Source: Actinoplanes subtropicus (GTDB taxonomy: Bacteria > Actinomycetota > Actinomycetes > Mycobacteriales > Micromonosporaceae). From it: a stretch of DNA of 64,000 nucleotides. The position numbers and the translations under genes were made by a program. A model generated the notes under the pieces. It was not told the DNA's origin. It worked only from the letters and a program-made list of their open reading frames with translations, and did no database searches. Shown in pieces: positions 1-64,000 of this stretch (positions are counted from its first letter, which is position 1; the number at the start of each line of letters is the position of its first letter). The stretch is from positions 537,617 through 601,616 of the forward strand of contig NZ_JOJL01000004.1 in assembly GCF_000721705.1 (NCBI RefSeq), written 5' to 3'.

Positions 1-608
1 GGCCGGCGTTGGCTGACCTCGGCTCGCGGCGGATGCGCGACGAGCTGGCGCCGGTGCTGGAGGAGGAGCGGCTGGCAGCCCTCGAGGACCGCTTCGACGC
101 CGATCTGCGCCTAGGCTGTGAGTCACGAACGATCGGTCCCTTGCGGGCGATGGTCGCCGAACACCCGCTCCGCGAACGCAGCGCGGGGCTGCTCATGGTG
201 GCCCTGCATCGGTGCGGGCGCAGTTCCGAGGCGGCCGAGGTGTTCCGTGCGCTGCGCCATCGGCTCGTCCGCGACATCGGGATGGAGCCCAGTCAGATGC
301 TCGGCGCGGTGCACCGCGCCATCCTCGCCGGCCTGCCCGTGCTGCCGCCTCCCGCGCCGGCGACACACGAGGATCCTCGCCGGAACCTGCTGGACTCCAT
401 CGGCCGGGTCTCCGCCGCGCACGTGGACGTGCTCATCGACCTCGGCGAGCGGCATCGGCGCGGCGGCGACCTCGATCGTGCGCTCGCCTGTTTCCACGCC
501 GCCCGTGCGCTGTCACGCGACGGCCATGACCAGCGCGAGTTCGAGCGGGCCAGCAAGCTCATCGAGGTCGTTCACGCTGCCCTTGGCGACCGCACGCTCG
601 TGCTCTGA
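1..608 (+). CDS. SARP/AfsR-type transcriptional regulator, C-terminal part (5' end outside window)
   Basis: The frame enters open at base 3, so only about 200 C-terminal residues are visible. The first ~110 residues look like a bacterial transcriptional activator domain (BTAD): helix pairs around LRAMVAEHPLRERSAGLLMV and AEVFRALRHRL, closing with DIGMEPSQ, the usual end of this domain in SARP regulators. The remaining ~75 residues contain a TPR-like helix pair (GGDLDRALACFHAARALS). The winged-helix DNA-binding domain of SARPs lies N-terminal to BTAD and would be left of the window. SARPs normally activate secondary-metabolite or other accessory genes; the target cannot be told from here. Confidence 0.75.
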   Translation, partial: PALADLGSRRMRDELAPVLEEERLAALEDRFDADLRLGCESRTIGPLRAMVAEHPLRERSAGLLMVALHRCGRSSEAAEVFRALRHRLVRDIGMEPSQMLGAVHRAILAGLPVLPPPAPATHEDPRRNLLDSIGRVSAAHVDVLIDLGERHRRGGDLDRALACFHAARALSRDGHDQREFERASKLIEVVHAALGDRTLVL

Positions 609-680
609 TAGCCGGACGGCGTCGATGCCGACTTTTCCGTGCGGGGCCGGCAACACCCGTCAGGATGGTGCAGGGGTCAG

Positions 681-1049
681 ATGACGATGGCTACCGGTCC
701 GCGCCCGCCTCTGCGGATCAGAGGTCATCGGTCGTACAACACCTGGGCGGAGCGCCGCCGAGGCTGGCGCGGCACGGTGGCCGTCTGGGAGGTCGGGACC
801 GGCGTCGTGGCGACCCTGATGCGGCTGAGCGTCGAGGCCGGCCGCTGCGTCTGGACCCCCACCGGCGACGGCCTGCGGATCCACGGCAGCCGGCACGTCT
901 TCGCCGTCACGTTCGTGACCGGCGGCCCAGCCGTGTCAACCTTCGTGGCAATGCGGGCGCCGGCCCCACCCGTACCGCAAGATGGGTTTGATCTGTGCGG
1001 ACGCCGGCCCCGGGGCGCCCACGTCAAGATCAACTATCCGTTCACCTGA
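681..1049 (+). CDS. small hypothetical protein (weak)
   Basis: An ATG at 681 follows a purine-rich CAGGGGTCAG and opens a 122-residue frame. The central part (TVAVWEVGTGVVATLMRLSV) could be a beta-rich fold; the last ~35 residues are Pro/Arg-rich and look non-conserved. I recognise no family. The gene sits between the SARP fragment and the GH92 gene on the same strand. Competing frames in this GC-rich stretch are also open, so this may not be a gene. Confidence 0.3.
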   Translation: MTMATGPRPPLRIRGHRSYNTWAERRRGWRGTVAVWEVGTGVVATLMRLSVEAGRCVWTPTGDGLRIHGSRHVFAVTFVTGGPAVSTFVAMRAPAPPVPQDGFDLCGRRPRGAHVKINYPFT

Positions 1050-1080
1050 CGGAAACCGCGACGGGGTCATTCGTAGGTAG

Positions 1081-3300
1081 AGTGCCGCCATCCTCGACGA
1101 CATAGACCCGTTCATCGGCACCGCAGCGACCGACCTGCCCCGCGCGCACGGTCTGGCCGCCAGTTGGTGGTGGCCGAAACCGCAAGTCGGCAACACGCAC
1201 CCCGGCGCCACCTCGCCGCTGGGGATGGTGAGCGCCTGCGCCTACTCGGGGGCCTACCCGACCGGCTACGGGCGCTACGCCAAGAACACCGAGGGCGTGC
1301 CGGAGGAGATGTTCGACCGGCTGCAGGCCTCCGGCTTCACCCACTTCCAGCAGTCCGGCACCGGGGCGATCCGCAAGTACTACAACTACGTCCGGGTGAC
1401 GCCGATGGTGCAGCCGCTCGACTCGCTGGGCGAGTCGTGGGCGCTGCAGAACGAGGTGGCCGAGGCCGGTTACTACGCCGCCACGCTCGACACCGGGGTG
1501 CGCTGCGAGATCACCGTCGGCGCCAAGGTCGCGGTGCATCGGTACACGTTCCCCGAGCACCGCTCCGCCCGGGTGGTGCTCGACCTGTCCATCGGCGGGC
1601 TGGCCATCGACCTCGGCCGCACCGTGCCGCTGCGCGCGCAGGTGGAGAGCATGGGCCACGGCCGGGCGCAGGGCACCGTCGTGATGGAGGGCGTGCCGCT
1701 GTCGGTCTACCTCGAGGCGGACACCCCGGGCTGGCGGCAGATGCTCTGGTACGACCGGCGGCTGATCGAGGGCGGCACCCGGCTCGACTTCGACAGCATC
1801 CGGCACACCACGCTGCGCCCGTTCGGCATGCTCTTCATGGGCTCGGCCCGGGCCGGCCAGGTGGTCGAGCTGCGGATGGGGTTCTCGCTGCGTGGCTGCG
1901 AGCAGGCGAAGCAGAATCTGGAGCGCGAGTGCGGCCCGGAGGCGCCGGCCTTCAACGTGGTCCGCTCCCGCACCCGGGCGCGCTGGCGCGAGCACGTCGA
2001 CAAGGTGCAGGTCGAGGGCGGTACGAGGGCCCGCCGCCGGGTGTTCGGCACGGCGCTGTACCACTCGCTGATCAAGCCGTGCGTCGCCGACGACGAGAGC
2101 CCGTTCTGGCCCGACTCCGGCCCGTACGCCTTTGACGTCTGCACGATGTGGGACATCTACAAGACCCAGTTGCCGCTGCTCGCCGCGATCGCCCCGGACG
2201 GCTTCACCGGGCTGCTCGAGTCGCTCATCCGGGTCTGCGAGGAGGAGGGCAACTTCCCGATCGGCTACCGGATGGCCCGCGGCGCCGACCGGTTCTTCCG
2301 GCAGGCCAGCGCCCTGGCGCACACCGCGCTCGCGGACGCGCACGCGATCGCCCGGCCCGGCCTGGACTGGTCCTGGGCGCTCGTGCACATGGCCGACGAC
2401 CTGCGCCGGATGTACGGCGAGGACTTCTTCGAGCACGGGCTGGTCCATCCGATCACGCACACCCTCGATCTGGCGTACGCCCATCACTGCACCGCCCAGG
2501 TGGCCCGCGCCCTGAACGACCGCCGCCTCGCCGACGACCTCGAGCGCCGCGGCCGCCAGTGGGTCAACGCCTTCGACCCGGCCACCGGCCTGCTCCGGGA
2601 CAGCGAGTTCTACGAGGGCGGCAAGTGGAACTACTCGTTCCGCCTGATCCACGACATGGCCGGCCGGATCGCGCTGGCCGGCGGCGACGACGCGTTCATC
2701 GCCATCCTCGACCGCTTCTTCGGCTACGGGGCCGACCCGGTCAAGCAGCCCGGCCGCTGCCCGGCGCCGACCGAGATGGCCAGCGGCTACGCGCTCAACC
2801 GGTTCGAGGGCCTGAACAACGAGCCGGACATGGAGGCGCCCTGGGCCTACCACTACGCGGGCCGCCCCGACCGTACGGCCGAGGTCGTCCAATCGGCGCT
2901 GACCTGGCAGTTCGGCACCGGCCCCGGCGGCCTGCCGGGCAACGACGACTCCGGCGGCCTGAGCTCCTGGTACGTCTGGGCGTCGCTGGGCCTGTTCCCG
3001 GTGGCCGGCCAGCACCTCTTCCTGATCAACGCGCCGGCCTTCGAACGGGCCGTGGTCCAGGCCGGCGACAGCGAGTTCGTGATCGAGACCAGCGGCCACT
3101 CGGAGACCCCGATCGGCGTGGACGGTATCGACCACGACCCGCGGCCGCAGTATGTGCAGTCGGCCACGCTCAACGGCGAGCCGCTGCACGCCACCCACCT
3201 GTCCGCCGCCGACCTGTACCGCGGCGGCCGGCTGCATCTGCGGCTGGGCCACGAGCCCAGTACCTGGGGAAGCGGGATCCGTCCCCCGTCCCTGTCCTGA
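1081..3300 (+). CDS. GH92 family alpha-mannosidase, start codon missing or non-canonical
   Basis: Exo-acting, calcium-dependent inverting alpha-mannosidase family. Conserved blocks are clear: NNEPD followed by APWAYHYAGRP, and GNDDSGGLSSWYVWASLGLFP, which carry the catalytic acid and base regions of GH92. The first ATG is at 1225, but the 48 codons before it encode the family's conserved N-terminus (DPFIGT, then GNTHPGATSPLGMVS). That frame opens after a TAG at 1078 with no ATG, GTG or TTG, so the start is either unusual or lost by a one-base change. The full open stretch gives ~739 residues, a normal GH92 length. I see no signal peptide, suggesting intracellular trimming of imported oligosaccharides. 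The GT4 gene begins 27 bases downstream. Confidence 0.9.
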   Translation, partial: SAAILDDIDPFIGTAATDLPRAHGLAASWWWPKPQVGNTHPGATSPLGMVSACAYSGAYPTGYGRYAKNTEGVPEEMFDRLQASGFTHFQQSGTGAIRKYYNYVRVTPMVQPLDSLGESWALQNEVAEAGYYAATLDTGVRCEITVGAKVAVHRYTFPEHRSARVVLDLSIGGLAIDLGRTVPLRAQVESMGHGRAQGTVVMEGVPLSVYLEADTPGWRQMLWYDRRLIEGGTRLDFDSIRHTTLRPFGMLFMGSARAGQVVELRMGFSLRGCEQAKQNLERECGPEAPAFNVVRSRTRARWREHVDKVQVEGGTRARRRVFGTALYHSLIKPCVADDESPFWPDSGPYAFDVCTMWDIYKTQLPLLAAIAPDGFTGLLESLIRVCEEEGNFPIGYRMARGADRFFRQASALAHTALADAHAIARPGLDWSWALVHMADDLRRMYGEDFFEHGLVHPITHTLDLAYAHHCTAQVARALNDRRLADDLERRGRQWVNAFDPATGLLRDSEFYEGGKWNYSFRLIHDMAGRIALAGGDDAFIAILDRFFGYGADPVKQPGRCPAPTEMASGYALNRFEGLNNEPDMEAPWAYHYAGRPDRTAEVVQSALTWQFGTGPGGLPGNDDSGGLSSWYVWASLGLFPVAGQHLFLINAPAFERAVVQAGDSEFVIETSGHSETPIGVDGIDHDPRPQYVQSATLNGEPLHATHLSAADLYRGGRLHLRLGHEPSTWGSGIRPPSLS

Positions 3301-3327
3301 GTCCCTGCACCCCCCGAGGAACCAGCC

Positions 3328-4593
3328 ATGAATCACCCCAGCCGCCGCTTGGTGATCGTCGTCCGGGCCGACCCGGTGATCTGCGGCCACTCCGGTGAGG
3401 CCCGCAATCTGGCCGAGGTCGCGCTGACCCGCGGCTTCGACGACGTCCGGCTGCTCACCTGGCCGATACCGACGCTGGAGGCGGCCGGCCTGCCGCTGAA
3501 GCCGCTCGACCGGCTGCTGCCGTACAGCCCCGGGATCACGGTCGAACGCCCCGAGGCGGTCGGCGACTACCGGGTGCCGGACGGGCGCCACCTGGCCGGG
3601 CTCACCGGCCGGCTGGTCGAGTTGCTGGCCGAGCCGGTGCCGACCGTCTGCCTGTCGATGTACCTGGTCCCGCACACCACCGTGGTGGTCGACGCGGTGA
3701 ACGCGGCCCGGGCGGCCGGCTTCGACCCGCAGGTCCACACGATCGCCAAGGCGGTCGGCTCGGACGTCACCAACGTGATCCGCTCCTGCCTGCGGGAGGG
3801 CCGGTTCGGCGCCGCCACGGTCCTGTTCACCACGTTCCTGGCCAACGACGAGGTGGTCGCGGTCTCCGAGTACACCCGCGACGAGATCATCGCGTCGGCC
3901 CTCGAAGTCGATGCGCACTGCCACACCACGTTCGCCGACCAGTGCCGGAAGCGGGTACGGGTCAGTTACCCGCCGATCGACTCGTCGGCCTTCCTGAGCA
4001 AATCCGATGAATCCGTCGAGGAGGCGTTGGCCCGCCGCGGGCTCGAACGCGACGGCTACATCCTGTTCCTGTCCCGGGTGGCCCGGGCCAAGGGCATCTA
4101 CGACCTGGTCATCGCGTACGGGCAGATGCAGTGCCGGGAGAACGTGAAGCTGGTCGTCGCGGGCACCGGCCCGGCCCTCGAGCACGTCCAGGCGATGGCC
4201 AAGGAGGACGACCGGATCGTCTTCCTCACCGACGTCGACGACGAGGAGAAGCCGCTGCTGATGGCCGGGTGCGCCGCGTACGCGCTGCCCACCAAGCCGG
4301 AGCCGGACTTCGTCGAGACGTTCGGCATCGCCCTGGCCGAGAAGATGCTGGCCGGCGGCGGCCCGATCGTCACCACGCTGACCGGCGGCACCGGCGAGGC
4401 GGTCGGCAAGGCCGCGGTGATCGTCGAGCCGGGCGACATCAACGGGCTTGCCGAGGCGCTCGACCGGGTCGTGCTCGAGATGTCGGCCGCCCAGCGGGCC
4501 GACTACGAGCTGCGGGCCCGCGAGAAGGCGATGGAGTTCGACCGGGCCGCGGTGTTCGACGGGCTGTTCCCGCGGGAGGCGGCCGCTCGTTAA
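3328..4593 (+). CDS. GT4-type glycosyltransferase
   Basis: A 421-residue two-domain GT-B protein. The N-terminal half begins with a Rossmann strand and a Gly-rich turn (VICGHSGEARNLAEVAL). The C-terminal half has the GT4 signature order: ILFLSRVARAKGIYDLV, LVVAGTGP, then the acidic donor-binding region (PEPDFVETFGIALAEKMLAGG) with the E-x7-E pattern. Donor and acceptor are unknown. Start ATG 3328 has GAGGAACC upstream. It lies 27 bases after the GH92 gene and 9 bases before the methyltransferase, so the three may form one transcription unit. Role in glycan or glycolipid assembly is inference. Confidence 0.85.
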   Translation: MNHPSRRLVIVVRADPVICGHSGEARNLAEVALTRGFDDVRLLTWPIPTLEAAGLPLKPLDRLLPYSPGITVERPEAVGDYRVPDGRHLAGLTGRLVELLAEPVPTVCLSMYLVPHTTVVVDAVNAARAAGFDPQVHTIAKAVGSDVTNVIRSCLREGRFGAATVLFTTFLANDEVVAVSEYTRDEIIASALEVDAHCHTTFADQCRKRVRVSYPPIDSSAFLSKSDESVEEALARRGLERDGYILFLSRVARAKGIYDLVIAYGQMQCRENVKLVVAGTGPALEHVQAMAKEDDRIVFLTDVDDEEKPLLMAGCAAYALPTKPEPDFVETFGIALAEKMLAGGGPIVTTLTGGTGEAVGKAAVIVEPGDINGLAEALDRVVLEMSAAQRADYELRAREKAMEFDRAAVFDGLFPREAAAR

Positions 4594-4602
4594 CATCCGT
4601 GG

Positions 4603-5373
4603 ATGGCTCCGGCCTACCGGACGTGGATCAGGATGGCCCGGCTGCGCGCGTTCGCCGGGCTCACTCTGCTGTGCCTGGCCGGCTGCGTCTTCGCGCTGGT
4701 CAGCCCGTGGTTCCTGCTGTTCCTGGCGCCGCTCGGGGTGGTCGGCTACAGCACGCTGATCCTGACCCTGACCGCGTACCGGCTGAGCCCGCGCGGCGGC
4801 GACTTCCAGCGGCGCATCCACCTGCTGGTCGTCACCTCGCTGTCCGTGCCGCCGGCCGGGCGGGCCCTGGATGTCGGCTGCGGCAGCGGCAGCCTCGCGG
4901 TCAAGCTGGCCCAGGCGCACCCGGGCGTGACGGTGGTCGGCGTGGACTCGTGGGCCGCCGACTGGGAGTACTCCGCCGAGCAGTGTGCCCGCAATGCCCG
5001 GATCGAGGGCGTGGCCGATCGCGTCACGTTCGAGCGGCAGAGCGGCAGCGCCCTGTCCTTTCCGGCGGCCTCCTTCGACGCCGTGGTCAGCTGCATGACC
5101 TTCCACGAGATCAGGGAGAACGCCGACAAGACCGACGGGGCCGCCGAGGCGCTGCGCGTCCTGCGCCCGGGCGGCACGTTCGTCTTCCTCGATCTCTTCG
5201 GCGACCGCTCCTTCTATCCCGACCCTGCGGCGCTGCCCGCGCTCGTGGGCGCCGATCCGCGTCCACTATCCGACCTGATGGCCCTTCCGTTCCCGTTACG
5301 TCATCCGAAGGTGCTCGGCCACGCGATGGTCGTCACCGGAACGAGGCCGCCGCCGGCTCAGGGGAGTCGGTAG
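4603..5373 (+). CDS. membrane-anchored class I SAM-dependent methyltransferase
   Basis: 256 residues. Residues ~14-60 form two hydrophobic segments (FAGLTLLCLAGCVFALV and FLLFLAPLGVVGYSTLI), followed by a soluble Rossmann methyltransferase domain with motif I ALDVGCGSGSLAVKLA, an acidic post-I residue (GVDSW), and FDAVVSCMTFHEI and LRVLRPGGTFVFLDLF later on. Substrate unknown. It starts 9 bases after the GT4 gene, so it is probably co-transcribed. Its 3' end overlaps the convergent DinB gene by 16 bases. Confidence 0.85.
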   Translation: MAPAYRTWIRMARLRAFAGLTLLCLAGCVFALVSPWFLLFLAPLGVVGYSTLILTLTAYRLSPRGGDFQRRIHLLVVTSLSVPPAGRALDVGCGSGSLAVKLAQAHPGVTVVGVDSWAADWEYSAEQCARNARIEGVADRVTFERQSGSALSFPAASFDAVVSCMTFHEIRENADKTDGAAEALRVLRPGGTFVFLDLFGDRSFYPDPAALPALVGADPRPLSDLMALPFPLRHPKVLGHAMVVTGTRPPPAQGSR

Positions 5374-5936
5374 CTGCCTGACTTCGGGCGCCAGCCGGCC
5401 GGCGGGTCCTCGCCGGTGCGCCCGTCGACCGCCTCGCGCAGCAGGTCGGCGTGGCCGGTGTGCCGCCCGTACTCCTCGAGCAGGTCGCAGAGCAGGCGGC
5501 GCAGGCTGGCATGGGTGCCGTCGCCGGCGGCCGCGTGGATCGGCTGCCCGAGGTCGCCGGTGGCCAGCGCGGCGGCGACGCGGGCGCGGGCCCGGTCGAC
5601 GGCCCCGTCCCACAGCGAATACAGGGTCTCGGGGTGGTCGTCCGCGGCCGAGGCGAACTCCCAGTCGTTGTCCCCCTTCCAGCCCAGCGACTCCCACGGC
5701 TCGCCGATCGGGAGGCCGCGCAGCTTGGTGGTGGAGTAGTAGTCCTCCACGGCGGCCAGGTGTTTGAGCAGGCCGCCGAGGGTGAGGGCGGAGACACCGA
5801 GGCGGGCGCCGAGGCCGGCCGCGCCGAGGTCGTCGGCCTTGTAGCGGAACGTGGTGCGCAGCCGGTCGAGGGCACCGAGGAGGTGCTCGGCCTCGGTGCC
5901 CGCCAGCGGCGGCTCCCACGGGAAGTCGACGGTCAT
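5358..5936 (-). CDS. DinB/DUF664-like protein
   Basis: 192 residues from ATG at 5936. The N-terminal helical part (LLGALDRLRTTFRYKADDL, then LGGLLKHLAAVEDYY) and the late helix (LLCDLLEEYGRHTGHADLLREAVDG) match the four-helix DinB-like fold. The metal-binding His pattern is visible: H in KHLAAVE, and H-x3-H in GRHTGHADL. Members are often mycothiol-dependent metal enzymes in actinobacteria, but the specific reaction here is unknown. Only 5 bases separate it from the stop of the upstream NCS1 permease, so it is likely co-transcribed with it. Confidence 0.85.
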   Translation of the reverse strand: MTVDFPWEPPLAGTEAEHLLGALDRLRTTFRYKADDLGAAGLGARLGVSALTLGGLLKHLAAVEDYYSTTKLRGLPIGEPWESLGWKGDNDWEFASAADDHPETLYSLWDGAVDRARARVAAALATGDLGQPIHAAAGDGTHASLRRLLCDLLEEYGRHTGHADLLREAVDGRTGEDPPAGWRPKSGSYRLP

Positions 5937-5941
5937 GCGGC

Positions 5942-7354
5942 TCACCGTAGACCGGCACCGCTCCGATCGGGGTCCGGGGTCGTCGCCGGGTCGTCGCCGG
6001 TTTCGTGCAGCGAGCGGCTCAGCGCGTAATACACCACCGAGGTCACCGCGAGGCCGACGATCCAGGCGACGTCGACACCGCCGAGGGCGCGTGCCCCGGG
6101 GCCGGTGAAGGCGTCGGCCAGGACCATGAACGGGACCTCGGCGAGAAAACCGATGCCGTACGCGGTCAGGCCGCGCCAGCCCCAGGCGCCGTAGACGCCG
6201 TCGGGGCGGAACAGGTCGCCGATCTTGTAGTGGCCGCGGCGGACGACGAAGAAGTCCACCAGGTTCGTGGCCGTCCAGGGGACCAGCAGGTAGAGCATCA
6301 GGGTGAGGGACGTCAGGACGGTGTTCACGCCGTTGCCGGTGACGGCCTTGCCGATCACGAACCACAGCACGGTCAGCGCCACGATGGTCAGCACCCGGGC
6401 CGCGCGGGTCGGGCGCAGCGCGCGGAACGAGTCGATCCCGGTCAGCACGGTGAGCATGCCGCCGTACGCGTTCATGCCCATGGTGGCGGCCAGCGCGAGC
6501 GCCGAGAGGAGCGCGACCGCGTCGCCGAGATGGGACAGCACGTTGTTGCCGGCCGTCTGCAGCCCGGCCAGGCCGTCGGTCGCGCCGAGCCGGATCGCGA
6601 GCCAGCCGCCGAGCACGATCAGCCAGATGGCCGCGCCGGCCGCGCCGAAGAACACCGAGGCGATCACGTCCCGCGGGCGGGTGCCGGCCGGCAGGTAGCG
6701 CGAGTAGTCCGACACGTACGGCGCGTAGGTGATGTTGTACGCCGCGGCGGCCGACAGTTGCGCCATGAAGGCGACCCCCGAGAAGCCGTACGTCGTCGTC
6801 GACGGGCCGCCGCCGGCGTGGCCGGTGAGCACCCCGATCGTGACCACGACCATCAGCGGCAGCGACACGTAGAGCAGGATCCGGAAGATCCGGTGCACCC
6901 CGTCGTGGCCGAAGATCGCCAGCGCCGCCGCGCCGACCGCCGCGCCCACCGCGACCAGGTTCTTGTCCCAGCCGAACGCGCTGTTCAGGCCCTCGCCGAG
7001 CAGCACCTGGTCGGCCACGTTGAACGCCAGGTAGGTGAAGAGCGTCGCGAACAGCGGCAGCACCACGCCGCGATAGCCGAACTGCGCCCGCGACTGGATC
7101 ATCTGGGGCAGGCCGAGCGCGGGGCCCTGGGACGCGTGGAAGGCCATGAAGATCGTGCCGAGGGCGATGCCGAGCCCGCCGGCCAGCGCGGTCCAGCCGA
7201 GGCTGAGTCCCATCGACGGGCCGATGAAGCCGATGGGGATGGAGAAGTACTGGAAGTTGCCGAGGAACCAGAGGGGGCCTTGGTGCCAGAGGCGGCCGTG
7301 CCGCTCTTCGTCCGGCACCCAGTCGATCGAACGGGACTCGATAAGCGTGGCCAT
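5942..7354 (-). CDS. NCS1-family permease (cytosine/purine/allantoin type)
   Basis: 470 residues, about 12 hydrophobic segments, starting with a cytosolic N-terminus ([16 protein letters not shown]) and the family's first-helix region ([21 protein letters not shown]). NCS1 transporters import nucleobases or related compounds with H+ or Na+. ATG 7354 is preceded on its strand by GGTGGAG. The start codon directly abuts the remnant of an agmatinase on the opposite strand, so the promoter must lie inside that remnant. The substrate cannot be assigned. Adjacency to an arginase-family gene suggests a guanidino or nitrogen compound, which is inference. Confidence 0.85.
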
Positions 7355-7903
7355 ACGGGGCTCCACCGCCGGCACGGCCCGATCGCGGTGGTGCACTTCG
7401 ACGCGCATCTCGACACCTGGGACACCTACTTCGGCGCGCCCTACACGCACGGCACCCCGTTCCGCCGCGCCGCCGAGGAGGGCCTGCTCGACCCGGCCGG
7501 TTGCCTGCACGTCGGCACCCGCGGCCCGCTCTACTCCAGCGGCGACCTCACCGGCGACGCCGAGCTGGGCTTCCAGATCGTGCACGCCACCGAGATGGAC
7601 GACATCGGCGCCCGCGGGGTGGCCGAACGCATCGCGGCCCGGACGGCCGGGCGCCCGGTCTACGTGTCGGTGGACATCGACGTCCTCGACCCGGCCTTCG
7701 CGCCCGGCACCGGCACCCCCGAGGCCGGCGGCCTGACCAGCCGCGAGCTGCTGGCCGTCCTGCGCCAGCTCGCCGGCCACCACCTGGTCGGCGCCGACAT
7801 CGTCGAGGTCGCCCCGGCGTACGACCACGCGGAGATCACCGGCATCGCGGCGGCGCACGTCGGCTACGAGCTGCTCTCCGCGATGGCCGCGAAACCCCGA
7901 TGA
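7355..7903 (+). pseudogene. agmatinase/ureohydrolase remnant lacking its N-terminal part
   Basis: Only the C-terminal ~182 residues of an arginase-superfamily enzyme are present. Visible are the second and third manganese motifs: [10 protein letters not shown] and [19 protein letters not shown], plus the conserved ending [17 protein letters not shown]. The first ~115-120 residues, including the GGDH motif that supplies a metal-binding His, are absent. Homology begins abruptly at LHRRHGP, exactly where the divergent permease starts. No plausible start with a ribosome site precedes the conserved part. It is probably inactive unless the missing part is supplied elsewhere. Confidence 0.75.
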
Positions 7904-7968
7904 GCGTGGGTACGTGACGCGCCTCGCGATGGGGTGTGTTCGGCCGGTCCCGCACCTACGGTGGAACC

Positions 7969-8598
7969 ATGCTCGGCCTCATCGACCAGTTCGGCTACTT
8001 CGGGGTGGCCCTGATCGTGTTCGTGGAGAGCTTCGGCGTCCCGGCGCCGGGGGAGACGGCGATCATCGCCGGCGCCGCGTACGCGGGGAGCGGGCATTTC
8101 AACATTTTCCTGGTCGCCACGGTCGCCTTCGGCGCGGCGGTGACCGGGGACAGCATCGGGTATGTCATCGGGCGCCGGGGCGGGCGCCCGCTGGTGCACC
8201 GGTTCGGCAAGTACGTGCGGCTCACCCCGGAGCGGTTCGACAAGGTCGAGGGCTTCATGAACCGGCAGGGCCCGAAGGTCGTGGTGATCGCCCGCTTCGT
8301 CGAGGGCCTGCGCCAGTTCAACGGGATCGTGGCGGGCACCAGCGGGATGCCGTTCCACCGGTTCCTGATGTGGAACGCGCTGGGTGCGGCCCTGTGGGTG
8401 GGAGTCTGGTCGACCGGCGGCTACCTGGCCGGCGACCACATCAAGGCCATCGAGTCGGCGGTCGGCAAGTACGTCGCCTTGGCCGTCGCGGTCGCGGTGC
8501 TCGCGCTCGCCGGATACGTCTGGTACCGGCGGCGGAAGAGGCGGGCCGAGAAACCGGCGGCGGATTCACCCCGGCGGAACGGGTCACCGATCGGCTGA
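7969..8598 (+). CDS. DedA family membrane protein
   Basis: 209 residues. Hallmarks of the DedA/SNARE-associated family are present: ESFGVPAPGETAIIAGAAY near the N-terminus, GDSIGYVIGRRGG, and RFVEGLRQFNGIVAGTSGM. About four to five hydrophobic segments and a basic C-terminal tail (WYRRRKRRAEK). The family is linked to lipid scrambling/flipping of undecaprenyl phosphate or phosphatidylethanolamine and to membrane homeostasis. ATG 7969 was preferred over an upstream in-frame ATG because GGTGGAACC precedes it. Confidence 0.88.
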   Translation: MLGLIDQFGYFGVALIVFVESFGVPAPGETAIIAGAAYAGSGHFNIFLVATVAFGAAVTGDSIGYVIGRRGGRPLVHRFGKYVRLTPERFDKVEGFMNRQGPKVVVIARFVEGLRQFNGIVAGTSGMPFHRFLMWNALGAALWVGVWSTGGYLAGDHIKAIESAVGKYVALAVAVAVLALAGYVWYRRRKRRAEKPAADSPRRNGSPIG

Positions 8599-8762
8599 CC
8601 GGACGGCCCCGGCCCAGACCGGCGCCGGCTCGCCCGCAGGTAGATCGCGAGGAGCAGCAGCGTCACCGGGAACGCGGGACCGCCGATCCAGAAGATCAGG
8701 TTCGCCGGCAGGGGATGGCCGGCGAGCGCGTCCAGCGATTCGCGGCGGCTCACGCCGTACAT
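8423..8762 (-). CDS. possible small membrane protein (weak)
   Basis: A minus-strand frame from ATG 8762 encodes MYGVSRRESLDALAGHPL followed by one convincing hydrophobic helix (NLIFWIGGPAFPVTLLLLAI) and a basic stop-transfer (RASRRRS). It fills the otherwise empty gap 8599-8870, but its 3' half runs antisense through the end of the DedA gene, which weakens it. No ribosome site is evident. It could be the decayed end of a larger membrane protein. Confidence 0.25.
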
Positions 8763-8870
8763 CTCGTTCAGGACACGCTCACCTTCGGCATGACGACGAT
8801 GATGGTGGGCCGGGCGGCGCGGAGTCACTGGTGCTGGCCACCGGGCCGGCGGTAGGGCTGGCCTCACCCG

Positions 8871-10763
8871 TCAGCGCCGGCGGGCGGCGATCTTCGCGCG
8901 GACCCGGGCCAGGCGGATCGCCTCCTTCAGGGTGTGCACGTCGTAGGCGCCGTAGTGGCGCTGGCCGTTGATGAAGAACGTGGGGGTGCCGGAGACCCCG
9001 CTCAGGTCGGCCGACTGCAGGTCGTCGGCGATGCGTTCGGCGGACGCGCGGCGCATCATGTCCTCGTGGAACCGCTCCTCGTCGAGGCCGATCTTCCGGG
9101 CGTAGCCGAGCAGGTCGGTGATGCGCAGGTTCTCCTGGTGCTGGAAGAGCAGGTCGTGCATCTCCCAGAACTTGCCCTGCAGGCCGGCCGCCTCGGCCGC
9201 CTCGGCCGCCAGTTGGGCCTGCGGGTGGACATCGGTCAGTGGCAGGTTGCGCCACACGTACCGCAGGTCGGTGTCGGCCATCAGCTCGCGGACCACCGGC
9301 TCGGCCCGGCCGCAGTACGGGCACTGGAAGTCGCCGTACTCGACCAGGGTCACCGAGGCGCCGGCCGGGCCTCGGACGTGGTCCCGCTCCTCGTCGACCT
9401 CCGGGATCAGGTCGGTCAGCTGGTCGGCGTCGCCCAGCAGGGCCACCGCGCGTTTCGGCTTGGGCAGCAGGAAGGTGAACCGGAACTCGGCCCAGGTCAG
9501 CACCGACGCGGCCAGGCCCGCGGCCAGCACGCCCAGCTTCGCCTCGGCCAGGGCGTCGCCGGTGAAGGCCAGGGCGGCGATCAGGAACGACACCGTGAAG
9601 CCGATGCCGGCGATGGTGCCGGTGCCCAGCACCGAGGCCCAGCCGACGCCGGGGCGGATCCGGCCGTGGCTCAGCCGGGTGACCACGGCGGAGACGCCGG
9701 TGATCGCGATCGGCTTGCCGCAGACGTACGCGACGAAGACGCCGATCGTGATCGGTGAGGTGATCGCGTGGCGCAGGAAGCTCGCGTTGATCGCGATGCC
9801 CGCATTGGCCAGGCCGAACATCGGGACGATGAAGTAGCTGCTCCAGCCCTGGTAGGTGCGCTGGAGGCGGTCGTTCCAGGAGAACGACTGGACGACTCCG
9901 CGCTGCGCGAAGCGGGCCAGCTCGGGGGTCGGCTGTTCGCGGAACTCGCGGAACAGGTCGCTGGCCTGTTCGAGGGCGTCGCGGGCCGGGGTGTACGCGG
10001 CCGCCGCCAGGCCCAGCGCGAGGCCGGAGACGACCGGGTCGATGCCGCTGGCCAGCATCGCGCCCCAGACGGCGATACCGAGTGGGACGTACGCGTACCC
10101 ACTGCGCACCTTGAGCCGGACCAGCAGGAACGTGCCCACGAAGAGCACGACCGCCAGCAGCAGCGGCATCAGCTTGATCTCGTCGGTGTAGGCGATCGCG
10201 ATGACCAGCAGTGCGACGACGTCGTCGACGACCGAGACGGTCACCAGGAACAGCCGGGCCTGGTCGGGCACCCGGCGGCCGACCAGCGCGAGCAGGCCCA
10301 GCGCCAGCGCGGTGTCGGTGGACATCGCCACACCCCAGCCGCCCGAGCCGGGCCCGCCGTGGTTGATCGCCAGGAAGATGGCGACCGGGAGGATCATCCC
10401 GGTGACCCCGGCCGCGGCGGGCAGGATGAAGCGGCGCCGGTCGCGCAGGTCGCCCAGGTCGAACTCGCGCCTCGCCTCCAGACCCACGACCAGGAAGAAC
10501 AGTGTCATCAGGCCGCTGTTGACCCACTCCCGCAGGGTCAGCGAGATGCCCATGCCGCCGAGGTGGATGGACAGGTCGGTGTGCCAGAACCGCTCGTACG
10601 ACCCGTCGGCGACGTTGGCCCAGACCATCGCCACCACGATCGCGGTGACCAGCACCGCGGCGCTGCCCGCCTCGGTGCGCAGGAGTTGCCGGACCGGGCT
10701 GGTCACCCGGTCCGACCAGGCGGTGCTGCCGCGCAGCGGTGCGGTGGCCGGCGAGTCGCTCAC
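8871..10763 (-). CDS. nhaA: NhaA Na+/H+ antiporter fused to a C-terminal DsbA-like thioredoxin domain
   Basis: 630 residues. Residues ~20-430 are NhaA: TLFFLVVGLEARREF, STDTALALGLLALVG and the paired aspartates of the ion site in VSVVDDVVALLVIA. Residues ~455-625 form a DsbA/thioredoxin-like domain with a CPYC active site (YGDFQCPYCGRAEP) and the cis-Pro region GVSGTPTFFING. Such fusions are known in actinobacteria. The antiporter exports Na+ in exchange for H+. The soluble domain is on the C-terminal side; whether it faces the cytoplasm or outside depends on the helix count, which I cannot settle. Confidence 0.92.
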   Translation of the reverse strand: MSDSPATAPLRGSTAWSDRVTSPVRQLLRTEAGSAAVLVTAIVVAMVWANVADGSYERFWHTDLSIHLGGMGISLTLREWVNSGLMTLFFLVVGLEARREFDLGDLRDRRRFILPAAAGVTGMILPVAIFLAINHGGPGSGGWGVAMSTDTALALGLLALVGRRVPDQARLFLVTVSVVDDVVALLVIAIAYTDEIKLMPLLLAVVLFVGTFLLVRLKVRSGYAYVPLGIAVWGAMLASGIDPVVSGLALGLAAAAYTPARDALEQASDLFREFREQPTPELARFAQRGVVQSFSWNDRLQRTYQGWSSYFIVPMFGLANAGIAINASFLRHAITSPITIGVFVAYVCGKPIAITGVSAVVTRLSHGRIRPGVGWASVLGTGTIAGIGFTVSFLIAALAFTGDALAEAKLGVLAAGLAASVLTWAEFRFTFLLPKPKRAVALLGDADQLTDLIPEVDEERDHVRGPAGASVTLVEYGDFQCPYCGRAEPVVRELMADTDLRYVWRNLPLTDVHPQAQLAAEAAEAAGLQGKFWEMHDLLFQHQENLRITDLLGYARKIGLDEERFHEDMMRRASAERIADDLQSADLSGVSGTPTFFINGQRHYGAYDVHTLKEAIRLARVRAKIAARRR

Positions 10764-10791
10764 GGCACCTACCCAATCACGTCGAGGCCGG

Positions 10792-10950
10792 TCAGCGCTT
10801 CTCTCCGACGGCTGCGAAGATCTTCAGGTCGGTGGTGATCATACGCCGCGACGGCCCGTCCTCGGCGCGCCAGCCGCTGACCGCCCAGGCGCGGCAAGGG
10901 TAATCGACGCGGGCGCATGGACGGGAGGCGCCCGGGCACGTATCGTGCAT
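10792..10950 (-). CDS. possible 52-residue protein (weak)
   Basis: ATG at 10950 opens a short frame ending RRMITTDLKIFAAVGEKR. The C-terminal 25 residues look protein-like, while the N-terminal part contains three cysteines. No clear ribosome site. It lies in the 215-base gap between nhaA and the lipoprotein gene, on the nhaA strand. It could be the tail of a decayed gene. Confidence 0.22.
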   Translation of the reverse strand: MHDTCPGASRPCARVDYPCRAWAVSGWRAEDGPSRRMITTDLKIFAAVGEKR

Positions 10951-10978
10951 CCAGCTCGTTCTCTATTGGAGGTTTTCG

Positions 10979-11437
10979 ATGCGTCGTGCCGTTCGGGTGG
11001 TCGTCGCCGGTGGCGTGGCCGCCTTTTTCGTTGCCGCTTGTGGGAGCGCTCCCAGCGCAGAGCGGGTGAGCCCGGCGGTCACCGTGGCCGCGCCCCAGAC
11101 CAAGGTGACCTGCGAGGCGGTAGGGGAGGCGTACACCAGGAACATCGGTCCGTTCGCCGAGGCGCTGACCCGGATGGTGCAGGCGACGCCGACCGCGGCG
11201 ACCCGGGCCGCGGCGCAGCAGAAGCTCAAGGCCCTCGCCGACTCGCTGCGCGCCGCCACCCAGGGCAGCGCGGACGCGCAGCTGAAGTCGGACGGCAAGC
11301 AGGCCGCCGACCGGTTGCAGGCGAAGGCGGCGGACGCGAAGTTCTTCGGCACGATCAAGACCGCCCAGGACGTCAGTACGGTGCTCGGGCCGTCGCTGAA
11401 GGAGTGGCTGTCGCCGGTCAACCACCACTGTTCCTGA
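10979..11437 (+). CDS. lipoprotein of unknown function
   Basis: 152 residues with a lipoprotein signal: MRRAVRVVVAGGVAAFFVAACG, written here as basic start, hydrophobic core, then lipobox with Cys21. The mature part is helical and Ala/Lys-rich, with two further cysteines (VTCEAVG and the C-terminal HHCS) that could pair. ATG 10979 follows GGAGG. The 3' end overlaps the convergent strictosidine-synthase-like gene by 20 bases. A perfect CebR-type palindrome lies inside the coding sequence just after the lipobox codons. Confidence 0.75.
   Translation: MRRAVRVVVAGGVAAFFVAACGSAPSAERVSPAVTVAAPQTKVTCEAVGEAYTRNIGPFAEALTRMVQATPTAATRAAAQQKLKALADSLRAATQGSADAQLKSDGKQAADRLQAKAADAKFFGTIKTAQDVSTVLGPSLKEWLSPVNHHCS
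11041..11054. promoter_or_regulatory. perfect CebR-type palindrome inside a coding region
   Basis: TGGGAGCGCTCCCA, identical to the box upstream of the GH74 gene at 61621 and to the known CebR (LacI-family cellobiose repressor) operator. It lies 62 bases inside the lipoprotein gene and encodes G-S-A-P after the lipid Cys. Roadblock repression is possible, but chance codon coincidence is a live alternative. Confidence 0.4.
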
Positions 11438-12323
11438 GCACGGCCACGGCGGGCTCGTGCAGGCTGCCCAGCCAGACGTCGCCGTCGTGCTCGCGGACGC
11501 CGGTGACCATGTGGAACCTTTTCCGGTCGCCGGCCAGGTCGTGCACGAGCCCGCCGAGGTTGTCGTAGGCCTGGACCCGGACGGTCCGTTTGGGGGCCGG
11601 CTGCAATGGCCGGGGGATGCGGGTGACGCTGCGGCGCAGCCAGAGCGGGCCCCGCTGGAGCCGCTCGACCAGGGGGTCCGTGGGGCTGGCCAGGGCGATC
11701 CAGATCAGGCCGTCGCTGCCGCGGGCGATGTTGTCCGGGTAGCCGGGCAGGTCCTCGGCCAGGAAGTCCCGGGTGCCCGCCCGCGGGGCGGTGAGCCAGT
11801 GCCGGACGATGGTGCGCGCCGCCGTCTCGGCCACCGCGACGAACGACTCGTCCTGCGCCAGCGCGACCCCGTTGGCGAACGCGAGATCCTTCTCCACAGT
11901 CGTGACTTTCCCGGAGATATCCCGTTTTCGTAGCCGGCCGGTGCGGGTCACCTCGACCATCTCGGCGCGCCACTCGTCGATCGGATGGATGGCCGACGAG
12001 TCGGTGAAGTAGATCGTCCCGTCGGCGGCGACCGCGGCGTTGTTGCAGAACGTCATGTCGCCGGCGAGCTCCTCGATGGTGCCGTCGCCCAGGCCGACGG
12101 TCAGCAGCCCGCGACGGGCGTCGCAGACGAGCAGCTTGCCCGGCGGGTACAGCTCGATCCCGAGCGGTCGCCCACCAGTGTCCGCCACCTTCGACGTGCT
12201 GCCCGAGACGGGGTCGATCCGGTGGATGACCCCGTCCTCTGTCCCGGTGTAGACCGACCCGTCCGGTCCCACGACCACGTCCTCGGCGCCCTGCCCCGGC
12301 ACGGCGAAAACCCGGAAATCCAT
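11418..12323 (-). CDS. strictosidine synthase-like/SMP-30-type beta-propeller protein
   Basis: 301 residues. A six-bladed propeller pattern of repeated short strands (VVVGPDGSVYTGTEDGVIHR; AVAADGTIYFTDSS; VALAQDESFVAVAETAA) and the segment DLPGYPDNIARGSDGLIWIALASP, which is typical of the strictosidine synthase-like/APMAP family. Bacterial members are lactonase-like or unknown hydrolases; no Pictet-Spenglerase role is implied. No signal peptide. It is divergent from the PAF-acetylhydrolase-like gene, with an inverted repeat between them. Confidence 0.82.
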   Translation of the reverse strand: MDFRVFAVPGQGAEDVVVGPDGSVYTGTEDGVIHRIDPVSGSTSKVADTGGRPLGIELYPPGKLLVCDARRGLLTVGLGDGTIEELAGDMTFCNNAAVAADGTIYFTDSSAIHPIDEWRAEMVEVTRTGRLRKRDISGKVTTVEKDLAFANGVALAQDESFVAVAETAARTIVRHWLTAPRAGTRDFLAEDLPGYPDNIARGSDGLIWIALASPTDPLVERLQRGPLWLRRSVTRIPRPLQPAPKRTVRVQAYDNLGGLVHDLAGDRKRFHMVTGVREHDGDVWLGSLHEPAVAVLRNSGG

Positions 12324-12356
12324 GGCACTGACTATGCGCCACGGCGGCGTACCCCA

Positions 12357-12392
12357 CTAGTACGTCTCACGTTGTATCGTCCCACGTACTAG
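12357..12392. promoter_or_regulatory. inverted repeat in divergent promoter region
   Basis: CTAGTACGT (12357-12365) and its exact complement ACGTACTAG (12384-12392) are separated by 18 bases. A second partly nested pair, CGTCTC and GAGACG, flanks the same centre. The repeat sits in the 87-base divergent gap between the propeller gene and the hydrolase gene, placed to control both. The regulator is unknown; no regulator gene adjoins. Confidence 0.55.
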
Positions 12393-12410
12393 CGAGACGA
12401 GGGGGCGTGC

Positions 12411-13718
12411 ATGGGCCAGGGACGAGTACGGCGGGTGTTTTGGTGGTGTTGCGGCTGCGCGGCGCTGTTCATCGTGTTCGCGGCTGCCACCGGGTACGGC
12501 ATCGGCGCCCTGATCGCGGTGCTCGCCGGAGTGATCACCCTGCTGGCGCGGGCGATCCGCAGGCGCCGGCGCCGGTGGGCCAAGGTCCTGCTCGCGATGC
12601 CGCTGGCCGTCCTGCTGGCGCTCGTCGGCACGGTGGGCTACCTGGGCGTCCGTCACGTGCTGCCGCGCAGCCTGCCGGCGCCGACCGGGCCGTACCGGGT
12701 CGGCCGGGCCACCTTCGACTGGACCGATCCCGGCCGCATCGATCCGCTCGCACCGGAGCCCGGCCGGCACCGCGAGCTCTCGGTCTGGGTCTGGTATCCC
12801 GCGCCGGCCAGCACCCCCGGGCGGCCGGCGCCGTACGCGCCCGGCCACTGGGCCCGCATGCTGCGGTTCGGCATCCTGGCCAACCGTCTCGACGCCGTGC
12901 GCACGCATGCGGTCGCCGGCGCGCCGGTGGCCGCCGGCTCGTTCCCGCTGGTCGTCCTCGAACCCGGGATGGGCCTGGCCGCGCCGCAGTTCACCGCGCT
13001 CGCCGAGGACCTGGCCAGCCACGGCTACGTGGTCGCCGGCCTGACACCCACCTACAGCGCCAATGTCACCGTCCTGGATGGACACCTGGTCGCATCCACC
13101 CCGGCGGGCAAACCACAGGATCCCGACCGCGCCGGCGGGGACCGGCTCGTGGCGGAATGGGCCGCCGACGCCCGCTTCGTCGCCGGCCGGATGCCCGCTG
13201 CCGGCGGATCGCTCACCGGCCACGTCGACGCCGTGCACGTCGCCTACGTCGGGCACTCCTTCGGCGGCGCCGCCTCGCTGCAGGCGTGCCACGACGATCC
13301 CCGCTGCGCCGGCGCGGCCGACATGGACGGCACGCCCTACGGCCCGGTCGTGCGCCAGGGCCTCACCGCGCCGATGATGCTGCTCGGCACGCCCGGCGAC
13401 TGCCTTGCCGCGGCCTGCCACCCGACCGGCGCCGTCGAAGCCGACATCGACACCGCCAGCCGGAGCCTGCGCGCGGCCAGCACCGGCCCGAGCTTCCGGT
13501 ACGAGGTCGCCGGCGCGAAACACTTCAACTTCACCGACTACGGCGCCTACTACATTCCGGCGCCGCTGCACGGGTTGGTGCAGCTCGGCCCGATCGACGG
13601 CGACCGCTGCCTGACCGTCGTGTCCGCCTATCTGACCGCGTTCGCCGACCATGTGCTGCGCGGCGGCCCGGCGCCGCATCCGGACGGCCGCTACCCGGAA
13701 GTGCATCCCGTGGCCTGA
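12411..13718 (+). CDS. membrane-anchored alpha/beta hydrolase, PAF-acetylhydrolase-like
   Basis: 435 residues. Two or three N-terminal hydrophobic segments (residues ~10-85) anchor an extracellular alpha/beta hydrolase domain. The nucleophile elbow is VGHSFGG (~residue 281); the oxyanion region LVVLEPGMG precedes it, and a late His is in GAKHFNFTDYG. The layout and ELSVWVWYPA motif match the platelet-activating-factor acetylhydrolase family, which cleaves short or oxidised acyl esters. ATG 12411 follows GAGGGGG. The MFS gene starts 77 bases downstream. Confidence 0.85.
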   Translation: MGQGRVRRVFWWCCGCAALFIVFAAATGYGIGALIAVLAGVITLLARAIRRRRRRWAKVLLAMPLAVLLALVGTVGYLGVRHVLPRSLPAPTGPYRVGRATFDWTDPGRIDPLAPEPGRHRELSVWVWYPAPASTPGRPAPYAPGHWARMLRFGILANRLDAVRTHAVAGAPVAAGSFPLVVLEPGMGLAAPQFTALAEDLASHGYVVAGLTPTYSANVTVLDGHLVASTPAGKPQDPDRAGGDRLVAEWAADARFVAGRMPAAGGSLTGHVDAVHVAYVGHSFGGAASLQACHDDPRCAGAADMDGTPYGPVVRQGLTAPMMLLGTPGDCLAAACHPTGAVEADIDTASRSLRAASTGPSFRYEVAGAKHFNFTDYGAYYIPAPLHGLVQLGPIDGDRCLTVVSAYLTAFADHVLRGGPAPHPDGRYPEVHPVA

Positions 13719-13795
13719 TTTGCGGTTTCGGCAAGTTTGCTACCGGCCCGGCGCGGCCTCCGAGCACGATCTCCGCAGCGGAACAGGAGGCGAAC

Positions 13796-15193
13796 ATGGT
13801 CCAGATCGCAAGTCCGGCGGAAGGTGCCGTACGGGTAGGAAATCGCTGGTCGGTCCTGGCGATCTGCTCGATGAGCCTCTTCGTGGTGGGGCTCGACACG
13901 ACGATCGTCAAACTGGCGCTGCCCTCGATCGGGCAGGACCTGCGGGTGGGCACCCGCGGCCTGGAGTGGGCGGTCGACGCGTACACCTTCGCTCTGGCCA
14001 GTCTGTTGATCTCCGCCGGTGCCCTGGCCGACCGGATCGGCCGACGGCGCGTCTTCCGGCTGGGGCTGATCGTGTTCGGGGTGGCGTCGGCGGCCTGCTC
14101 GCTCGCACCGACCATCGGGGCGCTCATCGCGGTGCGGGCGGTGCAGGGCGTCGGCGGGGCGATGCTGAGCCCGGTCGCGCTCGCCATCGTGGTCAACGTC
14201 ATCACGGACGCCAAGGAGCGGGCCCGGGCGATCGGCGTGTGGGCGGCGGTTTTCGGGGTCAGCATGGCCGCCGGGCCCCTGCTCGGCGGTGTGCTCGTCG
14301 CGGCCTTCGGCTGGCGGGCCGTCTTCTGGGCCGGCGTCCCGGTCATCGCGGTCGTCCTGCTGTTGACGGCCGTTTTCGTCCCGGAATCGAAGGCGCTGCG
14401 GCCGAGAAGCCTGGACGGAGCGGGTCAACTGCTGCTGGCCGTCGTGGTGGGCGGGTCGGTGGCACTCCTCATCGACGGGCCGAGGCTGGGCTGGGCCACG
14501 CCCCCGGTGGTCATCGGGTCCACCGTCGTGCTCGCCGCGGTGGCGGGCTTCGTGCGGGCCGAGTCCCGGCGCCGCGAGCCGCTCATGGACCTGCGGCTCT
14601 TCCGGCGCAAGCCGTTCACCGGTGCGGTCGCCGGTGCGGTCGCCGTCTTCGCCGTCCTGAACATGACGCTGCTGCTCGGCACCCTCTACCTGCAGAACGT
14701 GCGGGGCATGACGCCGGCCTCGGCCGGGCTCGTCACGCTTCCGCTGGCGGTTGCCGCGACCGTCTGCGCGCCAGTGTCCGGCTTCCTGGTCGGCCGTACC
14801 GGGCCTCGGCTGCCCCTGCTGCTCGCCGGGGGCAGCATCGCCCTGGGCGCGCTCGGTCTCGTGGGCCTGAACGACGACACCGGCCTCCCGGTCCTGCTGC
14901 TGTCCTACCTGCTGATCGGCGTGGGCATCGGCTTCGCGAACGCCCCGATCACCAACACCGCGGTCAGCGGGCTACCGGCCGATCGGGCGGGCGTCGCGGG
15001 CGGCATCACCTCGACCGCGCGCCAATTCGGCGCCGCGCTCGGCGTCGCCATCGCGGGCGGCATCGTCGCCGACACCGTACCGGCAGGTTTCGCCCATGCG
15101 TCACGATCAGGCTGGCTGGTCGTCGCGGCCGGCGGGCTCCTCCTGCTCGCCGTCGCCCGCGTCTCACCGGCCACGGGCCGAACACGGCCGTGA
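13796..15193 (+). CDS. MFS drug-efflux transporter, DHA2 (EmrB/QacA) type
   Basis: 465 residues with about 14 hydrophobic segments. Motifs: LDTTIVKLALPSIG in helix 1 (the D-x-T/x-N/L-AL-P signature of DHA2 pumps), LADRIGRRRVF (motif A), RAVQGVGGAML (motif B) and GPLLGGVL (motif C). Proton-driven export of toxic or endogenous small molecules is expected. ATG 13796 is preceded by ACAGGAGG at ideal spacing. Convergent with the peroxidase gene; no dedicated regulator is adjacent. Confidence 0.92.
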   Translation: MVQIASPAEGAVRVGNRWSVLAICSMSLFVVGLDTTIVKLALPSIGQDLRVGTRGLEWAVDAYTFALASLLISAGALADRIGRRRVFRLGLIVFGVASAACSLAPTIGALIAVRAVQGVGGAMLSPVALAIVVNVITDAKERARAIGVWAAVFGVSMAAGPLLGGVLVAAFGWRAVFWAGVPVIAVVLLLTAVFVPESKALRPRSLDGAGQLLLAVVVGGSVALLIDGPRLGWATPPVVIGSTVVLAAVAGFVRAESRRREPLMDLRLFRRKPFTGAVAGAVAVFAVLNMTLLLGTLYLQNVRGMTPASAGLVTLPLAVAATVCAPVSGFLVGRTGPRLPLLLAGGSIALGALGLVGLNDDTGLPVLLLSYLLIGVGIGFANAPITNTAVSGLPADRAGVAGGITSTARQFGAALGVAIAGGIVADTVPAGFAHASRSGWLVVAAGGLLLLAVARVSPATGRTRP

Positions 15194-15244
15194 CCCGGCC
15201 CCGATGCGCGCGTCATCGAGGCCGGGCCGGGCCGGGGCGTCACC

Positions 15245-16927
15245 TCAGCCGAGCACGCCGGCGAAGCGCAGGAAGGACGGGATGTCGTCGACCGGGGAGC
15301 CGTCCGGCAGGCGCACCCCCTGGCTCGGCGACCAGCTCGTCTGGTGCAGGTACGACGTCGGGTCGTGGCGGATCTGGCCGATGATGGTCTCGGCCACGAT
15401 CCGGCTGCCCACCGGGCCCAGCGAGTTGCCCTGCGCCTTCACCTCCGACTCGCGCAGCACGTAGAACCACAACGGCGTACGCGTGGCGAAGCCGCCCTCG
15501 GTGATCGCGGTCGCCACCGGGCCGGCGGCCCCGGCGACCTGGGCGGCCGTCAGCGGGGGGAGGCCCAGCAGGTCGGCCACCGCCTGGCCGGTCGGCAGGC
15601 CGAGCCGGTAGCCGCGCAGCAGGTTGCGCCGGGCCAGGTGCTCGAGCAGGGCGATCAGGTCGGTGTTGTGCTGGTCCTCGCCGGCCGTCTGGTTGACCAT
15701 CTCGGCCAGCGGCGCGGACAGGTGCGTGTCGATCCGGCGGGCGAACCTGTCCGGGAACAGGCTGTCCTTGTCGACGAACCGGTTCCACTCGACCGGCCAG
15801 TTGCTCGGCAGCGTCGGGTTCTGGCCCAGCCCGCCGACGCCGGTGAAGACGAAGAGCAGGCCCAGCGACGCGTTCTGCAGGACGTTGTTGCCGGGGCGCC
15901 CGAAGTTACGGTTCCAGTCGTACGCGCCGCGGACCATGCTGTGCCCGAAGCGGTACGCCGCGACCGAGAACTCCAGCGGCATGAACGTGCCGTCGTACAG
16001 CGCGTCGGCGTCGTTGCCGAGCACGAAGTCCACCACGTCCGGCACCGTCACGGTGCGCAGGAAGTCGTGGACCACCAGCCACTGGTACGTCCAGCGGGTC
16101 AGGTCGCGGGCCCGCAGGAAGACGTCGCTGACCCCGGTGCGCTGCGGCTCGTTGGTCCGCACCCAGTCGACCGCGGCGTTGTGGAAGCGCAGGAACGCCA
16201 CATGCAGCTGCGCGACGACCAGGTTCTCGTCGTTGCGCGCGTCGCCGATCAGCGGCACCTTGTCGGCCCGCCGCGGTACGTCCCGGGCGAAGTCGTCGAC
16301 CGGTGGGATGCGCACGCCGCCGGCGGTGACCGGCGTGAGCGTGCCGACCTGCAACTTCGCCCGGTCGTCGGTGCGGTACGGCACGAAGATCTGATCCGGG
16401 TCGGTGGGGGCCGGCGCGAACGGCCCGTCCCCGTACACCGAATCGAGGTTGAGGGCGGGGTTGCGGGCGTTCTTGAGCAGCGTGCGCACCTGCTCCGGGT
16501 CGAGCGGCGGCAGCGGCGTGTCCCGGATGCTGATCACCTTGTCGTTGTCCGTCGCCGCGGTGAGGTCGTGGTCGACGAACTGACCCCAATACGTGTAGAT
16601 CGGCGGGATCGGCGAGCTGCGGTCGTCGGCCGGCGGCTCCTGGTCGATCATCGCCTCGCCCAGGTGGTTGAGCGCGGTCACGGTGGTGGTGACCTCGTCG
16701 TCGCTGCCGGCCGGGAGGTGCGCGTCGGGCTTGCCGACCAGGTCCGGGAAGAGGTAGTCGAAGTCGGTGGTGGCCACCGTGGCGTCCGTCGGCTCCTGAA
16801 CCACCTCGCTGAGCCTGGTCCAGCCCTCCTGGGCGAGCTGGCCGGCGTCCGGCGCGGTGTCGGCGATCGCGTGCCCGCCGTGTCCCAGGTGGGTGATGAT
16901 CGTGCTGAGCTGACCGTTCCTTTTCAT
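15245..16927 (-). CDS. heme peroxidase, animal/peroxinectin-like family
   Basis: 560 residues. The distal side is TYWGQFVDHDLT (residues ~115-126), with the catalytic His and a Ca-binding Asp of the family. The conserved segment GDARNDENLVVAQLHVAFLRFHN and the proximal region AAYRFGHSMVRGAYDWNR (proximal heme His) follow in the right order. Bacterial members oxidise halides, pseudohalides or phenolics; the substrate here is unknown. No signal peptide is visible. Start ATG 16927, with GGGGGA upstream, was preferred to the preceding TTG. It begins 27 bases after the LuxR-type gene on the same strand. Confidence 0.9.
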   Translation of the reverse strand: MKRNGQLSTIITHLGHGGHAIADTAPDAGQLAQEGWTRLSEVVQEPTDATVATTDFDYLFPDLVGKPDAHLPAGSDDEVTTTVTALNHLGEAMIDQEPPADDRSSPIPPIYTYWGQFVDHDLTAATDNDKVISIRDTPLPPLDPEQVRTLLKNARNPALNLDSVYGDGPFAPAPTDPDQIFVPYRTDDRAKLQVGTLTPVTAGGVRIPPVDDFARDVPRRADKVPLIGDARNDENLVVAQLHVAFLRFHNAAVDWVRTNEPQRTGVSDVFLRARDLTRWTYQWLVVHDFLRTVTVPDVVDFVLGNDADALYDGTFMPLEFSVAAYRFGHSMVRGAYDWNRNFGRPGNNVLQNASLGLLFVFTGVGGLGQNPTLPSNWPVEWNRFVDKDSLFPDRFARRIDTHLSAPLAEMVNQTAGEDQHNTDLIALLEHLARRNLLRGYRLGLPTGQAVADLLGLPPLTAAQVAGAAGPVATAITEGGFATRTPLWFYVLRESEVKAQGNSLGPVGSRIVAETIIGQIRHDPTSYLHQTSWSPSQGVRLPDGSPVDDIPSFLRFAGVLG

Positions 16928-16954
16928 CAAATTCCCCCGTGTCTCGTCAGGTTT

Positions 16955-17773
16955 TCAGCGTGACTCGCCGGACTGCCGAGCCGCCTCGGGGAACTCCCTC
17001 GGTTGTTGGATTGGCGACACATCCACCATGTAGCGCACCAGCTGCGTGCGCGAGCTGACCCCGAGCTTGCGGTACGCGCTGGACAAGTGGGTCTCCACGG
17101 TCTTGCGGGAGAGCCGCAGCGCGGTGGCCGCCTCCGGGTTGCTGAGGCCGCCCGCGACCGCCCGCACCACCTCCGACTCGCGCCGGGTCAGCCCCGCGAG
17201 CACCGTCTCCGCGTTCCGCAGCGGCAGGCTGGGCACCCCGGAGATCGGCTCGCGCGCGGCGAACACCATGGCGACCGGCACCTCGGTCACCCGGCGCGCG
17301 GCGAACAGCAGCGCGGTCGCGGACGGCTCGTCGATCGTGTCCACATCGTCCACCACGACCAGCAGCGGACGCGCCCTCGCCGCGGTCGTCATCAAGGTCA
17401 AAGTCGCCATGCAGATGGCGTACGCCTCGGGCCCGCCCGCCGGTCCGTCCCGCAACGCCAGCGCCGCCCCGAGCGCCCGCCGCTGCGGCGGCGGCAGCGT
17501 CGGCAGCCCGGCGAGCAGCGGCCGCAGAAGATCCCCCAGCGCCGCGTACGGCAGGCTCGCCTCGCCCGCGACGCCCGAGGTGGCCAGCACGGTCGTGCCC
17601 CGGGCATGCGCCATCAGGCGAGCCAGGAGCGCCGTCTTGCCCGCGCCCGGCTCGCCGGTGACCGCTACCGCGCCGCCCCGTCCGGCTCGTAGCCCGGCGA
17701 CCAGCCGTTCGAGGCGCCGCAACTGCGACACCCGGCCGGTCGAGAGAGCGTGCGGCTCCGCATCCCATGGCAT
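16955..17773 (-). CDS. miniature LuxR-family regulator: AAA-like ATPase joined directly to HTH
   Basis: 272 residues from ATG 17773 (GGGGGCGAG upstream; an in-frame start at 17860 is possible). Walker A is TGEPGAGKT and Walker B LLVVVDDVD. About 55 residues later comes a complete LuxR-type helix-turn-helix (LTRRESEVVRAVAGGLSN, then LSRKTVETHLSSAYRKLG). Normal LAL regulators are ~900 residues, with a long TPR-like region between ATPase and HTH; that region is absent here. The junction is in frame and both ends look intact. It ends 27 bases before the peroxidase gene and probably controls it. Confidence 0.85.
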   Translation of the reverse strand: MPWDAEPHALSTGRVSQLRRLERLVAGLRAGRGGAVAVTGEPGAGKTALLARLMAHARGTTVLATSGVAGEASLPYAALGDLLRPLLAGLPTLPPPQRRALGAALALRDGPAGGPEAYAICMATLTLMTTAARARPLLVVVDDVDTIDEPSATALLFAARRVTEVPVAMVFAAREPISGVPSLPLRNAETVLAGLTRRESEVVRAVAGGLSNPEAATALRLSRKTVETHLSSAYRKLGVSSRTQLVRYMVDVSPIQQPREFPEAARQSGESR

Positions 17774-17872
17774 CTCGCCCCCGGGCAGAATCCGCGCACT
17801 GTCCGAACTCGACGATGCCGTTGCTTCCTGGCAGTCACCAGGCCGGAACGCTGGCAACAATCTGATAGCAAC

Positions 17873-18742
17873 CTATCGGCGGATGTGCGGCAGCAGGGCG
17901 GGCACCTCGCGCATATGCCGGGCGTACGCCGGGCGGCGCTCCGCCGAGCGGCGGTCCATCATCGGCACGCTGACCAGGGCGAACAGCAGCACCATGAGGG
18001 CCGGCCCGGCGACCGACCACCACCAGCCCGGCGCCGCCGCGAGCCCGAAGAGCCACAGCCCCCACCAGAAGCCGATCTCGCCCAGATAGTTGGGGTGCCG
18101 CGAATACCGCCACAGTCCACTGTCGAGAATCCGCCCCCGATGAGCCGGGTCGGCGGCGAACCGGCGCAACTGCAGATCCGCGACCGCCTCGATGAGGATC
18201 GCGCCGGCCGTGACCACGACGGCGAGCACGTCCAGCACGCCGAACGGCCGCTCCAGCCGGGTCATCGCCGGCCAGACCGGCAGCAGCCCCGCGAAGACCA
18301 CGAGCGTCGGCATCAGCTGGATCCCGGTCAGGTTGACCACCCAGAACGGCAGCCACGGCGGTCGTTGCTCGCGCAGCCGCACGTACCGCCAGTCCTCGTG
18401 GCCGAGGCCCCGCCAGCCCACGGCCCAGTTCGCGGTCAGCCTTACTGCCCAGATCAAAACCAGCGTGAGTACGAGGATCTGCCGGGCGCTCGCGTCGCCC
18501 CGCCACAGCGCCCAGGCGACCACGATGACCGCCGGGGCGACACTCCAATAGGGGTCGTAGAGGCTGGCGTTGCCGGCCACGGCACTGACCAGGAACACGA
18601 CCACGGTCGCCGCGAGGTCGGCCTCGAACGTGTGCCACAGGGGACGGTCACCGGGAGCCGTCGCCGCCACGGCCCAGGCGGCCAGCCCGGCCACCGCGTA
18701 CGCCATGGTCACCAGCCCGAGACCCACCCAGCGCGACCTCAT
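17873..18742 (-). CDS. DUF1295/steroid 5-alpha-reductase-like membrane protein
   Basis: 289 residues with seven or so hydrophobic segments. The C-terminal region has the family signature GLWRYSRHPNYLGEIGFWWG, related to isoprenylcysteine methyltransferase and 5-alpha-reductase folds that bind a nucleotide cofactor. Substrate unknown. Its ATG (18742) overlaps the stop of the upstream lipoprotein gene in an ATGA, implying translational coupling. Confidence 0.87.
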   Translation of the reverse strand: MRSRWVGLGLVTMAYAVAGLAAWAVAATAPGDRPLWHTFEADLAATVVVFLVSAVAGNASLYDPYWSVAPAVIVVAWALWRGDASARQILVLTLVLIWAVRLTANWAVGWRGLGHEDWRYVRLREQRPPWLPFWVVNLTGIQLMPTLVVFAGLLPVWPAMTRLERPFGVLDVLAVVVTAGAILIEAVADLQLRRFAADPAHRGRILDSGLWRYSRHPNYLGEIGFWWGLWLFGLAAAPGWWWSVAGPALMVLLFALVSVPMMDRRSAERRPAYARHMREVPALLPHIRR

Positions 18743-19323
18743 GTCCGGCACGCTCCCGCGAAGAAGGAGACGGTGACGCGGGTCGGCGGCCGACCGTTCT
18801 CCGCGATGTCGAGCGGGATGCAGCCGGGTTTCTTGAGGTGGAAGCCGCCGATGTAGGCGGTGTCGCTGGTCGCGCACGCGTGGAAGACGACCTTGTCAGT
18901 GGGGGAGTATTGCCAGCCCTGGCCGTACTCGAGGCCGGCCGCGCCCGCATACCCGGCGGGGATCGTGACGGTGACCGTCGCTCCGGCCCGCACCTCGGCG
19001 CCGAGCTTGTAGTCGCCGGTGGCGGGGTCGCCGAAGTCCTTCGGGTTCGCGGTCGCCCAGGACCGCAGGCCGGGCCACTTGATCGAACCGACGACCAGAT
19101 CCTCCGCGGCCGGCGACATGGTGATGGGGACGTGCGCCTCGGTGCCGGCGCATTCGATGTCCCGCACGCCCGGCGCGCTCCCGCCCGGCGCGGCGCTGAC
19201 CGTGGGAGGCGCCACGCTCACCTGCGGCATCGGCTCCGGCACAGCGTTGCCGGCCCCGCACGCGGCGGTGACGGACAGGCTCACGAGGGCGGGAACGAGC
19301 GCCGCCCAGGCCCTTCTGATCAT
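18739..19323 (-). CDS. lipoprotein of unknown function
   Basis: 194 residues. Lipoprotein signal with lipobox SVTAACG (Cys22), then a Pro/Val/Ala-rich linker and a ~130-residue soluble domain containing four cysteines (IECAG, HACAT, PGCIP, AGACRT) that probably form disulfides outside the membrane. The domain is beta-rich (GATVTVTIPAGYAG). I do not recognise a family. Coupled by a 4-base overlap to the DUF1295 gene. Confidence 0.75.
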   Translation of the reverse strand: MIRRAWAALVPALVSLSVTAACGAGNAVPEPMPQVSVAPPTVSAAPGGSAPGVRDIECAGTEAHVPITMSPAAEDLVVGSIKWPGLRSWATANPKDFGDPATGDYKLGAEVRAGATVTVTIPAGYAGAAGLEYGQGWQYSPTDKVVFHACATSDTAYIGGFHLKKPGCIPLDIAENGRPPTRVTVSFFAGACRT

Positions 19324-19519
19324 CGAAGCCCCCTCCGCGTCCGGCGCCGGGTCGTGCCCGGATCATAGGCCGCACGACCGACACTTCACGGCTCATCGAT
19401 ACCCGACCGTCCCGCGACACGGTCGCCGGTCGCCTTCGGCCAACCGGGGACGCGCGGCGAAGTGTGCACTTTGTTTTGCGCGTTTGCGCTGGTGAGGAAG
19501 CCGCGCGATAGTACGCGTC

Positions 19520-20917
19520 ATGTCGACCGTCCGTCGTGTCGCCGCTGTCGCCGTGGTCGCGACCGTCATTCTCGGCCTGTCCGCTTCGGCGGCGCAGGCG
19601 CATCGGCGCACGACATTGTTCGTGTCGCCGCACGGGTCGGATTCCGCCGCCGGGACATTGGCGGCTCCGATGCGGACGCCGCAGGCCGCCGTCGAGCGGC
19701 TGGGGCGGGCGGGCGGCACCGTCCGGCTCGCCCGTGGGACGTACGGGCGGCAAAGAATTGTCATCGACGGGCGGGCGCATGTCGCGATTCTGGGCTCGCC
19801 CGGAGCCGTTCTCGATGGCACGGGGCTGAAGCCGCCGGCCGGGCGGAGTGGCATGGTGGAGATCCGGGACAGTTCGGATGTCAGCGTGTCGGGGCTCGGC
19901 ATCGCCGGGTATCGCACGAAGGCGCTGTCGGCGGTGCCGATCGGCATTTTCGTGACCGGCTCCGGGCACGGGATCAGGCTCGCCGGGAACCACGTCCATC
20001 ATCTCGGCAACGACAACGGGACTTTGGGCAGCTTCGACATCAACGCGCACGGCATCGCGGTCTACGGGACGGATGCCCGGGCGGCGATCGCCGACGTGCG
20101 GATCAGCGGGAACGAACTCGACCATCTCGTTCTCGGCGCCAGCGAGACCCTGGTGCTGAACGGGAACGTCGACGGCTGGTCGGTGACCGGCAACGTCATT
20201 CACGACGACAACAACATCGGCATCGACGCGATCGGGTTCGAGGACACCATTTCCGGGCCGGCCCGATTCACCGGCGTCAACCGGGCGCGGCACGGGCTGA
20301 TCGCCGGCAACCGGGTGTCCCGCATCATCAGCGAGGGGAACCCGGCGTACTGGGAGGACGGTTCCTGGTGCAACTGCGCGGACGGCATCTACGTCGACGG
20401 CGGCGGCTCGATCGTCATCGCCGGCAACCGGGTGGACGCCTCCGACATCGGCATCGAGGTCGCCTCGGAATGGAAGCAGGGGCGCACGAACGACATCCGG
20501 GTGAGTGGCAATACGGTGACCGGAAGCCGTTACACGGGACTGGCGATCGGCGGGTACGACCGGGACCGCGGTGAGGCGTACGACATCGGGGTCTTCGGGA
20601 ATTGGCTGCGCGGGAACAACACGCTGCGCGACGGCTCGCCGGAGATTTTGCTGCAGTATTACGTGCACGACACGACGATCAGTCACAACACCGTCATCTC
20701 CACGAACCCGGGCCAGACCGTCCTGCTCCACCGCGACGCCCCGGCCGGCGGTGCGGCGAAGAACGCCCGGCTCGTCCTGGACCACAACACGTATCAGGGC
20801 CGGGCCGCCGCCGGGCGGGAGCTCTACTACTGGAACGGCGTCGAGCGGCGCGGCCTGGCGGCCTACCGGGCGGCGAGCGGGCAGGACAGATCGAGCACCT
20901 ACCGACGGAACCGATGA
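19520..20917 (+). CDS. secreted right-handed parallel beta-helix protein
   Basis: 465 residues. Sec signal peptide of ~27 residues ending AAQAHRR. The start of the mature chain, LFVSPHGSDSAAGTLAAPM followed by PQAAVERL, is the DUF1565-like opening of bacterial pectate-lyase/right-handed beta-helix proteins. Later turns repeat every ~22-25 residues (ISGNELDHL, VTGNVIHDD, IAGNRVSRI, VSGNTVTGS, ISHNTVIST). Likely acts on or binds an extracellular polysaccharide; catalytic residues cannot be assigned. First of several exported proteins in this stretch. Confidence 0.82.
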   Translation: MSTVRRVAAVAVVATVILGLSASAAQAHRRTTLFVSPHGSDSAAGTLAAPMRTPQAAVERLGRAGGTVRLARGTYGRQRIVIDGRAHVAILGSPGAVLDGTGLKPPAGRSGMVEIRDSSDVSVSGLGIAGYRTKALSAVPIGIFVTGSGHGIRLAGNHVHHLGNDNGTLGSFDINAHGIAVYGTDARAAIADVRISGNELDHLVLGASETLVLNGNVDGWSVTGNVIHDDNNIGIDAIGFEDTISGPARFTGVNRARHGLIAGNRVSRIISEGNPAYWEDGSWCNCADGIYVDGGGSIVIAGNRVDASDIGIEVASEWKQGRTNDIRVSGNTVTGSRYTGLAIGGYDRDRGEAYDIGVFGNWLRGNNTLRDGSPEILLQYYVHDTTISHNTVISTNPGQTVLLHRDAPAGGAAKNARLVLDHNTYQGRAAAGRELYYWNGVERRGLAAYRAASGQDRSSTYRRNR

Positions 20918-20941
20918 GGGCCCCGGACCCGTCGTAGGGGC

Positions 20942-22162
20942 ATGAACCGGAGACTCGGCGCTCTGCTCGCCGTCGTGGTGGTGTTGGTGGCGGGCGCGTG
21001 CGGCTCCCGGGTGCCCGGTGACGCCGGGCGGATCGACGCGAAGCTGGTCAGCGACCTCGGACCGGGCGAGGCGCAGACCGTGGCGCAGTCCGTGGACGCG
21101 TTCGGCTTCGACCTGTTCCACCAGGTGGCCGACGGTAAGCAGAACACGATCACGTCACCGGTGTCGGTGGCCACGCTGCTCGCGATGGTCCTCGCCGGCG
21201 CCGACGGCGACACTGCCACGAAGATGGCTCAGGTGTTGCACCTCGGCGAGCGCCGCGACGTGCGGGTCGGCGCGCTGCTGCGCTCGCTGGCGGACACCGA
21301 CGAGGTCGAACTCTCCGTCGCCGATGCGCTCTGGGCCGGCCCCGCCACTGCACTTCAAAAGGACTATCAAGATTTCGTACGCCGGACCTTCGGCGCCACG
21401 ATCGGCCAGGGCGATCTCGGGTCGCCGGGCATCGTCAAGACGGTCGACGACTGGGCCGCGAAGAACACCGGCGGCCGGATCGACCACATCGCCGCCGATC
21501 TCGGGTTGCCGGACGCCCAGGCCGCCGTGGTGCTGCTGAACGCGGTCTACTTCCTCGGCCGGTGGCAGACGCCGTTCGACAGCGGCCTCACCCGCCCGGC
21601 GCCGTTCGCGGCCGGCGGCGCCGCGCCGGTGGACGTGCCGACGATGCAGCTGCGGGCCACCACCCTCGGCTACGCCCAGCTCGACGGCTATCGGATGCTG
21701 CGCCTCCCGTACGGCAAGAATGGCCGTTACGGCATGGAGATCATGCTGCCGGACCAGGGCCACTCGCTGGCTGGCATGCTCAAGGGGCTGGACGAGAGCA
21801 CGTGGCGCGCGGCGGTCGGGCGGCTGAGCGAGCAGGAGATCGACGAGGTGACCCTGCCGAGGTTCGAGCTGCGCTGGTCGGGCCGGCTGATGAAGCCGCT
21901 GGCGCAACTGGGCATGCCCACGGCCGGGTTCGGCAGCATGTCCGCGGCGAACCCGGCCCTGGCCACGGTGGTGCACAAGACCTACCTCAAGGTCGACGAG
22001 AAGGGCACCGAGGCCGCCGCGGTCACCGGCGGCATGATGGCCACCGCGGGTCGCGCGAACCCGCTGGAGTTCCGGGTCGACCGGCCCTTCGCGTTCACCA
22101 TCTCGGACCGGCAGACCGGCGCGATCCTGTTCCTGGGCGCCGTCGCCGACCCGCGGTCCTGA
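20942..22162 (+). CDS. lipoprotein serpin (serine protease inhibitor)
   Basis: 406 residues. Lipobox VAGACG places a lipid on Cys20, so the inhibitor should be tethered outside the membrane. Serpin hallmarks: NTITSPVSVATLLAMVLAGA, AAVVLLNAVYFLGRWQTPF, VTLPRFEL, and a reactive loop hinge DEKGTEAAAV with small residues as needed for loop insertion, then FRVDRPFAFTISD. Counting from the hinge Glu as P17 puts P1 at the Ala in MMATAGR, which suggests an elastase- or subtilisin-like target. Begins 24 bases after the beta-helix gene. Confidence 0.92.
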   Translation: MNRRLGALLAVVVVLVAGACGSRVPGDAGRIDAKLVSDLGPGEAQTVAQSVDAFGFDLFHQVADGKQNTITSPVSVATLLAMVLAGADGDTATKMAQVLHLGERRDVRVGALLRSLADTDEVELSVADALWAGPATALQKDYQDFVRRTFGATIGQGDLGSPGIVKTVDDWAAKNTGGRIDHIAADLGLPDAQAAVVLLNAVYFLGRWQTPFDSGLTRPAPFAAGGAAPVDVPTMQLRATTLGYAQLDGYRMLRLPYGKNGRYGMEIMLPDQGHSLAGMLKGLDESTWRAAVGRLSEQEIDEVTLPRFELRWSGRLMKPLAQLGMPTAGFGSMSAANPALATVVHKTYLKVDEKGTEAAAVTGGMMATAGRANPLEFRVDRPFAFTISDRQTGAILFLGAVADPRS

Positions 22163-22168
22163 CCCGCC

Positions 22169-22591
22169 TCAGATCGGGTTGCTGGTGTAGATCGCCGTGC
22201 TCGCCTGGCTGCCGATGAACGGGTTGTTGACCGCCCACAGCAGACCGCTCTCGTACTCGGGCACGTCGAAGTCGCACTTCACCCAGCCGCCGGCCGCGCC
22301 CCGGTCGTTGAAGCACTGCCGGGCCCAGTTGTGCCCCTGGATCGTGCCGGCGGCGGATTCCCCGTTCGCCTTGGTGTCCTTGACCCAGACGTAGTCGCCG
22401 TACGCGGCGAAGCACGCCTTCGCGCCGGTCGTCGACACGCACCAGACGTTGGCGTTGTCCGCGGCCGGCGGCGCGCCGCTCGGCGAGCCGGTCGTGGCCG
22501 ACGCCGCGGACGCCGTTCCGGCCACGACGAGCGCCACCGTCGCGGGCACCACCAACGCGGCCGCCGTCAACTTCCGAGATTTCGTCATCAT
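22169..22591 (-). CDS. secreted cysteine-containing protein of unknown function
   Basis: 140 residues with a Sec signal (basic start, then VVPATVALVVAGTASAASA). The mature domain of ~95 residues has four cysteines (VWCVS, KACFA, RQCFND, VKCDF) and many aromatic/Gly residues, suggesting a small disulfide-stabilised beta fold. No family recognised. Two consecutive ATGs (22591, 22588) follow GGAGGAG. Convergent with the serpin gene, with only 6 bases between their stops. Confidence 0.72.
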   Translation of the reverse strand: MMTKSRKLTAAALVVPATVALVVAGTASAASATTGSPSGAPPAADNANVWCVSTTGAKACFAAYGDYVWVKDTKANGESAAGTIQGHNWARQCFNDRGAAGGWVKCDFDVPEYESGLLWAVNNPFIGSQASTAIYTSNPI

Positions 22592-22747
22592 CCGGTTGGT
22601 ACTCCTCCGGTCGGTTGATCTTGTCCGGGGAGACAGGGTAGCGCGAAGGTGACAACCCTTCCGGACGAGTCGGTCAGGTCAAGACGACGAAAGCCGTCGA
22701 TGGGGGTTGGTATACCCGAACTCACCGTTTTCGGGGAGGTAGGGAAT

Positions 22748-24442
22748 ATGTATCGAAGACCGGTCAAATGGGTCGCGCTGGCCGCGGTGCTGGCCGGTGC
22801 GGCCCACGGTTTCCCGGCGGCCGCGGGGCGTACGGAAACCGCGGTGGTGAGCACGAGCCCGGTGAGCGGCGTGGTGGAGTCCGACGTGGCCCTGCGCCTG
22901 CCGTTGCCGGCCTCGGCGGGACCGCACCCGGCCGCCTGCGACTGGCTGCACTACCTGCGCTATCGCGACCGCAACGGCCCGGCGAGCGCGGCGAGCGCCG
23001 ACCGGATCCTGGTGGCCCAGCCCGGCATCCTGGAGGGCGCGGGCGCCTTCGACAGCGTCGCCCGGGACTCCGTCGCCGAGGCCGCGCGCCGGGGGCACCA
23101 CATCGAGTTCTGGGCGCTGGACCGGCGGTCGAACTGCTTGGAGGACCACACCGGCATCCGGGCCGGTCTCGCCGCCGGCGACGCCCGCGTCGCGCTCGAC
23201 TACTACTACCACGGCGCCACGGTGGACGGCCGCCGGTTCGCCGGATTCCTGGACAACTCGCAGGTCGCCTGGCTCGCCAACGTCGGGATCGAGCAGACCG
23301 TACGGGACGAGTACGACGTGCTCACGGCCGAACTGCCCGACCCGGCCGTACGCCGGCAGAAGGTCCTCTGCGGCGGCCACTCGCTGGGCGGCGTGATCAC
23401 CGGCTACTTCGCGGTCGCGGACTTCGGCGGCGACCCCGGCTACCGCCAGTGCGGCGGGTACTTCGCCCTGGACACCACCATCTCCACCTCGCTGGCCGAC
23501 CTCAGCGGGCAGACCCCGTCCGGGGCGCTGCCGGACGTCGGCATCGGGTACGCGCTGATCCAGTCCGGCCTGGCGAGCGGCGTGCTCAGCCGTACGGTAT
23601 CCGCACCGGTCCTGATCAACGCGGAGACCATGAACCTGCTGGCCGTGGCCGGCGTGGCCGCCCGCACCGACCCGGACCACGAGACGCTGCTGCCCGCGCT
23701 GCCCTCGAACACCAACATCGACACCACCCAGCGGATCCTCTTCGCCAAGGACTTCGCGACGTTCCTCGCCGGCTCGCCGTCCGTGCGCGACTTCCACCTG
23801 ACCAACGCGGCGGTGCTCGGCGGCCTGCTGGACGACAACTCCCAGCCGCTGTCGTTCCTGGAGTCGAGCGACGGCTTCTTCGACGGCGGGCCGATCACCG
23901 ACAAGAGCTTCCCGCTGCCCTCGGACGTCACCCGCGATCCGTCGCTGGGCGCGCTCGGCGGGCTGGTCGGCAACCGGCCGATGGCCATACCCGCCCAGCC
24001 GGACGGGCCGCTCTACACGTGGCGGAACTACAACCGGATCGGCGCGCCGGACGACCCCGGCTACCGGAGCGCGGACGGGCAGCTGTTCAGCACGCCGGGC
24101 GAGGAGGTGACCGACCTGCGGGAGCTCGCGCGCAGCCTCGCCGAGCACCCGCTCGACTTCACCGAGCAGTACTTCCCGACCAGGCTCGTCACCGACATCG
24201 AGCAGGACACGGCGCCGGAGATCACCCGCCTCGTGGCGCACCCCGAGGGCCTCACCGCCAACCCGATCATCACGCTGGTGGCCGGCGACGGGCTGCTCGC
24301 GGGGCGGACGCTGCCACCGGAGTACCACCCGGTCGTCGCCCCGGGATACCAGCATCTCGACGTTCTGACCGCCGCGCCGGCGCAGAACGACGGCCGGCCG
24401 GAGATCGTGTCGACCAGCCTGGCCGGCTTCGCCCTCTCCTGA
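22748..24442 (+). CDS. secreted alpha/beta hydrolase
   Basis: 564 residues from ATG 22748, which follows GGGGAGGTAGGGAAT; earlier in-frame starts lack this. Signal peptide to about AAAGR. A lipase-like elbow GGHSLGGVITG (~residue 220) gives the nucleophile Ser; a late AGDGLL...GYQHLDVL block can supply the acid and His. The large insertion between them resembles extracellular esterases. Substrate unknown. The next gene starts 32 bases later and is probably co-expressed. Confidence 0.82.
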   Translation: MYRRPVKWVALAAVLAGAAHGFPAAAGRTETAVVSTSPVSGVVESDVALRLPLPASAGPHPAACDWLHYLRYRDRNGPASAASADRILVAQPGILEGAGAFDSVARDSVAEAARRGHHIEFWALDRRSNCLEDHTGIRAGLAAGDARVALDYYYHGATVDGRRFAGFLDNSQVAWLANVGIEQTVRDEYDVLTAELPDPAVRRQKVLCGGHSLGGVITGYFAVADFGGDPGYRQCGGYFALDTTISTSLADLSGQTPSGALPDVGIGYALIQSGLASGVLSRTVSAPVLINAETMNLLAVAGVAARTDPDHETLLPALPSNTNIDTTQRILFAKDFATFLAGSPSVRDFHLTNAAVLGGLLDDNSQPLSFLESSDGFFDGGPITDKSFPLPSDVTRDPSLGALGGLVGNRPMAIPAQPDGPLYTWRNYNRIGAPDDPGYRSADGQLFSTPGEEVTDLRELARSLAEHPLDFTEQYFPTRLVTDIEQDTAPEITRLVAHPEGLTANPIITLVAGDGLLAGRTLPPEYHPVVAPGYQHLDVLTAAPAQNDGRPEIVSTSLAGFALS

Positions 24443-24474
24443 CCCCCCTTTGGCCCCTTTGGAAGGAGCAACCC

Positions 24475-24987
24475 ATGTCCCGTTCCCTCGGCCGCCGCGG
24501 TGCTGTCGTGGCTTCCGCCGTCCTCGCGGTGATCGCCGTCCCGCTGCCCGCCTCGGCGGCGACGGTGTCCGCGCCGTACGCCTGCACCAGCCCGTTGGGC
24601 ACGCAGAGCGTGACCATCTCGGCGTCACTCACCGCGACGCCCAACCCGGCCGCCGCCGGCGCGCCGGTACGGTTCCAGCTGCACGTCAGCAACCTCGGGC
24701 TGACCTCGCCGCTGACCGTCAACTCGTGGAGCGGCAGCGCCACGCTCGTGGTGAGCGGCGCGGAGACCGGCCAGTTCCCGGTCACCGGCAGCGGCGGGCC
24801 GATCGCTCCACTGCAGCCGATCACCGGCGACATGTCCGGCTCCTGGACGCCGTCGGCCACCGGCGTGGACGAGGTGCGCGGCGGCAACGTGGCGATCACC
24901 GCGAACGTCGCCCTGATCGGCAACGTGTCACTCAGCTGCACGCCGTCGCAGCCCCAGCCGGTGGGCGAGACGCTGACCGTGCAGTAA
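24475..24987 (+). CDS. secreted beta-sandwich protein of unknown function (DUF6801-like)
   Basis: 170 residues. Signal peptide ending PASAA; mature chain opens YACTSPLGTQSVTISASLTA and is almost entirely short beta-strands, with a Cys near each end (CTSPLG and SLSCTPSQP) that could close a disulfide. The pattern resembles actinobacterial DUF6801 proteins, from memory only. ATG 24475 has GGAAGGAG upstream. Follows the secreted hydrolase closely. Confidence 0.7.
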   Translation: MSRSLGRRGAVVASAVLAVIAVPLPASAATVSAPYACTSPLGTQSVTISASLTATPNPAAAGAPVRFQLHVSNLGLTSPLTVNSWSGSATLVVSGAETGQFPVTGSGGPIAPLQPITGDMSGSWTPSATGVDEVRGGNVAITANVALIGNVSLSCTPSQPQPVGETLTVQ

Positions 24988-25050
24988 CCCGCGCGGCCGG
25001 GCCCGACTGACCGATGGCAGGATCCGGGCGCCCGCTGACGACGCCGGAAA

Positions 25051-25095
25051 AATAGCCGGGGGACCGGGGGCGGAGGCGCCCCGCCCCCGGCTATT
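25051..25095. terminator. strong hairpin terminator
   Basis: AATAGCCGGGGG (25051-25062) pairs exactly with CCCCCGGCTATT (25084-25095), and the loop itself contains a further GC pairing. It lies 64 bases after the secreted operon's last stop and ends the plus-strand block. There is no long T-tract, as usual in actinobacteria. Confidence 0.8.
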
Positions 25096-25129
25096 CTGTC
25101 GCGTCGAATTGATCAGGTCAGGAGGATGC

Positions 25130-25642
25130 GTGGGCGCTTCGGGGTGGGACTACTACATGCCCTACCAGGAAGACGTGTATCTCGCCTTCATCACCCTCCG
25201 GCAGCTGGTCTTCGAGGCCGGCGAGTTCCTCTGGGCGGTGAGCGGCAAGAACGCGTCCGACGACCCGGCGCGCCCGACGAGCGAGGACGAGTTGTGGGGC
25301 GAGGAGGTCGTGCGGCTCAAGGGCACACACTCGATCCTCGACATGTACAAGGTGCTGGCCGACGGCGAGAGCCCGAACTACGGCTACCTGCCGCACCCCT
25401 ACGACACGTTCGAGGAGTACATGGCGCTGGTGAAGGAGCACGGCAACCCCGAGTACGGCGTGATCGTGCCGGTCGGCGAGGCCGAGGCGTACGAGGCGGC
25501 CGGCGACACCAAGCTCACCCGCAACCACGTGGCCCTGCTCGTACCGCTGGCCAAATATCCCGGTTTCGGCCGGGTCGCGGTGTTGCACGACGAACGTGGC
25601 ACGCCCGCCGAGCTCTACTTCTGGGGATTCTCCGGCGACTGA
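25130..25642 (+). CDS. conserved hypothetical protein
   Basis: 170 residues starting at GTG 25130, with GGAGG four bases upstream; an earlier in-frame ATG lies inside that ribosome site region. The N-terminus GWDYYMPYQEDVYLAFITLRQLVFEAGEF is a recognisable opening in actinobacterial proteins of unknown role. Cytosolic, no membrane segment, many acidic and aromatic residues. No catalytic motif seen. It sits directly after a strong terminator and so has its own promoter. Confidence 0.75.
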   Translation: MGASGWDYYMPYQEDVYLAFITLRQLVFEAGEFLWAVSGKNASDDPARPTSEDELWGEEVVRLKGTHSILDMYKVLADGESPNYGYLPHPYDTFEEYMALVKEHGNPEYGVIVPVGEAEAYEAAGDTKLTRNHVALLVPLAKYPGFGRVAVLHDERGTPAELYFWGFSGD

Positions 25643-25690
25643 CGTCACATGGGGTGGCCCTGGGTTGACCTTGTGCGTCAGGATCGCGAC

Positions 25691-26944
25691 GTGGCTTCCC
25701 TCCGGTCCGAGCTGCGGCCAGGCCCGGCCGCCCCCCAGGCGCTCCGTCGCCCGTGGTGGCGCCGGCCGCGTCCGGCCGTGCCGCTGTCCGGCGTGCCGGT
25801 GCCCGGCCATGGCTCGTGGTGGCGTCATGGGCTCTCGTTCGCGCCGTTGTCGGGCCGGGGCCTGTGGTGGCGTCACGGACGTCCAGCCGCGCCGCTGCCG
25901 GGCCGGGGCTCGTGGCGGCGGCGGGCGCGTCCGCCCGCACCGGAGAGGCCCACGCGCCCGTGGTGGCGCCGGCTGCGCCTGCCGCTGCTGCTCGCGGCCG
26001 GTCTGGCGCTCGCGGCGCTCGGCCTGTGGGGCCGCTTGCCCGATCCGCGCGCGTTCCTCGGCGCGCTGACCGGCGCCGACTACTGGTGGGTCATCCTGGC
26101 TGCCGCGCTGCAGGGTCTTTCGCTGAGCGCGTTCGCCTGGCAGCAGCGGGAGTTGATGCGCGCTTTGGGCGTACGCCTGAGAGCGCGCCGAGCCGCGGCC
26201 GTGACCCTGGCCCGCACCGCCATCTCGATCGCCATGCCCGCGGGCGCGGCCGTCTCGGCGGCCTACGCCGTCCGCGAGTACCAGCGCGGCGGCGTCAGCA
26301 AGGAACATTCCGCCGCCTCGATGATCGTCTCGGGTCTGGCCTCGATCGGTGGCCTCACCCTCCTCTACGTGACGGGCGGCGCGGCGGTGCTCGGCCGCGA
26401 CCCCGCGCTGCTGCTGAGCCCCCAGCCGCTGGCCGTGGTCGGCGGTCTGCTGGTGCTGACCACCGCCGCGATCATCGCAGGCCGCCGCGTCCCCTCGTTC
26501 GCGGCGGCCATTCGCGGCAACGGCCGGATCATGACGTGGATCCGCCGGACCCTCGCCTCGGCCCAGGAGGCCTGGCAGGCGGGCGCCGGCCTCCGTACCC
26601 GCGACTGGGCGGTCGCGGTGCTGCTCTTCGCGATCAACTGGCTCACCGACCTGCTGTGCCTGGCCGCCACCTGCCGGGCGGTGGGCCTGCCGATCGGCGT
26701 GGTGACCCTGGCCGGCATCTACCTGGGCGTGCAGATCGTCCGGCAGGTCCCCCTCACCCCCGGCGGCGTCGGCGTGGTCGACACCGCACTGGTCGCCGGC
26801 CTGACCGCGGCCGGCGCGACGGCCGTAGCCGCCGCGGCGGCCGTCCTCATCTATCGCCTCATCTCCTGCTGGCTGCTCCTCCCCGCCGGCGGCCTGGCGG
26901 CAGTCCTGCTCCGACGGGGCGCGACGCACACTCGCGCCGAGTAA
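25691..26944 (+). CDS. flippase-like (UPF0104/LPG synthase transmembrane) protein with RW-rich repeat N-terminus
   Basis: About 417 residues from GTG 25691 (AGGATCGCGAC upstream; ATG 25649 is the alternative). Residues ~110-415 hold eight hydrophobic segments with family features such as LARTAISIAMPAGAAVSAAY and QIVRQVPLTPGGVGVVDTAL, matching the lysylphosphatidylglycerol synthetase membrane domain family of lipid flippases. The first ~105 residues are unusual: about five ~16-residue repeats built around WWRR/WWRH and APLxGRG. No catalytic aminoacyl-transferase domain follows, so lysylation is unlikely. Confidence 0.82.
   Translation: MASLRSELRPGPAAPQALRRPWWRRPRPAVPLSGVPVPGHGSWWRHGLSFAPLSGRGLWWRHGRPAAPLPGRGSWRRRARPPAPERPTRPWWRRLRLPLLLAAGLALAALGLWGRLPDPRAFLGALTGADYWWVILAAALQGLSLSAFAWQQRELMRALGVRLRARRAAAVTLARTAISIAMPAGAAVSAAYAVREYQRGGVSKEHSAASMIVSGLASIGGLTLLYVTGGAAVLGRDPALLLSPQPLAVVGGLLVLTTAAIIAGRRVPSFAAAIRGNGRIMTWIRRTLASAQEAWQAGAGLRTRDWAVAVLLFAINWLTDLLCLAATCRAVGLPIGVVTLAGIYLGVQIVRQVPLTPGGVGVVDTALVAGLTAAGATAVAAAAAVLIYRLISCWLLLPAGGLAAVLLRRGATHTRAE
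25749..25980 (+). repeat. coding tandem repeat, WWRH/R...APLxGRG units
   Basis: Degenerate ~48-base units encode RPWWRR, SWWRHG, LWWRHG, SWRRRA and RPWWRR in register, each followed by a Pro/Gly-rich spacer. The segment precedes the first membrane helix of the flippase-like protein and is rich in Arg and Trp. Confidence 0.7.
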
Positions 26945-26990
26945 CGGTCGGCCGTTCGCCTTTTCTGCCGGCCGCCGTCCGCGCCCTCAC

Positions 26991-27035
26991 CGCTCCTTGG
27001 GCCTGCGCTCCTTGGGCCTGCGCTCCTTGGGCCTG
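26991..27035. repeat. three perfect 15-base tandem repeats
   Basis: CGCTCCTTGGGCCTG occurs three times without interruption, followed by a decayed start of a fourth copy. It lies in the 159-base convergent gap between the flippase-like gene and the marR gene. Confidence 0.9.
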
Positions 27036-27103
27036 CGCCCCGGGTAGCGGCAGGTGTGCGGGTTTGCGGGCCGTGATGGTTGTTGCGGATGGCAACCGGC
27101 CGG

Positions 27104-27601
27104 TCAGAGGCAGGAGCCCGGGTCTGCGCTGTCTCCGATGATGGTGACGAGGATGCGCCGGAACGCTTGGACCTGCTCGTGGCGGAAGCCGGTGAGCGCC
27201 GAGTTCTCGACGGCGGCGCAGGCGTGCGCGACCGCGGCGCGCCGGGCTTCACCGTCGTCCGTGATGACGGGAATGCGCAGGCGACGATCGCGGGGATTGC
27301 TCTGGCGCACGATCAGTCCCCGGTGCTCGAGCCGGTCCAGTTGGCTCATGAGAGTGGTCTTGTCCAGTCCGAGGGATTTGCCGAGATCGCCCTGTGTCAT
27401 GCCAGGGCTGTTCCGCAGCGCGCTCAGCACAATGTAGTCGCGCAGCGTCAGTCCGTGGTCCTCGGCCTTTTCCCCGGTCGCGTGACGCATGCGTTGCGCC
27501 GCGCGGTGCAGGAGCCAAGTGATCTCGGAGTCGGCCGAGGGGCCGGAACCCGCCGTCTCGGGCGTGAGGCCGGCGGGCGCCGGCGGAGTCGAGGGATTCA
27601 T
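27104..27601 (-). CDS. MarR family transcriptional regulator
   Basis: 165 residues. Winged helix with MTQGDLGKSLGLDKTTLMSQLDRLEHRGLI (recognition helix region) and a wing with NPRDRRLRIPVIT, the usual MarR DxRxR motif. The N-terminal 25 residues are a Pro-rich tail. Lies 17 bases after the MBL-fold hydrolase stop, so the two form an operon; regulation of that enzyme is likely. Confidence 0.9.
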   Translation of the reverse strand: MNPSTPPAPAGLTPETAGSGPSADSEITWLLHRAAQRMRHATGEKAEDHGLTLRDYIVLSALRNSPGMTQGDLGKSLGLDKTTLMSQLDRLEHRGLIVRQSNPRDRRLRIPVITDDGEARRAAVAHACAAVENSALTGFRHEQVQAFRRILVTIIGDSADPGSCL

Positions 27602-27618
27602 TCGCGGGCCTTATGTCT

Positions 27619-28482
27619 TCAGTGCTGCTGTGCCGCGGGCTCGGCCGTCAGCCGGGGGATGTCGTCATAGGCGTGGAGATCGTGAGCGGGGACGATGTGC
27701 ATCAACCCATCGAGGGCGATCATGCGCCGCAAATCCCGGCGGACCTGGCCGGGATCGTGATCGGCGAGCTTGCTCATCAGCCATGGTCGTTCGACGCGCC
27801 GGCGTATGCCGTCGAGCTGCCAGGTCAGATCGCCGATGAAGGCGTATCGGGAGCCGGAGGGCACGGTCACGAAGACGATGACCGATCCGGTCGTGTGTCC
27901 GCCGGCGTGAACGATGACCATGGAGCCGTCGCCGTGCACGTCGTGACTGGAGGGGAATCCGAGGTACGGCCGATCGTCGAAGCCGTACTCATGAATCTCG
28001 TGACCGCGGGAGACGTGCCGGAAGACCTTGCCGTCCCAGTGTCCGGATGCGTGCCGGCGCTCGTGTCCGTTCATCCAGATCGGCGTGTCCGGGAGGCTGT
28101 CCAGACCGCTGGCGTGGTCCCAATGCGAGTGGGTCAGCACCACGCCGAGCAGGCGGCTGCGGTCGTAGCCGCCGGCGTCGAGCTGCTCGCCGACTGTTCG
28201 GCCGACGTGGTGAGTGGAGCGCATGAACCGCGGAAGCATCGCGACATGCGCTGCGACATCGACGCCGAAGCCCGCGTCGATGAGCAGATCGCCGTTCGGA
28301 TGCTGTACCAGGATTGCCGACGCGGCGAACTGGCGCTTGTCGCGGAACGATCCGCCACGCACGGCCAGCGCCGCGGGTGTCTCGTACGTGCCGGTCGGCA
28401 GCTGATAGACGGCCATGTCGGCGGGTGCGTCGGCGTCGGGCAGCGGTCGCGTCCAGGGAGGCGGGTTCGGGAGAGGCTTCAT
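27619..28482 (-). CDS. metallo-beta-lactamase-fold hydrolase (quorum-lactonase-like)
   Basis: 287 residues from ATG 28482. Zinc site motif LTHSHWDHASG with the HxHxDH pattern, then VHAGGHTTGSVIVFV and FIGDLTW (bridging Asp) and a late His in IVPAHDLHAY. The spacing resembles the AHL-lactonase/AttM group rather than true beta-lactamases. No signal peptide. A GTG at 28557 would extend it by 25 residues that look non-conserved. A perfect short palindrome overlaps the chosen start codon. Co-transcribed with the following marR. Confidence 0.83.
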   Translation of the reverse strand: MKPLPNPPPWTRPLPDADAPADMAVYQLPTGTYETPAALAVRGGSFRDKRQFAASAILVQHPNGDLLIDAGFGVDVAAHVAMLPRFMRSTHHVGRTVGEQLDAGGYDRSRLLGVVLTHSHWDHASGLDSLPDTPIWMNGHERRHASGHWDGKVFRHVSRGHEIHEYGFDDRPYLGFPSSHDVHGDGSMVIVHAGGHTTGSVIVFVTVPSGSRYAFIGDLTWQLDGIRRRVERPWLMSKLADHDPGQVRRDLRRMIALDGLMHIVPAHDLHAYDDIPRLTAEPAAQQH

Positions 28483-28496
28483 ACGAAGACCGTATG
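28480..28496. promoter_or_regulatory. palindrome over the MBL-hydrolase start codon
   Basis: CATACG and CGTATG form an exact 6-base inverted repeat around AAGAC. It covers the ATG of the MBL-fold gene, whose operon partner is a MarR regulator, so an autoregulatory operator is plausible. Confidence 0.4.
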
Positions 28497-28630
28497 ACTC
28501 CGGATCGTCTGAGACAAGAAGATCTGAGCTCGGAAGGTTCCAGCAGTATGTCGACACCCGAGCCGCAGCTTTCTTCGGCCGGCTGGATCGCGACGGCGGC
28601 CTGGGCGAGGCTGTTGCTATTGCTCGGCTG

Positions 28631-29527
28631 CTATTGCTCGGCCAACGCGTCGCGGACGAAGGCGCGCCAGCGTGCCTCGGCCTCGGGGGTGGTCACCCCG
28701 TGCGAGCCGGGGTAGGCCAGCCACTCCTTTCGGTCGGTCGCCAAGCGCTGGAAAAGCTCTCGCTGCCCCTCCAGCGGGAAGAGATCGTCGTCCAGCTGCA
28801 CGTGGAACAGGACCGGGCAGGTGATCCGCCCGGCGTCGGCGGCGAACCGTTCTGCCAGATTCATCGCCGGGTTGAGCGCCGGCCCCTGCCGCAGCCCGAA
28901 CCTGCCCAGGACCGCCGCCCGGCACCGGACCCCGAGGGCGGCGACGAGCGGCAGCCCGAAGCGACTGCCCATCGACAGACCCACGTAGCCGAGGCGCGCG
29001 TCGTCGGCCAGCCCTTCGGCGGTCAGCGCGCCGATCGCCGCCAGCCAGTCGCCGACCATGCGGTCCAGCACCGCCTCGGCGCCTTCCCGGGCTACCTCGG
29101 CCCAGTAGGCCTCGGCGGTCATGGCGGTGGTGACCCGCTCGCCGTGGAAGGGACCGTCGATCGCCATCGCCGCGAAGCCGGCCTCGGCGGCGAACCACCG
29201 GCCCAGCCGTACGATGCGCTCGCTGCGCTTGTCCGACCTGCCGCCGTGGCCCAGCAGGACCAGCGGCGGAGGCGTGCTCGCCAGCGGCGGAGGCGTGCTC
29301 ACCAGCGGCGAAGGCGTGCTCACCAGCGGCGAAGGCGTGCTCACCAGCGGCGAAGGCGTGCTCACCGGCGGCGGAGGCGTGCTCACCAGCGGGGGAGGCG
29401 CGCTCGCCGCCCGCGCGGGGAGCCAGGCTAGGACCGGCACGGGGCCGCTCGGGCGCTGGACGTGGAACTCGCGCTCCTCTGCCTTGCCCACCGGTTGTCG
29501 GGTGCGCCACTCGATCCGAGCCCCCAT
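28631..29527 (-). CDS. alpha/beta hydrolase with expanded Pro-Ser repeat before the oxyanion hole
   Basis: 298 residues. Core features: LLGHGGRSDKR (oxyanion-hole strand), DGPFHGER, nucleophile elbow VGLSMGSRFGL (Ser in GLSMG), acid-containing LDDDLFPLEGQ and His in GSHGVTTPEA. It resembles dienelactone-hydrolase-like proteins. Between the first strand and the oxyanion loop lie seven heptapeptide copies of the STPSPLV type, encoded by a 21-base tandem repeat. A 14-base perfect duplication (28615-28642) covers its stop codon. Function unknown. Confidence 0.82.
   Translation of the reverse strand: MGARIEWRTRQPVGKAEEREFHVQRPSGPVPVLAWLPARAASAPPPLVSTPPPPVSTPSPLVSTPSPLVSTPSPLVSTPPPLASTPPPLVLLGHGGRSDKRSERIVRLGRWFAAEAGFAAMAIDGPFHGERVTTAMTAEAYWAEVAREGAEAVLDRMVGDWLAAIGALTAEGLADDARLGYVGLSMGSRFGLPLVAALGVRCRAAVLGRFGLRQGPALNPAMNLAERFAADAGRITCPVLFHVQLDDDLFPLEGQRELFQRLATDRKEWLAYPGSHGVTTPEAEARWRAFVRDALAEQ
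29259..29405 (-). repeat. seven 21-base tandem repeats inside a hydrolase gene
   Basis: Units of 21 bases start at 29259, 29280, 29301, 29322, 29343, 29364 and 29385. Three central copies are identical and the outer ones differ by one to three bases. They encode the heptad S-T-P-[PS]-[LP]-V-like in frame, so copy number changes would lengthen the protein without a frameshift. Confidence 0.95.
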
Positions 29528-29983
29528 CTGGACATCCCATCACCTCTCTGGGGCGAACCCAAGGCCCTATGGCCCCACCCCTGATCTCGATCTCGATCGG
29601 CGGCTCCCCGTGAAGGGTCGCGCCTGCCGCTGGACGCCATTCTGGCCGCGCCGCCCGGCGCCGGCATCGGACCACGGTCGCTCATACCGTGGTCCGATGT
29701 GGTCTTCGCCGGCCCGTGGCAATCTCATCGGCATCAGCAGCACGGCCGGCCGGGAGGTGCGGGGTGAGGAGGGCTTGGGGATCGGGGTATCGAGGCAGGC
29801 GCAGATGCCAGGCGAAGAGGACATAGGTGCCGCCGGCGCAGATCAGCCAGGTCACGGCGGCGTGCACCAAAGCGCGCCACAGGACTGATGGCACCGCGGC
29901 TGGTAGTGAGGCGACGGCTGGTCGTGGGCGCCAGCTGCAGATGGGGCGGCGGCCATGGTGGGTGGCTGGGTTGGGCGCGCGGT
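29528..29983. other. gap with no confident gene
   Basis: Between the alpha/beta hydrolase start and the 17-base repeats. The only candidate is a minus-strand 70-residue frame (29682-29894, GTG start) with one hydrophobic helix (HAAVTWLICAGGTYVLFAWHL) and no ribosome site. I also see CGATCTCGATCTCGATCGG, a short 6-base repeat near 29585. No RNA gene recognised. Confidence 0.5.
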
Positions 29984-30068
29984 GAGGCCGGGCGGGTCGT
30001 GAGGCCGGGCGGGTCGTGAGGCCGGGCGGGTCGTGAGGCCGGGCGGGTCGTGAGGCCGGGCGGGTCGT
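29984..30068. repeat. five perfect 17-base tandem repeats
   Basis: GAGGCCGGGCGGGTCGT is repeated five times exactly, then continues as decayed copies to about 30109. It lies immediately downstream of the ribose-type SBP stop codon, where a terminator would be expected. Confidence 0.95.
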
Positions 30069-30144
30069 GAGGCCGGAGGCCGGGCGCGCGGTGAGGCCGG
30101 CGGGTCGTCCCCGAGGCCGGGGCGGGCCTCGGGGACGGTGGTGG

Positions 30145-31131
30145 TCAGGAGCAGGTGGTTTTGTAGAGGTACTTGGCTACGTCCGGCTGGTCCACGTTGT
30201 CCTTCGTGATGACGGTGGAGTCGGTGCCTATCTCCTTGGTCACCGACTGGCCGCGGGCGGCTGCGGCTGCCTGGTCCACGCCGTCGGAGCCGATCTGGGC
30301 CGGCTGCTGGGCCACCAGGGCCTGGACTACGCCGTTGCGCAGCTGGTCCACCTGGGCCGGGCCGGCGTCGAAGCCGACGAGCTTGACCTGGCCGGCCTTT
30401 CCGGCTGCCTTGACCGCGTTGTTGGCGCCCTCGCTCTGGTCGGTGCTCAGGGCGAAGATGCCGGCCAGGTCGGGGTGGGCGGCCAGCTGGGCGGAGACCA
30501 GTTGCGAGATCTTGGCTACGCCGTTGGAGGTGAAGACGTTTCCTACGTACTTGATGTTCGGGTATTTCTTCAGGCCGTCCTCGAAGCCCTTCTGCCGTGC
30601 CTCGGCGGTGCTCACGCCGGGCTGGCCGCCGACCAGCAGGACGCTGCCCTTCTCGCCGACCAGCTTGGCCAGGGCGTCGGCGGCGGTCTCGCCGCCCTTG
30701 AGGTTGTCGCTCGCGATGGCCGAGGAGACGAAGCTCGTGTCGGCCAGCGTCGTGTCGACCAGGACCACCTTGATGCCGGCCGAGGTTGCCTGCTTGAGGG
30801 GCTGGATCAGGGCGTTCGAGTCGTTGGGGGCGATGAACAGCGCGTCCGGGTGGGTGGCGATCACCGAGTTGAGCAGGGGGATCTGCAGGCTCACGTCCCA
30901 GTTCTTGGCGCCCTGCACGGTCAGGTCGACGTTGTCCTTGGTGGCCTCGGCCTTGGCACCGCAGGCCATCGTCTCGTAGAACGGGTCGCCGGCCACGCCC
31001 TGGATGAAGGTGACCTTGACCTTCTTGTCGGCGCCCGAGCCGGACGAGGAGCCGGACGAGCCGGAGGCGTTCGAGCCGCAGGCGGCGAGGGTGGCGGTAA
31101 CGGTGACGACGACGGCGAGTTTTCTGATCAT
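30145..31131 (-). CDS. ribose-type ABC transporter substrate-binding lipoprotein
   Basis: 328 residues. Lipobox TLAACG (Cys18), Ser/Gly linker, then a periplasmic-binding-protein type I domain: VTFIQGVAGDPFYETMACG, DALFIAPNDSNALIQPLKQA, VDTTLADTSFVSSAIASDN and VKLVGFDAGPAQVDQL. This is the RbsB/pentose-hexose class. ATG 31131 has GGAGAAAGG upstream. It follows its permease gene across a 215-base gap filled with 18-base repeats. The neighbouring GH125 suggests the ligand is mannose or a short alpha-mannoside; that is inference. Confidence 0.93.
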   Translation of the reverse strand: MIRKLAVVVTVTATLAACGSNASGSSGSSSGSGADKKVKVTFIQGVAGDPFYETMACGAKAEATKDNVDLTVQGAKNWDVSLQIPLLNSVIATHPDALFIAPNDSNALIQPLKQATSAGIKVVLVDTTLADTSFVSSAIASDNLKGGETAADALAKLVGEKGSVLLVGGQPGVSTAEARQKGFEDGLKKYPNIKYVGNVFTSNGVAKISQLVSAQLAAHPDLAGIFALSTDQSEGANNAVKAAGKAGQVKLVGFDAGPAQVDQLRNGVVQALVAQQPAQIGSDGVDQAAAAARGQSVTKEIGTDSTVITKDNVDQPDVAKYLYKTTCS

Positions 31132-31173
31132 GGGTGGGCCTTTCTCCGGTGGAGGACCTCGCGCGGTGAGAGC

Positions 31174-31263
31174 GGCGAGGACGGCAAGAGGGGCGACGGC
31201 GGCGAGAGGGGCGAGGGCGGCCAGAGGGACGAGGGCGGCGAGAGGGACGAAGGCGGCCAGAGG
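31174..31263. repeat. five degenerate 18-base purine-rich repeats
   Basis: Units like GGCGAGGGCGGCCAGAGG start at 31174, 31192, 31210, 31228 and 31246. They lie between the permease stop and the SBP start, so they will be in the mRNA. The minus-strand copy is pyrimidine-rich. Confidence 0.9.
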
Positions 31264-31346
31264 GGCGAGAGGGGCAAAAGAGGCCAAAGGTGCTAAAGGG
31301 GCGACGGCGAAGAGGGAGATGGTGCGACGGACGCGGGGGGCAAGGG

Positions 31347-32426
31347 TCACGAGCCGCTTGCCTTGCGACGTCTGCTGCGCTGGTCGACCATGACGACGGC
31401 GACGAGCGCGGCGCCGAGGGCGACCTGCTGCCAGAACGGCTCGAGCCCGAGGATCACGAAGCCGTCGGTCAGGACCGAGGGGATGGCGACGCCTACGATC
31501 GTGCCGAGCACGGTGCCGACGCCGCCGCTGAGGCTGGTGCCGCCGATGACGACGGCGAGGATGGCCTGCAGCATGTCGGTCTGGTGACCGTTGAGCGTGG
31601 TGGTCTGGAAGCGGGCCAGGCTCACGTAGCCGGAGAGGCCGGCGAGCAGCCCGGAAAGGACGTACACCTTGAGGATGTGGCGGTCGACGTTGATGGCGGC
31701 GCGGCGGGCGGCCTCCTCGTGGGAGCCGATCGCCATGGTGTAGCGGCCGAAGCGGGTCTGCGACATGACGAACGCGCCGAGGGCGGCCACCGCGAGGGCG
31801 AGCAGCACCGTGTACGGCACGCCGAGGAAGTCGCCGTAGCCCAGCACGTTGGCGAGCCCGGCCGGGACGCCGTGCATGTCCTGGCCGCCGGCGATGATGT
31901 AGGCGAGCCCGGTCGCCGCGGCGAACGAGCCCAGGGTGGCGATCAGCGGCGAGATGCCGCCGCGGGTGGTGACCAGGCCGTTGACCAGGCCCCACACCAG
32001 GCCGGACAGCAGCGCGGCGCCGAGGCCGGCCAGGATGGTCAGCGGGCCGCCGCCGCCGATCGCGAGCATCGTCTTGAGGCCGACCACGCCGGAGAAGACG
32101 AGCACCGAGCCGACCGAGAGGTCGATCCCGCCGATCGTGATGACGAACGTCATGCCGACGGCGATGAGCAGGTAGCTGGACGCGTCGACGGCGATGCTCT
32201 TGGCGTTGAACCACGAGACGAACTGGTCGGGCCGGGTCGCCGAGAACAGCGCGACCAGCGCCACCAGCACGAACACCGACCAGCTGCGCTGCGTGCCGCC
32301 CAGCAGCCGCCGCCGGCGCGACCCGCCGGCCGGCGAGCTCTCGGCGGCCTCGTCGGTGACGCGCTCGACCGGGGTCCCCATTGGCGGCTCGGCGGCGGCT
32401 GTCGGGGCCGCCTCAAGCTCGGACAT
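31347..32426 (-). CDS. ribose-type ABC transporter permease
   Basis: 359 residues. About nine to ten hydrophobic segments with the RbsC signature region VGMTFVITIGGIDLSVGSVL and the EAA-like loop AIGSHEEAARRAAINVDRH. A ~55-residue cytosolic N-terminal tail precedes the first helix. ATG 32426 is chosen for GAGGTGAGG upstream; an earlier in-frame start lies across the operator. Has its own promoter with a LacI-type operator. Works with the SBP downstream and with the ATPase encoded divergently at 34178. Confidence 0.93.
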   Translation of the reverse strand: MSELEAAPTAAAEPPMGTPVERVTDEAAESSPAGGSRRRRLLGGTQRSWSVFVLVALVALFSATRPDQFVSWFNAKSIAVDASSYLLIAVGMTFVITIGGIDLSVGSVLVFSGVVGLKTMLAIGGGGPLTILAGLGAALLSGLVWGLVNGLVTTRGGISPLIATLGSFAAATGLAYIIAGGQDMHGVPAGLANVLGYGDFLGVPYTVLLALAVAALGAFVMSQTRFGRYTMAIGSHEEAARRAAINVDRHILKVYVLSGLLAGLSGYVSLARFQTTTLNGHQTDMLQAILAVVIGGTSLSGGVGTVLGTIVGVAIPSVLTDGFVILGLEPFWQQVALGAALVAVVMVDQRSRRRKASGS

Positions 32427-32450
32427 CGCCTCACCTCGAATCCCTAGGTG

Positions 32451-32509
32451 TGACAGCGTTGTCACCTTCCTGACTCGGGACGGTAAACCTTCGGAGCGCG
32501 CACCGTCAA
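32451..32509 (-). promoter_or_regulatory. promoter and LacI-type operator for permease-SBP
   Basis: On the minus strand: -35 TTGACG (32509-32504), 18-base spacer, -10 TACCGT (32485-32480), then near-palindrome TGACAACGCTGTCA (32464-32451) with a central CG, just downstream of the expected start site. The same arrangement recurs before the ATPase gene. Confidence 0.75.
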
Positions 32510-32520
32510 CGATCGTGGCG

Positions 32521-33999
32521 CTACCGATGCAGGGTCAGATCCGGCCGGACCTCCCGGACCGCGGCGGCGACCTCGTCCGGCATGGGCGGGATCGGGCGCG
32601 GGACCGGCGTGCCGGCCAGGCGCAGGCCGAGCTCGGCGAAGAGGGAGTTCGCCCAGGCGAACCACGGTCTCGTGAACACGGCGGGGTCGTCGACGTGGAG
32701 GCTCTCGTGCATCAGGCCCGCACCCGCGTCGGTGGCCAGCAGCGTCCGGAACAGCCCGTCTGCCTCCGCGGCCGACTCGGCGGTCAGAGCCTGCATGCAC
32801 AATGCCATCGGCCAGACGTGACGTGCCGGGGTGTGCGGGCTGCCCACGCCGGTGGCTGCCGCGCCGCGGTAGAAGTACGGGTTCACGTCGCTCAGGACCA
32901 TGGCCCTCGTGCGGCGGTACGTCGGGTCCGCCCGGTCGCACCAGCCCAGATACGGCAGGGAGAGCAGGCTCGGCACGTTGGCGTCGTCCATCAGGTTGGC
33001 GCCACCCAGGCCATCGACCTCGTATGCGTAGACCGGGCCGGCCGGCGCGTCGACCACGTCGGCCCCGACCAAGCCGTCCCGCGCCACGCCGGCCCCGACC
33101 ACGCCGTGCCGGGCCGTGCCGGCCTCGACCACGCCGTGCCGGGCCATGCCGGCCTCGACCACGCCGTGCCGGGCCACGCCGGCCGCGATCTCGGCGGCCA
33201 GGGCCAGCGCGCTGCTGGTCACGTCGGCCGGGAGCAGGTCGTTGCGGCCGAGGTGGACCAGGCCGTCGAGGGCGACCACCGCCGCCGCGTTGGCGGGCAC
33301 CAGGTAGCCGTACTCGCATCGGTCGTCGCTCGGGCGGAAGCCGGACCAGGTCATGCCGGTGCGGGCCACCGGTGTGCCGAGGCCGCCGCGGTCCAGCGTG
33401 TCGCCCTGGAATTCGCCGGCCAGGCGCTCGAACCGGTACGGCGAGTGCCGCTCGTGATCCTGCTCGGTGCGCCACAGCTCGAGGATCCGCACGGCGGCGG
33501 CGCCGAACTCGTCGTCCAGGTGGTCGGTGCCGCCGCCGGCCGCCCAGAGTTCGTAGCCGGACGAGAGGACCGCGCACAGCGAGTCGAGCTCGTACTTCCG
33601 CTCCCAGACGCCGGGCCCGGGCGGTGGCCGGTCGTGCTCGTCGGCATGCGCGCCGGTCGGGCCGTCGTTGATGGCGTTCGCGTACGGGTCGAGCAGCACC
33701 CCCCGGGCCATCCGCCGGACCACCCCGCCCAGCACCCGCCGCACCTCCGGATCACCCGCCGCGACCAGGTACGGGCGCAGCTGGCCGAGGGTGTCCCGGT
33801 GCCACATCGCCGGGATGTCCCCGGTGATGACGAACGGGTCGCCGGGGGTGCCGCGCAACGTCGTGGTCCAGGCGCTGGCGAAACAACCCCGGAAGGTGTC
33901 GCCCGCCCCGTACCGGCGCTGCAGCAGCCCGGCCGCCGGCGCGGCGACCGCGGCCAGGCTCGGCGGCAGGGCGGATCGGATCTCTGCGGGCATGGTCAT
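32521..33999 (-). CDS. GH125 exo-alpha-1,6-mannosidase with an internal repeat expansion
   Basis: 492 residues, longer than the usual ~430-450. Inverting exo-mannosidase family. Conserved blocks in order: TGDIPAMWHRDTLGQLRPYL, RPSDDRCEYGYLVPAN, VYAYEVDGLGGANLMDDANV, GSPHTPARHVWPMALCMQAL and MHESLHVDDPAVFTRPWFAW. No signal peptide, so it acts on imported alpha-1,6-mannosides. Four ten-residue repeats of the ARHGVVEAG type are inserted just before the conserved VYAYEVDG segment. ATG 33999 follows GGGAGGGCGGG. Divergent from the ABC ATPase gene. Confidence 0.93.
   Translation of the reverse strand: MTMPAEIRSALPPSLAAVAAPAAGLLQRRYGAGDTFRGCFASAWTTTLRGTPGDPFVITGDIPAMWHRDTLGQLRPYLVAAGDPEVRRVLGGVVRRMARGVLLDPYANAINDGPTGAHADEHDRPPPGPGVWERKYELDSLCAVLSSGYELWAAGGGTDHLDDEFGAAAVRILELWRTEQDHERHSPYRFERLAGEFQGDTLDRGGLGTPVARTGMTWSGFRPSDDRCEYGYLVPANAAAVVALDGLVHLGRNDLLPADVTSSALALAAEIAAGVARHGVVEAGMARHGVVEAGTARHGVVGAGVARDGLVGADVVDAPAGPVYAYEVDGLGGANLMDDANVPSLLSLPYLGWCDRADPTYRRTRAMVLSDVNPYFYRGAAATGVGSPHTPARHVWPMALCMQALTAESAAEADGLFRTLLATDAGAGLMHESLHVDDPAVFTRPWFAWANSLFAELGLRLAGTPVPRPIPPMPDEVAAAVREVRPDLTLHR
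33061..33180 (-). repeat. four 30-base tandem repeats inside the GH125 gene
   Basis: Units start at 33061, 33091, 33121 and 33151, differing by one to four bases. They encode decapeptides of the form [VMT]-ARHGVV-[EG]-AG in frame. The parent copy looks like the native helix end before the conserved beta segment. Confidence 0.93.
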
Positions 34000-34060
34000 G
34001 GTCCCGCCCTCCCGTCGGATGCGTCCGCCGGTCGGCGGGAACGCGGAGCCGGCGGTGGTG

Positions 34061-34108
34061 TTGACAGCGCACGCTAGCGCAGTACCGTCAGATGCGACAG
34101 CGTTGTCA
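34061..34108 (+). promoter_or_regulatory. promoter and LacI-type operator for ABC ATPase gene
   Basis: -35 TTGACA (34061-34066), 16-base spacer, -10 TACCGT (34083-34088), then CGACAGCGTTGTCA (34095-34108), matching the operator at 32451 over GACAGCGTTGTC. A second half-site TGACAGCG (34062-34069) overlaps the -35. Located in the divergent gap with GH125. Confidence 0.75.
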
Positions 34109-34119
34109 TCGACGGTGGC

Positions 34120-34167
34120 GAGCCGGGCCACCGACGAGCCGGGCCACCGACGAGCCGGGCCACCAAG
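34120..34167. repeat. three 16-base tandem repeats before the ATPase ribosome site
   Basis: GAGCCGGGCCACCGAC occurs at 34120 and 34136, with a third copy (34152) changed in its last two bases. The array ends 10 bases before the ATPase start and would be in its leader. Confidence 0.92.
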
Positions 34168-34177
34168 GGGAGGCGCA

Positions 34178-34951
34178 ATGACCAGCGAGGCGGACGCCCC
34201 GATACTCGAGCTCTCCGGAATCACCAAGAGCTTCGGCACGGTGCGCGCCCTCCGCGGCGCCGACCTGACGGTGCGCCGCAACGAGGTCGTCGCGCTGGTC
34301 GGCGACAACGGCGCCGGCAAGAGCACGATGATCAAGGTGATCTCCGGCGTCCTGCAGCCGGACGCCGGTCGGATCGCGGTCGACGGGCAGCCGGTCTCCT
34401 TCGACAGCCCGCTCGAACCGCGGCGGCACGGCATCGAGACCGTGTACCAGGACCTCGCGCTCGCCCCCGACCTCGACCCCGCGGCCAACCTGTTCCTCGG
34501 CCGCGAGGTGCTGCGCGGCGGCCTGCTCGGCCGGCTCGGCGTGCTCGACAAGCCGCGCATGCGGGGTCGCGCCGAGGAGGCGTTCAGCCGGCTCGGCGTC
34601 GGCCTGCAGGACACCCGCAGCCAGGTCGGCACCATGTCGGGCGGCCAGCGGCAGGGCATCGCGGTGGCCCGGGCCGTGCTGTGGGCCAGCCGGCTGGTGC
34701 TGATGGACGAGCCGACCGCGGCCCTCGGCGTGGTGCAGACCGGCCGCGTACGGGCGCTCATCGAGTCGGTCCGCGAGCAGGGCGTCTCGGTCCTGCTGGT
34801 CAGCCACAACCTGCCGTTCGTGTTCGAGGTCGCCGACCGGATCGAGGTGCTGCGGCTCGGTCGCCGGGTGGCGGTATTCTCCCGCGCGGAGGCCACCGCG
34901 GAAGGCGTGCTGGGCGCCATGACGGGCGTCACCGACATGAGCGGGCAGTAG
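34178..34951 (+). CDS. ribose-type ABC transporter ATPase, single-domain
   Basis: 257 residues. Walker A GDNGAGKST, Q-loop VYQDLALAPDLD, ABC signature MSGGQRQG, Walker B LVLMDEPTAALG, switch His in LLVSHN. One ATPase domain only, unlike the tandem RbsA; it resembles FrcA-type subunits. ATG 34178 follows AGGGGAGG. Should power the permease/SBP encoded at 31.1-32.4 kb, an unusual separation by the GH125 gene. The 3' end of the gene is the apparent source of tandem copies downstream. Confidence 0.93.
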   Translation: MTSEADAPILELSGITKSFGTVRALRGADLTVRRNEVVALVGDNGAGKSTMIKVISGVLQPDAGRIAVDGQPVSFDSPLEPRRHGIETVYQDLALAPDLDPAANLFLGREVLRGGLLGRLGVLDKPRMRGRAEEAFSRLGVGLQDTRSQVGTMSGGQRQGIAVARAVLWASRLVLMDEPTAALGVVQTGRVRALIESVREQGVSVLLVSHNLPFVFEVADRIEVLRLGRRVAVFSRAEATAEGVLGAMTGVTDMSGQ

Positions 34952-35090
34952 CGGAGACCACCGCGGAGGGCGTGCCCCGCGCCATGACGGGCACGGCTGA
35001 GCGGGCAGTAGCGGAGGGCGTGCCCCGCGCCATGACGGGCACGGCTGAGCGGGCAGTAGCGGAGGGCGTGCCTCGCGCCATGACGGGGCG
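34941..35090. repeat. tandem copies of the ATPase gene's 3' end
   Basis: Units begin GCGGGCAGTAGCGGAG at 34941, 35001 and 35049; the second is 48 bases and the first carries a 12-base insertion. Each contains the stop context and a GCGGAGGGCGTGC...GCCATGACGGGC block that matches the last codons of the ATPase (AEGVLGAMTG). Confidence 0.88.
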
Positions 35091-35205
35091 CGGCCGACAT
35101 GGGTGACGGGCGGTAGGAGAGCGCGCCTGCCGGAAACGAGCAGCCGCGCGGCAGTGGGCCGTGCGTGACCGGCGGCCGGCCGCCGGACTGGACAGGAGGA
35201 GACCG

Positions 35206-36225
35206 ATGGCTCGGCCGACGATGAGCGAGGTCGCCACGCTCGCCGGGGTGGGCCTCAAGACCGTCTCCCGGGTGGTGAACGGGGAGGGGCGGGTCAGCCG
35301 CGAGACCCGGGCGCGGGTCGAGGCGGCCATCGCGCAGGTCGGCTACCGGCGCAACGAGGTCGCCCGCAGCATGCGCAACATGCGGTCGGGCCAGAGCACC
35401 GACGACCTCGGGCTGATGCTCGGCGATCTGACCAACCCGTTCTTCGCGGCGGTCGCCGCCGCCGTGATCGCCGAGGCCCGCGGCCGCGGCTACGCGGTGG
35501 TGCTGGCCAGCGCCGACGAGGATCCGCAGGCGGAGCGCGGCGCGATCGACGGCCTGCTCGGCCGACAGGTGGCCGGCCTGCTGCTGGTCCCGGGCGGCCG
35601 CGACTACAGCTACCTGAAGTCGGAGATCGACCACGGCACCCCGGTGGTCTTCGTGGACCGGCCGGGCGGCGGCCTCGAGGCGGACGAGGTGGTGCTCGAC
35701 AACGCGGCCGGCGCGCGGATGGCGGTGACCCATCTCGCCGCGTACGGGCATCGGCGCATCGGAGCGATCGTGGCACCCAGCCGATGGGCCACCACCCAGC
35801 GTCTCCGCGGTTTCCGCGAGGCGATGAAGACCGAGGTCGGCGCGGTCGACCCGAGCCTGGTGCGGCGCCTGTCCACCGGCTCGGTCGCCGAGGCCGAGCG
35901 GGCGGCCCGCGGGCTGCTCGCGATGAGCGACCCCCCGACCGCCATCTTCGCCACCACCGGTTTCATGACGCAGGGCCTGTTGCGCGCGCTGGGCCGGCGC
36001 CGGGACGTGGCGGTGGTGGGCTTCGACGACTTCCCGATGGCCGACATGCTGCCGGTCCCCGTCACGGTCGTCGCGGGCGACCCGACGGCGCTGGGCACCG
36101 CCGCCGCGCAGACGTTGTTCGCCCGCATCGACGGCTGGGCCGGCCCGCAGACCCGCCAGGTGATCCGCCCGACTCTGCTGCCACGCGGCAGCGGCGAAAT
36201 CCGGCCGAGACAGGCGGACGGCTGA
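35206..36225 (+). CDS. LacI family regulator (LacI-1)
   Basis: 339 residues. N-terminal HTH MSEVATLAGVGLKTVSRVVN with hinge region YRRNEVARSMR, then a type I periplasmic-binding-like effector domain (LGLMLGDLTNPFFAAVAAAV; HLAAYGHRRIGAI; VAVVGFDDFPMADML). ATG 35206 has GGAGGAG. It lies after the ABC ATPase gene and probably binds the GACAGCGTTGTC operators of the ABC/GH125 unit; the effector would be a mannoside or mannose. Operator assignment is inference from proximity. Confidence 0.92.
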   Translation: MARPTMSEVATLAGVGLKTVSRVVNGEGRVSRETRARVEAAIAQVGYRRNEVARSMRNMRSGQSTDDLGLMLGDLTNPFFAAVAAAVIAEARGRGYAVVLASADEDPQAERGAIDGLLGRQVAGLLLVPGGRDYSYLKSEIDHGTPVVFVDRPGGGLEADEVVLDNAAGARMAVTHLAAYGHRRIGAIVAPSRWATTQRLRGFREAMKTEVGAVDPSLVRRLSTGSVAEAERAARGLLAMSDPPTAIFATTGFMTQGLLRALGRRRDVAVVGFDDFPMADMLPVPVTVVAGDPTALGTAAAQTLFARIDGWAGPQTRQVIRPTLLPRGSGEIRPRQADG

Positions 36226-36263
36226 CAACGCGTTCGAGGGCGACCGGACTTAACATTCTCGAT

Positions 36264-37337
36264 ATGAAGCGCCCGACGATCTACGACGTGGCGCGGGAAG
36301 CCGGCGTGGCCGCCTCTACCGTCTCGCGGGCTTATGCACGGCCGGGACGGGTCCACGCGGAGACGGCTCAGCGGATCTTCCGGGCGGCCGAGCGTCTGGG
36401 CTACCGCTCCGGGGCGGCCGGGCAGGCGCCGGGCGGCGGGGGACAGCGGAACGCCATCGCCCTGGTCGTAGCCGACGTGACCAACCCTTTCTACGGAGAC
36501 ATCATCAAGGGCGCCTACGAGGCCGCCCGGGAGGCCGGCTACCAGCTGATCCTCTCGCACACCAACGAGTCGCCGAAGGTCGAGCGGCAGACCATCGAGC
36601 AGGAGCTCGGCCAGGTCGACGGCCTCGTCATCGCCAGCTCGCGGATGACCGACTCGGCGCTGCGAATGGTCGTCAAGCAGAAGGCCGTGGTGCTGCTCAA
36701 CCGGGTCATCCCGGAGGCCAACTGCGTGCTCATCGACGCCGAGCGGGGGATCCGCCGGGCCGTCGAGCACCTGGCGCGGCTGGGGCACGAGCGGATCACG
36801 TACGTGGCCGGGCCGGAGACCTCCTGGTCGGACGGGATCCGATGGCGGGCCGTGCGGAAGGTCGTCGGGGAGCTGGGGCTGGAGGCCCGGCGGATCGGGC
36901 CGTGCGAGCCGACCGTCCTCGCCGGGCTGAGCGCCGCGCTGCGGGTGGCCGAGCTGGGGTCGACCGCGGTGCAGGCGTACAACGACCAGCTGGCGATCGG
37001 GGTGGTCAAGGGGCTCGGGCGGCTCGGCATCGAGGTGCCGTCGCAGGTGAGCGTGGTCGGGTTCGACAACATCATCTTGGACGAGCTGGTGGAGCCGCAG
37101 CTGACCACGATCGCGTCGCCGCTGTACCGGATGGGCTTCACCGGGGTGCGCAACTGCATCGCGGTGGCGCAGGGCGCGCAGCCGAGCGGCGATCCGCTGG
37201 TTCTGCCCGTACGGCTGGTGGTGCGAGGGTCGACCGCTCAGCGTAAGCGGAACAGCACCTCGCCGGCGCGGGGCACGACCATGGTCGCCGGGTCGGCCTC
37301 GAACTCGGCGACGTCGATGGTGGACGGGTCGCGGTAG
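36264..37337 (+). CDS. LacI family regulator (LacI-2)
   Basis: 357 residues. HTH IYDVAREAGVAASTVSRAYA, effector domain with VVADVTNPFYGDIIKGAYEA, HLARLGHERITYVAG and VSVVGFDNIILDELVEPQLTTI. The family fold should end near LVVRGST; the last ~28 residues are Ser/Thr/Arg-rich and run 100 bases antisense into the convergent larA-like gene, as if the native stop was lost. ATG 36264 lacks a clear ribosome site. Best candidate to bind the composite operators of the uxaC/SBP/larE promoters, because it adjoins that cluster. Confidence 0.9.
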   Translation: MKRPTIYDVAREAGVAASTVSRAYARPGRVHAETAQRIFRAAERLGYRSGAAGQAPGGGGQRNAIALVVADVTNPFYGDIIKGAYEAAREAGYQLILSHTNESPKVERQTIEQELGQVDGLVIASSRMTDSALRMVVKQKAVVLLNRVIPEANCVLIDAERGIRRAVEHLARLGHERITYVAGPETSWSDGIRWRAVRKVVGELGLEARRIGPCEPTVLAGLSAALRVAELGSTAVQAYNDQLAIGVVKGLGRLGIEVPSQVSVVGFDNIILDELVEPQLTTIASPLYRMGFTGVRNCIAVAQGAQPSGDPLVLPVRLVVRGSTAQRKRNSTSPARGTTMVAGSASNSATSMVDGSR

Positions 37338-38485
37338 CCGAGGTGGACCGCGCGGCAGACCTCCTCGGGAATGCCGGTCGCCAGCGTGACCTGGACGCGC
37401 AGCCGTTCCTCGCCGCTGGAAGGATCAAAAACACCAGCCCCGCGCAGATGCGTGGAGTGGGCCAGGACTCCCCAGTGGACGTGCTGGAAACGGTCCCACT
37501 GCTTCACGAAGTAGTCCCGGCAGTGGTAGCCGATCTCGTGGATCTGCGGGTGGCTGGTGGCGATCTCCCGGATGTGCGGCGCGTACAGGATGACCTCGCC
37601 GCCGTCCGCGACCACCGGCTCGACCTTGTAGAAGCCCTTCGCGCCGGTCCAGATCTCGTCGTACATCCGGGGGATCAGCGACAGCACCCGGCCGACCGGT
37701 TTCTCCAGGTACGTGATGTGGGTGGCCGCGCTGATCTCGGCGGCGCTGGCCCAGGACGCGATCGGATCGCCGAACGAAATGGAGTGGAGGCCACCTGAGT
37801 GGGCCGTGACCACGCTGAACGCGTACGTGTCGGCCGGGATCAGCGCGGCCCCGTCGTTGATCAGCGCGCGCACCGGGGTGAGCCCGGTGGTCCCGATGAT
37901 CTCGGCGGAGGTGATCAGCGCGCCGAGCCAGTGCGAGACGTCGATGATCTTCTGCCCGGCGACGCCCGGGAAGAAGTACTTGTTGCCCCCGGACATGCCG
38001 ACCACCTCGTGCGGCAGCACCGGCCCGACGACCAGCGCGATGTCGTGCTCGACCACGGCCCGGTTGAGCAGCACCTCGACCTCGCCGGTCAGCCGGCCGC
38101 CGGAGAGCTCCTCGATCCGCGCGGCGGGGATCGTCCCCAGGTTGGCGAAGGTCGACGGCTTCCACCACTCGTGGTTGATCACCTCGGTGCCGGGATAGTC
38201 CCCGCCGACGTGCGTGCGCAGCGCCAGCTCGGGCATCGCGCCGTGCGTGCCGAGCGCGACCAGGACGGTCAGCCGCGACACCCGGCCGTGCAGCGCCTGG
38301 TGAACCGCCCCGACCAGGAGCGGGAGCGGGCAGACGCGGGTGCCGTCGGGCACGAGCACGCACACGCTGCGCCCGTCCGCGTCCAGCCCGGCCAGCTGCT
38401 CGGCGACGAAGGAGCGCACCTCGTCGTCGCTGAGGACCCGGTCGGCGCCGCCCACGCGGGCGGCCGGCAGAACGGAGGTGGTCAT
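37238..38485 (-). CDS. LarA-family nickel-pincer nucleotide-dependent 2-hydroxyacid racemase/epimerase
   Basis: 415 residues, normal LarA length. Key residues line up with Lactobacillus LarA by spacing: DGTR (Asp47, Arg50), His81 in LGTHG, His159 in LPHEVVG, Lys169 in SGGNKYFFPG (equivalent to the Lys that binds the cofactor), and His185 in SHWLGAL (nickel ligand, 16 residues after the Lys as in LarA). The enzyme shuffles a hydride at C2 of a 2-hydroxy acid. Operon context (sugar ABC importer, two dehydrogenases, two isomerase-like TIM barrels, uxaC) argues for a sugar acid rather than lactate. ATG overlaps the preceding stop (ATGA). No gene symbol assigned because the substrate is inferred. 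Confidence 0.9.
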   Translation of the reverse strand: MTTSVLPAARVGGADRVLSDDEVRSFVAEQLAGLDADGRSVCVLVPDGTRVCPLPLLVGAVHQALHGRVSRLTVLVALGTHGAMPELALRTHVGGDYPGTEVINHEWWKPSTFANLGTIPAARIEELSGGRLTGEVEVLLNRAVVEHDIALVVGPVLPHEVVGMSGGNKYFFPGVAGQKIIDVSHWLGALITSAEIIGTTGLTPVRALINDGAALIPADTYAFSVVTAHSGGLHSISFGDPIASWASAAEISAATHITYLEKPVGRVLSLIPRMYDEIWTGAKGFYKVEPVVADGGEVILYAPHIREIATSHPQIHEIGYHCRDYFVKQWDRFQHVHWGVLAHSTHLRGAGVFDPSSGEERLRVQVTLATGIPEEVCRAVHLGYRDPSTIDVAEFEADPATMVVPRAGEVLFRLR

Positions 38486-39345
38486 TCCTCGATCCTGCCC
38501 GCCAGCGCCGTCTGTGCCCACGCGTACGAGAGACGGTGTGATTCGCGTTTTGAATCCACGCTCGGCTCGTCCACCTCGATCATGAAGTCGCCCTCGTAGT
38601 CGAGCGGGATGGCGGCCAGCACCGCGTCGAAGTCGACCACGCCGAGACCGGGCTCGGCCCACAGCCGCTTGCTCGCGGTGGCCTCGCGGTAGGACAGGTC
38701 GTGCCGGTCGAGCAGGTCGCCGAAGACGTCCTTGATGTGCAGGCCGCCGAGCCGCCCGGCGTAGCGGCGGATGAAGGCGGCCGGGTCGACGCCGGCCCAG
38801 CGCAGGTGTCCGGTGTCCGGGCCGAAGCCGATCACGGCGGGGCCCAGGTCGTCGAGGAGGCGGCTGATCTCGTACTCGGTCTCGAAGATGCCCCCGACGT
38901 GCGAGTGGTGCAGCGGCCGCAGCCCCTCGGCCTGCAGGGCACGGCAGACCTCGCCGCACGCGTCGATCGCCCGGGCCAGCCGGCCCTCGTCGAAGCCGGC
39001 GCCGACCGCGGGTTGCGCCAGGCGTTCCGGTCGCGACATCGAGGAGACCATCGTACGGTCGAGCCCGAGCTCCACCTGGGTCGCCGCGAACCGTTTGGCC
39101 CGCTCGACCTCGTCCGCCACGGAAACGGTCTCGTCGAAGGGCGAGTTGAACAGGCTCAACGACGGCTTCAGGCCGTAGCCGGCGATCCAGGCGGCGTACG
39201 AGGCGGCGGTCATGTCGTCGGGCACGTCGGCCTTGACGGCGGTGAACCCGATCTCCTGGAAGTCGCCGAACGCCGCATCGAAGACCTCGCGCGTCTTGCC
39301 GGCACTGGCCCAGTAGGGGATCGGGTTGGCGGCGAGGCGGCTCAC
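38482..39345 (-). CDS. xylose-isomerase-like TIM barrel protein (IolE-like)
   Basis: 287 residues. TIM-barrel sugar isomerase/epimerase fold with metal-site motifs LHHSHVGGIFETEYEI, GFGPDTGHLRWAGVDP, LHIKDVFGD and FMIEVDEPS. This combination is closest to 2-keto-myo-inositol dehydratase (IolE)-type sequences, but related proteins also act as 3-keto-glycoside processing enzymes. GTG 39345 overlaps the previous stop in GTGA. Couples the dehydrogenase upstream to the LarA-like enzyme downstream. Confidence 0.87.
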   Translation of the reverse strand: MSRLAANPIPYWASAGKTREVFDAAFGDFQEIGFTAVKADVPDDMTAASYAAWIAGYGLKPSLSLFNSPFDETVSVADEVERAKRFAATQVELGLDRTMVSSMSRPERLAQPAVGAGFDEGRLARAIDACGEVCRALQAEGLRPLHHSHVGGIFETEYEISRLLDDLGPAVIGFGPDTGHLRWAGVDPAAFIRRYAGRLGGLHIKDVFGDLLDRHDLSYREATASKRLWAEPGLGVVDFDAVLAAIPLDYEGDFMIEVDEPSVDSKRESHRLSYAWAQTALAGRIEE

Positions 39346-40388
39346 AGGATCACCGGCTTTCCGGTACGGGACGATTCGTAGGCGGCGGTGATCACGGCGA
39401 CCGCCTGGCGGTTGGTCTCCAGGTCGACGCGCAGCTCCTCGGTGCCGGCCAGCGCGCCCAGGAAGTTCAGGTACTGCCGGCGGTGGGCGTCGGAGAGCAT
39501 CCCCGGGTTGCTGCTGGCGGTCGGGGCGCCGCCGCCGGAGATCACCCGGTTGGTCCCCATGAAGCGCTCCTCCGCAGCGGAGCCGGCCGGGGTGGCGTGG
39601 AAGAACGCCAGCTCGTCGTTGTCGATCACCGCCGAGCCGCGGTCGCCGTGCACCTGCAGGCGGGCGCTCAGCCCCGGGTACGCCGCGGTGGTCGCGTGCA
39701 GCACGCCGAGCGCGCCGGACTCGAACCGGACCACACCGGTCGCCACGTCCTCCACCTCGATCCGCTCGTGCGCGAGGGTGCCGGTGCAGGCGAACACCTC
39801 GACCGGCCGGCCGAGCGCGGCGATCAGCAGGTCGACCGTGTGCACGCCCTGGTTCATCAGCGCGCCGCCGCCGTCCAGCTCCCAGGTGCCCCGCCAGCCG
39901 CCCGAGTCGTAGTAGCTCTGCCCGCGCCACCAGTCGATCGACGCGATGCCGGAGGTGACCCGTCCGAACTCGCCGGCCGCGATGGCCGCCAGGACCTGCT
40001 CGGTGGACGGGTCGAAGCGGTGCTGGGAGATGACCGTGACCAGCGTGCCGGCCTTCTGCCGGGCGCGGATGATCTCGTCGGTGCGGGCCACGGTCACCTC
40101 GGCCGGCTTCTCGATGATCACGTGCTTGCCGGCCGACAGGGCCTCGATCGCGATCTCGCCGTGCAGGCCGGTCGGCGTGCACACCACCACGACGTCGATC
40201 TCCTCGGCGGCGAGGGCGGCCGTCAGCGAGGGATAGGCGTGCTCGGCGGACAGGGCGGAGGCCTTGTCGATATCGACGTCGGCCACCGCGACCAGGGAAA
40301 GGCGATCGGCCAGCTCACCCATGACCTTGGCGTGGTGCGTGCCGATCACGCCGGCACCGACGAGGGCGAATTTCGGGAGCGTGCTCAC
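39342..40388 (-). CDS. Gfo/Idh/MocA family NAD(P)-dependent sugar dehydrogenase (copy 1)
   Basis: 348 residues. Rossmann start FALVGAGVIGTHHAKVM, conserved EKP motif in HVIIEKPAEVT, and the active-site segment WELDGGGALMNQGVHTVDLL with the catalytic His. Oxidises a sugar or cyclitol hydroxyl, often at C3. GTG start overlaps the upstream stop by four bases. The pair with IolE-like and second TIM-barrel genes suggests sequential oxidation and rearrangement of a sugar derivative. Confidence 0.9.
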   Translation of the reverse strand: MSTLPKFALVGAGVIGTHHAKVMGELADRLSLVAVADVDIDKASALSAEHAYPSLTAALAAEEIDVVVVCTPTGLHGEIAIEALSAGKHVIIEKPAEVTVARTDEIIRARQKAGTLVTVISQHRFDPSTEQVLAAIAAGEFGRVTSGIASIDWWRGQSYYDSGGWRGTWELDGGGALMNQGVHTVDLLIAALGRPVEVFACTGTLAHERIEVEDVATGVVRFESGALGVLHATTAAYPGLSARLQVHGDRGSAVIDNDELAFFHATPAGSAAEERFMGTNRVISGGGAPTASSNPGMLSDAHRRQYLNFLGALAGTEELRVDLETNRQAVAVITAAYESSRTGKPVIL

Positions 40389-41212
40389 GCGTACTCAATC
40401 TCCTCGGTCTTCAACAGGTCGGTGAAAGCCTTCCAGGCCGTACGGAACAGGTCCGGCCCCGAATATCCGCCGGTGGCGTGGCCGAGCGCGAGATGCGGTT
40501 CGAGCGAGAAGAAGCCGTCGAATCCGTCGTGCCGCAGCGCCCGCATGGTCTCGGCCACCTCGCCGTCGCCCTGGCCCGCGGGCACCACCGTGCCATCGGC
40601 CGCCAGAGCGTCCTTGATCTGCACGTATTCGAGGTGCGGCCGCAGTTTCGCGTACCCCTCGGCATAGGGGCGCACGCCGACCTGCACGAAATTCGCCGGG
40701 TCCCAGGCCAGCTTCAGATAGGGCGAGCCGACCGAGCGGATCAGATCGAGACAACGGGCCGGGACGTCGCCGTAGATCTCCTTCTCGTTCTCGTGCAGCA
40801 GGATCAGATCGGCCTCCTCGGCCACCCGGACCAGCGCCCGCATCCGGTCGATCACCTCCGCCCGATGGCCGGCCGGGTCCGCGCCGGGCCGCAGGAAGAA
40901 CGAGAAGATGCGGATGTACGGCGCGTCCAGCTCGTGTGCGACCTCGGCGGCGTGCCGCATGCGCTCCAGATGCGGCCCGAACTCCTCGTCGATGAAGATC
41001 TTCCCGATCGGGGAGCCGATGGAGGACACCTGCAACCCGTAATTCCTGAGCGTTTTCTTCATGGTGGCCAGTTGGTCGGGGGAGAGGTCGAGAATGTTGA
41101 CGTCCCAGGCGCTGCGTACCTCGATGTACTTGAGGCCGAGCCCGCTCGCGACCTCGCACTGCTCGGTGAGATCGGGGGAGATCTCGTCGGCGAATCCGGA
41201 GAGAGTCCACAT
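40385..41212 (-). CDS. xylose-isomerase-like TIM barrel protein (second)
   Basis: 275 residues beginning MWTLSGFADEISPDL, a typical opening in this group. Metal/acid residues sit in LILLHENEKEIYG, LKLAWDPANFVQVG, LEYVQIKDAL and GFFSLEPHL. Sugar isomerase/epimerase fold; exact reaction unknown. The start lies one base beyond the previous stop (TGAAATG), so translation is coupled. An upstream in-frame start would overlap the dehydrogenase gene and is not needed. Confidence 0.87.
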   Translation of the reverse strand: MWTLSGFADEISPDLTEQCEVASGLGLKYIEVRSAWDVNILDLSPDQLATMKKTLRNYGLQVSSIGSPIGKIFIDEEFGPHLERMRHAAEVAHELDAPYIRIFSFFLRPGADPAGHRAEVIDRMRALVRVAEEADLILLHENEKEIYGDVPARCLDLIRSVGSPYLKLAWDPANFVQVGVRPYAEGYAKLRPHLEYVQIKDALAADGTVVPAGQGDGEVAETMRALRHDGFDGFFSLEPHLALGHATGGYSGPDLFRTAWKAFTDLLKTEEIEYA

Positions 41213-41213
41213 T

Positions 41214-42146
41214 TCAGGAGCCTTTTCGGTAGGTCTCGTCAATGATCATCTGGGATTTGAGGGCCTCGGCCGGGGTTATCCAGAACGGTTCCCCCGCCTC
41301 GATCGCGCGATAGAAGTCGGCGATCAGCAATTGGTGCGAGGCGCCCCAGTAATCGCGGCCTTCGCTGTTCGAACGGGACTCGGTGACCACCTCGATCCGG
41401 CCGTCGGCATGGGTGATGGTGAGATCGCCGCGAAGGTGCAGGGTCGCCGAGGAGGTGACGATCTCGATGGTCACCGGGGAGTCGACCGCGTTGGTGACCG
41501 TGGCGAAGACGACGCTGCGGGCGCCGCCGGCGTGTTCGAGCAGCAGGTTCGCGGTGTCCTCGACGTCGGTGCCGGGAAGGTCGGCGATGCGCCCGGCCCA
41601 GCCGGACACCTGCGACACGTCGCCGAGCAGCCACTGCATCAGGTCGATGGTGTGGATAGCCTGATTTATCAGGACACCGCCGCCGCTGCGCTGCACCCGG
41701 CCGCGCCAGGGCCGTTTCGCGTAGTAGGCGGCGTCGCGATGCCAGAAGACGGTGGCGGACCCGCCGCGTACACCCGCAGGCTTTTGATCTTGAAGGAAGG
41801 TAGCGGCGGCCTGAGAGGTGGCGTTGTAGCGATTCTGCAGGCAGACGCCGACCTGAAGATCCGGGAAGCCGGCCAGGGCATCGATCAGGCGCGAGGCCTC
41901 GTCGATCGTGTGCGCGACCGGTTTCTCCAGCAGCACGTGGGCGCCGTGCGCGAGGGCCTCGAGCGCGATCGGCACATGCGTGTCGTGCGGCGTGCAGATG
42001 TGCACCACGTCCGGGCGGAGCGACGAGAGCATCGCCCGGTAATCCGAGGCGGAGTCGCAGGTGCCGACCAGGGAGGCGCCCAGCGCCCGGATCGCGGCGA
42101 CGTGCACGACCGACACGTCGCCGCGGCCGACCAGCAGCACCCTCAC
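41214..42146 (-). CDS. Gfo/Idh/MocA family sugar dehydrogenase (copy 2)
   Basis: 310 residues. Short N-terminus VRVLLVGRGDVSVVHVAAI, EKP motif in HVLLEKPVAHT, and SGGGVLINQAIHTIDLMQWLLG around the catalytic His. Differs from copy 1 in length and central domain, so not a recent duplicate. GTG start overlaps the upstream permease stop (GTGA). Function in the pathway: oxidation or reduction of a sugar hydroxyl/keto group. Confidence 0.9.
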   Translation of the reverse strand: MRVLLVGRGDVSVVHVAAIRALGASLVGTCDSASDYRAMLSSLRPDVVHICTPHDTHVPIALEALAHGAHVLLEKPVAHTIDEASRLIDALAGFPDLQVGVCLQNRYNATSQAAATFLQDQKPAGVRGGSATVFWHRDAAYYAKRPWRGRVQRSGGGVLINQAIHTIDLMQWLLGDVSQVSGWAGRIADLPGTDVEDTANLLLEHAGGARSVVFATVTNAVDSPVTIEIVTSSATLHLRGDLTITHADGRIEVVTESRSNSEGRDYWGASHQLLIADFYRAIEAGEPFWITPAEALKSQMIIDETYRKGS

Positions 42147-43006
42147 TTGATGCCGCCCGCGGTCAGCCCGCCCACCAGATACCGCTGGAAGACCAGGTAG
42201 AGCAGGACCACCGGCGCCGCGCAGACCAGCGCCGCCGCCATCATCTGGGAATACACCGGCAACGCGCCGCCCTCCTGGGAGGCACCGAAGACCTGCAGGG
42301 CGACCGCCGCGGTGTGCGTCTCGGGGCGGGTCAGCACCGAGGCGAACAGCACGTCGTTCCAGCCCAGCAGGAACGCGAAGATCCCGGCGACGACGATGGC
42401 CGGCAGGCTCAGCGGCACGATGATCCGGCGCAGGATGGTGATCGTGGACGCGCCCTCGGTGCGGGCCGCCTCCTCCAACTCGCGCGGCAGCCCGCGCAGG
42501 TAGGTGACCATCACCCAGGTGGAGAACGGCAACGCGAAGGTCAGGTACGCGATGAACAGCCCCCACCGGGTGCCGACCACGGTCAGCCCGAGGTAGTTGC
42601 CCGCGCTGGAGAACAGCACGAACACCGGCAGCAGCATCAGCGTGCCCGGGACGCTCTGCAACCCGACCAGCCCCCGCAGGATCGTCAGCCGACCCTTGAA
42701 ACTGAACCTGACCAGGACGTACGCCGTGGTGGTGCCGAGCAGCGCGGACGCGATCGCGGTCGCCCCGCAGACGATCAGGCTGTTCACGATGCCGGTGGAC
42801 AGGTCCGCGGTGGTCCAGATCTTGTGATAGCTCTCCAGGCTGAACGAACTCGGCCAGAACTCGCCGGAGGCCACGCCCACGTCGCTGTTCAGCGAGGCGA
42901 GCAGGATGTACGAGACCGGCACGAGCACCGCCGCGCACAACAGCACGGTCAGCGTGATCAGCAACGGCCGGGGCAGCAGCCGGGTCGCCTCGGCGTGCGC
43001 GCTCAT
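42143..43006 (-). CDS. carbohydrate ABC transporter permease, MalG type
   Basis: 287 residues, six hydrophobic segments, and the EAA loop YLRGLPRELEEAARTEGASTITILRRIIVPLS typical of CUT1 permeases. C-terminus QRYLVGGLTAGGIK is the family ending. ATG 43006 overlaps the MalF-type stop in ATGA. No ATPase gene is nearby, so a shared MsiK-like ATPase elsewhere is expected. Confidence 0.93.
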   Translation of the reverse strand: MSAHAEATRLLPRPLLITLTVLLCAAVLVPVSYILLASLNSDVGVASGEFWPSSFSLESYHKIWTTADLSTGIVNSLIVCGATAIASALLGTTTAYVLVRFSFKGRLTILRGLVGLQSVPGTLMLLPVFVLFSSAGNYLGLTVVGTRWGLFIAYLTFALPFSTWVMVTYLRGLPRELEEAARTEGASTITILRRIIVPLSLPAIVVAGIFAFLLGWNDVLFASVLTRPETHTAAVALQVFGASQEGGALPVYSQMMAAALVCAAPVVLLYLVFQRYLVGGLTAGGIK

Positions 43007-43935
43007 CTCCGGCCCCCTTCCTCGTGGACGTCCAACTTGACCGCCCGCAGGTAGATGAAGAGCGGAATCAGGATGACGATCAGCGACACCACGGCCATCG
43101 CCGCGCTGAGCCCGAAGCGCAGGCCCTGGAAGCTGGTCACGTAGACCAGCATCGGCATGACGTTGACGTTGTCCGGGGCCGGCGCGCCGAACAGCACGAA
43201 CGGCAGCGTGAAGTTGTTGATGTGGTTGAGCGTGGCGAGCAGGCAGGCCAGCAGCACCGGACCGCGCAGGTACGGCAGGATCACCTTGGTCAGCTTGGGC
43301 CACCAGGTGACGCCGTCGACCGCGGAGGCCTCGTGCACCTCGTGGTCCACCGACTGCAGCGCCGCCAGGGACATCAGGTAGATGAACGGCCAGGCCGCCC
43401 AGATCTCCACCAGGATCAGCGTCCAGTAGCTGCGGCCGCCGCTGAGCCAGAGCGTGTTGTGCTGGCCGAGCAGGCTGTTCACGATGCCGTCCGGCTGCAG
43501 CATGGTCTTCCAGACGGTGCCGACGACGAACGAGGGCAGTACGTACGGGATGAGGAAGACCGCCCGGACCAGCCCCCGCCCGCGGTATTTGTTCTGGGTG
43601 ACGAGCGCCGCGGCGATCCCGATCGGCACCGTCGCGGCGGTGGAGAGCACCGAGAACGACACGCTGATCCAGATCGAGCGCAGCAGCCCGGAGCCGAACG
43701 CCTCGGAGTAGTTGGCGAGGCCGATGAACGGCGCCTCGACCCAGCGGCGCAGCGTGTACTGGTCCAGGTCGATGAAGGAGATCCACAGGGCCAGGGCGAG
43801 CGGGATCAGGATGACCAGGACCATCAGGATCCCGCCGGGCGTGAGGAGCCACAGCGGACGCTGCCGCTCGGTCACGCCCCGTCTTTTTCGCTCCGCCTTG
43901 GTCTCGGTCGGGCGGGCGAGCAGCTCGGTGGCCAT
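43003..43935 (-). CDS. carbohydrate ABC transporter permease, MalF type
   Basis: 310 residues with six hydrophobic segments after a basic cytosolic tail (KAERKRRGVTERQR). EAA loop: SVDHEVHEASAVDGVTWWPKLTKVILPYL. ATG 43935 lies two bases after the SBP stop. Forms the import channel with the MalG-type subunit. Confidence 0.93.
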   Translation of the reverse strand: MATELLARPTETKAERKRRGVTERQRPLWLLTPGGILMVLVILIPLALALWISFIDLDQYTLRRWVEAPFIGLANYSEAFGSGLLRSIWISVSFSVLSTAATVPIGIAAALVTQNKYRGRGLVRAVFLIPYVLPSFVVGTVWKTMLQPDGIVNSLLGQHNTLWLSGGRSYWTLILVEIWAAWPFIYLMSLAALQSVDHEVHEASAVDGVTWWPKLTKVILPYLRGPVLLACLLATLNHINNFTLPFVLFGAPAPDNVNVMPMLVYVTSFQGLRFGLSAAMAVVSLIVILIPLFIYLRAVKLDVHEEGGRR

Positions 43936-43937
43936 GG

Positions 43938-45266
43938 TTACTTGGCCCGGTCCAGGGACGACTGCGCGGTCTTCTGCGCGGTGGCGATCCGGGCGTCGAT
44001 CTGCGCCGGGCTGAGCGAGCCCTTGGCCAGGTCGGGCAGCGACTGCACGGCCACGTTGGTCAGCGCGAGCTGGATGTCGCTCCACGCGCCGGTGAACGGG
44101 GTGGCCACCGACTTCTTCGCCGCCTCGGTCACCGCGGCCAGCGTCGGGTCGGAGGCGAGGGACTGCAGCGCGGAGGCGTTGGCCGGCAGGCTGCCGAACT
44201 GCTTGTAGTAGTCGAGCTGCACGTCCGGGTCGGTGACCAGCTTGACGTACTGGAAGGCCAGGTCCTTGTTCTTGGAGTAGTCGGCGACCAGGAGGTTGTC
44301 GCCGGAGAGGATGCTGGCCGCCTCGACGCCGCCGGCCGGCCGGCTGGTCGCGCCGGGCGGGACGGTCGGCAACAGCGTGTACGCCCACTTGCCCTTGACC
44401 GCGCCCTGGTTGAGGGAGTTGGCCGAGGTCGCCGTGGTCAGCAGGAGATAGCCGGTCTTGCCCTTGGCGAACGCCGCCACGGCCTGCGGGTTGGTCCAGC
44501 CGACCGCGGCCGGGTCGACCACCTTGTCGGTGGTCATCCAGCCGAAGTACGTCTGGTACGCCTTCGACACGGTCGGGTCCTGCAGCTTGGCGGTCTTGCC
44601 GTCGACCAGCGGGTTGCCGGCCTGCACCGACATGCCCCAGACGAACTTCCACGGGTCGTAGTTGTCCTTGTAGGCGATCGCCATGCCGTACTGGTCGCCG
44701 TGGGTCAGCTTCTTGGCCTGCTGGGTCAGCTCGTCCCAGGTGGTGGCCGGCTTGTCGATGCCGGCCGCCTTGAGCAGGTCGGTGTTGTAGGCCATCACGA
44801 ACGGGCGGCTGACCCAGGGGATGCCGACCTGGTTGTTGTCGTCCGGGCCGGAGATGCCGAGGGTGGCCGGGTTGAACGTGTCCTTGCCGCCGATCTTCGT
44901 CCAGTCGTCGGCGCTCATCTTCACGAAGGCGCCGGTCGAGTAGGCGGTCGGGGTCTGGGTGGTGCCGACCGCGTAGACGTCCGGCCCGGTCCCGGACACC
45001 ACCGAGGTCTGTATCTTGGTCAGCTCGTCGTTGGCGGTGGCGAACTGCTCGAACTTGACCGTCGCGCCGGTCTGCGCCTTGAACTTGTCGCTGATCGTCT
45101 TCTGCCAGGCGGCGAACTGCTCGGGGTACTGCGTGTTCGCCCCGATCAGCACGTCGAGGGTCTTGCCGCCCCCGCCGCTGCCGCCACCGTCCCCGCCGCC
45201 GCACGCGGCCAGTGCGGCGGCGAGTACCGTCGCACCGGCCACGGCCATGATCTTCTGGGTACGCAT
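43938..45266 (-). CDS. carbohydrate ABC transporter substrate-binding lipoprotein (CUT1)
   Basis: 442 residues. Lipobox LAACGGG (Cys22) and Gly-rich linker, then a MalE/UgpB-like fold: EFAAWQKTISDKFKAQTG-type opening, GTGPDVYAVGTTQ, GIPWVSRPFVMAYN and a C-terminal helical lobe. ATG 45266 has GGAG eight bases upstream. First gene of an eight-gene operon ending with the LarA-like gene. Promoter region holds an operator and an 18-base palindrome. Confidence 0.93.
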   Translation of the reverse strand: MRTQKIMAVAGATVLAAALAACGGGDGGGSGGGGKTLDVLIGANTQYPEQFAAWQKTISDKFKAQTGATVKFEQFATANDELTKIQTSVVSGTGPDVYAVGTTQTPTAYSTGAFVKMSADDWTKIGGKDTFNPATLGISGPDDNNQVGIPWVSRPFVMAYNTDLLKAAGIDKPATTWDELTQQAKKLTHGDQYGMAIAYKDNYDPWKFVWGMSVQAGNPLVDGKTAKLQDPTVSKAYQTYFGWMTTDKVVDPAAVGWTNPQAVAAFAKGKTGYLLLTTATSANSLNQGAVKGKWAYTLLPTVPPGATSRPAGGVEAASILSGDNLLVADYSKNKDLAFQYVKLVTDPDVQLDYYKQFGSLPANASALQSLASDPTLAAVTEAAKKSVATPFTGAWSDIQLALTNVAVQSLPDLAKGSLSPAQIDARIATAQKTAQSSLDRAK

Positions 45267-45300
45267 CGTTATGTCTCCTTCGCCGGTGCCCGGTTTCTTC

Positions 45301-45318
45301 CAGTGATCCGGATCACTG
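45301..45318. promoter_or_regulatory. 18-base perfect palindrome in SBP leader
   Basis: CAGTGATCCGGATCACTG is fully self-complementary. It lies 34 bases upstream of the SBP start and 22 bases from the composite operator, in the divergent gap with uxaC. Could be an operator for another regulator or an mRNA hairpin in the leader. Confidence 0.6.
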
Positions 45319-45339
45319 TTTATCCGGCCCGGCGGTTTC

Positions 45340-45362
45340 GGCAACGAGTTGCCAATTGTTGC
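45340..45362 (-). promoter_or_regulatory. composite LacI-type operator pointing into the SBP operon
   Basis: On the minus strand: half-site GCAAC, three bases, then TGGCAACTCGTTGCC. Same layout as the copies before uxaC and larE; the three copies differ only in the spacer and in the centre of the palindrome. Confidence 0.72.
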
Positions 45363-45374
45363 CTCGCGGCCGTG

Positions 45375-45397
45375 GCAACAACTGGCAACCGCTTGCC
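45375..45397 (+). promoter_or_regulatory. composite LacI-type operator pointing into uxaC
   Basis: GCAAC, AAC, then TGGCAACCGCTTGCC; the palindrome has the central CG usual for LacI-family sites. It ends 32 bases before the uxaC ATG. The larE copy has the identical 15-base core and nearly the same distance to its start. Confidence 0.75.
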
Positions 45398-45429
45398 TTG
45401 CGGGTTTTCGGCCGTCGAGGCTCGGGCGC

Positions 45430-46821
45430 ATGGCCGCCCTGACGCTGCACCCCGATCGGCTGCTGCCGGCCGATCCGGGGGTCCGCTCCCTCGCCCGTCG
45501 CCTCTACGAGACCGTCCGCGACCTGCCGATCGTGAGCCCGCACGGGCACGTCGACCCGCGGGTGCTGCTCGACGATCAGCCGTTCGCGGATCCGGCGTCG
45601 TTGTTCCTCCAGCCGGATCACTATGTGACGCGGCTGTTGCACTCGGCGGGGGTTCCGCTGGCGTCGCTGGGGGTGGGGCGGGGGCCGATGCCGCCGGCCG
45701 CCTCCCGGGCCGCGTGGCGGTTGCTGTGTGAGCATTGGGATCTGTTGCGGGGGACGCCGGTGCGTTATTGGCTGTCCTCCTCGTTCGCCGAGGTTTTCGG
45801 GGTGACCTCGCGGCCTTCGGCGGCCAATGCCGACGCGCTTTATGACGAAATTTCCGGGCAACTGGCGCAGCCTAGCCATCGGCCGCGGGCGCTGTTCTCG
45901 CGCTTCGGGATCTCCTTTCTGGCGACGACGGACGACCCGGCGGACGATCTGTCGGCGCATCGGGCCCTGCGGGGGACGTTGCCGGTCGTGCCTACCTTCC
46001 GGCCGGATCGGTACCTCGAGGTGGGGCGGGCCGGTTGGCCGACCTATGTGAAGGAGCTCGGCGGCGACCTCGGGGACTATGCCGGATTTATCACCTCTTT
46101 GGAGGCGCGGAGGCGATTTTTCGTGTCGCAGGGGGCGGTGTCGGCCGATCACGGGCATGCCGACGCTTCGGCTTTGCCGCTCTCCGTGCCGGACGCTTCA
46201 CGGATTTATCGGGCGGCGCTGGCGGGGGAGGTTACGCCGGCCGAGGCGACCGCCTTCCGGCGGCACATGATTTTCGAGATGGCTCGGATGTCGTGCGAGG
46301 ACGGGCTGGTGATGACCCTGCATCCGGGGATCTACCGCAATCATCATCCGGGTACGTTCGATTCCTTCGGGCCGGATACCGGGCACGACATTCCGGTGGG
46401 GGTGGAGTTCACGCGGGCGCTGCAGCCGTTGTTGGCGCGGTTCGGGACCGTTCCCGGGTTCCATCTCGTACTCTTCACCGTCGATGCCACGGTCTACAGC
46501 CGGGAGATTGCGCCGCTTGCCGGGTTCTATCCTTCGGTCTACGCCGGGGCGCCTTGGTGGTTCCTGGACAACCCCTCGGAAATACGCGCCTATCAGCGGT
46601 CAGTTGTCGAAATTTCGGGCTTTTCGCGGATGTCCGGATTTATTGATGACACTCGGGCGTTCTGCTCGATTCCGGCCCGGCATGATATGTCGCGACGATT
46701 GGACGCGGGGTTTCTGGCGACCCTGGTCGCCGAGCACCGTCTCGACGAGGAGGAGGCCGCGGAGACCATCCGGGATCTCGTGGTCACCCAGCCCCGGCGG
46801 GTCTTCAAGATTCCAGGATGA
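45430..46821 (+). CDS. uxaC: uronate (glucuronate/galacturonate) isomerase
   Basis: 463 residues, the usual length. Amidohydrolase-fold isomerase: metal motif IVSPHGHVDPRVLL, then FLATTDDPADDL, MTLHPGIYRNHH and PWWFLDNPSEIRAYQR with FSRMSGFIDDTRAF near the end. Converts D-glucuronate to D-fructuronate, or galacturonate to tagaturonate. Divergent from the SBP operon through a shared regulatory gap. No mannonate dehydratase or fructuronate reductase is in the window. Third codon positions are less GC-biased than in neighbours (about one in five A/T in a sampled stretch). Confidence 0.93.
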   Translation: MAALTLHPDRLLPADPGVRSLARRLYETVRDLPIVSPHGHVDPRVLLDDQPFADPASLFLQPDHYVTRLLHSAGVPLASLGVGRGPMPPAASRAAWRLLCEHWDLLRGTPVRYWLSSSFAEVFGVTSRPSAANADALYDEISGQLAQPSHRPRALFSRFGISFLATTDDPADDLSAHRALRGTLPVVPTFRPDRYLEVGRAGWPTYVKELGGDLGDYAGFITSLEARRRFFVSQGAVSADHGHADASALPLSVPDASRIYRAALAGEVTPAEATAFRRHMIFEMARMSCEDGLVMTLHPGIYRNHHPGTFDSFGPDTGHDIPVGVEFTRALQPLLARFGTVPGFHLVLFTVDATVYSREIAPLAGFYPSVYAGAPWWFLDNPSEIRAYQRSVVEISGFSRMSGFIDDTRAFCSIPARHDMSRRLDAGFLATLVAEHRLDEEEAAETIRDLVVTQPRRVFKIPG

Positions 46822-47062
46822 CCATCAGGGGCCGCTTCGTCGTTGACGCGCGTACGACGCAGCGGGCCGGACCGCACGTTGCACAATTCATGACGAATCG
46901 GACGAGAGCGTGGATCAGGGCGTTTCGCCGACAGCCACTGGCCCGGACGCGCCACGGTGGTCGTGACCCGGCCGCGTCCCTCCGCCCACGCGCAGGCAAT
47001 GGTGATCGCCCTGCAAAACCACGCCGCTCGTCGCCACCACGGCTGACGCCCGGAGCGACGCC

Positions 47063-47518
47063 CTATGAGTCGGCGATATTGCTGAGCAGCACGCAGGCGC
47101 GGGCGATCGCGTTCTGATCCTCGGGGCTGAGTGCTTGCAGGTGCGCGTCCAGCCAGGCATTGCGCTGGATGCGAGCGGCGCGGGCGAGTTCGGCTCCTTC
47201 GGGAGTGGGGCTGAACAGCACCTTTCGGCCATCGTTCGGATCGGCCGTACGGACCGCGTAGCCGGCCGAGGTGAGCCGGTTCACGGTCTGGCTCATGGAC
47301 GCGGGGGCGACGTGGTCGTGTTCGCTGAGCTGGGTCAGGGTCTGTGGGCCGTTCTTGTACAGCCGGGTGAGCACTTCGAGCGCCGTGTCTCCGAGGCTGC
47401 CGTCCGGGCGTTCGCTGCGGAACCGGCGGTAGAGGCGCCCCACCGTTGATCGCACTTGACCGCCGAGCCCGGTCTCGCCGAGGACGCCCGAGCCTTCACC
47501 GGTTGCACCCGTCTCCAT
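47063..47518 (-). CDS. MarR family transcriptional regulator
   Basis: 151 residues. Winged helix: LTQLSEHDHVAPASMSQTVNRLTSAGYA, wing TADPNDGRKVLFSPT. Divergent from an MFS exporter gene, with two matching operator-like sites in the 72-base gap, so autoregulation plus control of the pump is likely. The 241-base stretch between uxaC and this gene shows nothing convincing. Confidence 0.9.
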   Translation of the reverse strand: METGATGEGSGVLGETGLGGQVRSTVGRLYRRFRSERPDGSLGDTALEVLTRLYKNGPQTLTQLSEHDHVAPASMSQTVNRLTSAGYAVRTADPNDGRKVLFSPTPEGAELARAARIQRNAWLDAHLQALSPEDQNAIARACVLLSNIADS

Positions 47519-47524
47519 GGGTCA

Positions 47525-47560
47525 TTAGTGTACCTAAACACAGATATTTAGTATACCTAA
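47525..47560. promoter_or_regulatory. pair of MarR operator-like sites
   Basis: TTAGTGTACCTAA (47525-47537) and TTAGTATACCTAA (47548-47560) differ at one base and are near-palindromic. They are 23 bases apart, about two helical turns, in the marR/MFS divergent gap, and are strikingly AT-rich for this DNA. Confidence 0.75.
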
Positions 47561-47590
47561 GCACCCTGGTAACGCGTCGATCGGAGCGCC

Positions 47591-49006
47591 ATGACAGTAC
47601 GTATCCCCGTCGGCGGGGCGAGCGTGGGTAGAGAGCCGTTCACGTGGCGCTTCACCACCCCGCTGTTCGTCGGATCCGCATTGAACGCGATCAACAGCTC
47701 CATGATCGCCACCGCGCTCGTACCGATTGCGGCCGGCCTGCACGTCTCGGTAGGTCGGACCACGTCCCTGGTGACCGCGCTGTATCTGGCCAGCGCGATC
47801 GCCCAGCCCACGGCGGGGAAGGCCGCCGAGGTCTTCGGTGCCCGCCGGGTCTTCCTGCTCGGGATCGCGCTGGTCCTGCTCGGCGGAGTCCTTGGCGGGG
47901 TGGCGCGGAACCTCGTCGTGCTGCTGGCCGCCCGGGTGGTGATCGGCCTGGGCAGCTCCTGCGCCTACCCGACGGCGATGATGCTCATCCAGCGCCGCGC
48001 CACGGCAGCCGGGATGGCGAAACCACCCGGCGGTGTGCTCGGCGGCCTGCAGATCGCCGGCGTCGCCACCGCCTCGCTGGGCCTGCCCATCGGCGGCGTC
48101 CTGGTCCAGGCGGCCGGCTGGCGGTGGGTGTTCCTCGTCAACGTGCCGGTGGCCCTTGTCGCTCTTGCCGCGGCGCTGATCTGGATTCCGCGCGACGCCG
48201 CGCGGCGGGCGCCGGGAAACGCCCGCGAGGTCATCGCCCGCGTCGATCTGCTCGGCATCATCGGCTTTGCCCTGGCGATGACGGCCCTGCTGGCGTTCCT
48301 GTTCTCGATCCCGGAACCGAACTGGATCATGCTGGCCGCCGCCGTGGTGCTGTTCACCGTCCTGACCCGGTGGGAGCTACGCGCCGGGCACCCGTTCGTC
48401 GACATGCGGCTGCTGGTCCGCAACGGGGCGCTGACCCGGACGTACCTGCGATACGCCCTCGTCGCCCTGTGCGTGTACCTCGTCCTTTACGGCATCACCC
48501 AATGGCTGCAGGCCGGACGCGGGATGTCCGCCCTCGGCACAGGACTGCTCCTGCTGCCGACGAGCGCCGTCTCCGGTGTCGTCGTCGCACTGATCTCGCG
48601 GCGCAACCTGGTTCGCGGCCCGGTCATCGTCGCGGCTGCGGCCAGCCTGGTCGGGTCCGCCGGCGTGCTGCTGCTCTCCTCGGACGCCGCCGTCGTCTGG
48701 ATCGTGCTGATCACCGTGCTCTTCGGCGTCGCGCTCGGCACCGGCGCCAGCGGGAACCAGATCGCCCTCTACACCCAAGCGCCACCCGAGCAGCTGGGTG
48801 TCGCCTCCGGGTTGTTCCGCACCTTCGGCTACGTCGGCTCCATCGCCTCCTCCGCCGTCACCGGCATCGTCTTCCACACCAGCGTGAAAGACAGCGGCGT
48901 CCACTTGATCGCTCTCGTCATGACCGGCGTCAGCATCGCCGCCGTCGCACTGTCCGTCCTCGACCGGGCCCTCCGCGGCCCGGGCCGGCCCACCACCCGA
49001 CCGTAG
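47591..49006 (+). CDS. MFS efflux transporter, DHA2-like
   Basis: 471 residues with about 14 hydrophobic segments. Motifs include INSSMIATALVPIAAGL in helix 1, a motif-A-like KAAEVFGARRVFLLG, RVVIGLGSSCAYP and a motif-C-like ASLGLPIGGVLVQAAGWRWVF. Drug or metabolite export. Divergent from marR; followed 17 bases later by a PEBP gene preceded by GAAGGAGG. Confidence 0.9.
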   Translation: MTVRIPVGGASVGREPFTWRFTTPLFVGSALNAINSSMIATALVPIAAGLHVSVGRTTSLVTALYLASAIAQPTAGKAAEVFGARRVFLLGIALVLLGGVLGGVARNLVVLLAARVVIGLGSSCAYPTAMMLIQRRATAAGMAKPPGGVLGGLQIAGVATASLGLPIGGVLVQAAGWRWVFLVNVPVALVALAAALIWIPRDAARRAPGNAREVIARVDLLGIIGFALAMTALLAFLFSIPEPNWIMLAAAVVLFTVLTRWELRAGHPFVDMRLLVRNGALTRTYLRYALVALCVYLVLYGITQWLQAGRGMSALGTGLLLLPTSAVSGVVVALISRRNLVRGPVIVAAAASLVGSAGVLLLSSDAAVVWIVLITVLFGVALGTGASGNQIALYTQAPPEQLGVASGLFRTFGYVGSIASSAVTGIVFHTSVKDSGVHLIALVMTGVSIAAVALSVLDRALRGPGRPTTRP

Positions 49007-49023
49007 AAGGAGGAACCGACCCC

Positions 49024-49587
49024 ATGCCCAACCCCCTCGGCCGCGCGCTGCGCCATCGACGCGCGGGACACCACACCCTCGTCTGGGCCCACCCCGACCT
49101 GCGGGCCCCGGAAAACTTCGCCCTCACGAGCCCCGCCTTCGGCCAGGGCACCGCAATCCCCGAGCGATACCGCGGCCGGCTCTTCGGCGCCGACATCTCA
49201 CCGGCCCTCGCCTGGACACCACCACCGGCCGGCACCGCCGAACTCGTGCTCATCGTGCAGGATCCCGACGTACCGTTCGGGAAACCCGCCACCCACGCAC
49301 TCACCCTCGGCATCGACCCGGCCCTGCCCGGCATCCCCGAGAACGGCCTCACCCGGCCCGGCTCGATCGACGGACTCAAACACGGAAGAGGCGCCCTCGG
49401 CCACCGCGGCTGGGCCGGCCCCATGCCCATCCCCTCGCACGGTCCGCACTCCTACGTCTTCCAGCTCTTCGCCCTCGACCACCGACCCGAGTTACCCGAG
49501 AAGTTCGCCCTCACCGACGCCCTCCACGCCATGACCGGACACGTCATCGGACGTGCCCGGCTCGACGGCACCTACGAAATCCGGTAG
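49024..49587 (+). CDS. YbhB/YbcL (PEBP, Raf-kinase-inhibitor-like) family protein
   Basis: 187 residues. Family core: ISPALAWTPPPAGTAELVLIVQDPDVPFGKPATHALT, then GPHSYVFQLFALD and the C-terminal helix LHAMTGHVIGRARLDGTY. Binds small anionic ligands; bacterial role unclear. ATG 49024 follows AAGGAGG. Co-transcribed with the MFS gene under MarR control. Confidence 0.88.
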   Translation: MPNPLGRALRHRRAGHHTLVWAHPDLRAPENFALTSPAFGQGTAIPERYRGRLFGADISPALAWTPPPAGTAELVLIVQDPDVPFGKPATHALTLGIDPALPGIPENGLTRPGSIDGLKHGRGALGHRGWAGPMPIPSHGPHSYVFQLFALDHRPELPEKFALTDALHAMTGHVIGRARLDGTYEIR

Positions 49588-49765
49588 CCGCCAAGGCCGC
49601 GATGGCGGGCCTGTACGGCGTGCTCTACGTGGAGGTGGCCCGGCGGCCCGATGGCCACACTTCAGGGCCACCTGGCGATCCCCGTGACCGACGGATGCTT
49701 CCGTGGAATCTCGTGTTCTGAGAACTGGGTGGACCCCGCCGCGGTGTGCGGGGAACAGTCGGGTT

Positions 49766-50350
49766 GTGGAGAACATCGTCACGGTACGTCATCGTTCGGT
49801 GGAGGAGATCAGGGAGCGGCTGCCCCTCGTGCGGCGGTCCCCGCGGGACCTGGGCGCTCTGGCGCTGGCCGTCTGCCGGCCGGCGGTCGACGCCCGCGAG
49901 GTGCTGTCCCACGCCGAGCTCGACCTGGAGACCGGGCTGATCGGCGACGGCTGGAGCCGGCGGGCCGGTTCCCGCACCGACCCGTCGCCGAACCCCGAAC
50001 GGCAGCTGACCGTCATCAACTCCCGGTTCATCGAGCTGATCGCGGGCCCCGACCGGGACGCCTGGGCCCTCGCCGGCGACCAGCTCTACGTCGACCTCGA
50101 CCTGAGCGTCGACGCCCTGCCGACCGGCTCCCGCCTGGCGATCGGCGACCGGGCCGTGATCGAGGTGACCGAGCCCCCGCACAACGGCTGCGCCAAGTTC
50201 GCCGCCCGGTTCGGCCGCGACGCGCACAAAATCGTCTGGACCGAGGAGGGCCAGCGACTCCGCCTGCGCGGCCTCAACGCCCGCGTGATCGTCGGCGCGC
50301 CGATCGCAACGGGCGACGCCGTACGGGTCACGCTCCGGTCGACGCCGTAG
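49766..50350 (+). CDS. MOSC-domain protein
   Basis: 194 residues from GTG 49766; upstream starts lack a ribosome site. MOSC (molybdenum cofactor sulfurase C-terminal) features: LTGLIGDGWS-like opening of the domain, LTVINSRFIELIAG, and the conserved Cys in EPPHNGCAKFAARFG, proposed to carry sulfur. Enzyme-specific role unknown. Ends 23 bases inside the convergent VOC gene. The preceding 178 bases show no gene. Confidence 0.85.
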   Translation: MENIVTVRHRSVEEIRERLPLVRRSPRDLGALALAVCRPAVDAREVLSHAELDLETGLIGDGWSRRAGSRTDPSPNPERQLTVINSRFIELIAGPDRDAWALAGDQLYVDLDLSVDALPTGSRLAIGDRAVIEVTEPPHNGCAKFAARFGRDAHKIVWTEEGQRLRLRGLNARVIVGAPIATGDAVRVTLRSTP

Positions 50351-50714
50351 GGCGTTCCTGGGTCAGCGCCAGGTGGTGGCCGTCCGGATCGCGGAAGAAG
50401 GTCATCCACAGTTCGTGGTCCTCGGTCCGGTGGACCACGTGCGGCTTGTCGACGAATTCGACGCCCGCGTCGGCCAGCCGGAGCTGTTCCGCGTGGATGT
50501 CGTCCACGGCGAAGTACAGCGTGACCTTGCTGGCGAACTCCGGCGGCTCCGGCACCCCGAGGTAGAGCCGCACGTCGCCGCTGGCGAAGAAGGCCATCGG
50601 CTGGCCGGGCACGACGAACAACAAGGGAATGCCGAGCACGTCGCGGTAGAAGGCGACCGACCGGTCGAGGTCCGTGATGCTGACGTGGATCTGGGTGACT
50701 GGCCCGAGTGCCAT
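50328..50714 (-). CDS. VOC family (glyoxalase/bleomycin resistance-like) protein
   Basis: 128 residues from ATG 50714 with GGAG upstream. Two beta-alpha-beta-beta-beta modules: QIHVSITDLDRSVAFYRDVLGIPLLF and VTLYFAVDDIHAEQLRLADAGVEF, ending WMTFFRDPDGHHLALTQE. Metal ligands H/E partly visible. Substrate unknown. Divergent from a marR gene with a palindrome between. Confidence 0.87.
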   Translation of the reverse strand: MALGPVTQIHVSITDLDRSVAFYRDVLGIPLLFVVPGQPMAFFASGDVRLYLGVPEPPEFASKVTLYFAVDDIHAEQLRLADAGVEFVDKPHVVHRTEDHELWMTFFRDPDGHHLALTQERPTASTGA

Positions 50715-50744
50715 GGCTCTCCTATACTTCACCGCGGTTTATTG

Positions 50745-50758
50745 TTCACCTAGGTGAA
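50745..50758. promoter_or_regulatory. 14-base perfect palindrome, probable MarR operator
   Basis: TTCACCTAGGTGAA is self-complementary and centred in the 52-base gap between the divergent VOC and marR genes. A partial half-site TTCACC occurs again at 50728. Confidence 0.72.
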
Positions 50759-50766
50759 GGTTAGTG

Positions 50767-51249
50767 ATGGCTGGTCGCAAGCGTCAATCCCCGCAGCTGC
50801 CGCAGCCGCCGGCGGGGCTGCCCGCCGACGACCGGCATCGCGCCGCGAACGTGCTGCATTCGGCGGCGGTACGGTTGCTGCGCCGGGCCGCGGCCGCCGA
50901 CCGGGGGATGGACCTCGATGGGCCGCGCGCCTCCCTGCTGTCGGTCCTCGTGTTCGGCGGCGCGCAGACGATGAGCCAGCTCGCCGAGCGCGAGCGGGTC
51001 ACCCCGCCGGCGATCACGAAGCTGGTCTCGGCGCTGGAGTCGGCCGGGCTGGCCGCGCGCCGGCCGTCCTCGAGCGACCGGCGGGTGGTGCTGGTGGACG
51101 CCACCGACGCGGGGCGCGATGTGCTGGAGCGTGGGCGGGCCGAGCGCGTACGAGCGGTGGCCCAGCTGCTCGACGGGCTGCCCGCGGCCGACCTGGCGAC
51201 GCTGGAACGCGCGGCTCAGATCATCGGCGAGCGGCTCGCCGCGTCGTAG
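50767..51249 (+). CDS. MarR family transcriptional regulator
   Basis: 160 residues. Helix-turn-helix TMSQLAERERVTPPAITKLVSALESAGLA and wing SSSDRRVVLVDAT. ATG 50767 sits just after the palindrome, with GAAGG upstream. Likely represses itself and the divergent VOC gene. Its 3' end overlaps the convergent larC gene by 34 bases. Confidence 0.9.
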   Translation: MAGRKRQSPQLPQPPAGLPADDRHRAANVLHSAAVRLLRRAAAADRGMDLDGPRASLLSVLVFGGAQTMSQLAERERVTPPAITKLVSALESAGLAARRPSSSDRRVVLVDATDAGRDVLERGRAERVRAVAQLLDGLPAADLATLERAAQIIGERLAAS

Positions 51250-52385
51250 GCGGCGGCCAGGGCCTCGTGGAGGACGACGCGCTCCGGGCGGCCCTGCTCG
51301 CGGGCCAGCGCGGCGACGTCCTCGAACTCGGGCATCACCTGCACCACGACTCCGTCGCGAGAACCGACCTTCACGCGTACGCGGCCTTCGCCGACGGATA
51401 CCTCGACGAACTCGCGATCCAGGGCGACCCGGCCGCGCTCGCTGTGCCGGATGCCGAGGGTGCTGGTGTCCCGGAAGATCCGGTCGCGGGCGGCCGCGGC
51501 GAGGTCCGCCCGGCAGAGGACGCTCAGCGTGTGGGCGGGGCGGCCCTTCTTCATCAGGATCGGGGTGAGCCAGGCGTCGGCGGCGCCCAGGTCGAGGAGG
51601 CCGCTCAGGACGCCGGGCCAGAGCCGGGGATCGAGATCGTCCACGTTGGCCTCGAGCAGGATCAGGGCTTCGCCGGGGCCCGGGGTCTTCGCGCCGACGA
51701 GCACCCGGACGATGTTCGCCCGGCCGGCGGGGTCGCGGCTGCCCGCGCCGGCACCCACCGACTCGAGTCGCATCGCGGGGAGCGGCTCGCATACCTGAGC
51801 GAACGTACGGAGCAGCGCCATGCCGGTCGGGGTGGCGAGCTCGCCGTCGCCGCCGGCAGCCACCTGCCAGCCTCGGGACAGCTCGGCCACCGCGGGAGCG
51901 GGTACCGGGAGACGGCCGTGGCCGGCCCGGACCGTGCCGGCTCCGAGCGCCACCGGGCTCGCCGAGACGGCGGTGATGCCCAGGTCGGCCAGGGCGGCGC
52001 AGCAGCCGACCACGTCGGCGATCGCGTCGAGGGCGCCCACCTCGTGGAAGTGCACCTCGTCGGGGGTGATGCCGTGCACACGGGCCTCGGCCTCGGCGAG
52101 CCGGCCGAAGACCGCGCGGGCGGTGGGCTCGGTGAGCAGGTCCCGGATCTCGTGCCAGTGGCGTTCCGGCGGGTCGGGGTCGAGCAGGTCGATGTCCACC
52201 TTGAGCGCCCGCAGCCCGGCGCGGCGCACCTCATGGGTACGCACCCGGACGGCGTCACCGGCGACCGCGTCGATCGCCGCCCGCACCGCCTGCTCGCTCG
52301 CCCCCGCATCGAGCAGGGCACCGAGCAGCATGTCCCCGGCGATCCCGGCCGAGGCGTCGATCCATGCGTGCCGGCCCTCGCTCAC
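51216..52385 (-). CDS. larC: LarC, nickel insertion enzyme of nickel-pincer cofactor synthesis
   Basis: 389 residues in a single frame; in Lactobacillus the full protein needs a ribosomal frameshift. Opening WIDASAGIAGDMLLGALLDAG and EVHFHEVGALDAIADVVG are hallmark LarC segments, and the C-terminal domain has LLEANVDDLDPRLWPGV and ILMKKGRPAHTLSVL. LarC inserts nickel in a CTP-dependent step to finish the pincer nucleotide. GTG start overlaps the larB stop in GTGA. Last gene of larE-larB-larC. Confidence 0.94.
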   Translation of the reverse strand: MSEGRHAWIDASAGIAGDMLLGALLDAGASEQAVRAAIDAVAGDAVRVRTHEVRRAGLRALKVDIDLLDPDPPERHWHEIRDLLTEPTARAVFGRLAEAEARVHGITPDEVHFHEVGALDAIADVVGCCAALADLGITAVSASPVALGAGTVRAGHGRLPVPAPAVAELSRGWQVAAGGDGELATPTGMALLRTFAQVCEPLPAMRLESVGAGAGSRDPAGRANIVRVLVGAKTPGPGEALILLEANVDDLDPRLWPGVLSGLLDLGAADAWLTPILMKKGRPAHTLSVLCRADLAAAARDRIFRDTSTLGIRHSERGRVALDREFVEVSVGEGRVRVKVGSRDGVVVQVMPEFEDVAALAREQGRPERVVLHEALAAAYDAASRSPMI

Positions 52386-53092
52386 GCTCCCCGCCGCCCT
52401 TCGGGGGAGATCTCGGAGATGGCGGACGGGGCGGCGATCTGGGCCGCCAGGTGGCCCGCGCCGTAGCCGTTGTCGATGTTCACCACGGCCACGCCCGGGG
52501 CGCAGGCGTTGAGCATCGTCAACAGGGCGGCCAGCCCCTCGAAGGCGGCGCCGTACCCCACCGACGTCGGGACGGCGATCACCGGCGCGGAGATCAGGCC
52601 GGCCACCACGCCGGGGAGGGCGCCGTCCATCCCGGCCACCACCACGACCGCTCGCGCCCGGCGCAACAGGTCCAGGTGGGAGAGCACGCGATGGAGCCCG
52701 GCCACGCCCACGTCGACCACCAAGTCCGCGGCTCGGCCCAGGTAGCGGGTGGTCAGCAGGGCCTCCCGGGCGACCGGCAGGTCCGAGGTGCCGGCGGCCA
52801 GGACCACGACCGGCCCGCCGCTCGGCGCCGGCGAAACGGGCGGCCAGGCGAGCAGGCCCGCCGACGGGTCGTGGAAGGCATCGGGCAGGACGTCGAGAAT
52901 CGCGACGGCGTGGGCCGGGGTGGCCCGGGTGAAGAGGGTGACCATGTCGGGCCGCGAGCGCACCGCGGCCGCGATGCCGGCGACCTGCGAAGGGGTCTTG
53001 CCGGCGCAGTAGACGGCCTCGGGATAGCCGCGCCGCCGCGCCCGATCCACATCAAGGTCCGCAAAGGACGAAATATCGGAAATGTCGGTCAC
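52382..53092 (-). CDS. larB: LarB, nicotinic acid adenine dinucleotide carboxylase/hydrolase
   Basis: 236 residues. PurE-like C-terminal domain with AAGTSDLPVAREAL, VVVVAGMDGALPGVVAGL and PTSVGYGAAFEGLAALLTML plus NIDNGYGAG. LarB carboxylates the pyridine ring of NaAD and cleaves the phosphoanhydride, the first step to the pincer cofactor. GTG start overlaps the larE stop in GTGA. Confidence 0.94.
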   Translation of the reverse strand: MTDISDISSFADLDVDRARRRGYPEAVYCAGKTPSQVAGIAAAVRSRPDMVTLFTRATPAHAVAILDVLPDAFHDPSAGLLAWPPVSPAPSGGPVVVLAAGTSDLPVAREALLTTRYLGRAADLVVDVGVAGLHRVLSHLDLLRRARAVVVVAGMDGALPGVVAGLISAPVIAVPTSVGYGAAFEGLAALLTMLNACAPGVAVVNIDNGYGAGHLAAQIAAPSAISEISPEGRRGA

Positions 53093-53943
53093 TCTGCAGC
53101 CTCGCCAATCGCCGCTTGGGTGAAGGCTCCCGATTGGATGCCGGCCAGATCGAGGGTCACATAGCGGAAACCGGCGGCCGTGACCGCCTCGTGGATCCGG
53201 GAGCGCAGCGGCTCGGCGGCGGCCCGGGGCAGGTCGTCCGGCGGCAGTTCCACCCGGGCCACGTCGCCGTGGTGGCGTACCCGCAGATCGGCGAAGCCCA
53301 GGCGGCGGAGCGCGGCCTCGGCCTGCTCGATCTGGCTCAGCTTGCGGGGGAGCACCGCCGAGAAATGCGGGATGCGGGAGGCCAGGCAGGGCGCGGCCGG
53401 CTTGTCGGCGCTGGACAGGGCGAACGAGCGGGCGATCCGGCGCACGTCCGCCTTGGTCAGCCCGGCCGTGGCCAGCGGAGTCAGCACCCCGTGCGCGGTG
53501 GCCGCCCGCGAGCCCGGGCGGTCGTCCCGGCGTACGTCATCGGCATTTTCGCCGTAAGCTATCGCGTCCAGTCCGTGCTCGGCCACGACGGACGCGTCGA
53601 TCCGGGTGAACAGCTCGTCCTTGCAGTGGAAGCAGCGGTCCGGGCCGTTCGCGCGATACTCCGGGCGGTCACCCTCGTGCGTCGCCACCTCGATCAGGGG
53701 CACGCCGATCTGGTCGGCCACCGCGTGGGCGGCGGTGCGCTCGTCGGCGGCCAGGCTGGGGGAGACACCCAGGAGAGCGACGACCCGGCCGGGGCCGAGC
53801 GCCCGGGCCGCCAGCGCCAGCAGCACCGACGAATCGACGCCGCCGGAGAACGCCACCCCCAGGCGCCGCACCCCGGAAAGCTGCCGCGCCACGGCGGCGA
53901 CGGCCTCGTCGGCTTCGGCAGTGGCGAGATCGGAGTCGCTCAT
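53089..53943 (-). CDS. larE: LarE, ATP-dependent sulfur transferase of nickel-pincer cofactor synthesis
   Basis: 284 residues from ATG 53943 (ATG 53952 also possible). PP-loop AFSGGVDSSVLL binds ATP; YGENADDVRRDDRPG follows. Cysteines at ~104 and ~107 (DRCFHCKDE) and ~186 (APCLASRIP): the last corresponds to the sulfur-donor Cys region, and three cysteines suggest the [4Fe-4S] type of LarE, an inference. Adds sulfur to the pyridinium dicarboxylate. First gene of the operon, behind the composite operator. Confidence 0.93.
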   Translation of the reverse strand: MSDSDLATAEADEAVAAVARQLSGVRRLGVAFSGGVDSSVLLALAARALGPGRVVALLGVSPSLAADERTAAHAVADQIGVPLIEVATHEGDRPEYRANGPDRCFHCKDELFTRIDASVVAEHGLDAIAYGENADDVRRDDRPGSRAATAHGVLTPLATAGLTKADVRRIARSFALSSADKPAAPCLASRIPHFSAVLPRKLSQIEQAEAALRRLGFADLRVRHHGDVARVELPPDDLPRAAAEPLRSRIHEAVTAAGFRYVTLDLAGIQSGAFTQAAIGEAAE

Positions 53944-53976
53944 GACGGCCATTGCACGCCGGAAGCCCCGGTGATC

Positions 53977-53999
53977 GGCAAGCGGTTGCCACAAGTTGC
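53977..53999 (-). promoter_or_regulatory. composite LacI-type operator pointing into larE
   Basis: On the minus strand: GCAAC, TTG, then TGGCAACCGCTTGCC. The 15-base core is identical to the uxaC copy, the half-site has the same spacing, and the distance to the start (33 bases from ATG 53943) nearly equals the uxaC distance (32). Confidence 0.78.
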
Positions 54000-54001
54000 G
54001 C

Positions 54002-54817
54002 TCACGGCCGCCACACCACGATCTCGACGTCGCCCAGCTGCTCGGCGAACCGCCCCGCCGGCGCGGCCGCCCGCAGCACCTTGCGCAGGTCGGCGTCGAA
54101 TTCCTCGAGGCGCGCCCCGAGCAGGTGCGGCGTGGATCCGGAGAGCGAGTAGACCGAGGAGACAACCTCATCGGCCGTACGCTCGACCACACCCATCGGG
54201 ACGAACCGGCGACGCGGCCCGGCCCAGCCCTCGGCCCGCATGACGTCCTCCTCGCCGGAGCGTCCCTCGTCCGGCAGGGTGCCGCGCCCGGCCCGCCGCT
54301 CGGGCCCGAGATACGCCCGGACGAGCGCGCCGATCTCCTCCCACGGCGGCCGGGGAAAGGGCAGCGGACCGGTCGGCGGTACGCCCTGGTGGGTGCCCGC
54401 CCCGATGTGCACCCACGCCCCGCCCGGCTCGAGCATGCCGCGGCCGGCGCGGGCCACCGCGTGCTGGTCCATCCAGTGGAAGGACTGCGCGAAGGTCAGC
54501 ACCCGGAACCTACCCAGGTCGGCCGGCAACTCCTCGGCGCGCAGGCACCGCCACTCGATCTCCGGGGCGCGCGCACGGGCCACCTCGATCATCCCCGGGT
54601 CGGCATCGACACCGACGGCCCCGGCGAAGAGCGGCGCGAGCACCGTGGTCAGCGAGCCGGGCCCGCACCCGACGTCGAGCAGCCGCCCGCCGCCGTCGAG
54701 GCCGAGCTCGTCCCGGACCGCGCCGGCCAGCGCCGGCGGATAGGGCACCCGGCCGGCCACGTAGTGCGGCGCGCTGCCGGCGTAGAGGGTCTCGTCCCAC
54801 TTCCACGACCAGCTCAC
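54002..54817 (-). CDS. class I SAM-dependent methyltransferase
   Basis: 271 residues. Motif I LLDVGCGPGSLTTVLA, acidic VGVDADPGMI, and LTFAQSFHWMDQHAVARAG, then LEPGGAWVHIGAG. The SFHWMD segment resembles the ubiE/trans-aconitate-type group. Substrate unknown. Lies nine bases after the GH15 remnant on the same strand; larE operon follows downstream with its own operator. Confidence 0.86.
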   Translation of the reverse strand: MSWSWKWDETLYAGSAPHYVAGRVPYPPALAGAVRDELGLDGGGRLLDVGCGPGSLTTVLAPLFAGAVGVDADPGMIEVARARAPEIEWRCLRAEELPADLGRFRVLTFAQSFHWMDQHAVARAGRGMLEPGGAWVHIGAGTHQGVPPTGPLPFPRPPWEEIGALVRAYLGPERRAGRGTLPDEGRSGEEDVMRAEGWAGPRRRFVPMGVVERTADEVVSSVYSLSGSTPHLLGARLEEFDADLRKVLRAAAPAGRFAEQLGDVEIVVWRP

Positions 54818-54826
54818 CCGCCCACG

Positions 54827-55810
<984 letters not shown>

Positions 55811-55861
55811 GAGCGATTGCCGCGAGCCGTTTCACGGTCGGCTGTGTTCTCGAAGAACAGG

Positions 55862-55895
55862 CGGACGATCAAGCGCAGCCGGACGATCAAGCGCA
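55862..55895. repeat. two 16-base direct repeats at the GH15 break
   Basis: CGGACGATCAAGCGCA occurs at 55862 and again at 55880 (period 18), followed by a decayed copy. Located ~50 bases beyond the truncated GH15 end. Confidence 0.85.
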
Positions 55896-56005
55896 TGCGG
55901 GCGATCGGGACGTGCCACCCATCGATCACGAATCCGCGTTCGAGGCGGGTCTGGCCCTCATCCTCGGCGGCCTGGTCGCTCGGACAGGTCCGGCAGAATG
56001 ACGTG

Positions 56006-56347
56006 ATGACGCCATTCGATGCGGGCTCCGAGCCCGTCTATTACGTGGTCGAGATGACCGTGCCCTTCACCTCGCTGGCGGAGGCGCAGGCCAAAGCCGC
56101 GGAGCCCCTGGCCGAGCACGTCAGGCTGACGACGGATCTGCATCGTGCGGGGGAGGTGCTGATGGCCGGTGCCTTCCTGGAGCCCGACGCCCAGGACGGC
56201 TACCTGCGGACGATGGCCGTCTGCCGCAGCCGGGAGGCCGCCGATCGCTTCGTGGCCGGCGACCCGTTCGTTCGGAACGGGACCGTGGTCGACCACCGCG
56301 TCCGCGCGTGGGCCAACCTGTTCGCGGGGCCGCGCCCGGCAAGCTGA
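56006..56347 (+). CDS. YCII-related domain protein
   Basis: 113 residues from ATG 56006 (GTG 56003 also in frame). Ferredoxin-like YciI fold: VYYVVEMTVPF, helix EAQAKAAEPLAEHVRLTTDLH, GEVLMAGAFLEPDAQDGYLRTM, then REAADRFVAGDPFVRNGTV. Members bind or convert small aromatic/lactone compounds; role unknown. Convergent with the ABC permease gene. Confidence 0.8.
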   Translation: MTPFDAGSEPVYYVVEMTVPFTSLAEAQAKAAEPLAEHVRLTTDLHRAGEVLMAGAFLEPDAQDGYLRTMAVCRSREAADRFVAGDPFVRNGTVVDHRVRAWANLFAGPRPAS

Positions 56348-56366
56348 GTGCGGCCCCGCGTGACGG

Positions 56367-57281
56367 TCACCCCTTGACCGAGCCGGCCAGCAGCCCGCGG
56401 ACGAAGTAGCGCTGGAGCAGCACGAACACCACGACCGGCACCAGGATGGAGACGAACGCCCCGGCCGACAGCAGTTGCCAGGCCGTGCCCCGGGTGCCGC
56501 TCAGGTTGGCCAGGGCCAGGGTGATCGGGGCGACCTCGTTGCCGCCGCCCGCGAACACCAGGGCGACCAGCAGGTCGTTCCACACCCAGAGGAACTGGAA
56601 GATGCCGAACGCCGCCAGCGCCGGGGTGAGCAGCGGCAGCATCACCTTGAAGAAGATCGACACGTGGCCGGCGCCGTCCACCCGGGCGGCCTCGATCAGG
56701 CCGGCCGGCACCTCGCGCATGAAGTTGTGCAGGAGGTAGATGGCCAGCGGCAGCGCGAACGTCGAGTGGGCCAGCCACAGGGTCCAGAACGTGCCGGTGA
56801 TGTGCATGTGCACGAAGATCTCGAGCACCGGGATCAGCGTGATCTGCAATGGGACGATCTGCAACGCGAAGATCGTGATGAACAGGAAGTTCTTCCCGGG
56901 GAAGTTGATCCAGGCGAAGGCGTACGCGGCCAGCGACGCCAGCGCCAGCGGGATGAGCACCGCCGGGATGCAGATGACCAGCGAGTTGACGAAGAAGTCG
57001 GCCATGTTGACGCCGCCGTCCTCGCCGAACACGGACCGGTAGTTGTCCAGGGTCAGCTGCGGGTCGGCGAAGAACGTCCACCAGCCGGTGCGCTTGATCT
57101 TCGTCTCCGGGCGGAACGACGACACCAGCAGGCCGAACGTCGGGATGGTCCAGAGCACCGCGATGACGATCGCGGCCAGCGACGCCCACGGCGAGCTGAG
57201 CCGCTTCTTGGCGACGGCGGCGGCGCTGGGCCTGGTGGGGATCAGGTCGGATTCCGTCGCCAGCGGAGTAACGGCGGTCAT
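56367..57281 (-). CDS. alpha-glucoside-type ABC transporter permease (AglG/MalG type)
   Basis: 304 residues, six hydrophobic segments after a ~30-residue cytosolic tail. EAA loop: FMREVPAGLIEAARVDGAGHVSIFFKVMLPLL; ending QRYFVRGLLAGSVKG. ATG 57281 overlaps the AglF-type stop (ATGA). Long first extracytoplasmic loop (WWTFFADPQLTLDNYRSVFG) as in alpha-glucoside transporters. No ATPase in the cluster. Confidence 0.92.
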   Translation of the reverse strand: MTAVTPLATESDLIPTRPSAAAVAKKRLSSPWASLAAIVIAVLWTIPTFGLLVSSFRPETKIKRTGWWTFFADPQLTLDNYRSVFGEDGGVNMADFFVNSLVICIPAVLIPLALASLAAYAFAWINFPGKNFLFITIFALQIVPLQITLIPVLEIFVHMHITGTFWTLWLAHSTFALPLAIYLLHNFMREVPAGLIEAARVDGAGHVSIFFKVMLPLLTPALAAFGIFQFLWVWNDLLVALVFAGGGNEVAPITLALANLSGTRGTAWQLLSAGAFVSILVPVVVFVLLQRYFVRGLLAGSVKG

Positions 57282-58261
57282 CGTGCCTCCGATCGGCGAA
57301 CCTGCCGGATGTTGTACGCGACGACCGGGATGACCAGGATGAACAGCAGTACCGCGAGAGCGGCGCCGAGCCCCTGGTTGTCGGCCCGGAACGTCTGGCT
57401 GTAGAACTCGTTCGCCACCACGCTGGTCTTGAAGTTGCCGCCGGTCATCGTGCGGACGACGTCGAAGACCTTCAGCGTGCCGATGCCGATGGTGGTCAGC
57501 ACCACCACGATGGTCGGCCGGACGCTGGGCACCGTGATGTTCCGGAACATCGTCCAGGCGTTGACGCCGTCGAGCCGGGCGGCCTCGACGATGTCGTCCG
57601 GGATCGCCTTGATCGCCGCGGACAGCACGGTCATGGCGAAGCCGGCCTGGATCCAGATCATCACGATGATCAGCAGGAATGTGTTCAGCGGCGACTCGAT
57701 GAGCAGCTGGACCGGCTTGCCGCCGAGCCACACGATGACCTGGTTGATCAGGCCGATCTGCTTCACGTTCGCCTGGTCGGGGCGGTACTCGTACATGAAC
57801 TTCCAGATCACCGACGCCGCCACGAACGAAATGGACATCGGCAGGAAGATGAGTGCCTTCGCGAACGACTCGAATCGGGACTTGTCCACCAGAATGGCGT
57901 AGAGAAGGCCGATGCCGGTCGCCAGGAACGGCGTGATGACCACCCAGAGCACCGTGTTGCGCAGAACGGTGAGCTGATCGTCGTCGGTGAAGATGGTCTT
58001 GTAGTTGTCGATCCCGACGAACGCCTTGCCGGCGGCGTCGAAGAACGATTCATAGATCGTCCGGAGGCCGGGGTAGACCAGGCCGAACGTGAGCATCAGC
58101 ACGACGGGCAGCAGGTACAGGTACCCGACCCACTTCTCGTGCCGCTTGCCGCCGAGCCGGCCGGCGAAGAACAGGATGACCCCCATGACCGCGGCGAACA
58201 GCAGAAGGGCCGCGACCATTTGTAAGAGTTTTTCCGGGGTGGTGGAGGCGGTGTTGAACAC
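57278..58261 (-). CDS. alpha-glucoside-type ABC transporter permease (AglF/MalF type)
   Basis: 327 residues with an extra N-terminal helix (LQMVAALLLFAAVMGVILFFAG) before the usual six. EAA loop: IPDDIVEAARLDGVNAWTMFRNITVPSV. GTG start with GGAGG upstream. Similar to the AglF subunits of alpha-glucoside importers. Separated from the SBP gene by a strong hairpin that may lower its expression. Confidence 0.92.
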   Translation of the reverse strand: MFNTASTTPEKLLQMVAALLLFAAVMGVILFFAGRLGGKRHEKWVGYLYLLPVVLMLTFGLVYPGLRTIYESFFDAAGKAFVGIDNYKTIFTDDDQLTVLRNTVLWVVITPFLATGIGLLYAILVDKSRFESFAKALIFLPMSISFVAASVIWKFMYEYRPDQANVKQIGLINQVIVWLGGKPVQLLIESPLNTFLLIIVMIWIQAGFAMTVLSAAIKAIPDDIVEAARLDGVNAWTMFRNITVPSVRPTIVVVLTTIGIGTLKVFDVVRTMTGGNFKTSVVANEFYSQTFRADNQGLGAALAVLLFILVIPVVAYNIRQVRRSEAR

Positions 58262-58303
58262 GCGACCCGTACCTCCTTCGTGCTGGAGAGGTGAAGAGGC
58301 GAA

Positions 58304-58338
58304 GGCCGGCCGGGAGAACGGTGCCCTCCCGGCCGGCC
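58304..58338 (-). terminator. intercistronic hairpin between SBP and permease genes
   Basis: GGCCGGCCGGGAG (58304-58316) pairs perfectly with CTCCCGGCCGGCC (58326-58338) around a 9-base loop. It directly follows the SBP stop at 58357 on the minus strand. Such stem-loops usually give more SBP than permease mRNA. Confidence 0.8.
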
Positions 58339-58356
58339 CCTGGTGGAGCTATCAGA

Positions 58357-59727
58357 TCACTTCGGCCAAGACTTTTCGATGTTGTCGACCGTCGTCTTGG
58401 TGTCCTGCCCGGTGATCCAGGCGGTCGCCTGCTTCCAGAACGAGTCCGAGCCGACCGCGGCGGGCATCTGGTCCGAGCCGTCGAAGCGGAACGTCGCCTT
58501 CGGGTCGGACAGGATCGACGCCGCGAGCTTGTCGATCGGGCTGGTCAGGTTGGCCTGGTCGAGACCCTTGTTGGCGCTCACCCAGCCGCTGCCCTGCTTG
58601 GCCTTGATGTTGGCCCAGGTGTCCGAGGACAGGTAGGTCTGGAACGCCTTGACCTCGGGCCGGTCGGCGAAGGAGAGCACGAACTCGCCACCGCCGAGCA
58701 CCGGCTTGGTGGAGGCGTCCTTGCCCGGCAGGTAGAACGCGAAGACGTCGCCGTCCTGGGCCACCTTCTTGTCCTTCGGCCAGTTCGCCGCGTAGAAGCT
58801 GGCCTGGCGGTGCATCATGCAGGTGCCGTCGAGGATCGGCAGGCCGCCGTCCTGGAAGGTGGTCGACGCGATGCTCTTGACGTCGCCGAGGCCGCCGTTG
58901 ACGTAGGCGGGATTCTTCAGGTATGCGCCGACCGCGTCCAGGGCCGCCGTCGACTCGGGGCCGTTGAACGGGATCTGGTGGTTGACCCACTTGTCGTACG
59001 TCTCCGGCCCGTAGAGCCGGAGCATGAAGTCCTCCATCCAGTCGGTGACCGGCCAGCCGGTGGCGTCACCGGAGGCGATGCCGGCGCACCACGGCATCTT
59101 CTTGTCGGCGACCATCTTGTCGCTGAGCGCCTTCAGCTCGTCGAGCGTGGTCGGGATCTGGTAGTTGCCCTCCTTGAAGTCGGCCGGCGAATACCACACC
59201 AGCGACTTCACGCTCGCGCCCAGCGGCGCGGCGTAGAACTTGCCGTCGACCGTGCCGTACGCCTTCCAGTCCTTGCTCCAGAACTTGTCGACGTTCGCCT
59301 CGGTCTCGGGCGGCGCGGCGACCGCCTTGCCGGTGGCCACGAGCTGCTTGAGCAGACCGGGCTGCGGCACGATGGCGAGGTCGGGCGGGTTGCCCGCCTT
59401 CGCGCGGACCAGGATCTGGGTCTCGAAGGACTTGTCGCCGTCGTACTTGACCGTGACGCCGGTGCACTGCTCGAATGGCTTGTACGAGTTGATGTGCGGG
59501 GTGTCCTCCGGGGTGACGATACCGGTGTAAATGGAAACCGTCTTGCCCTTGAGATCACCGAATTTGGTGTATGGCGCGCAGTCGATCGCTGACGCCGACG
59601 CGCCGGATGACCCGCTGCTTCCGGAATCCTTGCTGCCGCCGCAGGCTGCCACGCTGAAGATCAGCCCGGCGCTCAGCGTGCTGGCCAGCACGACCCGCGA
59701 ACGCGGGCTCGTGGGTTGTCCGAACAT
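58357..59727 (-). CDS. alpha-glucoside-type ABC transporter substrate-binding lipoprotein (AglE-like)
   Basis: 456 residues. Lipobox SVAACGG (Cys29), Ser/Gly linker, then a MalE-like domain: KTVSIYTGIVTPEDTPHINS, NPPDLAIVPQPGLLKQLVA, SLVWYSPADFKEGNYQIP and MPWCAGIASGDATGWPVTDW. The last block is typical of AglE/ThuE-type alpha-glucoside or trehalose binding proteins. ATG 59727 has GGGAG upstream. First gene of the three-gene operon. Confidence 0.92.
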   Translation of the reverse strand: MFGQPTSPRSRVVLASTLSAGLIFSVAACGGSKDSGSSGSSGASASAIDCAPYTKFGDLKGKTVSIYTGIVTPEDTPHINSYKPFEQCTGVTVKYDGDKSFETQILVRAKAGNPPDLAIVPQPGLLKQLVATGKAVAAPPETEANVDKFWSKDWKAYGTVDGKFYAAPLGASVKSLVWYSPADFKEGNYQIPTTLDELKALSDKMVADKKMPWCAGIASGDATGWPVTDWMEDFMLRLYGPETYDKWVNHQIPFNGPESTAALDAVGAYLKNPAYVNGGLGDVKSIASTTFQDGGLPILDGTCMMHRQASFYAANWPKDKKVAQDGDVFAFYLPGKDASTKPVLGGGEFVLSFADRPEVKAFQTYLSSDTWANIKAKQGSGWVSANKGLDQANLTSPIDKLAASILSDPKATFRFDGSDQMPAAVGSDSFWKQATAWITGQDTKTTVDNIEKSWPK

Positions 59728-59877
59728 ACCGCTCCCTATGTCAAATCGCGCCTCCGACATCCGAAGACGTCGCCGTCCGAAGCGCTACTTGGCTCACAGT
59801 CAAGTGGTGACCGGCACGTTGCGCAATGATTTCCGCTTGATCGACTCGGTAACGATACGGCAGCGGTGACCCGGGGC

Positions 59878-59893
59878 CCTTAACCGGTTAAGG
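59878..59893. promoter_or_regulatory. 16-base perfect palindrome upstream of the AglE-like gene
   Basis: CCTTAACCGGTTAAGG is self-complementary and AT-richer than its surroundings. It is 150 bases upstream of the SBP start, at a distance suitable for an operator or activator site. Regulator unknown. Confidence 0.6.
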
Positions 59894-59957
59894 AGAATCG
59901 CAGGTCAGGCGCGCATTGGCCCCAAGGAGACCCTAGACGCGAAGCGGCCGCCCCGCT

Positions 59958-59976
59958 CGGATATCTGGGATATCCG
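59958..59976. terminator. inverted repeat downstream of ugd
   Basis: CGGATATC and GATATCCG pair around TGG. It lies 43 bases after the ugd stop in the 292-base gap before the AglE-like gene, so it may end ugd transcription or act as a second operator. Nothing else coding is seen in the gap. Confidence 0.45.
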
Positions 59977-60019
59977 GTGGGACGGCCGGTGTCCTGCCCA
60001 AATCGGGCTTATCGGGAAC

Positions 60020-61384
60020 TCAGCCCGAGACCGCCAGATATTTGTAGCCGAGGCGCCCCATCCGCTCGCTGTCCAGCACGTGCCGGCCGTCCAGCAGGAT
60101 CGGCGTACGCATCAATCCGACGAACTTGCCCCAGTCCAGCTCGAGGTACTGCGCCCACTTGGTGACCAGCACCACCGCGTCGCAGTCGTCGAAGAGCCCG
60201 TCGAGCGTCTCGCAGAGGTACGGTGCGAGCTCGGGTTGCTCCCGGCGGAACCGCTCGGCGGCCACCGGGTCGTGCAGCCGCACCCGGGCGCCCCGGGCCA
60301 GCAGCATCTGGGCGATGTCGACCGCGGGGGAGTCGCGCAGGTCGTCGGTGTTCGGCTTGAACGCGATGCCGAGCAGGCCAATCTTGCGGCCCTTGAGGAT
60401 GCGCAGCTCGTCCTGCAGCCGCTCCACGGCCGCGGCGCGCTGCCGGTCGTTGACCTCGCGGGCCGCCTTCACGATCGGCATCTCGAGCTTGTACTCGCCG
60501 GCGGTCGCGATCAGTGCCTTGGTGTCCTTGCCGAAGCAGGAGCCACCCCAGCCCACGCCGGGCTCGAGGAAGCGGGAGCCGATCCGCTGGTCGAGGCCGA
60601 TGCCGCGGGCCACCTCGGTGATGTCCGCGCCGACCTTGCCGGCCAGCTGGCCGATCTCGTTCACAAAGCTGATCTTCAGGGCCAGGAACGCGTTGGCCGC
60701 ATACTTGATCAGCTCGGCCGAGGCCAGGTCGGTGGAGACCAGCGGGACCGCGCCGGTGTCGTCCGGGCGGGGCAGGAAGCTGGGCGCCGTGAACGTCTGG
60801 TTGATGATCGGCCGGTAGAGGTGGTTGAGCACCTCGAGGCTGCGCGGATTGTCCGAGCCGATGACGATGCGGTCCGGGTAGAGGGTGTCGTGGATCGCGT
60901 TGCCCTCGCGCAGGAACTCCGGATTCGACGCGACCGAGAATTCGCAGCCGGCCGGGCGGTCGGCGCGGTCGGCGAAGGACTCGCGGAGAATCGCGTCCAC
61001 CCAGTTGCCGCTGCCGATCGGGACCGTCGACTTGTTCACCACCACGGTGAAGGTGTGGTCGAGGTTGCGGGCCACGCTCTCCGCGGCCGAGCGCAGGTAG
61101 CGCAGGTCGGGGCTGCCGTCCTCGGCCGAGGGGGTCTGCACGGCGACGAACACCACGTCGGCGCCGGGCACCGCCTCGGCGTAGCTGGTGGTGAAGGTCA
61201 GGTTGGCGGCGGCCTCGGCGAGAAGGTCCTCCATGCCCGGCTCGTAGATCGGGCACTTGCCGGCCGTGAGCATGTCGACCTTGTTCCGGTCCAGGTCGAC
61301 GCAGGTCACCTGATGCCCGAGGAACGCCAGGCTGACCCCGGTCGTGAGACCGACATAGCCCGTGCCGACAACGCAAACCCTCAT
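60020..61384 (-). CDS. ugd: UDP-glucose 6-dehydrogenase
   Basis: 454 residues. NAD-binding start VCVVGTGYVGLTTGVSLAFLG, VNKSTVPIGSG, ASNPEFLREGNAI, and the catalytic Cys in GVGWGGSCFGKDTKAL. C-terminal domain GIAFKPNTDDLRDSPA and VVLVTKW. Makes UDP-glucuronate for polysaccharide or glycolipid synthesis. ATG 61384 follows GAGGAG. Whether its product feeds the uronate pathway is unknown; they need not be linked. Confidence 0.95.
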   Translation of the reverse strand: MRVCVVGTGYVGLTTGVSLAFLGHQVTCVDLDRNKVDMLTAGKCPIYEPGMEDLLAEAAANLTFTTSYAEAVPGADVVFVAVQTPSAEDGSPDLRYLRSAAESVARNLDHTFTVVVNKSTVPIGSGNWVDAILRESFADRADRPAGCEFSVASNPEFLREGNAIHDTLYPDRIVIGSDNPRSLEVLNHLYRPIINQTFTAPSFLPRPDDTGAVPLVSTDLASAELIKYAANAFLALKISFVNEIGQLAGKVGADITEVARGIGLDQRIGSRFLEPGVGWGGSCFGKDTKALIATAGEYKLEMPIVKAAREVNDRQRAAAVERLQDELRILKGRKIGLLGIAFKPNTDDLRDSPAVDIAQMLLARGARVRLHDPVAAERFRREQPELAPYLCETLDGLFDDCDAVVLVTKWAQYLELDWGKFVGLMRTPILLDGRHVLDSERMGRLGYKYLAVSG

Positions 61385-61620
61385 GAACCGCTCCTCATCC
61401 GGCCGTGGACAACGCCAGACTATACACAGAGTCGAAACATTACCTCCTGGGCTAAACGTCCGCTCGGTTGACGGAAGGTGTTCGCGCCATATCGGCGCGT
61501 TGCTGAACGTTTTTAAGCAATTGAGTGGCGCCAATTCTTAATGGTCGCCTTAAAAATCGCGCGATTGTCAACTTGGGGTTTCTGGCTCTTGACAGGGCGA
61601 TGACGCGGGGCCGACGCTTC

Positions 61621-61634
61621 TGGGAGCGCTCCCA
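61621..61634 (+). promoter_or_regulatory. CebR operator upstream of GH74 gene
   Basis: TGGGAGCGCTCCCA, a perfect match to the CebR (LacI-family, cellobiose-responsive) box of actinobacteria. It lies 29 bases before the ATG and 26 bases after a TTGACA (61589-61594) that could be the -35, so it would block initiation. The 279-base gap holds no gene. Confidence 0.85.
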
Positions 61635-61663
61635 TGTGAACGCCTGTCTATGAAAGGTGCCGG

Positions 61664-64000
61664 ATGAGAAGGACAGCGATCGGGGCGGCGGTCACCGCCC
61701 TGTTGGCCGGGGCGGTGGCGTACGCGCTGGCGCCCGCGACCACGGCGTCGGCGGCCGCGGCCGACCCGTACACCTGGAAGAACGTCCGGATCGACGGCGG
61801 TGGCTTCGTCCCGGCCATCGTCTTCAACCCGGGCGAGAAGAACCTCATCTACGCCCGCACCGACATCGGCGGGGCGTACCGGTGGAACGAGACCGACCAG
61901 AGCTGGACCCCGCTGCTCGACTGGGTCGGTCAGGACAACTTCGGCTACAACGGGGTGCTGTCCATCGCCCCCGACCCGGTCGACACCAAGCGGGTGTACG
62001 CCGCGGTCGGCATGTACACCAATGACTGGGACCCGAACAACGGCGCGATCCTGCGCTCCTCGGACAAGGGCACCACCTGGCAGGTCACCACGCTGCCGTT
62101 CAAGAACGGCGGGAACATGCCCGGCCGGGGCGTCGGCGAGCGCCTCGCCGTCGACCCGCACAACGACAAGAACGTCTGGTTCGCCGCCGAGGGCGGCAAC
62201 GGGCTCTACAAGAGCTCCGACTACGGCGTGACCTTCAGCAAGGTCACCAGCTTCCCGAACGCCGGCAACTACGTGCAGGACCCGACCGACACCAACAACT
62301 ACCTCAACCAGAACCAGGGCCTGAGCTGGGTCACGTTCGGCGCCGCCAACCAGATCTTCGTGGGCGTCGCGGACAAGTCCAACCCGGTCTACATGTCCAA
62401 CGACAACGGCTCGACGTGGAGCAGGATCGCCGGCGAGCCCACCGGGTATCTCGCCCACAAGGGCGTGGTGCAGGGCAACTACCTGTTCATCGCGACCAGC
62501 GACACCGGCGGGCCGTACGACGGCGGGGCCGGCGAGGTCTGGCGCTACGACATCACCGCCGGGACCTGGACCGACATCAGCCCGACCGCGGTCGCCGACC
62601 GGTACTACGGCTACTCCGGGCTCACCGTCGACACGCAGCACCCCGGAACGCTGATGGTCGCCACCCAGATCTCCTGGTGGCCGGACGCGATCTTCTTCCG
62701 CAGCACCGACAACGGCGCGACCTGGACCCGGATCTGGGACTGGACGAGCTACCCGAGCATGTCCAAGCGGTACACCATGGACATCTCCGCCGACCCCTGG
62801 CTGACCTTCAACAACAACCCGCAGCCGCCCGAGTCCACCCCGAAGCTCGGCTGGATGAACGAGACGCTCGCCATCGATCCGTTCAACTCCGACCGGATGA
62901 TGTACGGCACCGGCGCCACGCTCTACGGCACGACCCAGCTGACGAACTGGGACAAGAACACCACCTTCACCATCAAACCGATGGCCAAGGGCATCGAGGA
63001 GACCGCCGTCCTCGACCTGGCCAGCCCGCCCTCCGGCGCGCCGCTGGTCAGCGCGCTCGGCGACATCGGCGGCTTCTACCACGCGTCGCTCGACGCGGTG
63101 CAGCCCAGCTTCCACAACAGCCCGAGCCTGGGCAGCAACACCAGCCTCGACTTCGCCGAACTAACGCCCACGGTGTTCGCGCGGGTCGGGAACGCCGACG
63201 CGGCCCCGCACATCGGCATCTCCGCCGACGGCGGCAAGAACTGGTACCAGGGCCAGGAACCGGCCGGGGTGACCGGCGGCGGCACCATCGCGGTCGGCGC
63301 GGACGCCGGATACATGGTCTGGTCGCCGCAGGGCACCGGGGTCTACTACAGCACCACGCGCGGCAGTTCGTGGACCGCGTCGGCCGGAGTTCCCGCGGGA
63401 GCGATCGTCGAATCGGACCGGGTCAACCCCAGGACCTTCTACGCGTACGCCGCGGGCAAGTTCTACACCAGCAAGGACGGCGGCGCCACGTTCACCGCGT
63501 CGTCGGCCGCCCTGCCCTCCTCCGGCCGCCTGCACTTCCATGCGGTGCCGGGAACCGAGGGCGAAGTCTGGTTCGCCGGGTCGACCGGGCTGCTGCGCTC
63601 GACCGACGCCGGCGCCACGTTCACCAAGGTCTCCTCGGTGACCTCCGGGATCAACGTGGCGTTCGGCAAGGCCGCGCCCGGGCAGTCGCACCTGGCCGTC
63701 TTCCTGGTCGGCACCGTCGACGGCGTGGCCGGGGTCTTCCGCTCCGACGACAACGGCACCTCCTGGGTCCGGATCAACGACGACGCCCACCAGTACGGCA
63801 ACGCCGGCGACGCCCTGGCCGCCGACCCGCGCGTCTTCGGCCGGGTCTACCTCGGCACCAACGGCCGCGGCATCTTCTACGCCGATCGCAACGCCACCGC
63901 GACCACCCCGCCGACGACAACTCCCACCACGCCGCCGACGACGAGCCCCACCACGCCGCCGACGACCACCCCCACCACCCCGCCGACGACGACCCCCACC
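61664..64000 (+). CDS. secreted GH74 xyloglucanase/endoglucanase, 3' end outside window
   Basis: At least 779 residues and still open at the right edge. Signal peptide ~32 residues ending ASAAAADPY. GH74 hallmarks: WKNVRIDGGGFVPAIVFNPG, RTDIGGAYRWN (one catalytic Asp), repeated propeller blades with S-D-x-G-x-T-W motifs (SSDKGTTWQ, SNDNGSTWS, STDNGATWT, SDDNGTSWV), and LGDIGGFYH (second catalytic Asp). Ends with a Pro/Thr linker of repeated TTPPTTTPT type from ~63900, which normally leads to a cellulose-binding module beyond the window. ATG 61664 follows AAAGGTGCCGG. Confidence 0.95.
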   Translation, partial: MRRTAIGAAVTALLAGAVAYALAPATTASAAAADPYTWKNVRIDGGGFVPAIVFNPGEKNLIYARTDIGGAYRWNETDQSWTPLLDWVGQDNFGYNGVLSIAPDPVDTKRVYAAVGMYTNDWDPNNGAILRSSDKGTTWQVTTLPFKNGGNMPGRGVGERLAVDPHNDKNVWFAAEGGNGLYKSSDYGVTFSKVTSFPNAGNYVQDPTDTNNYLNQNQGLSWVTFGAANQIFVGVADKSNPVYMSNDNGSTWSRIAGEPTGYLAHKGVVQGNYLFIATSDTGGPYDGGAGEVWRYDITAGTWTDISPTAVADRYYGYSGLTVDTQHPGTLMVATQISWWPDAIFFRSTDNGATWTRIWDWTSYPSMSKRYTMDISADPWLTFNNNPQPPESTPKLGWMNETLAIDPFNSDRMMYGTGATLYGTTQLTNWDKNTTFTIKPMAKGIEETAVLDLASPPSGAPLVSALGDIGGFYHASLDAVQPSFHNSPSLGSNTSLDFAELTPTVFARVGNADAAPHIGISADGGKNWYQGQEPAGVTGGGTIAVGADAGYMVWSPQGTGVYYSTTRGSSWTASAGVPAGAIVESDRVNPRTFYAYAAGKFYTSKDGGATFTASSAALPSSGRLHFHAVPGTEGEVWFAGSTGLLRSTDAGATFTKVSSVTSGINVAFGKAAPGQSHLAVFLVGTVDGVAGVFRSDDNGTSWVRINDDAHQYGNAGDALAADPRVFGRVYLGTNGRGIFYADRNATATTPPTTTPTTPPTTSPTTPPTTTPTTPPTTTPT

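Follow-up and report, generated by a model that had tools for sequence, protein, structure and literature searches.

A conserved composite operator connects nickel-pincer nucleotide genes with a putative LacI-type glucuronide/uronate regulon in Actinoplanes

To our knowledge, regulation of nickel-pincer nucleotide (NPN) cofactor synthesis has scarcely been described, the one case known to us being lactate-responsive LarR. LarR of Lactiplantibacillus plantarum is reportedly a Crp/Fnr-type activator of the lar operon that answers to lactate. The locus described here resembles the LarR system in that NPN genes and a LarA enzyme appear to be under substrate control; however, LarR is not a LacI-family protein and not linked to sugars. 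A LarA homologue, named gntE, is also found together with uronate genes and a uronate transporter in the pectin/galacturonate regulon of UxaR in Thermotoga maritima, but UxaR is a GntR-family regulator with a 17-nt motif; in the parts of that source covered here, the regulon gene lists hold no NPN biosynthesis genes and the main text does not contain the word 'nickel' (PMC3750489). One group of GntE enzymes has a uronic-acid gene context, and the sections of the two enzyme papers covered here name no regulator of lar genes (PMC7583248, PMC11770544). The substrate of this LarA subgroup has only been guessed there, as 'a hexonate' (PMC7583248). On the side of the regulators, the covered part of a LacI-family survey lists glucuronate/galacturonate regulators of the ExuR, KdgR, UxaR and UxuR groups and reports even palindromes for 1251 of 1303 regulators, with a CG centre in 1173 (PMC4052901). 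Like the local sugar regulons of that survey, the predicted Actinoplanes regulon combines a LacI-type regulator, a roughly palindromic site of even length near the start codon and operons for uptake and catabolism, but unlike them it includes larEBC, a third half-site, one TC centre and operator pairs 12 bp apart (PMC4052901). Among the best matches in the open-licence PMC literature, we found no earlier report of sugar-controlled NPN genes or of this motif.

The window, a stretch of 64,000 nucleotides from Actinoplanes subtropicus, carries three copies of a 23-base element without mismatch to the consensus, at the places given in a preliminary description of this DNA (Table 1). At up to three mismatches, 0.06 matches are expected in the window, and three matches were reached in 0 of 100 shuffles. 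In agreement with that description, the copies upstream of uxaC and larE have TGGCAACCGCTTGCC in common and end 32 bp before ATG 45430 and 33 bp before ATG 53943, respectively, whereas the third copy, 73 bp from the SBP start, differs from them in its three central bases. An in-frame ATG at 53952, chosen by the gene caller, provides an alternative larE start. The family models for all three NPN biosynthesis genes score over their cut-offs, UxaC matches the uronate isomerase 2q01 (E 7e-129), and sugar-binding proteins are among the PDB matches of the SBP (best 5ysb, E 3e-26). The gene order from 38482 to 43935 is kept in three genus genomes (G057, G049 and G008). The gene caller skipped some overlapping genes, for example LacI-2 itself, and the locus listings represent an incomplete annotation.

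Table 1. Coordinates of genes and sequence elements in the window
Feature	Position	Strand	Basis
LacI-2, LacI-family regulator, 357 aa	36264-37337	+	PF00356 and PF13377/PF00532 over cut-off
LarA-like NPN-dependent epimerase, last gene of SBP operon	37238-38485	-	PF09861 72.8 bits, cut-off 23.3 (longer ORF)
IolE-like TIM barrel	38482-39345	-	Pfam/NCBIfam on enclosing ORF
Gfo/Idh/MocA	39342-40388	-	Pfam/NCBIfam on enclosing ORF
TIM barrel	40385-41212	-	Pfam/NCBIfam on enclosing ORF
Gfo/Idh/MocA	41214-42140	-	Pfam/NCBIfam on enclosing ORF
ABC permease	42143-43006	-	Pfam/NCBIfam on enclosing ORF
ABC permease	43003-43935	-	Pfam/NCBIfam on enclosing ORF
SBP, sugar ABC transporter substrate-binding protein, first operon gene	43938-45266	-	gene call, PDB matches
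Presumed CRP/GlxR-like palindrome CAGTGATCCGGATCACTG in SBP promoter	45301-45318		GTGA-N6-TCAC
Candidate composite operator of SBP operon	45340-45362	-	third half-site and palindrome, centre TC
Spacer between the two inverted operators (SBP/uxaC)	45363-45374		12 bp; length near-constant, sequence variable
Candidate composite operator of uxaC	45375-45397	+	sequence match, window and genome scans
Probable uxaC promoter	45393-45422	+	-35 TTGCCT 45393-45398, 18-bp spacer, -10 GAGGCT 45417-45422; from sequence
uxaC, uronate (glucuronate/galacturonate) isomerase	45430-46821	+	NF002794 505.2 bits, cut-off 387
larC, nickel insertion	51216-52385	-	PF01969 417 bits, cut-off 22; E 1e-124
larB	52382-53092	-	PF00731 56 bits, cut-off 30; 4-bp overlap with larE
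larE, NPN sulfur transferase, first gene of larEBC	53089-53943	-	TIGR00268 277 bits, cut-off 150
Probable larE promoter	53951-53981	-	-35 TTGCCG 53981-53976, 19-bp spacer, -10 TGCAAT 53956-53951; from sequence
Candidate composite operator of larEBC	53977-53999	-	sequence match, window and genome scans

The element can be read as a composite operator of 23–24 bp, in which a 14-bp palindrome (GGCAAC-NN-STTGCC) is accompanied by a third GGCAAC/CGCAAC half-site upstream. This half-site is the GCAAC extension, with the sequence CGCAAC at larE and GGCAAC in the two other copies; it stands 10 bases off the left arm, roughly one turn of the helix, and distal to the target gene. The CG centre that the preliminary description gives for LacI-family sites is present at uxaC and larE, with imperfect arms (GGCAAC/CTTGCC), but a plain CG-centred palindrome does not account for the third half-site or for the TC centre of the SBP copy. 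In the loci read, inverted operators 5–60 bp apart form 20 distinct pairs; the gap is 12 bp in 14 of them, 13 bp in two, and 28, 33, 38 and 55 bp in one each. In G026, the SBP and uxaC operators are 63 bp apart. The one-sided third half-site and the near-constant 12-base spacer of paired operators are, as predicted features, new for such operators.

At both uxaC and larE, 7 nt separate the putative -10 from the ATG, which predicts leaderless transcripts, and the putative -35 of uxaC falls within the operator. Among distinct upstream sequences, a -10-like hexamer at 17–18 bp spacing occurs in only 20 of 40 for uxaC, and T.[GCA]AAT at 17–19 bp spacing in only 17 of 25 for larE. Since the right arm of the palindrome coincides with the probable -35 of leaderless promoters, repression relieved by an inducer is likelier than activation, the previous notion being that of a regulator that switches these genes on. 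The GTGA-N6-TCAC palindrome in the SBP promoter recurs in six of eight relatives' stretches scanned (L153, L154, L155, L156, L158 and L140) and is absent from L149 and L152.

When the organism's own genome (11.26 Mb, 215 contigs) was scanned with GCAACNNNNGGCAACNNNTTGCC, three matches without mismatch were obtained, all in this cluster, along with one match at one mismatch and six at two; the reversed control gave five matches at up to two mismatches. The many unrelated exact matches that would have spoken against a dedicated operator did not appear. The 15-base core alone was discarded as a motif for being unspecific, with 19 matches at up to one mismatch as compared to 10 for its reversed control. 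The only one-mismatch operator lies outside the window on contig C12, 31 bp before a beta-glucuronidase gene (NF007538, 886.5 bits, cut-off 544), to which the regulon probably extends. Beside this locus, C12 encodes a LacI paralogue flanked by the similar palindromes TGTCAACTGGTTGCC and TGGCAATCGGTTGCC. Among 67 genomes of the soil-bacterial genus Actinoplanes (close names included), 28 contain the exact pattern, with 44 matches in total, and none a match to the reversed control. The operator is aimed at uxaC, SBP or larE within 300 bp in 28 of the 29 genus loci read; in G008 (L159), an exact operator stands without a regulon gene next to it.

One LacI-family regulator, most likely LacI-2, would jointly control uxaC, the operon from SBP to LarA, and larEBC. 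The enclosing ORF of LacI-2 contains the domains PF00356 (47.0 bits, cut-off 27) and PF13377 (102 bits, cut-off 26.5), and orthologues of at least 50% identity are present in 34 of the 67 genus genomes: 27 of the 28 with the exact motif as compared to 7 of the 39 without it (Fisher p 4e-11, uncorrected for phylogeny). Co-occurrence of LacI-2 and operator is confounded by common ancestry. The 28th motif genome, G014, retains a LacI-2-type remnant beside larE and its operator. In a scan of the collection, 46 LacI-type helix-turn-helix (HTH) regions lie no more than 1.6 kb from an exact operator, and 45 of them carry the LacI-2 HTH signature TI.D[VI]A....VA.STVSR; so do four of six located farther from a site, while the orthologue of G018 lacks the strict signature. 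Moreover, an operator lies between larE and a divergent LacI-type gene in six genomes, exact in G003, G014, G015 and G016 and with one mismatch in G013 and G024. The divergent gene of G003 is a fragment at a contig end. The order LacI (52–53% to LacI-2), operator, LarE (66–67%) also appears in three records of Georgenia satyanarayanai.

For larE itself, an operator with up to three mismatches of 19 precedes the gene in 22 of 32 larE genomes with LacI-2, but in only 1 of 14 without it (p 2e-4). As the other 10 of the 32 genomes with both genes have no operator before larE, its co-regulation is not universal; in eight of these, lacI-2 and larE are divergent neighbours no more than ~0.2 kb apart. 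The initial proposal of one regulator, LacI-2, for three targets is hence sustained insofar as LacI-2 tracks the motif in the genus, but not as a general rule for larE.

We consider it likely that LacI-2 represses a glucuronide/uronate regulon including larEBC via the composite operator and is released by a uronate-derived ligand. LacI-2 would contact the palindrome together with the third half-site one helical turn upstream and, with the right arm serving as -35 at uxaC and larE, block RNA polymerase. Upon its release by the ligand, uptake through the SBP operon, the beta-glucuronidase of the second locus, UxaC and the LarA-type epimerase would be turned on, and simultaneously LarE, LarB and LarC, which would make the nickel-pincer nucleotide required by the epimerase. 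That one enzyme of the sugar pathway needs the cofactor is probably why a sugar repressor would govern nickel-cofactor genes. The likely route leads from glucuronide via glucuronate, fructuronate (UxaC) and mannonate (a UxuB-type reductase) to gluconate (LarA). Three mannitol-dehydrogenase-family genes (PF08125) exist in the own genome, but none adjoins an operator from the genome scan, and the reductase step is therefore not visible in its regulon.

The LarA-like protein has the Lar_N domain (PF09861) and a PHEV...K...SHW pattern aligned with 4nar, its closest solved chain (E 1e-63), and with LarA chains; we take the conserved histidines and lysine to have their LarA residue roles. It is likely a hexonate (gluconate/mannonate-type) C2 epimerase. 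Its longer ORF scores 168.4 bits against NF052594, 'putative hexonate epimerase', below the 500-bit cut-off, and the enzyme is 'GntE-like', not a filed member of that family. UxuA (PF03786) was found in none of the 67 genus genomes. However, NF011654, presumably a ManD-type dehydratase model, passes its cut-off in 61 of them, the own genome included, and mannonate may therefore not need LarA, bypassing the nickel step; the idea of Actinoplanes without a mannonate dehydratase is weakened accordingly. PF04295, which we take to be the altronate/galactarate dehydratase family, occurs in 27 of 67 and is absent from the own genome. Besides its proximity to 4nar, the protein has in common with the D-gluconate 2-epimerases GntE and LarA groups 18–20 the loop (EV) and W features set out in the covered parts of the sources, but the LarA predicted here scores under the curated threshold for group 18 (PMC7583248, PMC11770544).

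It is improbable that LacI-1 (35206-36225) or the C12 paralogue acts as the regulator in place of LacI-2 or alongside it on the same sites. The C12 protein has similar palindromes on both flanks and a one-mismatch operator at its locus, is the best match (43–52%) of the operator-adjacent LacI of Curtobacterium and scores slightly higher than LacI-2 with the LacI fragment of G003 (87 vs 74 bits). However, its orthologue (59–100%) is confined to G000 and G013 among the 67 genomes and missing from 26 of the 28 motif genomes, and it was rejected as a general regulator; a further 10 genomes passed the E 1e-75 limit with proteins of 42–46% identity to it, nearly all LacI-2-type genes. LacI-1 was dismissed as well, given that no locus except the own genome's contains a match of at least 50%, that it is never the best match in 40 relatives' stretches (L121–L160), and that, like the C12 protein, it has an HTH without the LacI-2 signature. 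Even less probable is that the element is mainly a promoter part with a common -35, or a set of copies from an old duplication, larEBC not being co-regulated with the sugar genes. The position of the right arm and the 10 genomes without a larE copy would fit such an origin, but the arms are fixed while the flanks vary between targets, targets of the same types stand behind the element in several actinobacterial families, and the larE copy is nearly restricted to genomes with LacI-2.

A somewhat stronger, though still unlikely, alternative accepts co-regulation by LacI-2 but assigns the inducer and pathway to a cyclitol or keto-glycoside, with UxaC acting on its product. Two Gfo/Idh/MocA and two TIM-barrel genes in the operon, the IolE/IolG-like character of its proteins (all below equivalog cut-offs) and the unassigned ligand specificity of the SBP agree with it. 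Against it, the operator has uxaC as its target in many motif genomes as well as in further families, and a beta-glucuronidase or beta-glucuronidase-like gene stands behind the operator here and in loci of Frankia, Geodermatophilaceae and Pseudonocardia.

More tentatively, and at present with considerable doubt, a LacI class spread over several actinobacterial families may use an asymmetric, directional operator of three half-sites, the extra half-site one turn upstream accounting for directional repression, and rigidly spaced operator pairs may act cooperatively at SBP/uxaC. In the same reading, glucuronides could have gained control of NPN synthesis in no fewer than two families, that of Actinoplanes and that of Georgenia, the reason being that glucuronate passes through a C2 epimerase dependent on NPN rather than through UxuA. 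The three-half-site operator would be a departure from the standard LacI palindrome. By linking larEBC with the breakdown of glucuronides, the conserved operator points to what this LarA subgroup may do in the physiology of the cell.

All three copies of the 23-base element that the preliminary description had placed before the SBP operon, uxaC and larE were confirmed at exactly their positions (see table; G-handles denote genomes of the 67-genome comparison set, L-handles fetched stretches and C12 a contig of the same genome outside the window). Each site reads GGCAAC (CGCAAC at larE), four bases, GGCAAC, three bases and TTGCC, that is, a palindrome with an extra left half-site exactly 10 bases farther out, on the side opposite the target gene. 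The genome scan called for in that description was run with GCAACNNNNGGCAACNNNTTGCC on the whole 11.26-Mb assembly and returned, rather than many unrelated matches, three exact ones, all in the window, plus one with one mismatch and six with two; the reversed control gave five matches at up to two mismatches. The 15-base core by itself was rejected as a specific motif (with at most one mismatch it matched 19 times, its reversed control 10 times), and because the core alone is unspecific, the extension 'GCAAC, three bases' is informative. Among distinct upstream regions the third half-site is exact in 33/40 for uxaC, 22/25 for larE and 22/23 for SBP, many of them having been retrieved with a pattern that contains it; among loci retrieved by other means, 11 of 14 have it without mismatch (2/3, 6/8 and 3/3). 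On the opposite side, every candidate mirror half-site in the upstream regions scanned has at least two mismatches.

Features of the regulon and of related loci
Feature	Position	Remarks
SBP operator	45340-45362 (-)	
uxaC operator	45375-45397 (+)	
larE operator	53977-53999 (-)	
CRP/GlxR-like palindrome	45301-45318	CAGTGATCCGGATCACTG, between SBP operator and SBP start
uxaC	45430-46821	uronate isomerase, NCBIfam 505 vs cut-off 387 bits
larE-larB-larC	53943 down to 51216	NPN-biosynthesis genes
SBP operon	45266 down to 37238	sugar ABC transporter, two Gfo/Idh/MocA oxidoreductases, two TIM-barrel isomerase-like proteins, LarA homologue last
LacI-2	36264-37337	antiparallel, runs into the LarA gene end
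LacI-2/LarA overlap	37238-37337	100 bases, tail to tail on opposite strands
One-mismatch operator	C12:48408-48430	ends 31 bases before beta-glucuronidase gene
Beta-glucuronidase genes	L019:121-1863, 8463-10241	both in the C12 locus
LacI-2-type remnants beside larE	L133:4578-4826 (G014), L141:3266-3502 (G036)	exact and variant operator, respectively
Variant operator	L151:6327-6350 (G021), L157:17254-17277 (G010)	GGCAAG...TGGCAAGCGATTGCC
Lone exact operator	L159:8748-8770 (G008)	no adjoining regulon gene
One-mismatch operator before short LarE-like frame	L240:5061-5505	Cellulosimicrobium cellulans; frame called 95 aa

The LarA homologue has 4nar as its nearest solved structure (E 1e-63) and carries the PHEV and SHW motifs, which the literature ties to LarA groups 18-20, group 18 being guessed to be a hexonate epimerase (PMC7583248). 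It is designated GntE-like only, because its score against the group-18 hexonate epimerase model (168 bits) lies under the curated cut-off of 500.

Across the 67 genus genomes, the exact pattern yielded 44 matches in 28 genomes and the reversed pattern none. In 28 of the 29 loci read, out of 41 exact matches outside the own genome, the site is directed at uxaC, SBP or larE within 300 bp; the lone operator in G008 is the single exception. With a slightly stricter pattern, 27 of 354 genomes of the wider family were positive, 26 in the genus and one elsewhere (G269), which shows the same SBP/uxaC operator pair. A distant larEBC set (LarE 43-46% identical, other neighbours) occurs in G057, G020 and G058, in G057 as a second set, and no operator at up to three mismatches was found near it in the respective stretches L137, L138 and L139; these sets suggest another NPN user.

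The presence of LacI-2, the proposed cognate repressor, closely follows that of the operator. Orthologues (at least 50% identity) occur in 34 of the 67 genomes, some of which hold a second copy at 44-65%, and elsewhere in the genus the best match is about 38-44% or absent. The orthologue is found in 27 of the 28 motif genomes, corresponding to 27/34 genomes with versus 1/33 without LacI-2 (Fisher test ignoring kinship, p 4e-11). Of the seven LacI-2 genomes lacking the exact motif, in five (G018, G051, G004, G005, G021) SBP, uxaC or larE is preceded by a site with one or two mismatches; the stretches fetched for the other two, G030 and G050, do not include the region upstream of SBP/uxaC. G014, the sole motif genome without LacI-2, retains a LacI-2-type remnant (residues 5-88, 62%) adjoining larE and its operator, and the remnants in G014 and G036 are natural cases of regulator loss. 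For larE, 46 hand-sorted genomes with an orthologue were compared (48 matched; G020 and G058 were excluded as distant, 45-46%), and the operator, counted at up to three of 19 mismatches, is present in 22/32 genomes with LacI-2 versus 1/14 without (p 2e-4). It was not found upstream of larE in the other 10 of the 32 (G005, G010, G018, G021, G023, G025, G030, G040, G050, G059), and in all of these except G018 and G040 lacI-2 is divergent from larE within ~0.2 kb. In six genomes (G003, G013, G014, G015, G016, G024) the operator lies between larE and a divergent LacI-type gene, exact in four and with one mismatch in G013 and G024, which is the geometry expected of autoregulation. The LacI-type gene is the remnant in G014 and a fragment at a contig end in G003, 64% identical to LacI-2 over 71 residues and scoring slightly higher against the C12 LacI.

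LacI-2 has the HTH signature TI.D[VI]A....VA.STVSR. Among the matches listed, 45 of the 46 LacI-type HTHs lying no more than 1.6 kb from an exact site share it, as do four of the six located farther away. The signature is absent from the G018 orthologue and from both LacI-1, another LacI-family protein of the window, and the C12 LacI. Among the 67 genomes, orthologues of the latter (at least 59%) were confined to G000 and G013, and it is therefore not the general regulator. Two related palindromes without the third half-site lie upstream of its own gene. G021 and G010, which have the variant operator, carry a LacI-2-like protein with an altered HTH (TIDDV, RVSFET), possibly reflecting a co-change of protein and site; G025 shares this HTH, and the variant operator was not found in its stretch L124.

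A -10-like hexamer follows TTGCCN by 17-18 bases in 20/40 distinct good-core uxaC upstream regions and by 17-19 bases in 17/25 of those of larE, with ATG or GTG 6-7 bases after the hexamer in 20/20 and 16/17 of these cases, the hexamer patterns having been picked after inspection of the sequences. Read most simply, this would be a leaderless promoter in which the right arm of the operator serves as the -35 box, so that a bound repressor would exclude polymerase. Among 20 distinct inverted operator pairs with gaps of 5-60 bp, the spacer is 12 bp in 14 and 13 bp in two, the other four having 28, 33, 38 and 55 bp; the SBP/uxaC pair of G026, beyond this limit, is 63 bp apart. Spacer sequence varies while its length stays nearly constant, which we read as a constraint on a shared protein complex, though slow indel drift could also account for it. 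The CRP/GlxR-like palindrome, seen also in six of eight relatives' stretches scanned, is a possible global carbon-control input at the SBP promoter.

The sole one-mismatch site of the genome, on C12, precedes a beta-glucuronidase gene (886 versus cut-off 544 bits; best PDB match 3k4a) at about the same spacing as the uxaC operator has to uxaC, and suggests that the inducer comes from glucuronides. A rhamnosidase-like gene and a peptide-type ABC transporter, recognised by eye only, also lie in this locus. A scan of 84,980 species genomes gave at least 113 stretches, own genus included. Among the matches listed, 67/113 have a regulon-type gene within 250 bp and 46/113, many outside Actinobacteria, do not; many of these 46 are probably chance matches. 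Also among the matches listed, three Georgenia satyanarayanai records have the order LacI (52-53% to LacI-2), operator, LarE (66-67%), followed by LarB and TRAP-transporter genes in the two read further; the operator precedes uxaC in Actinotalea, Cellulomonas, Occultella, Tessaracoccus and Mobilicoccus loci, lies mostly between LacI and an SBP gene in Curtobacterium, and in Frankia, Geodermatophilaceae and Pseudonocardia separates LacI (52-55% to LacI-2) from a beta-glucuronidase-like gene, of which the Frankia protein was scored (881 versus 544 bits). In an Actinomadura locus (L244) the nearest gene is LarA, not on the side faced by the site. The Cellulosimicrobium cellulans frame, near a LacI-2-like gene with an adjoining exact operator, is possibly another family's larE under such control, or a gene fragment.

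Regulation of uronate genes by LacI-family proteins is an established type of control (PMC4052901). In Thermotoga the UxaR regulon joins a LarA homologue with uronate genes, UxaR being of the GntR family (PMC3750489). Among the best-ranked matches in the open-licence literature, no report was found of a sugar regulator controlling NPN-biosynthesis genes, or of the present operator motif.

In several relatives a mannitol-dehydrogenase-type gene directly follows uxaC, such genes being nearest to fructuronate/tagaturonate reductase or arabinitol dehydrogenase models, under the cut-offs; the own genome has three PF08125 genes, and no operator found genome-wide adjoins any of them. UxuA was found in 0/67 genus genomes by a search that was positive in 5/14 control genomes. 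A GntE-type LarA would convert mannonate to gluconate. Speaking against the necessity of this conversion, the ManD-type model NF011654 scores over its cut-off in 61/67 genus genomes, the own one included, so that the NPN-dependent reaction may form one branch and not the sole route.
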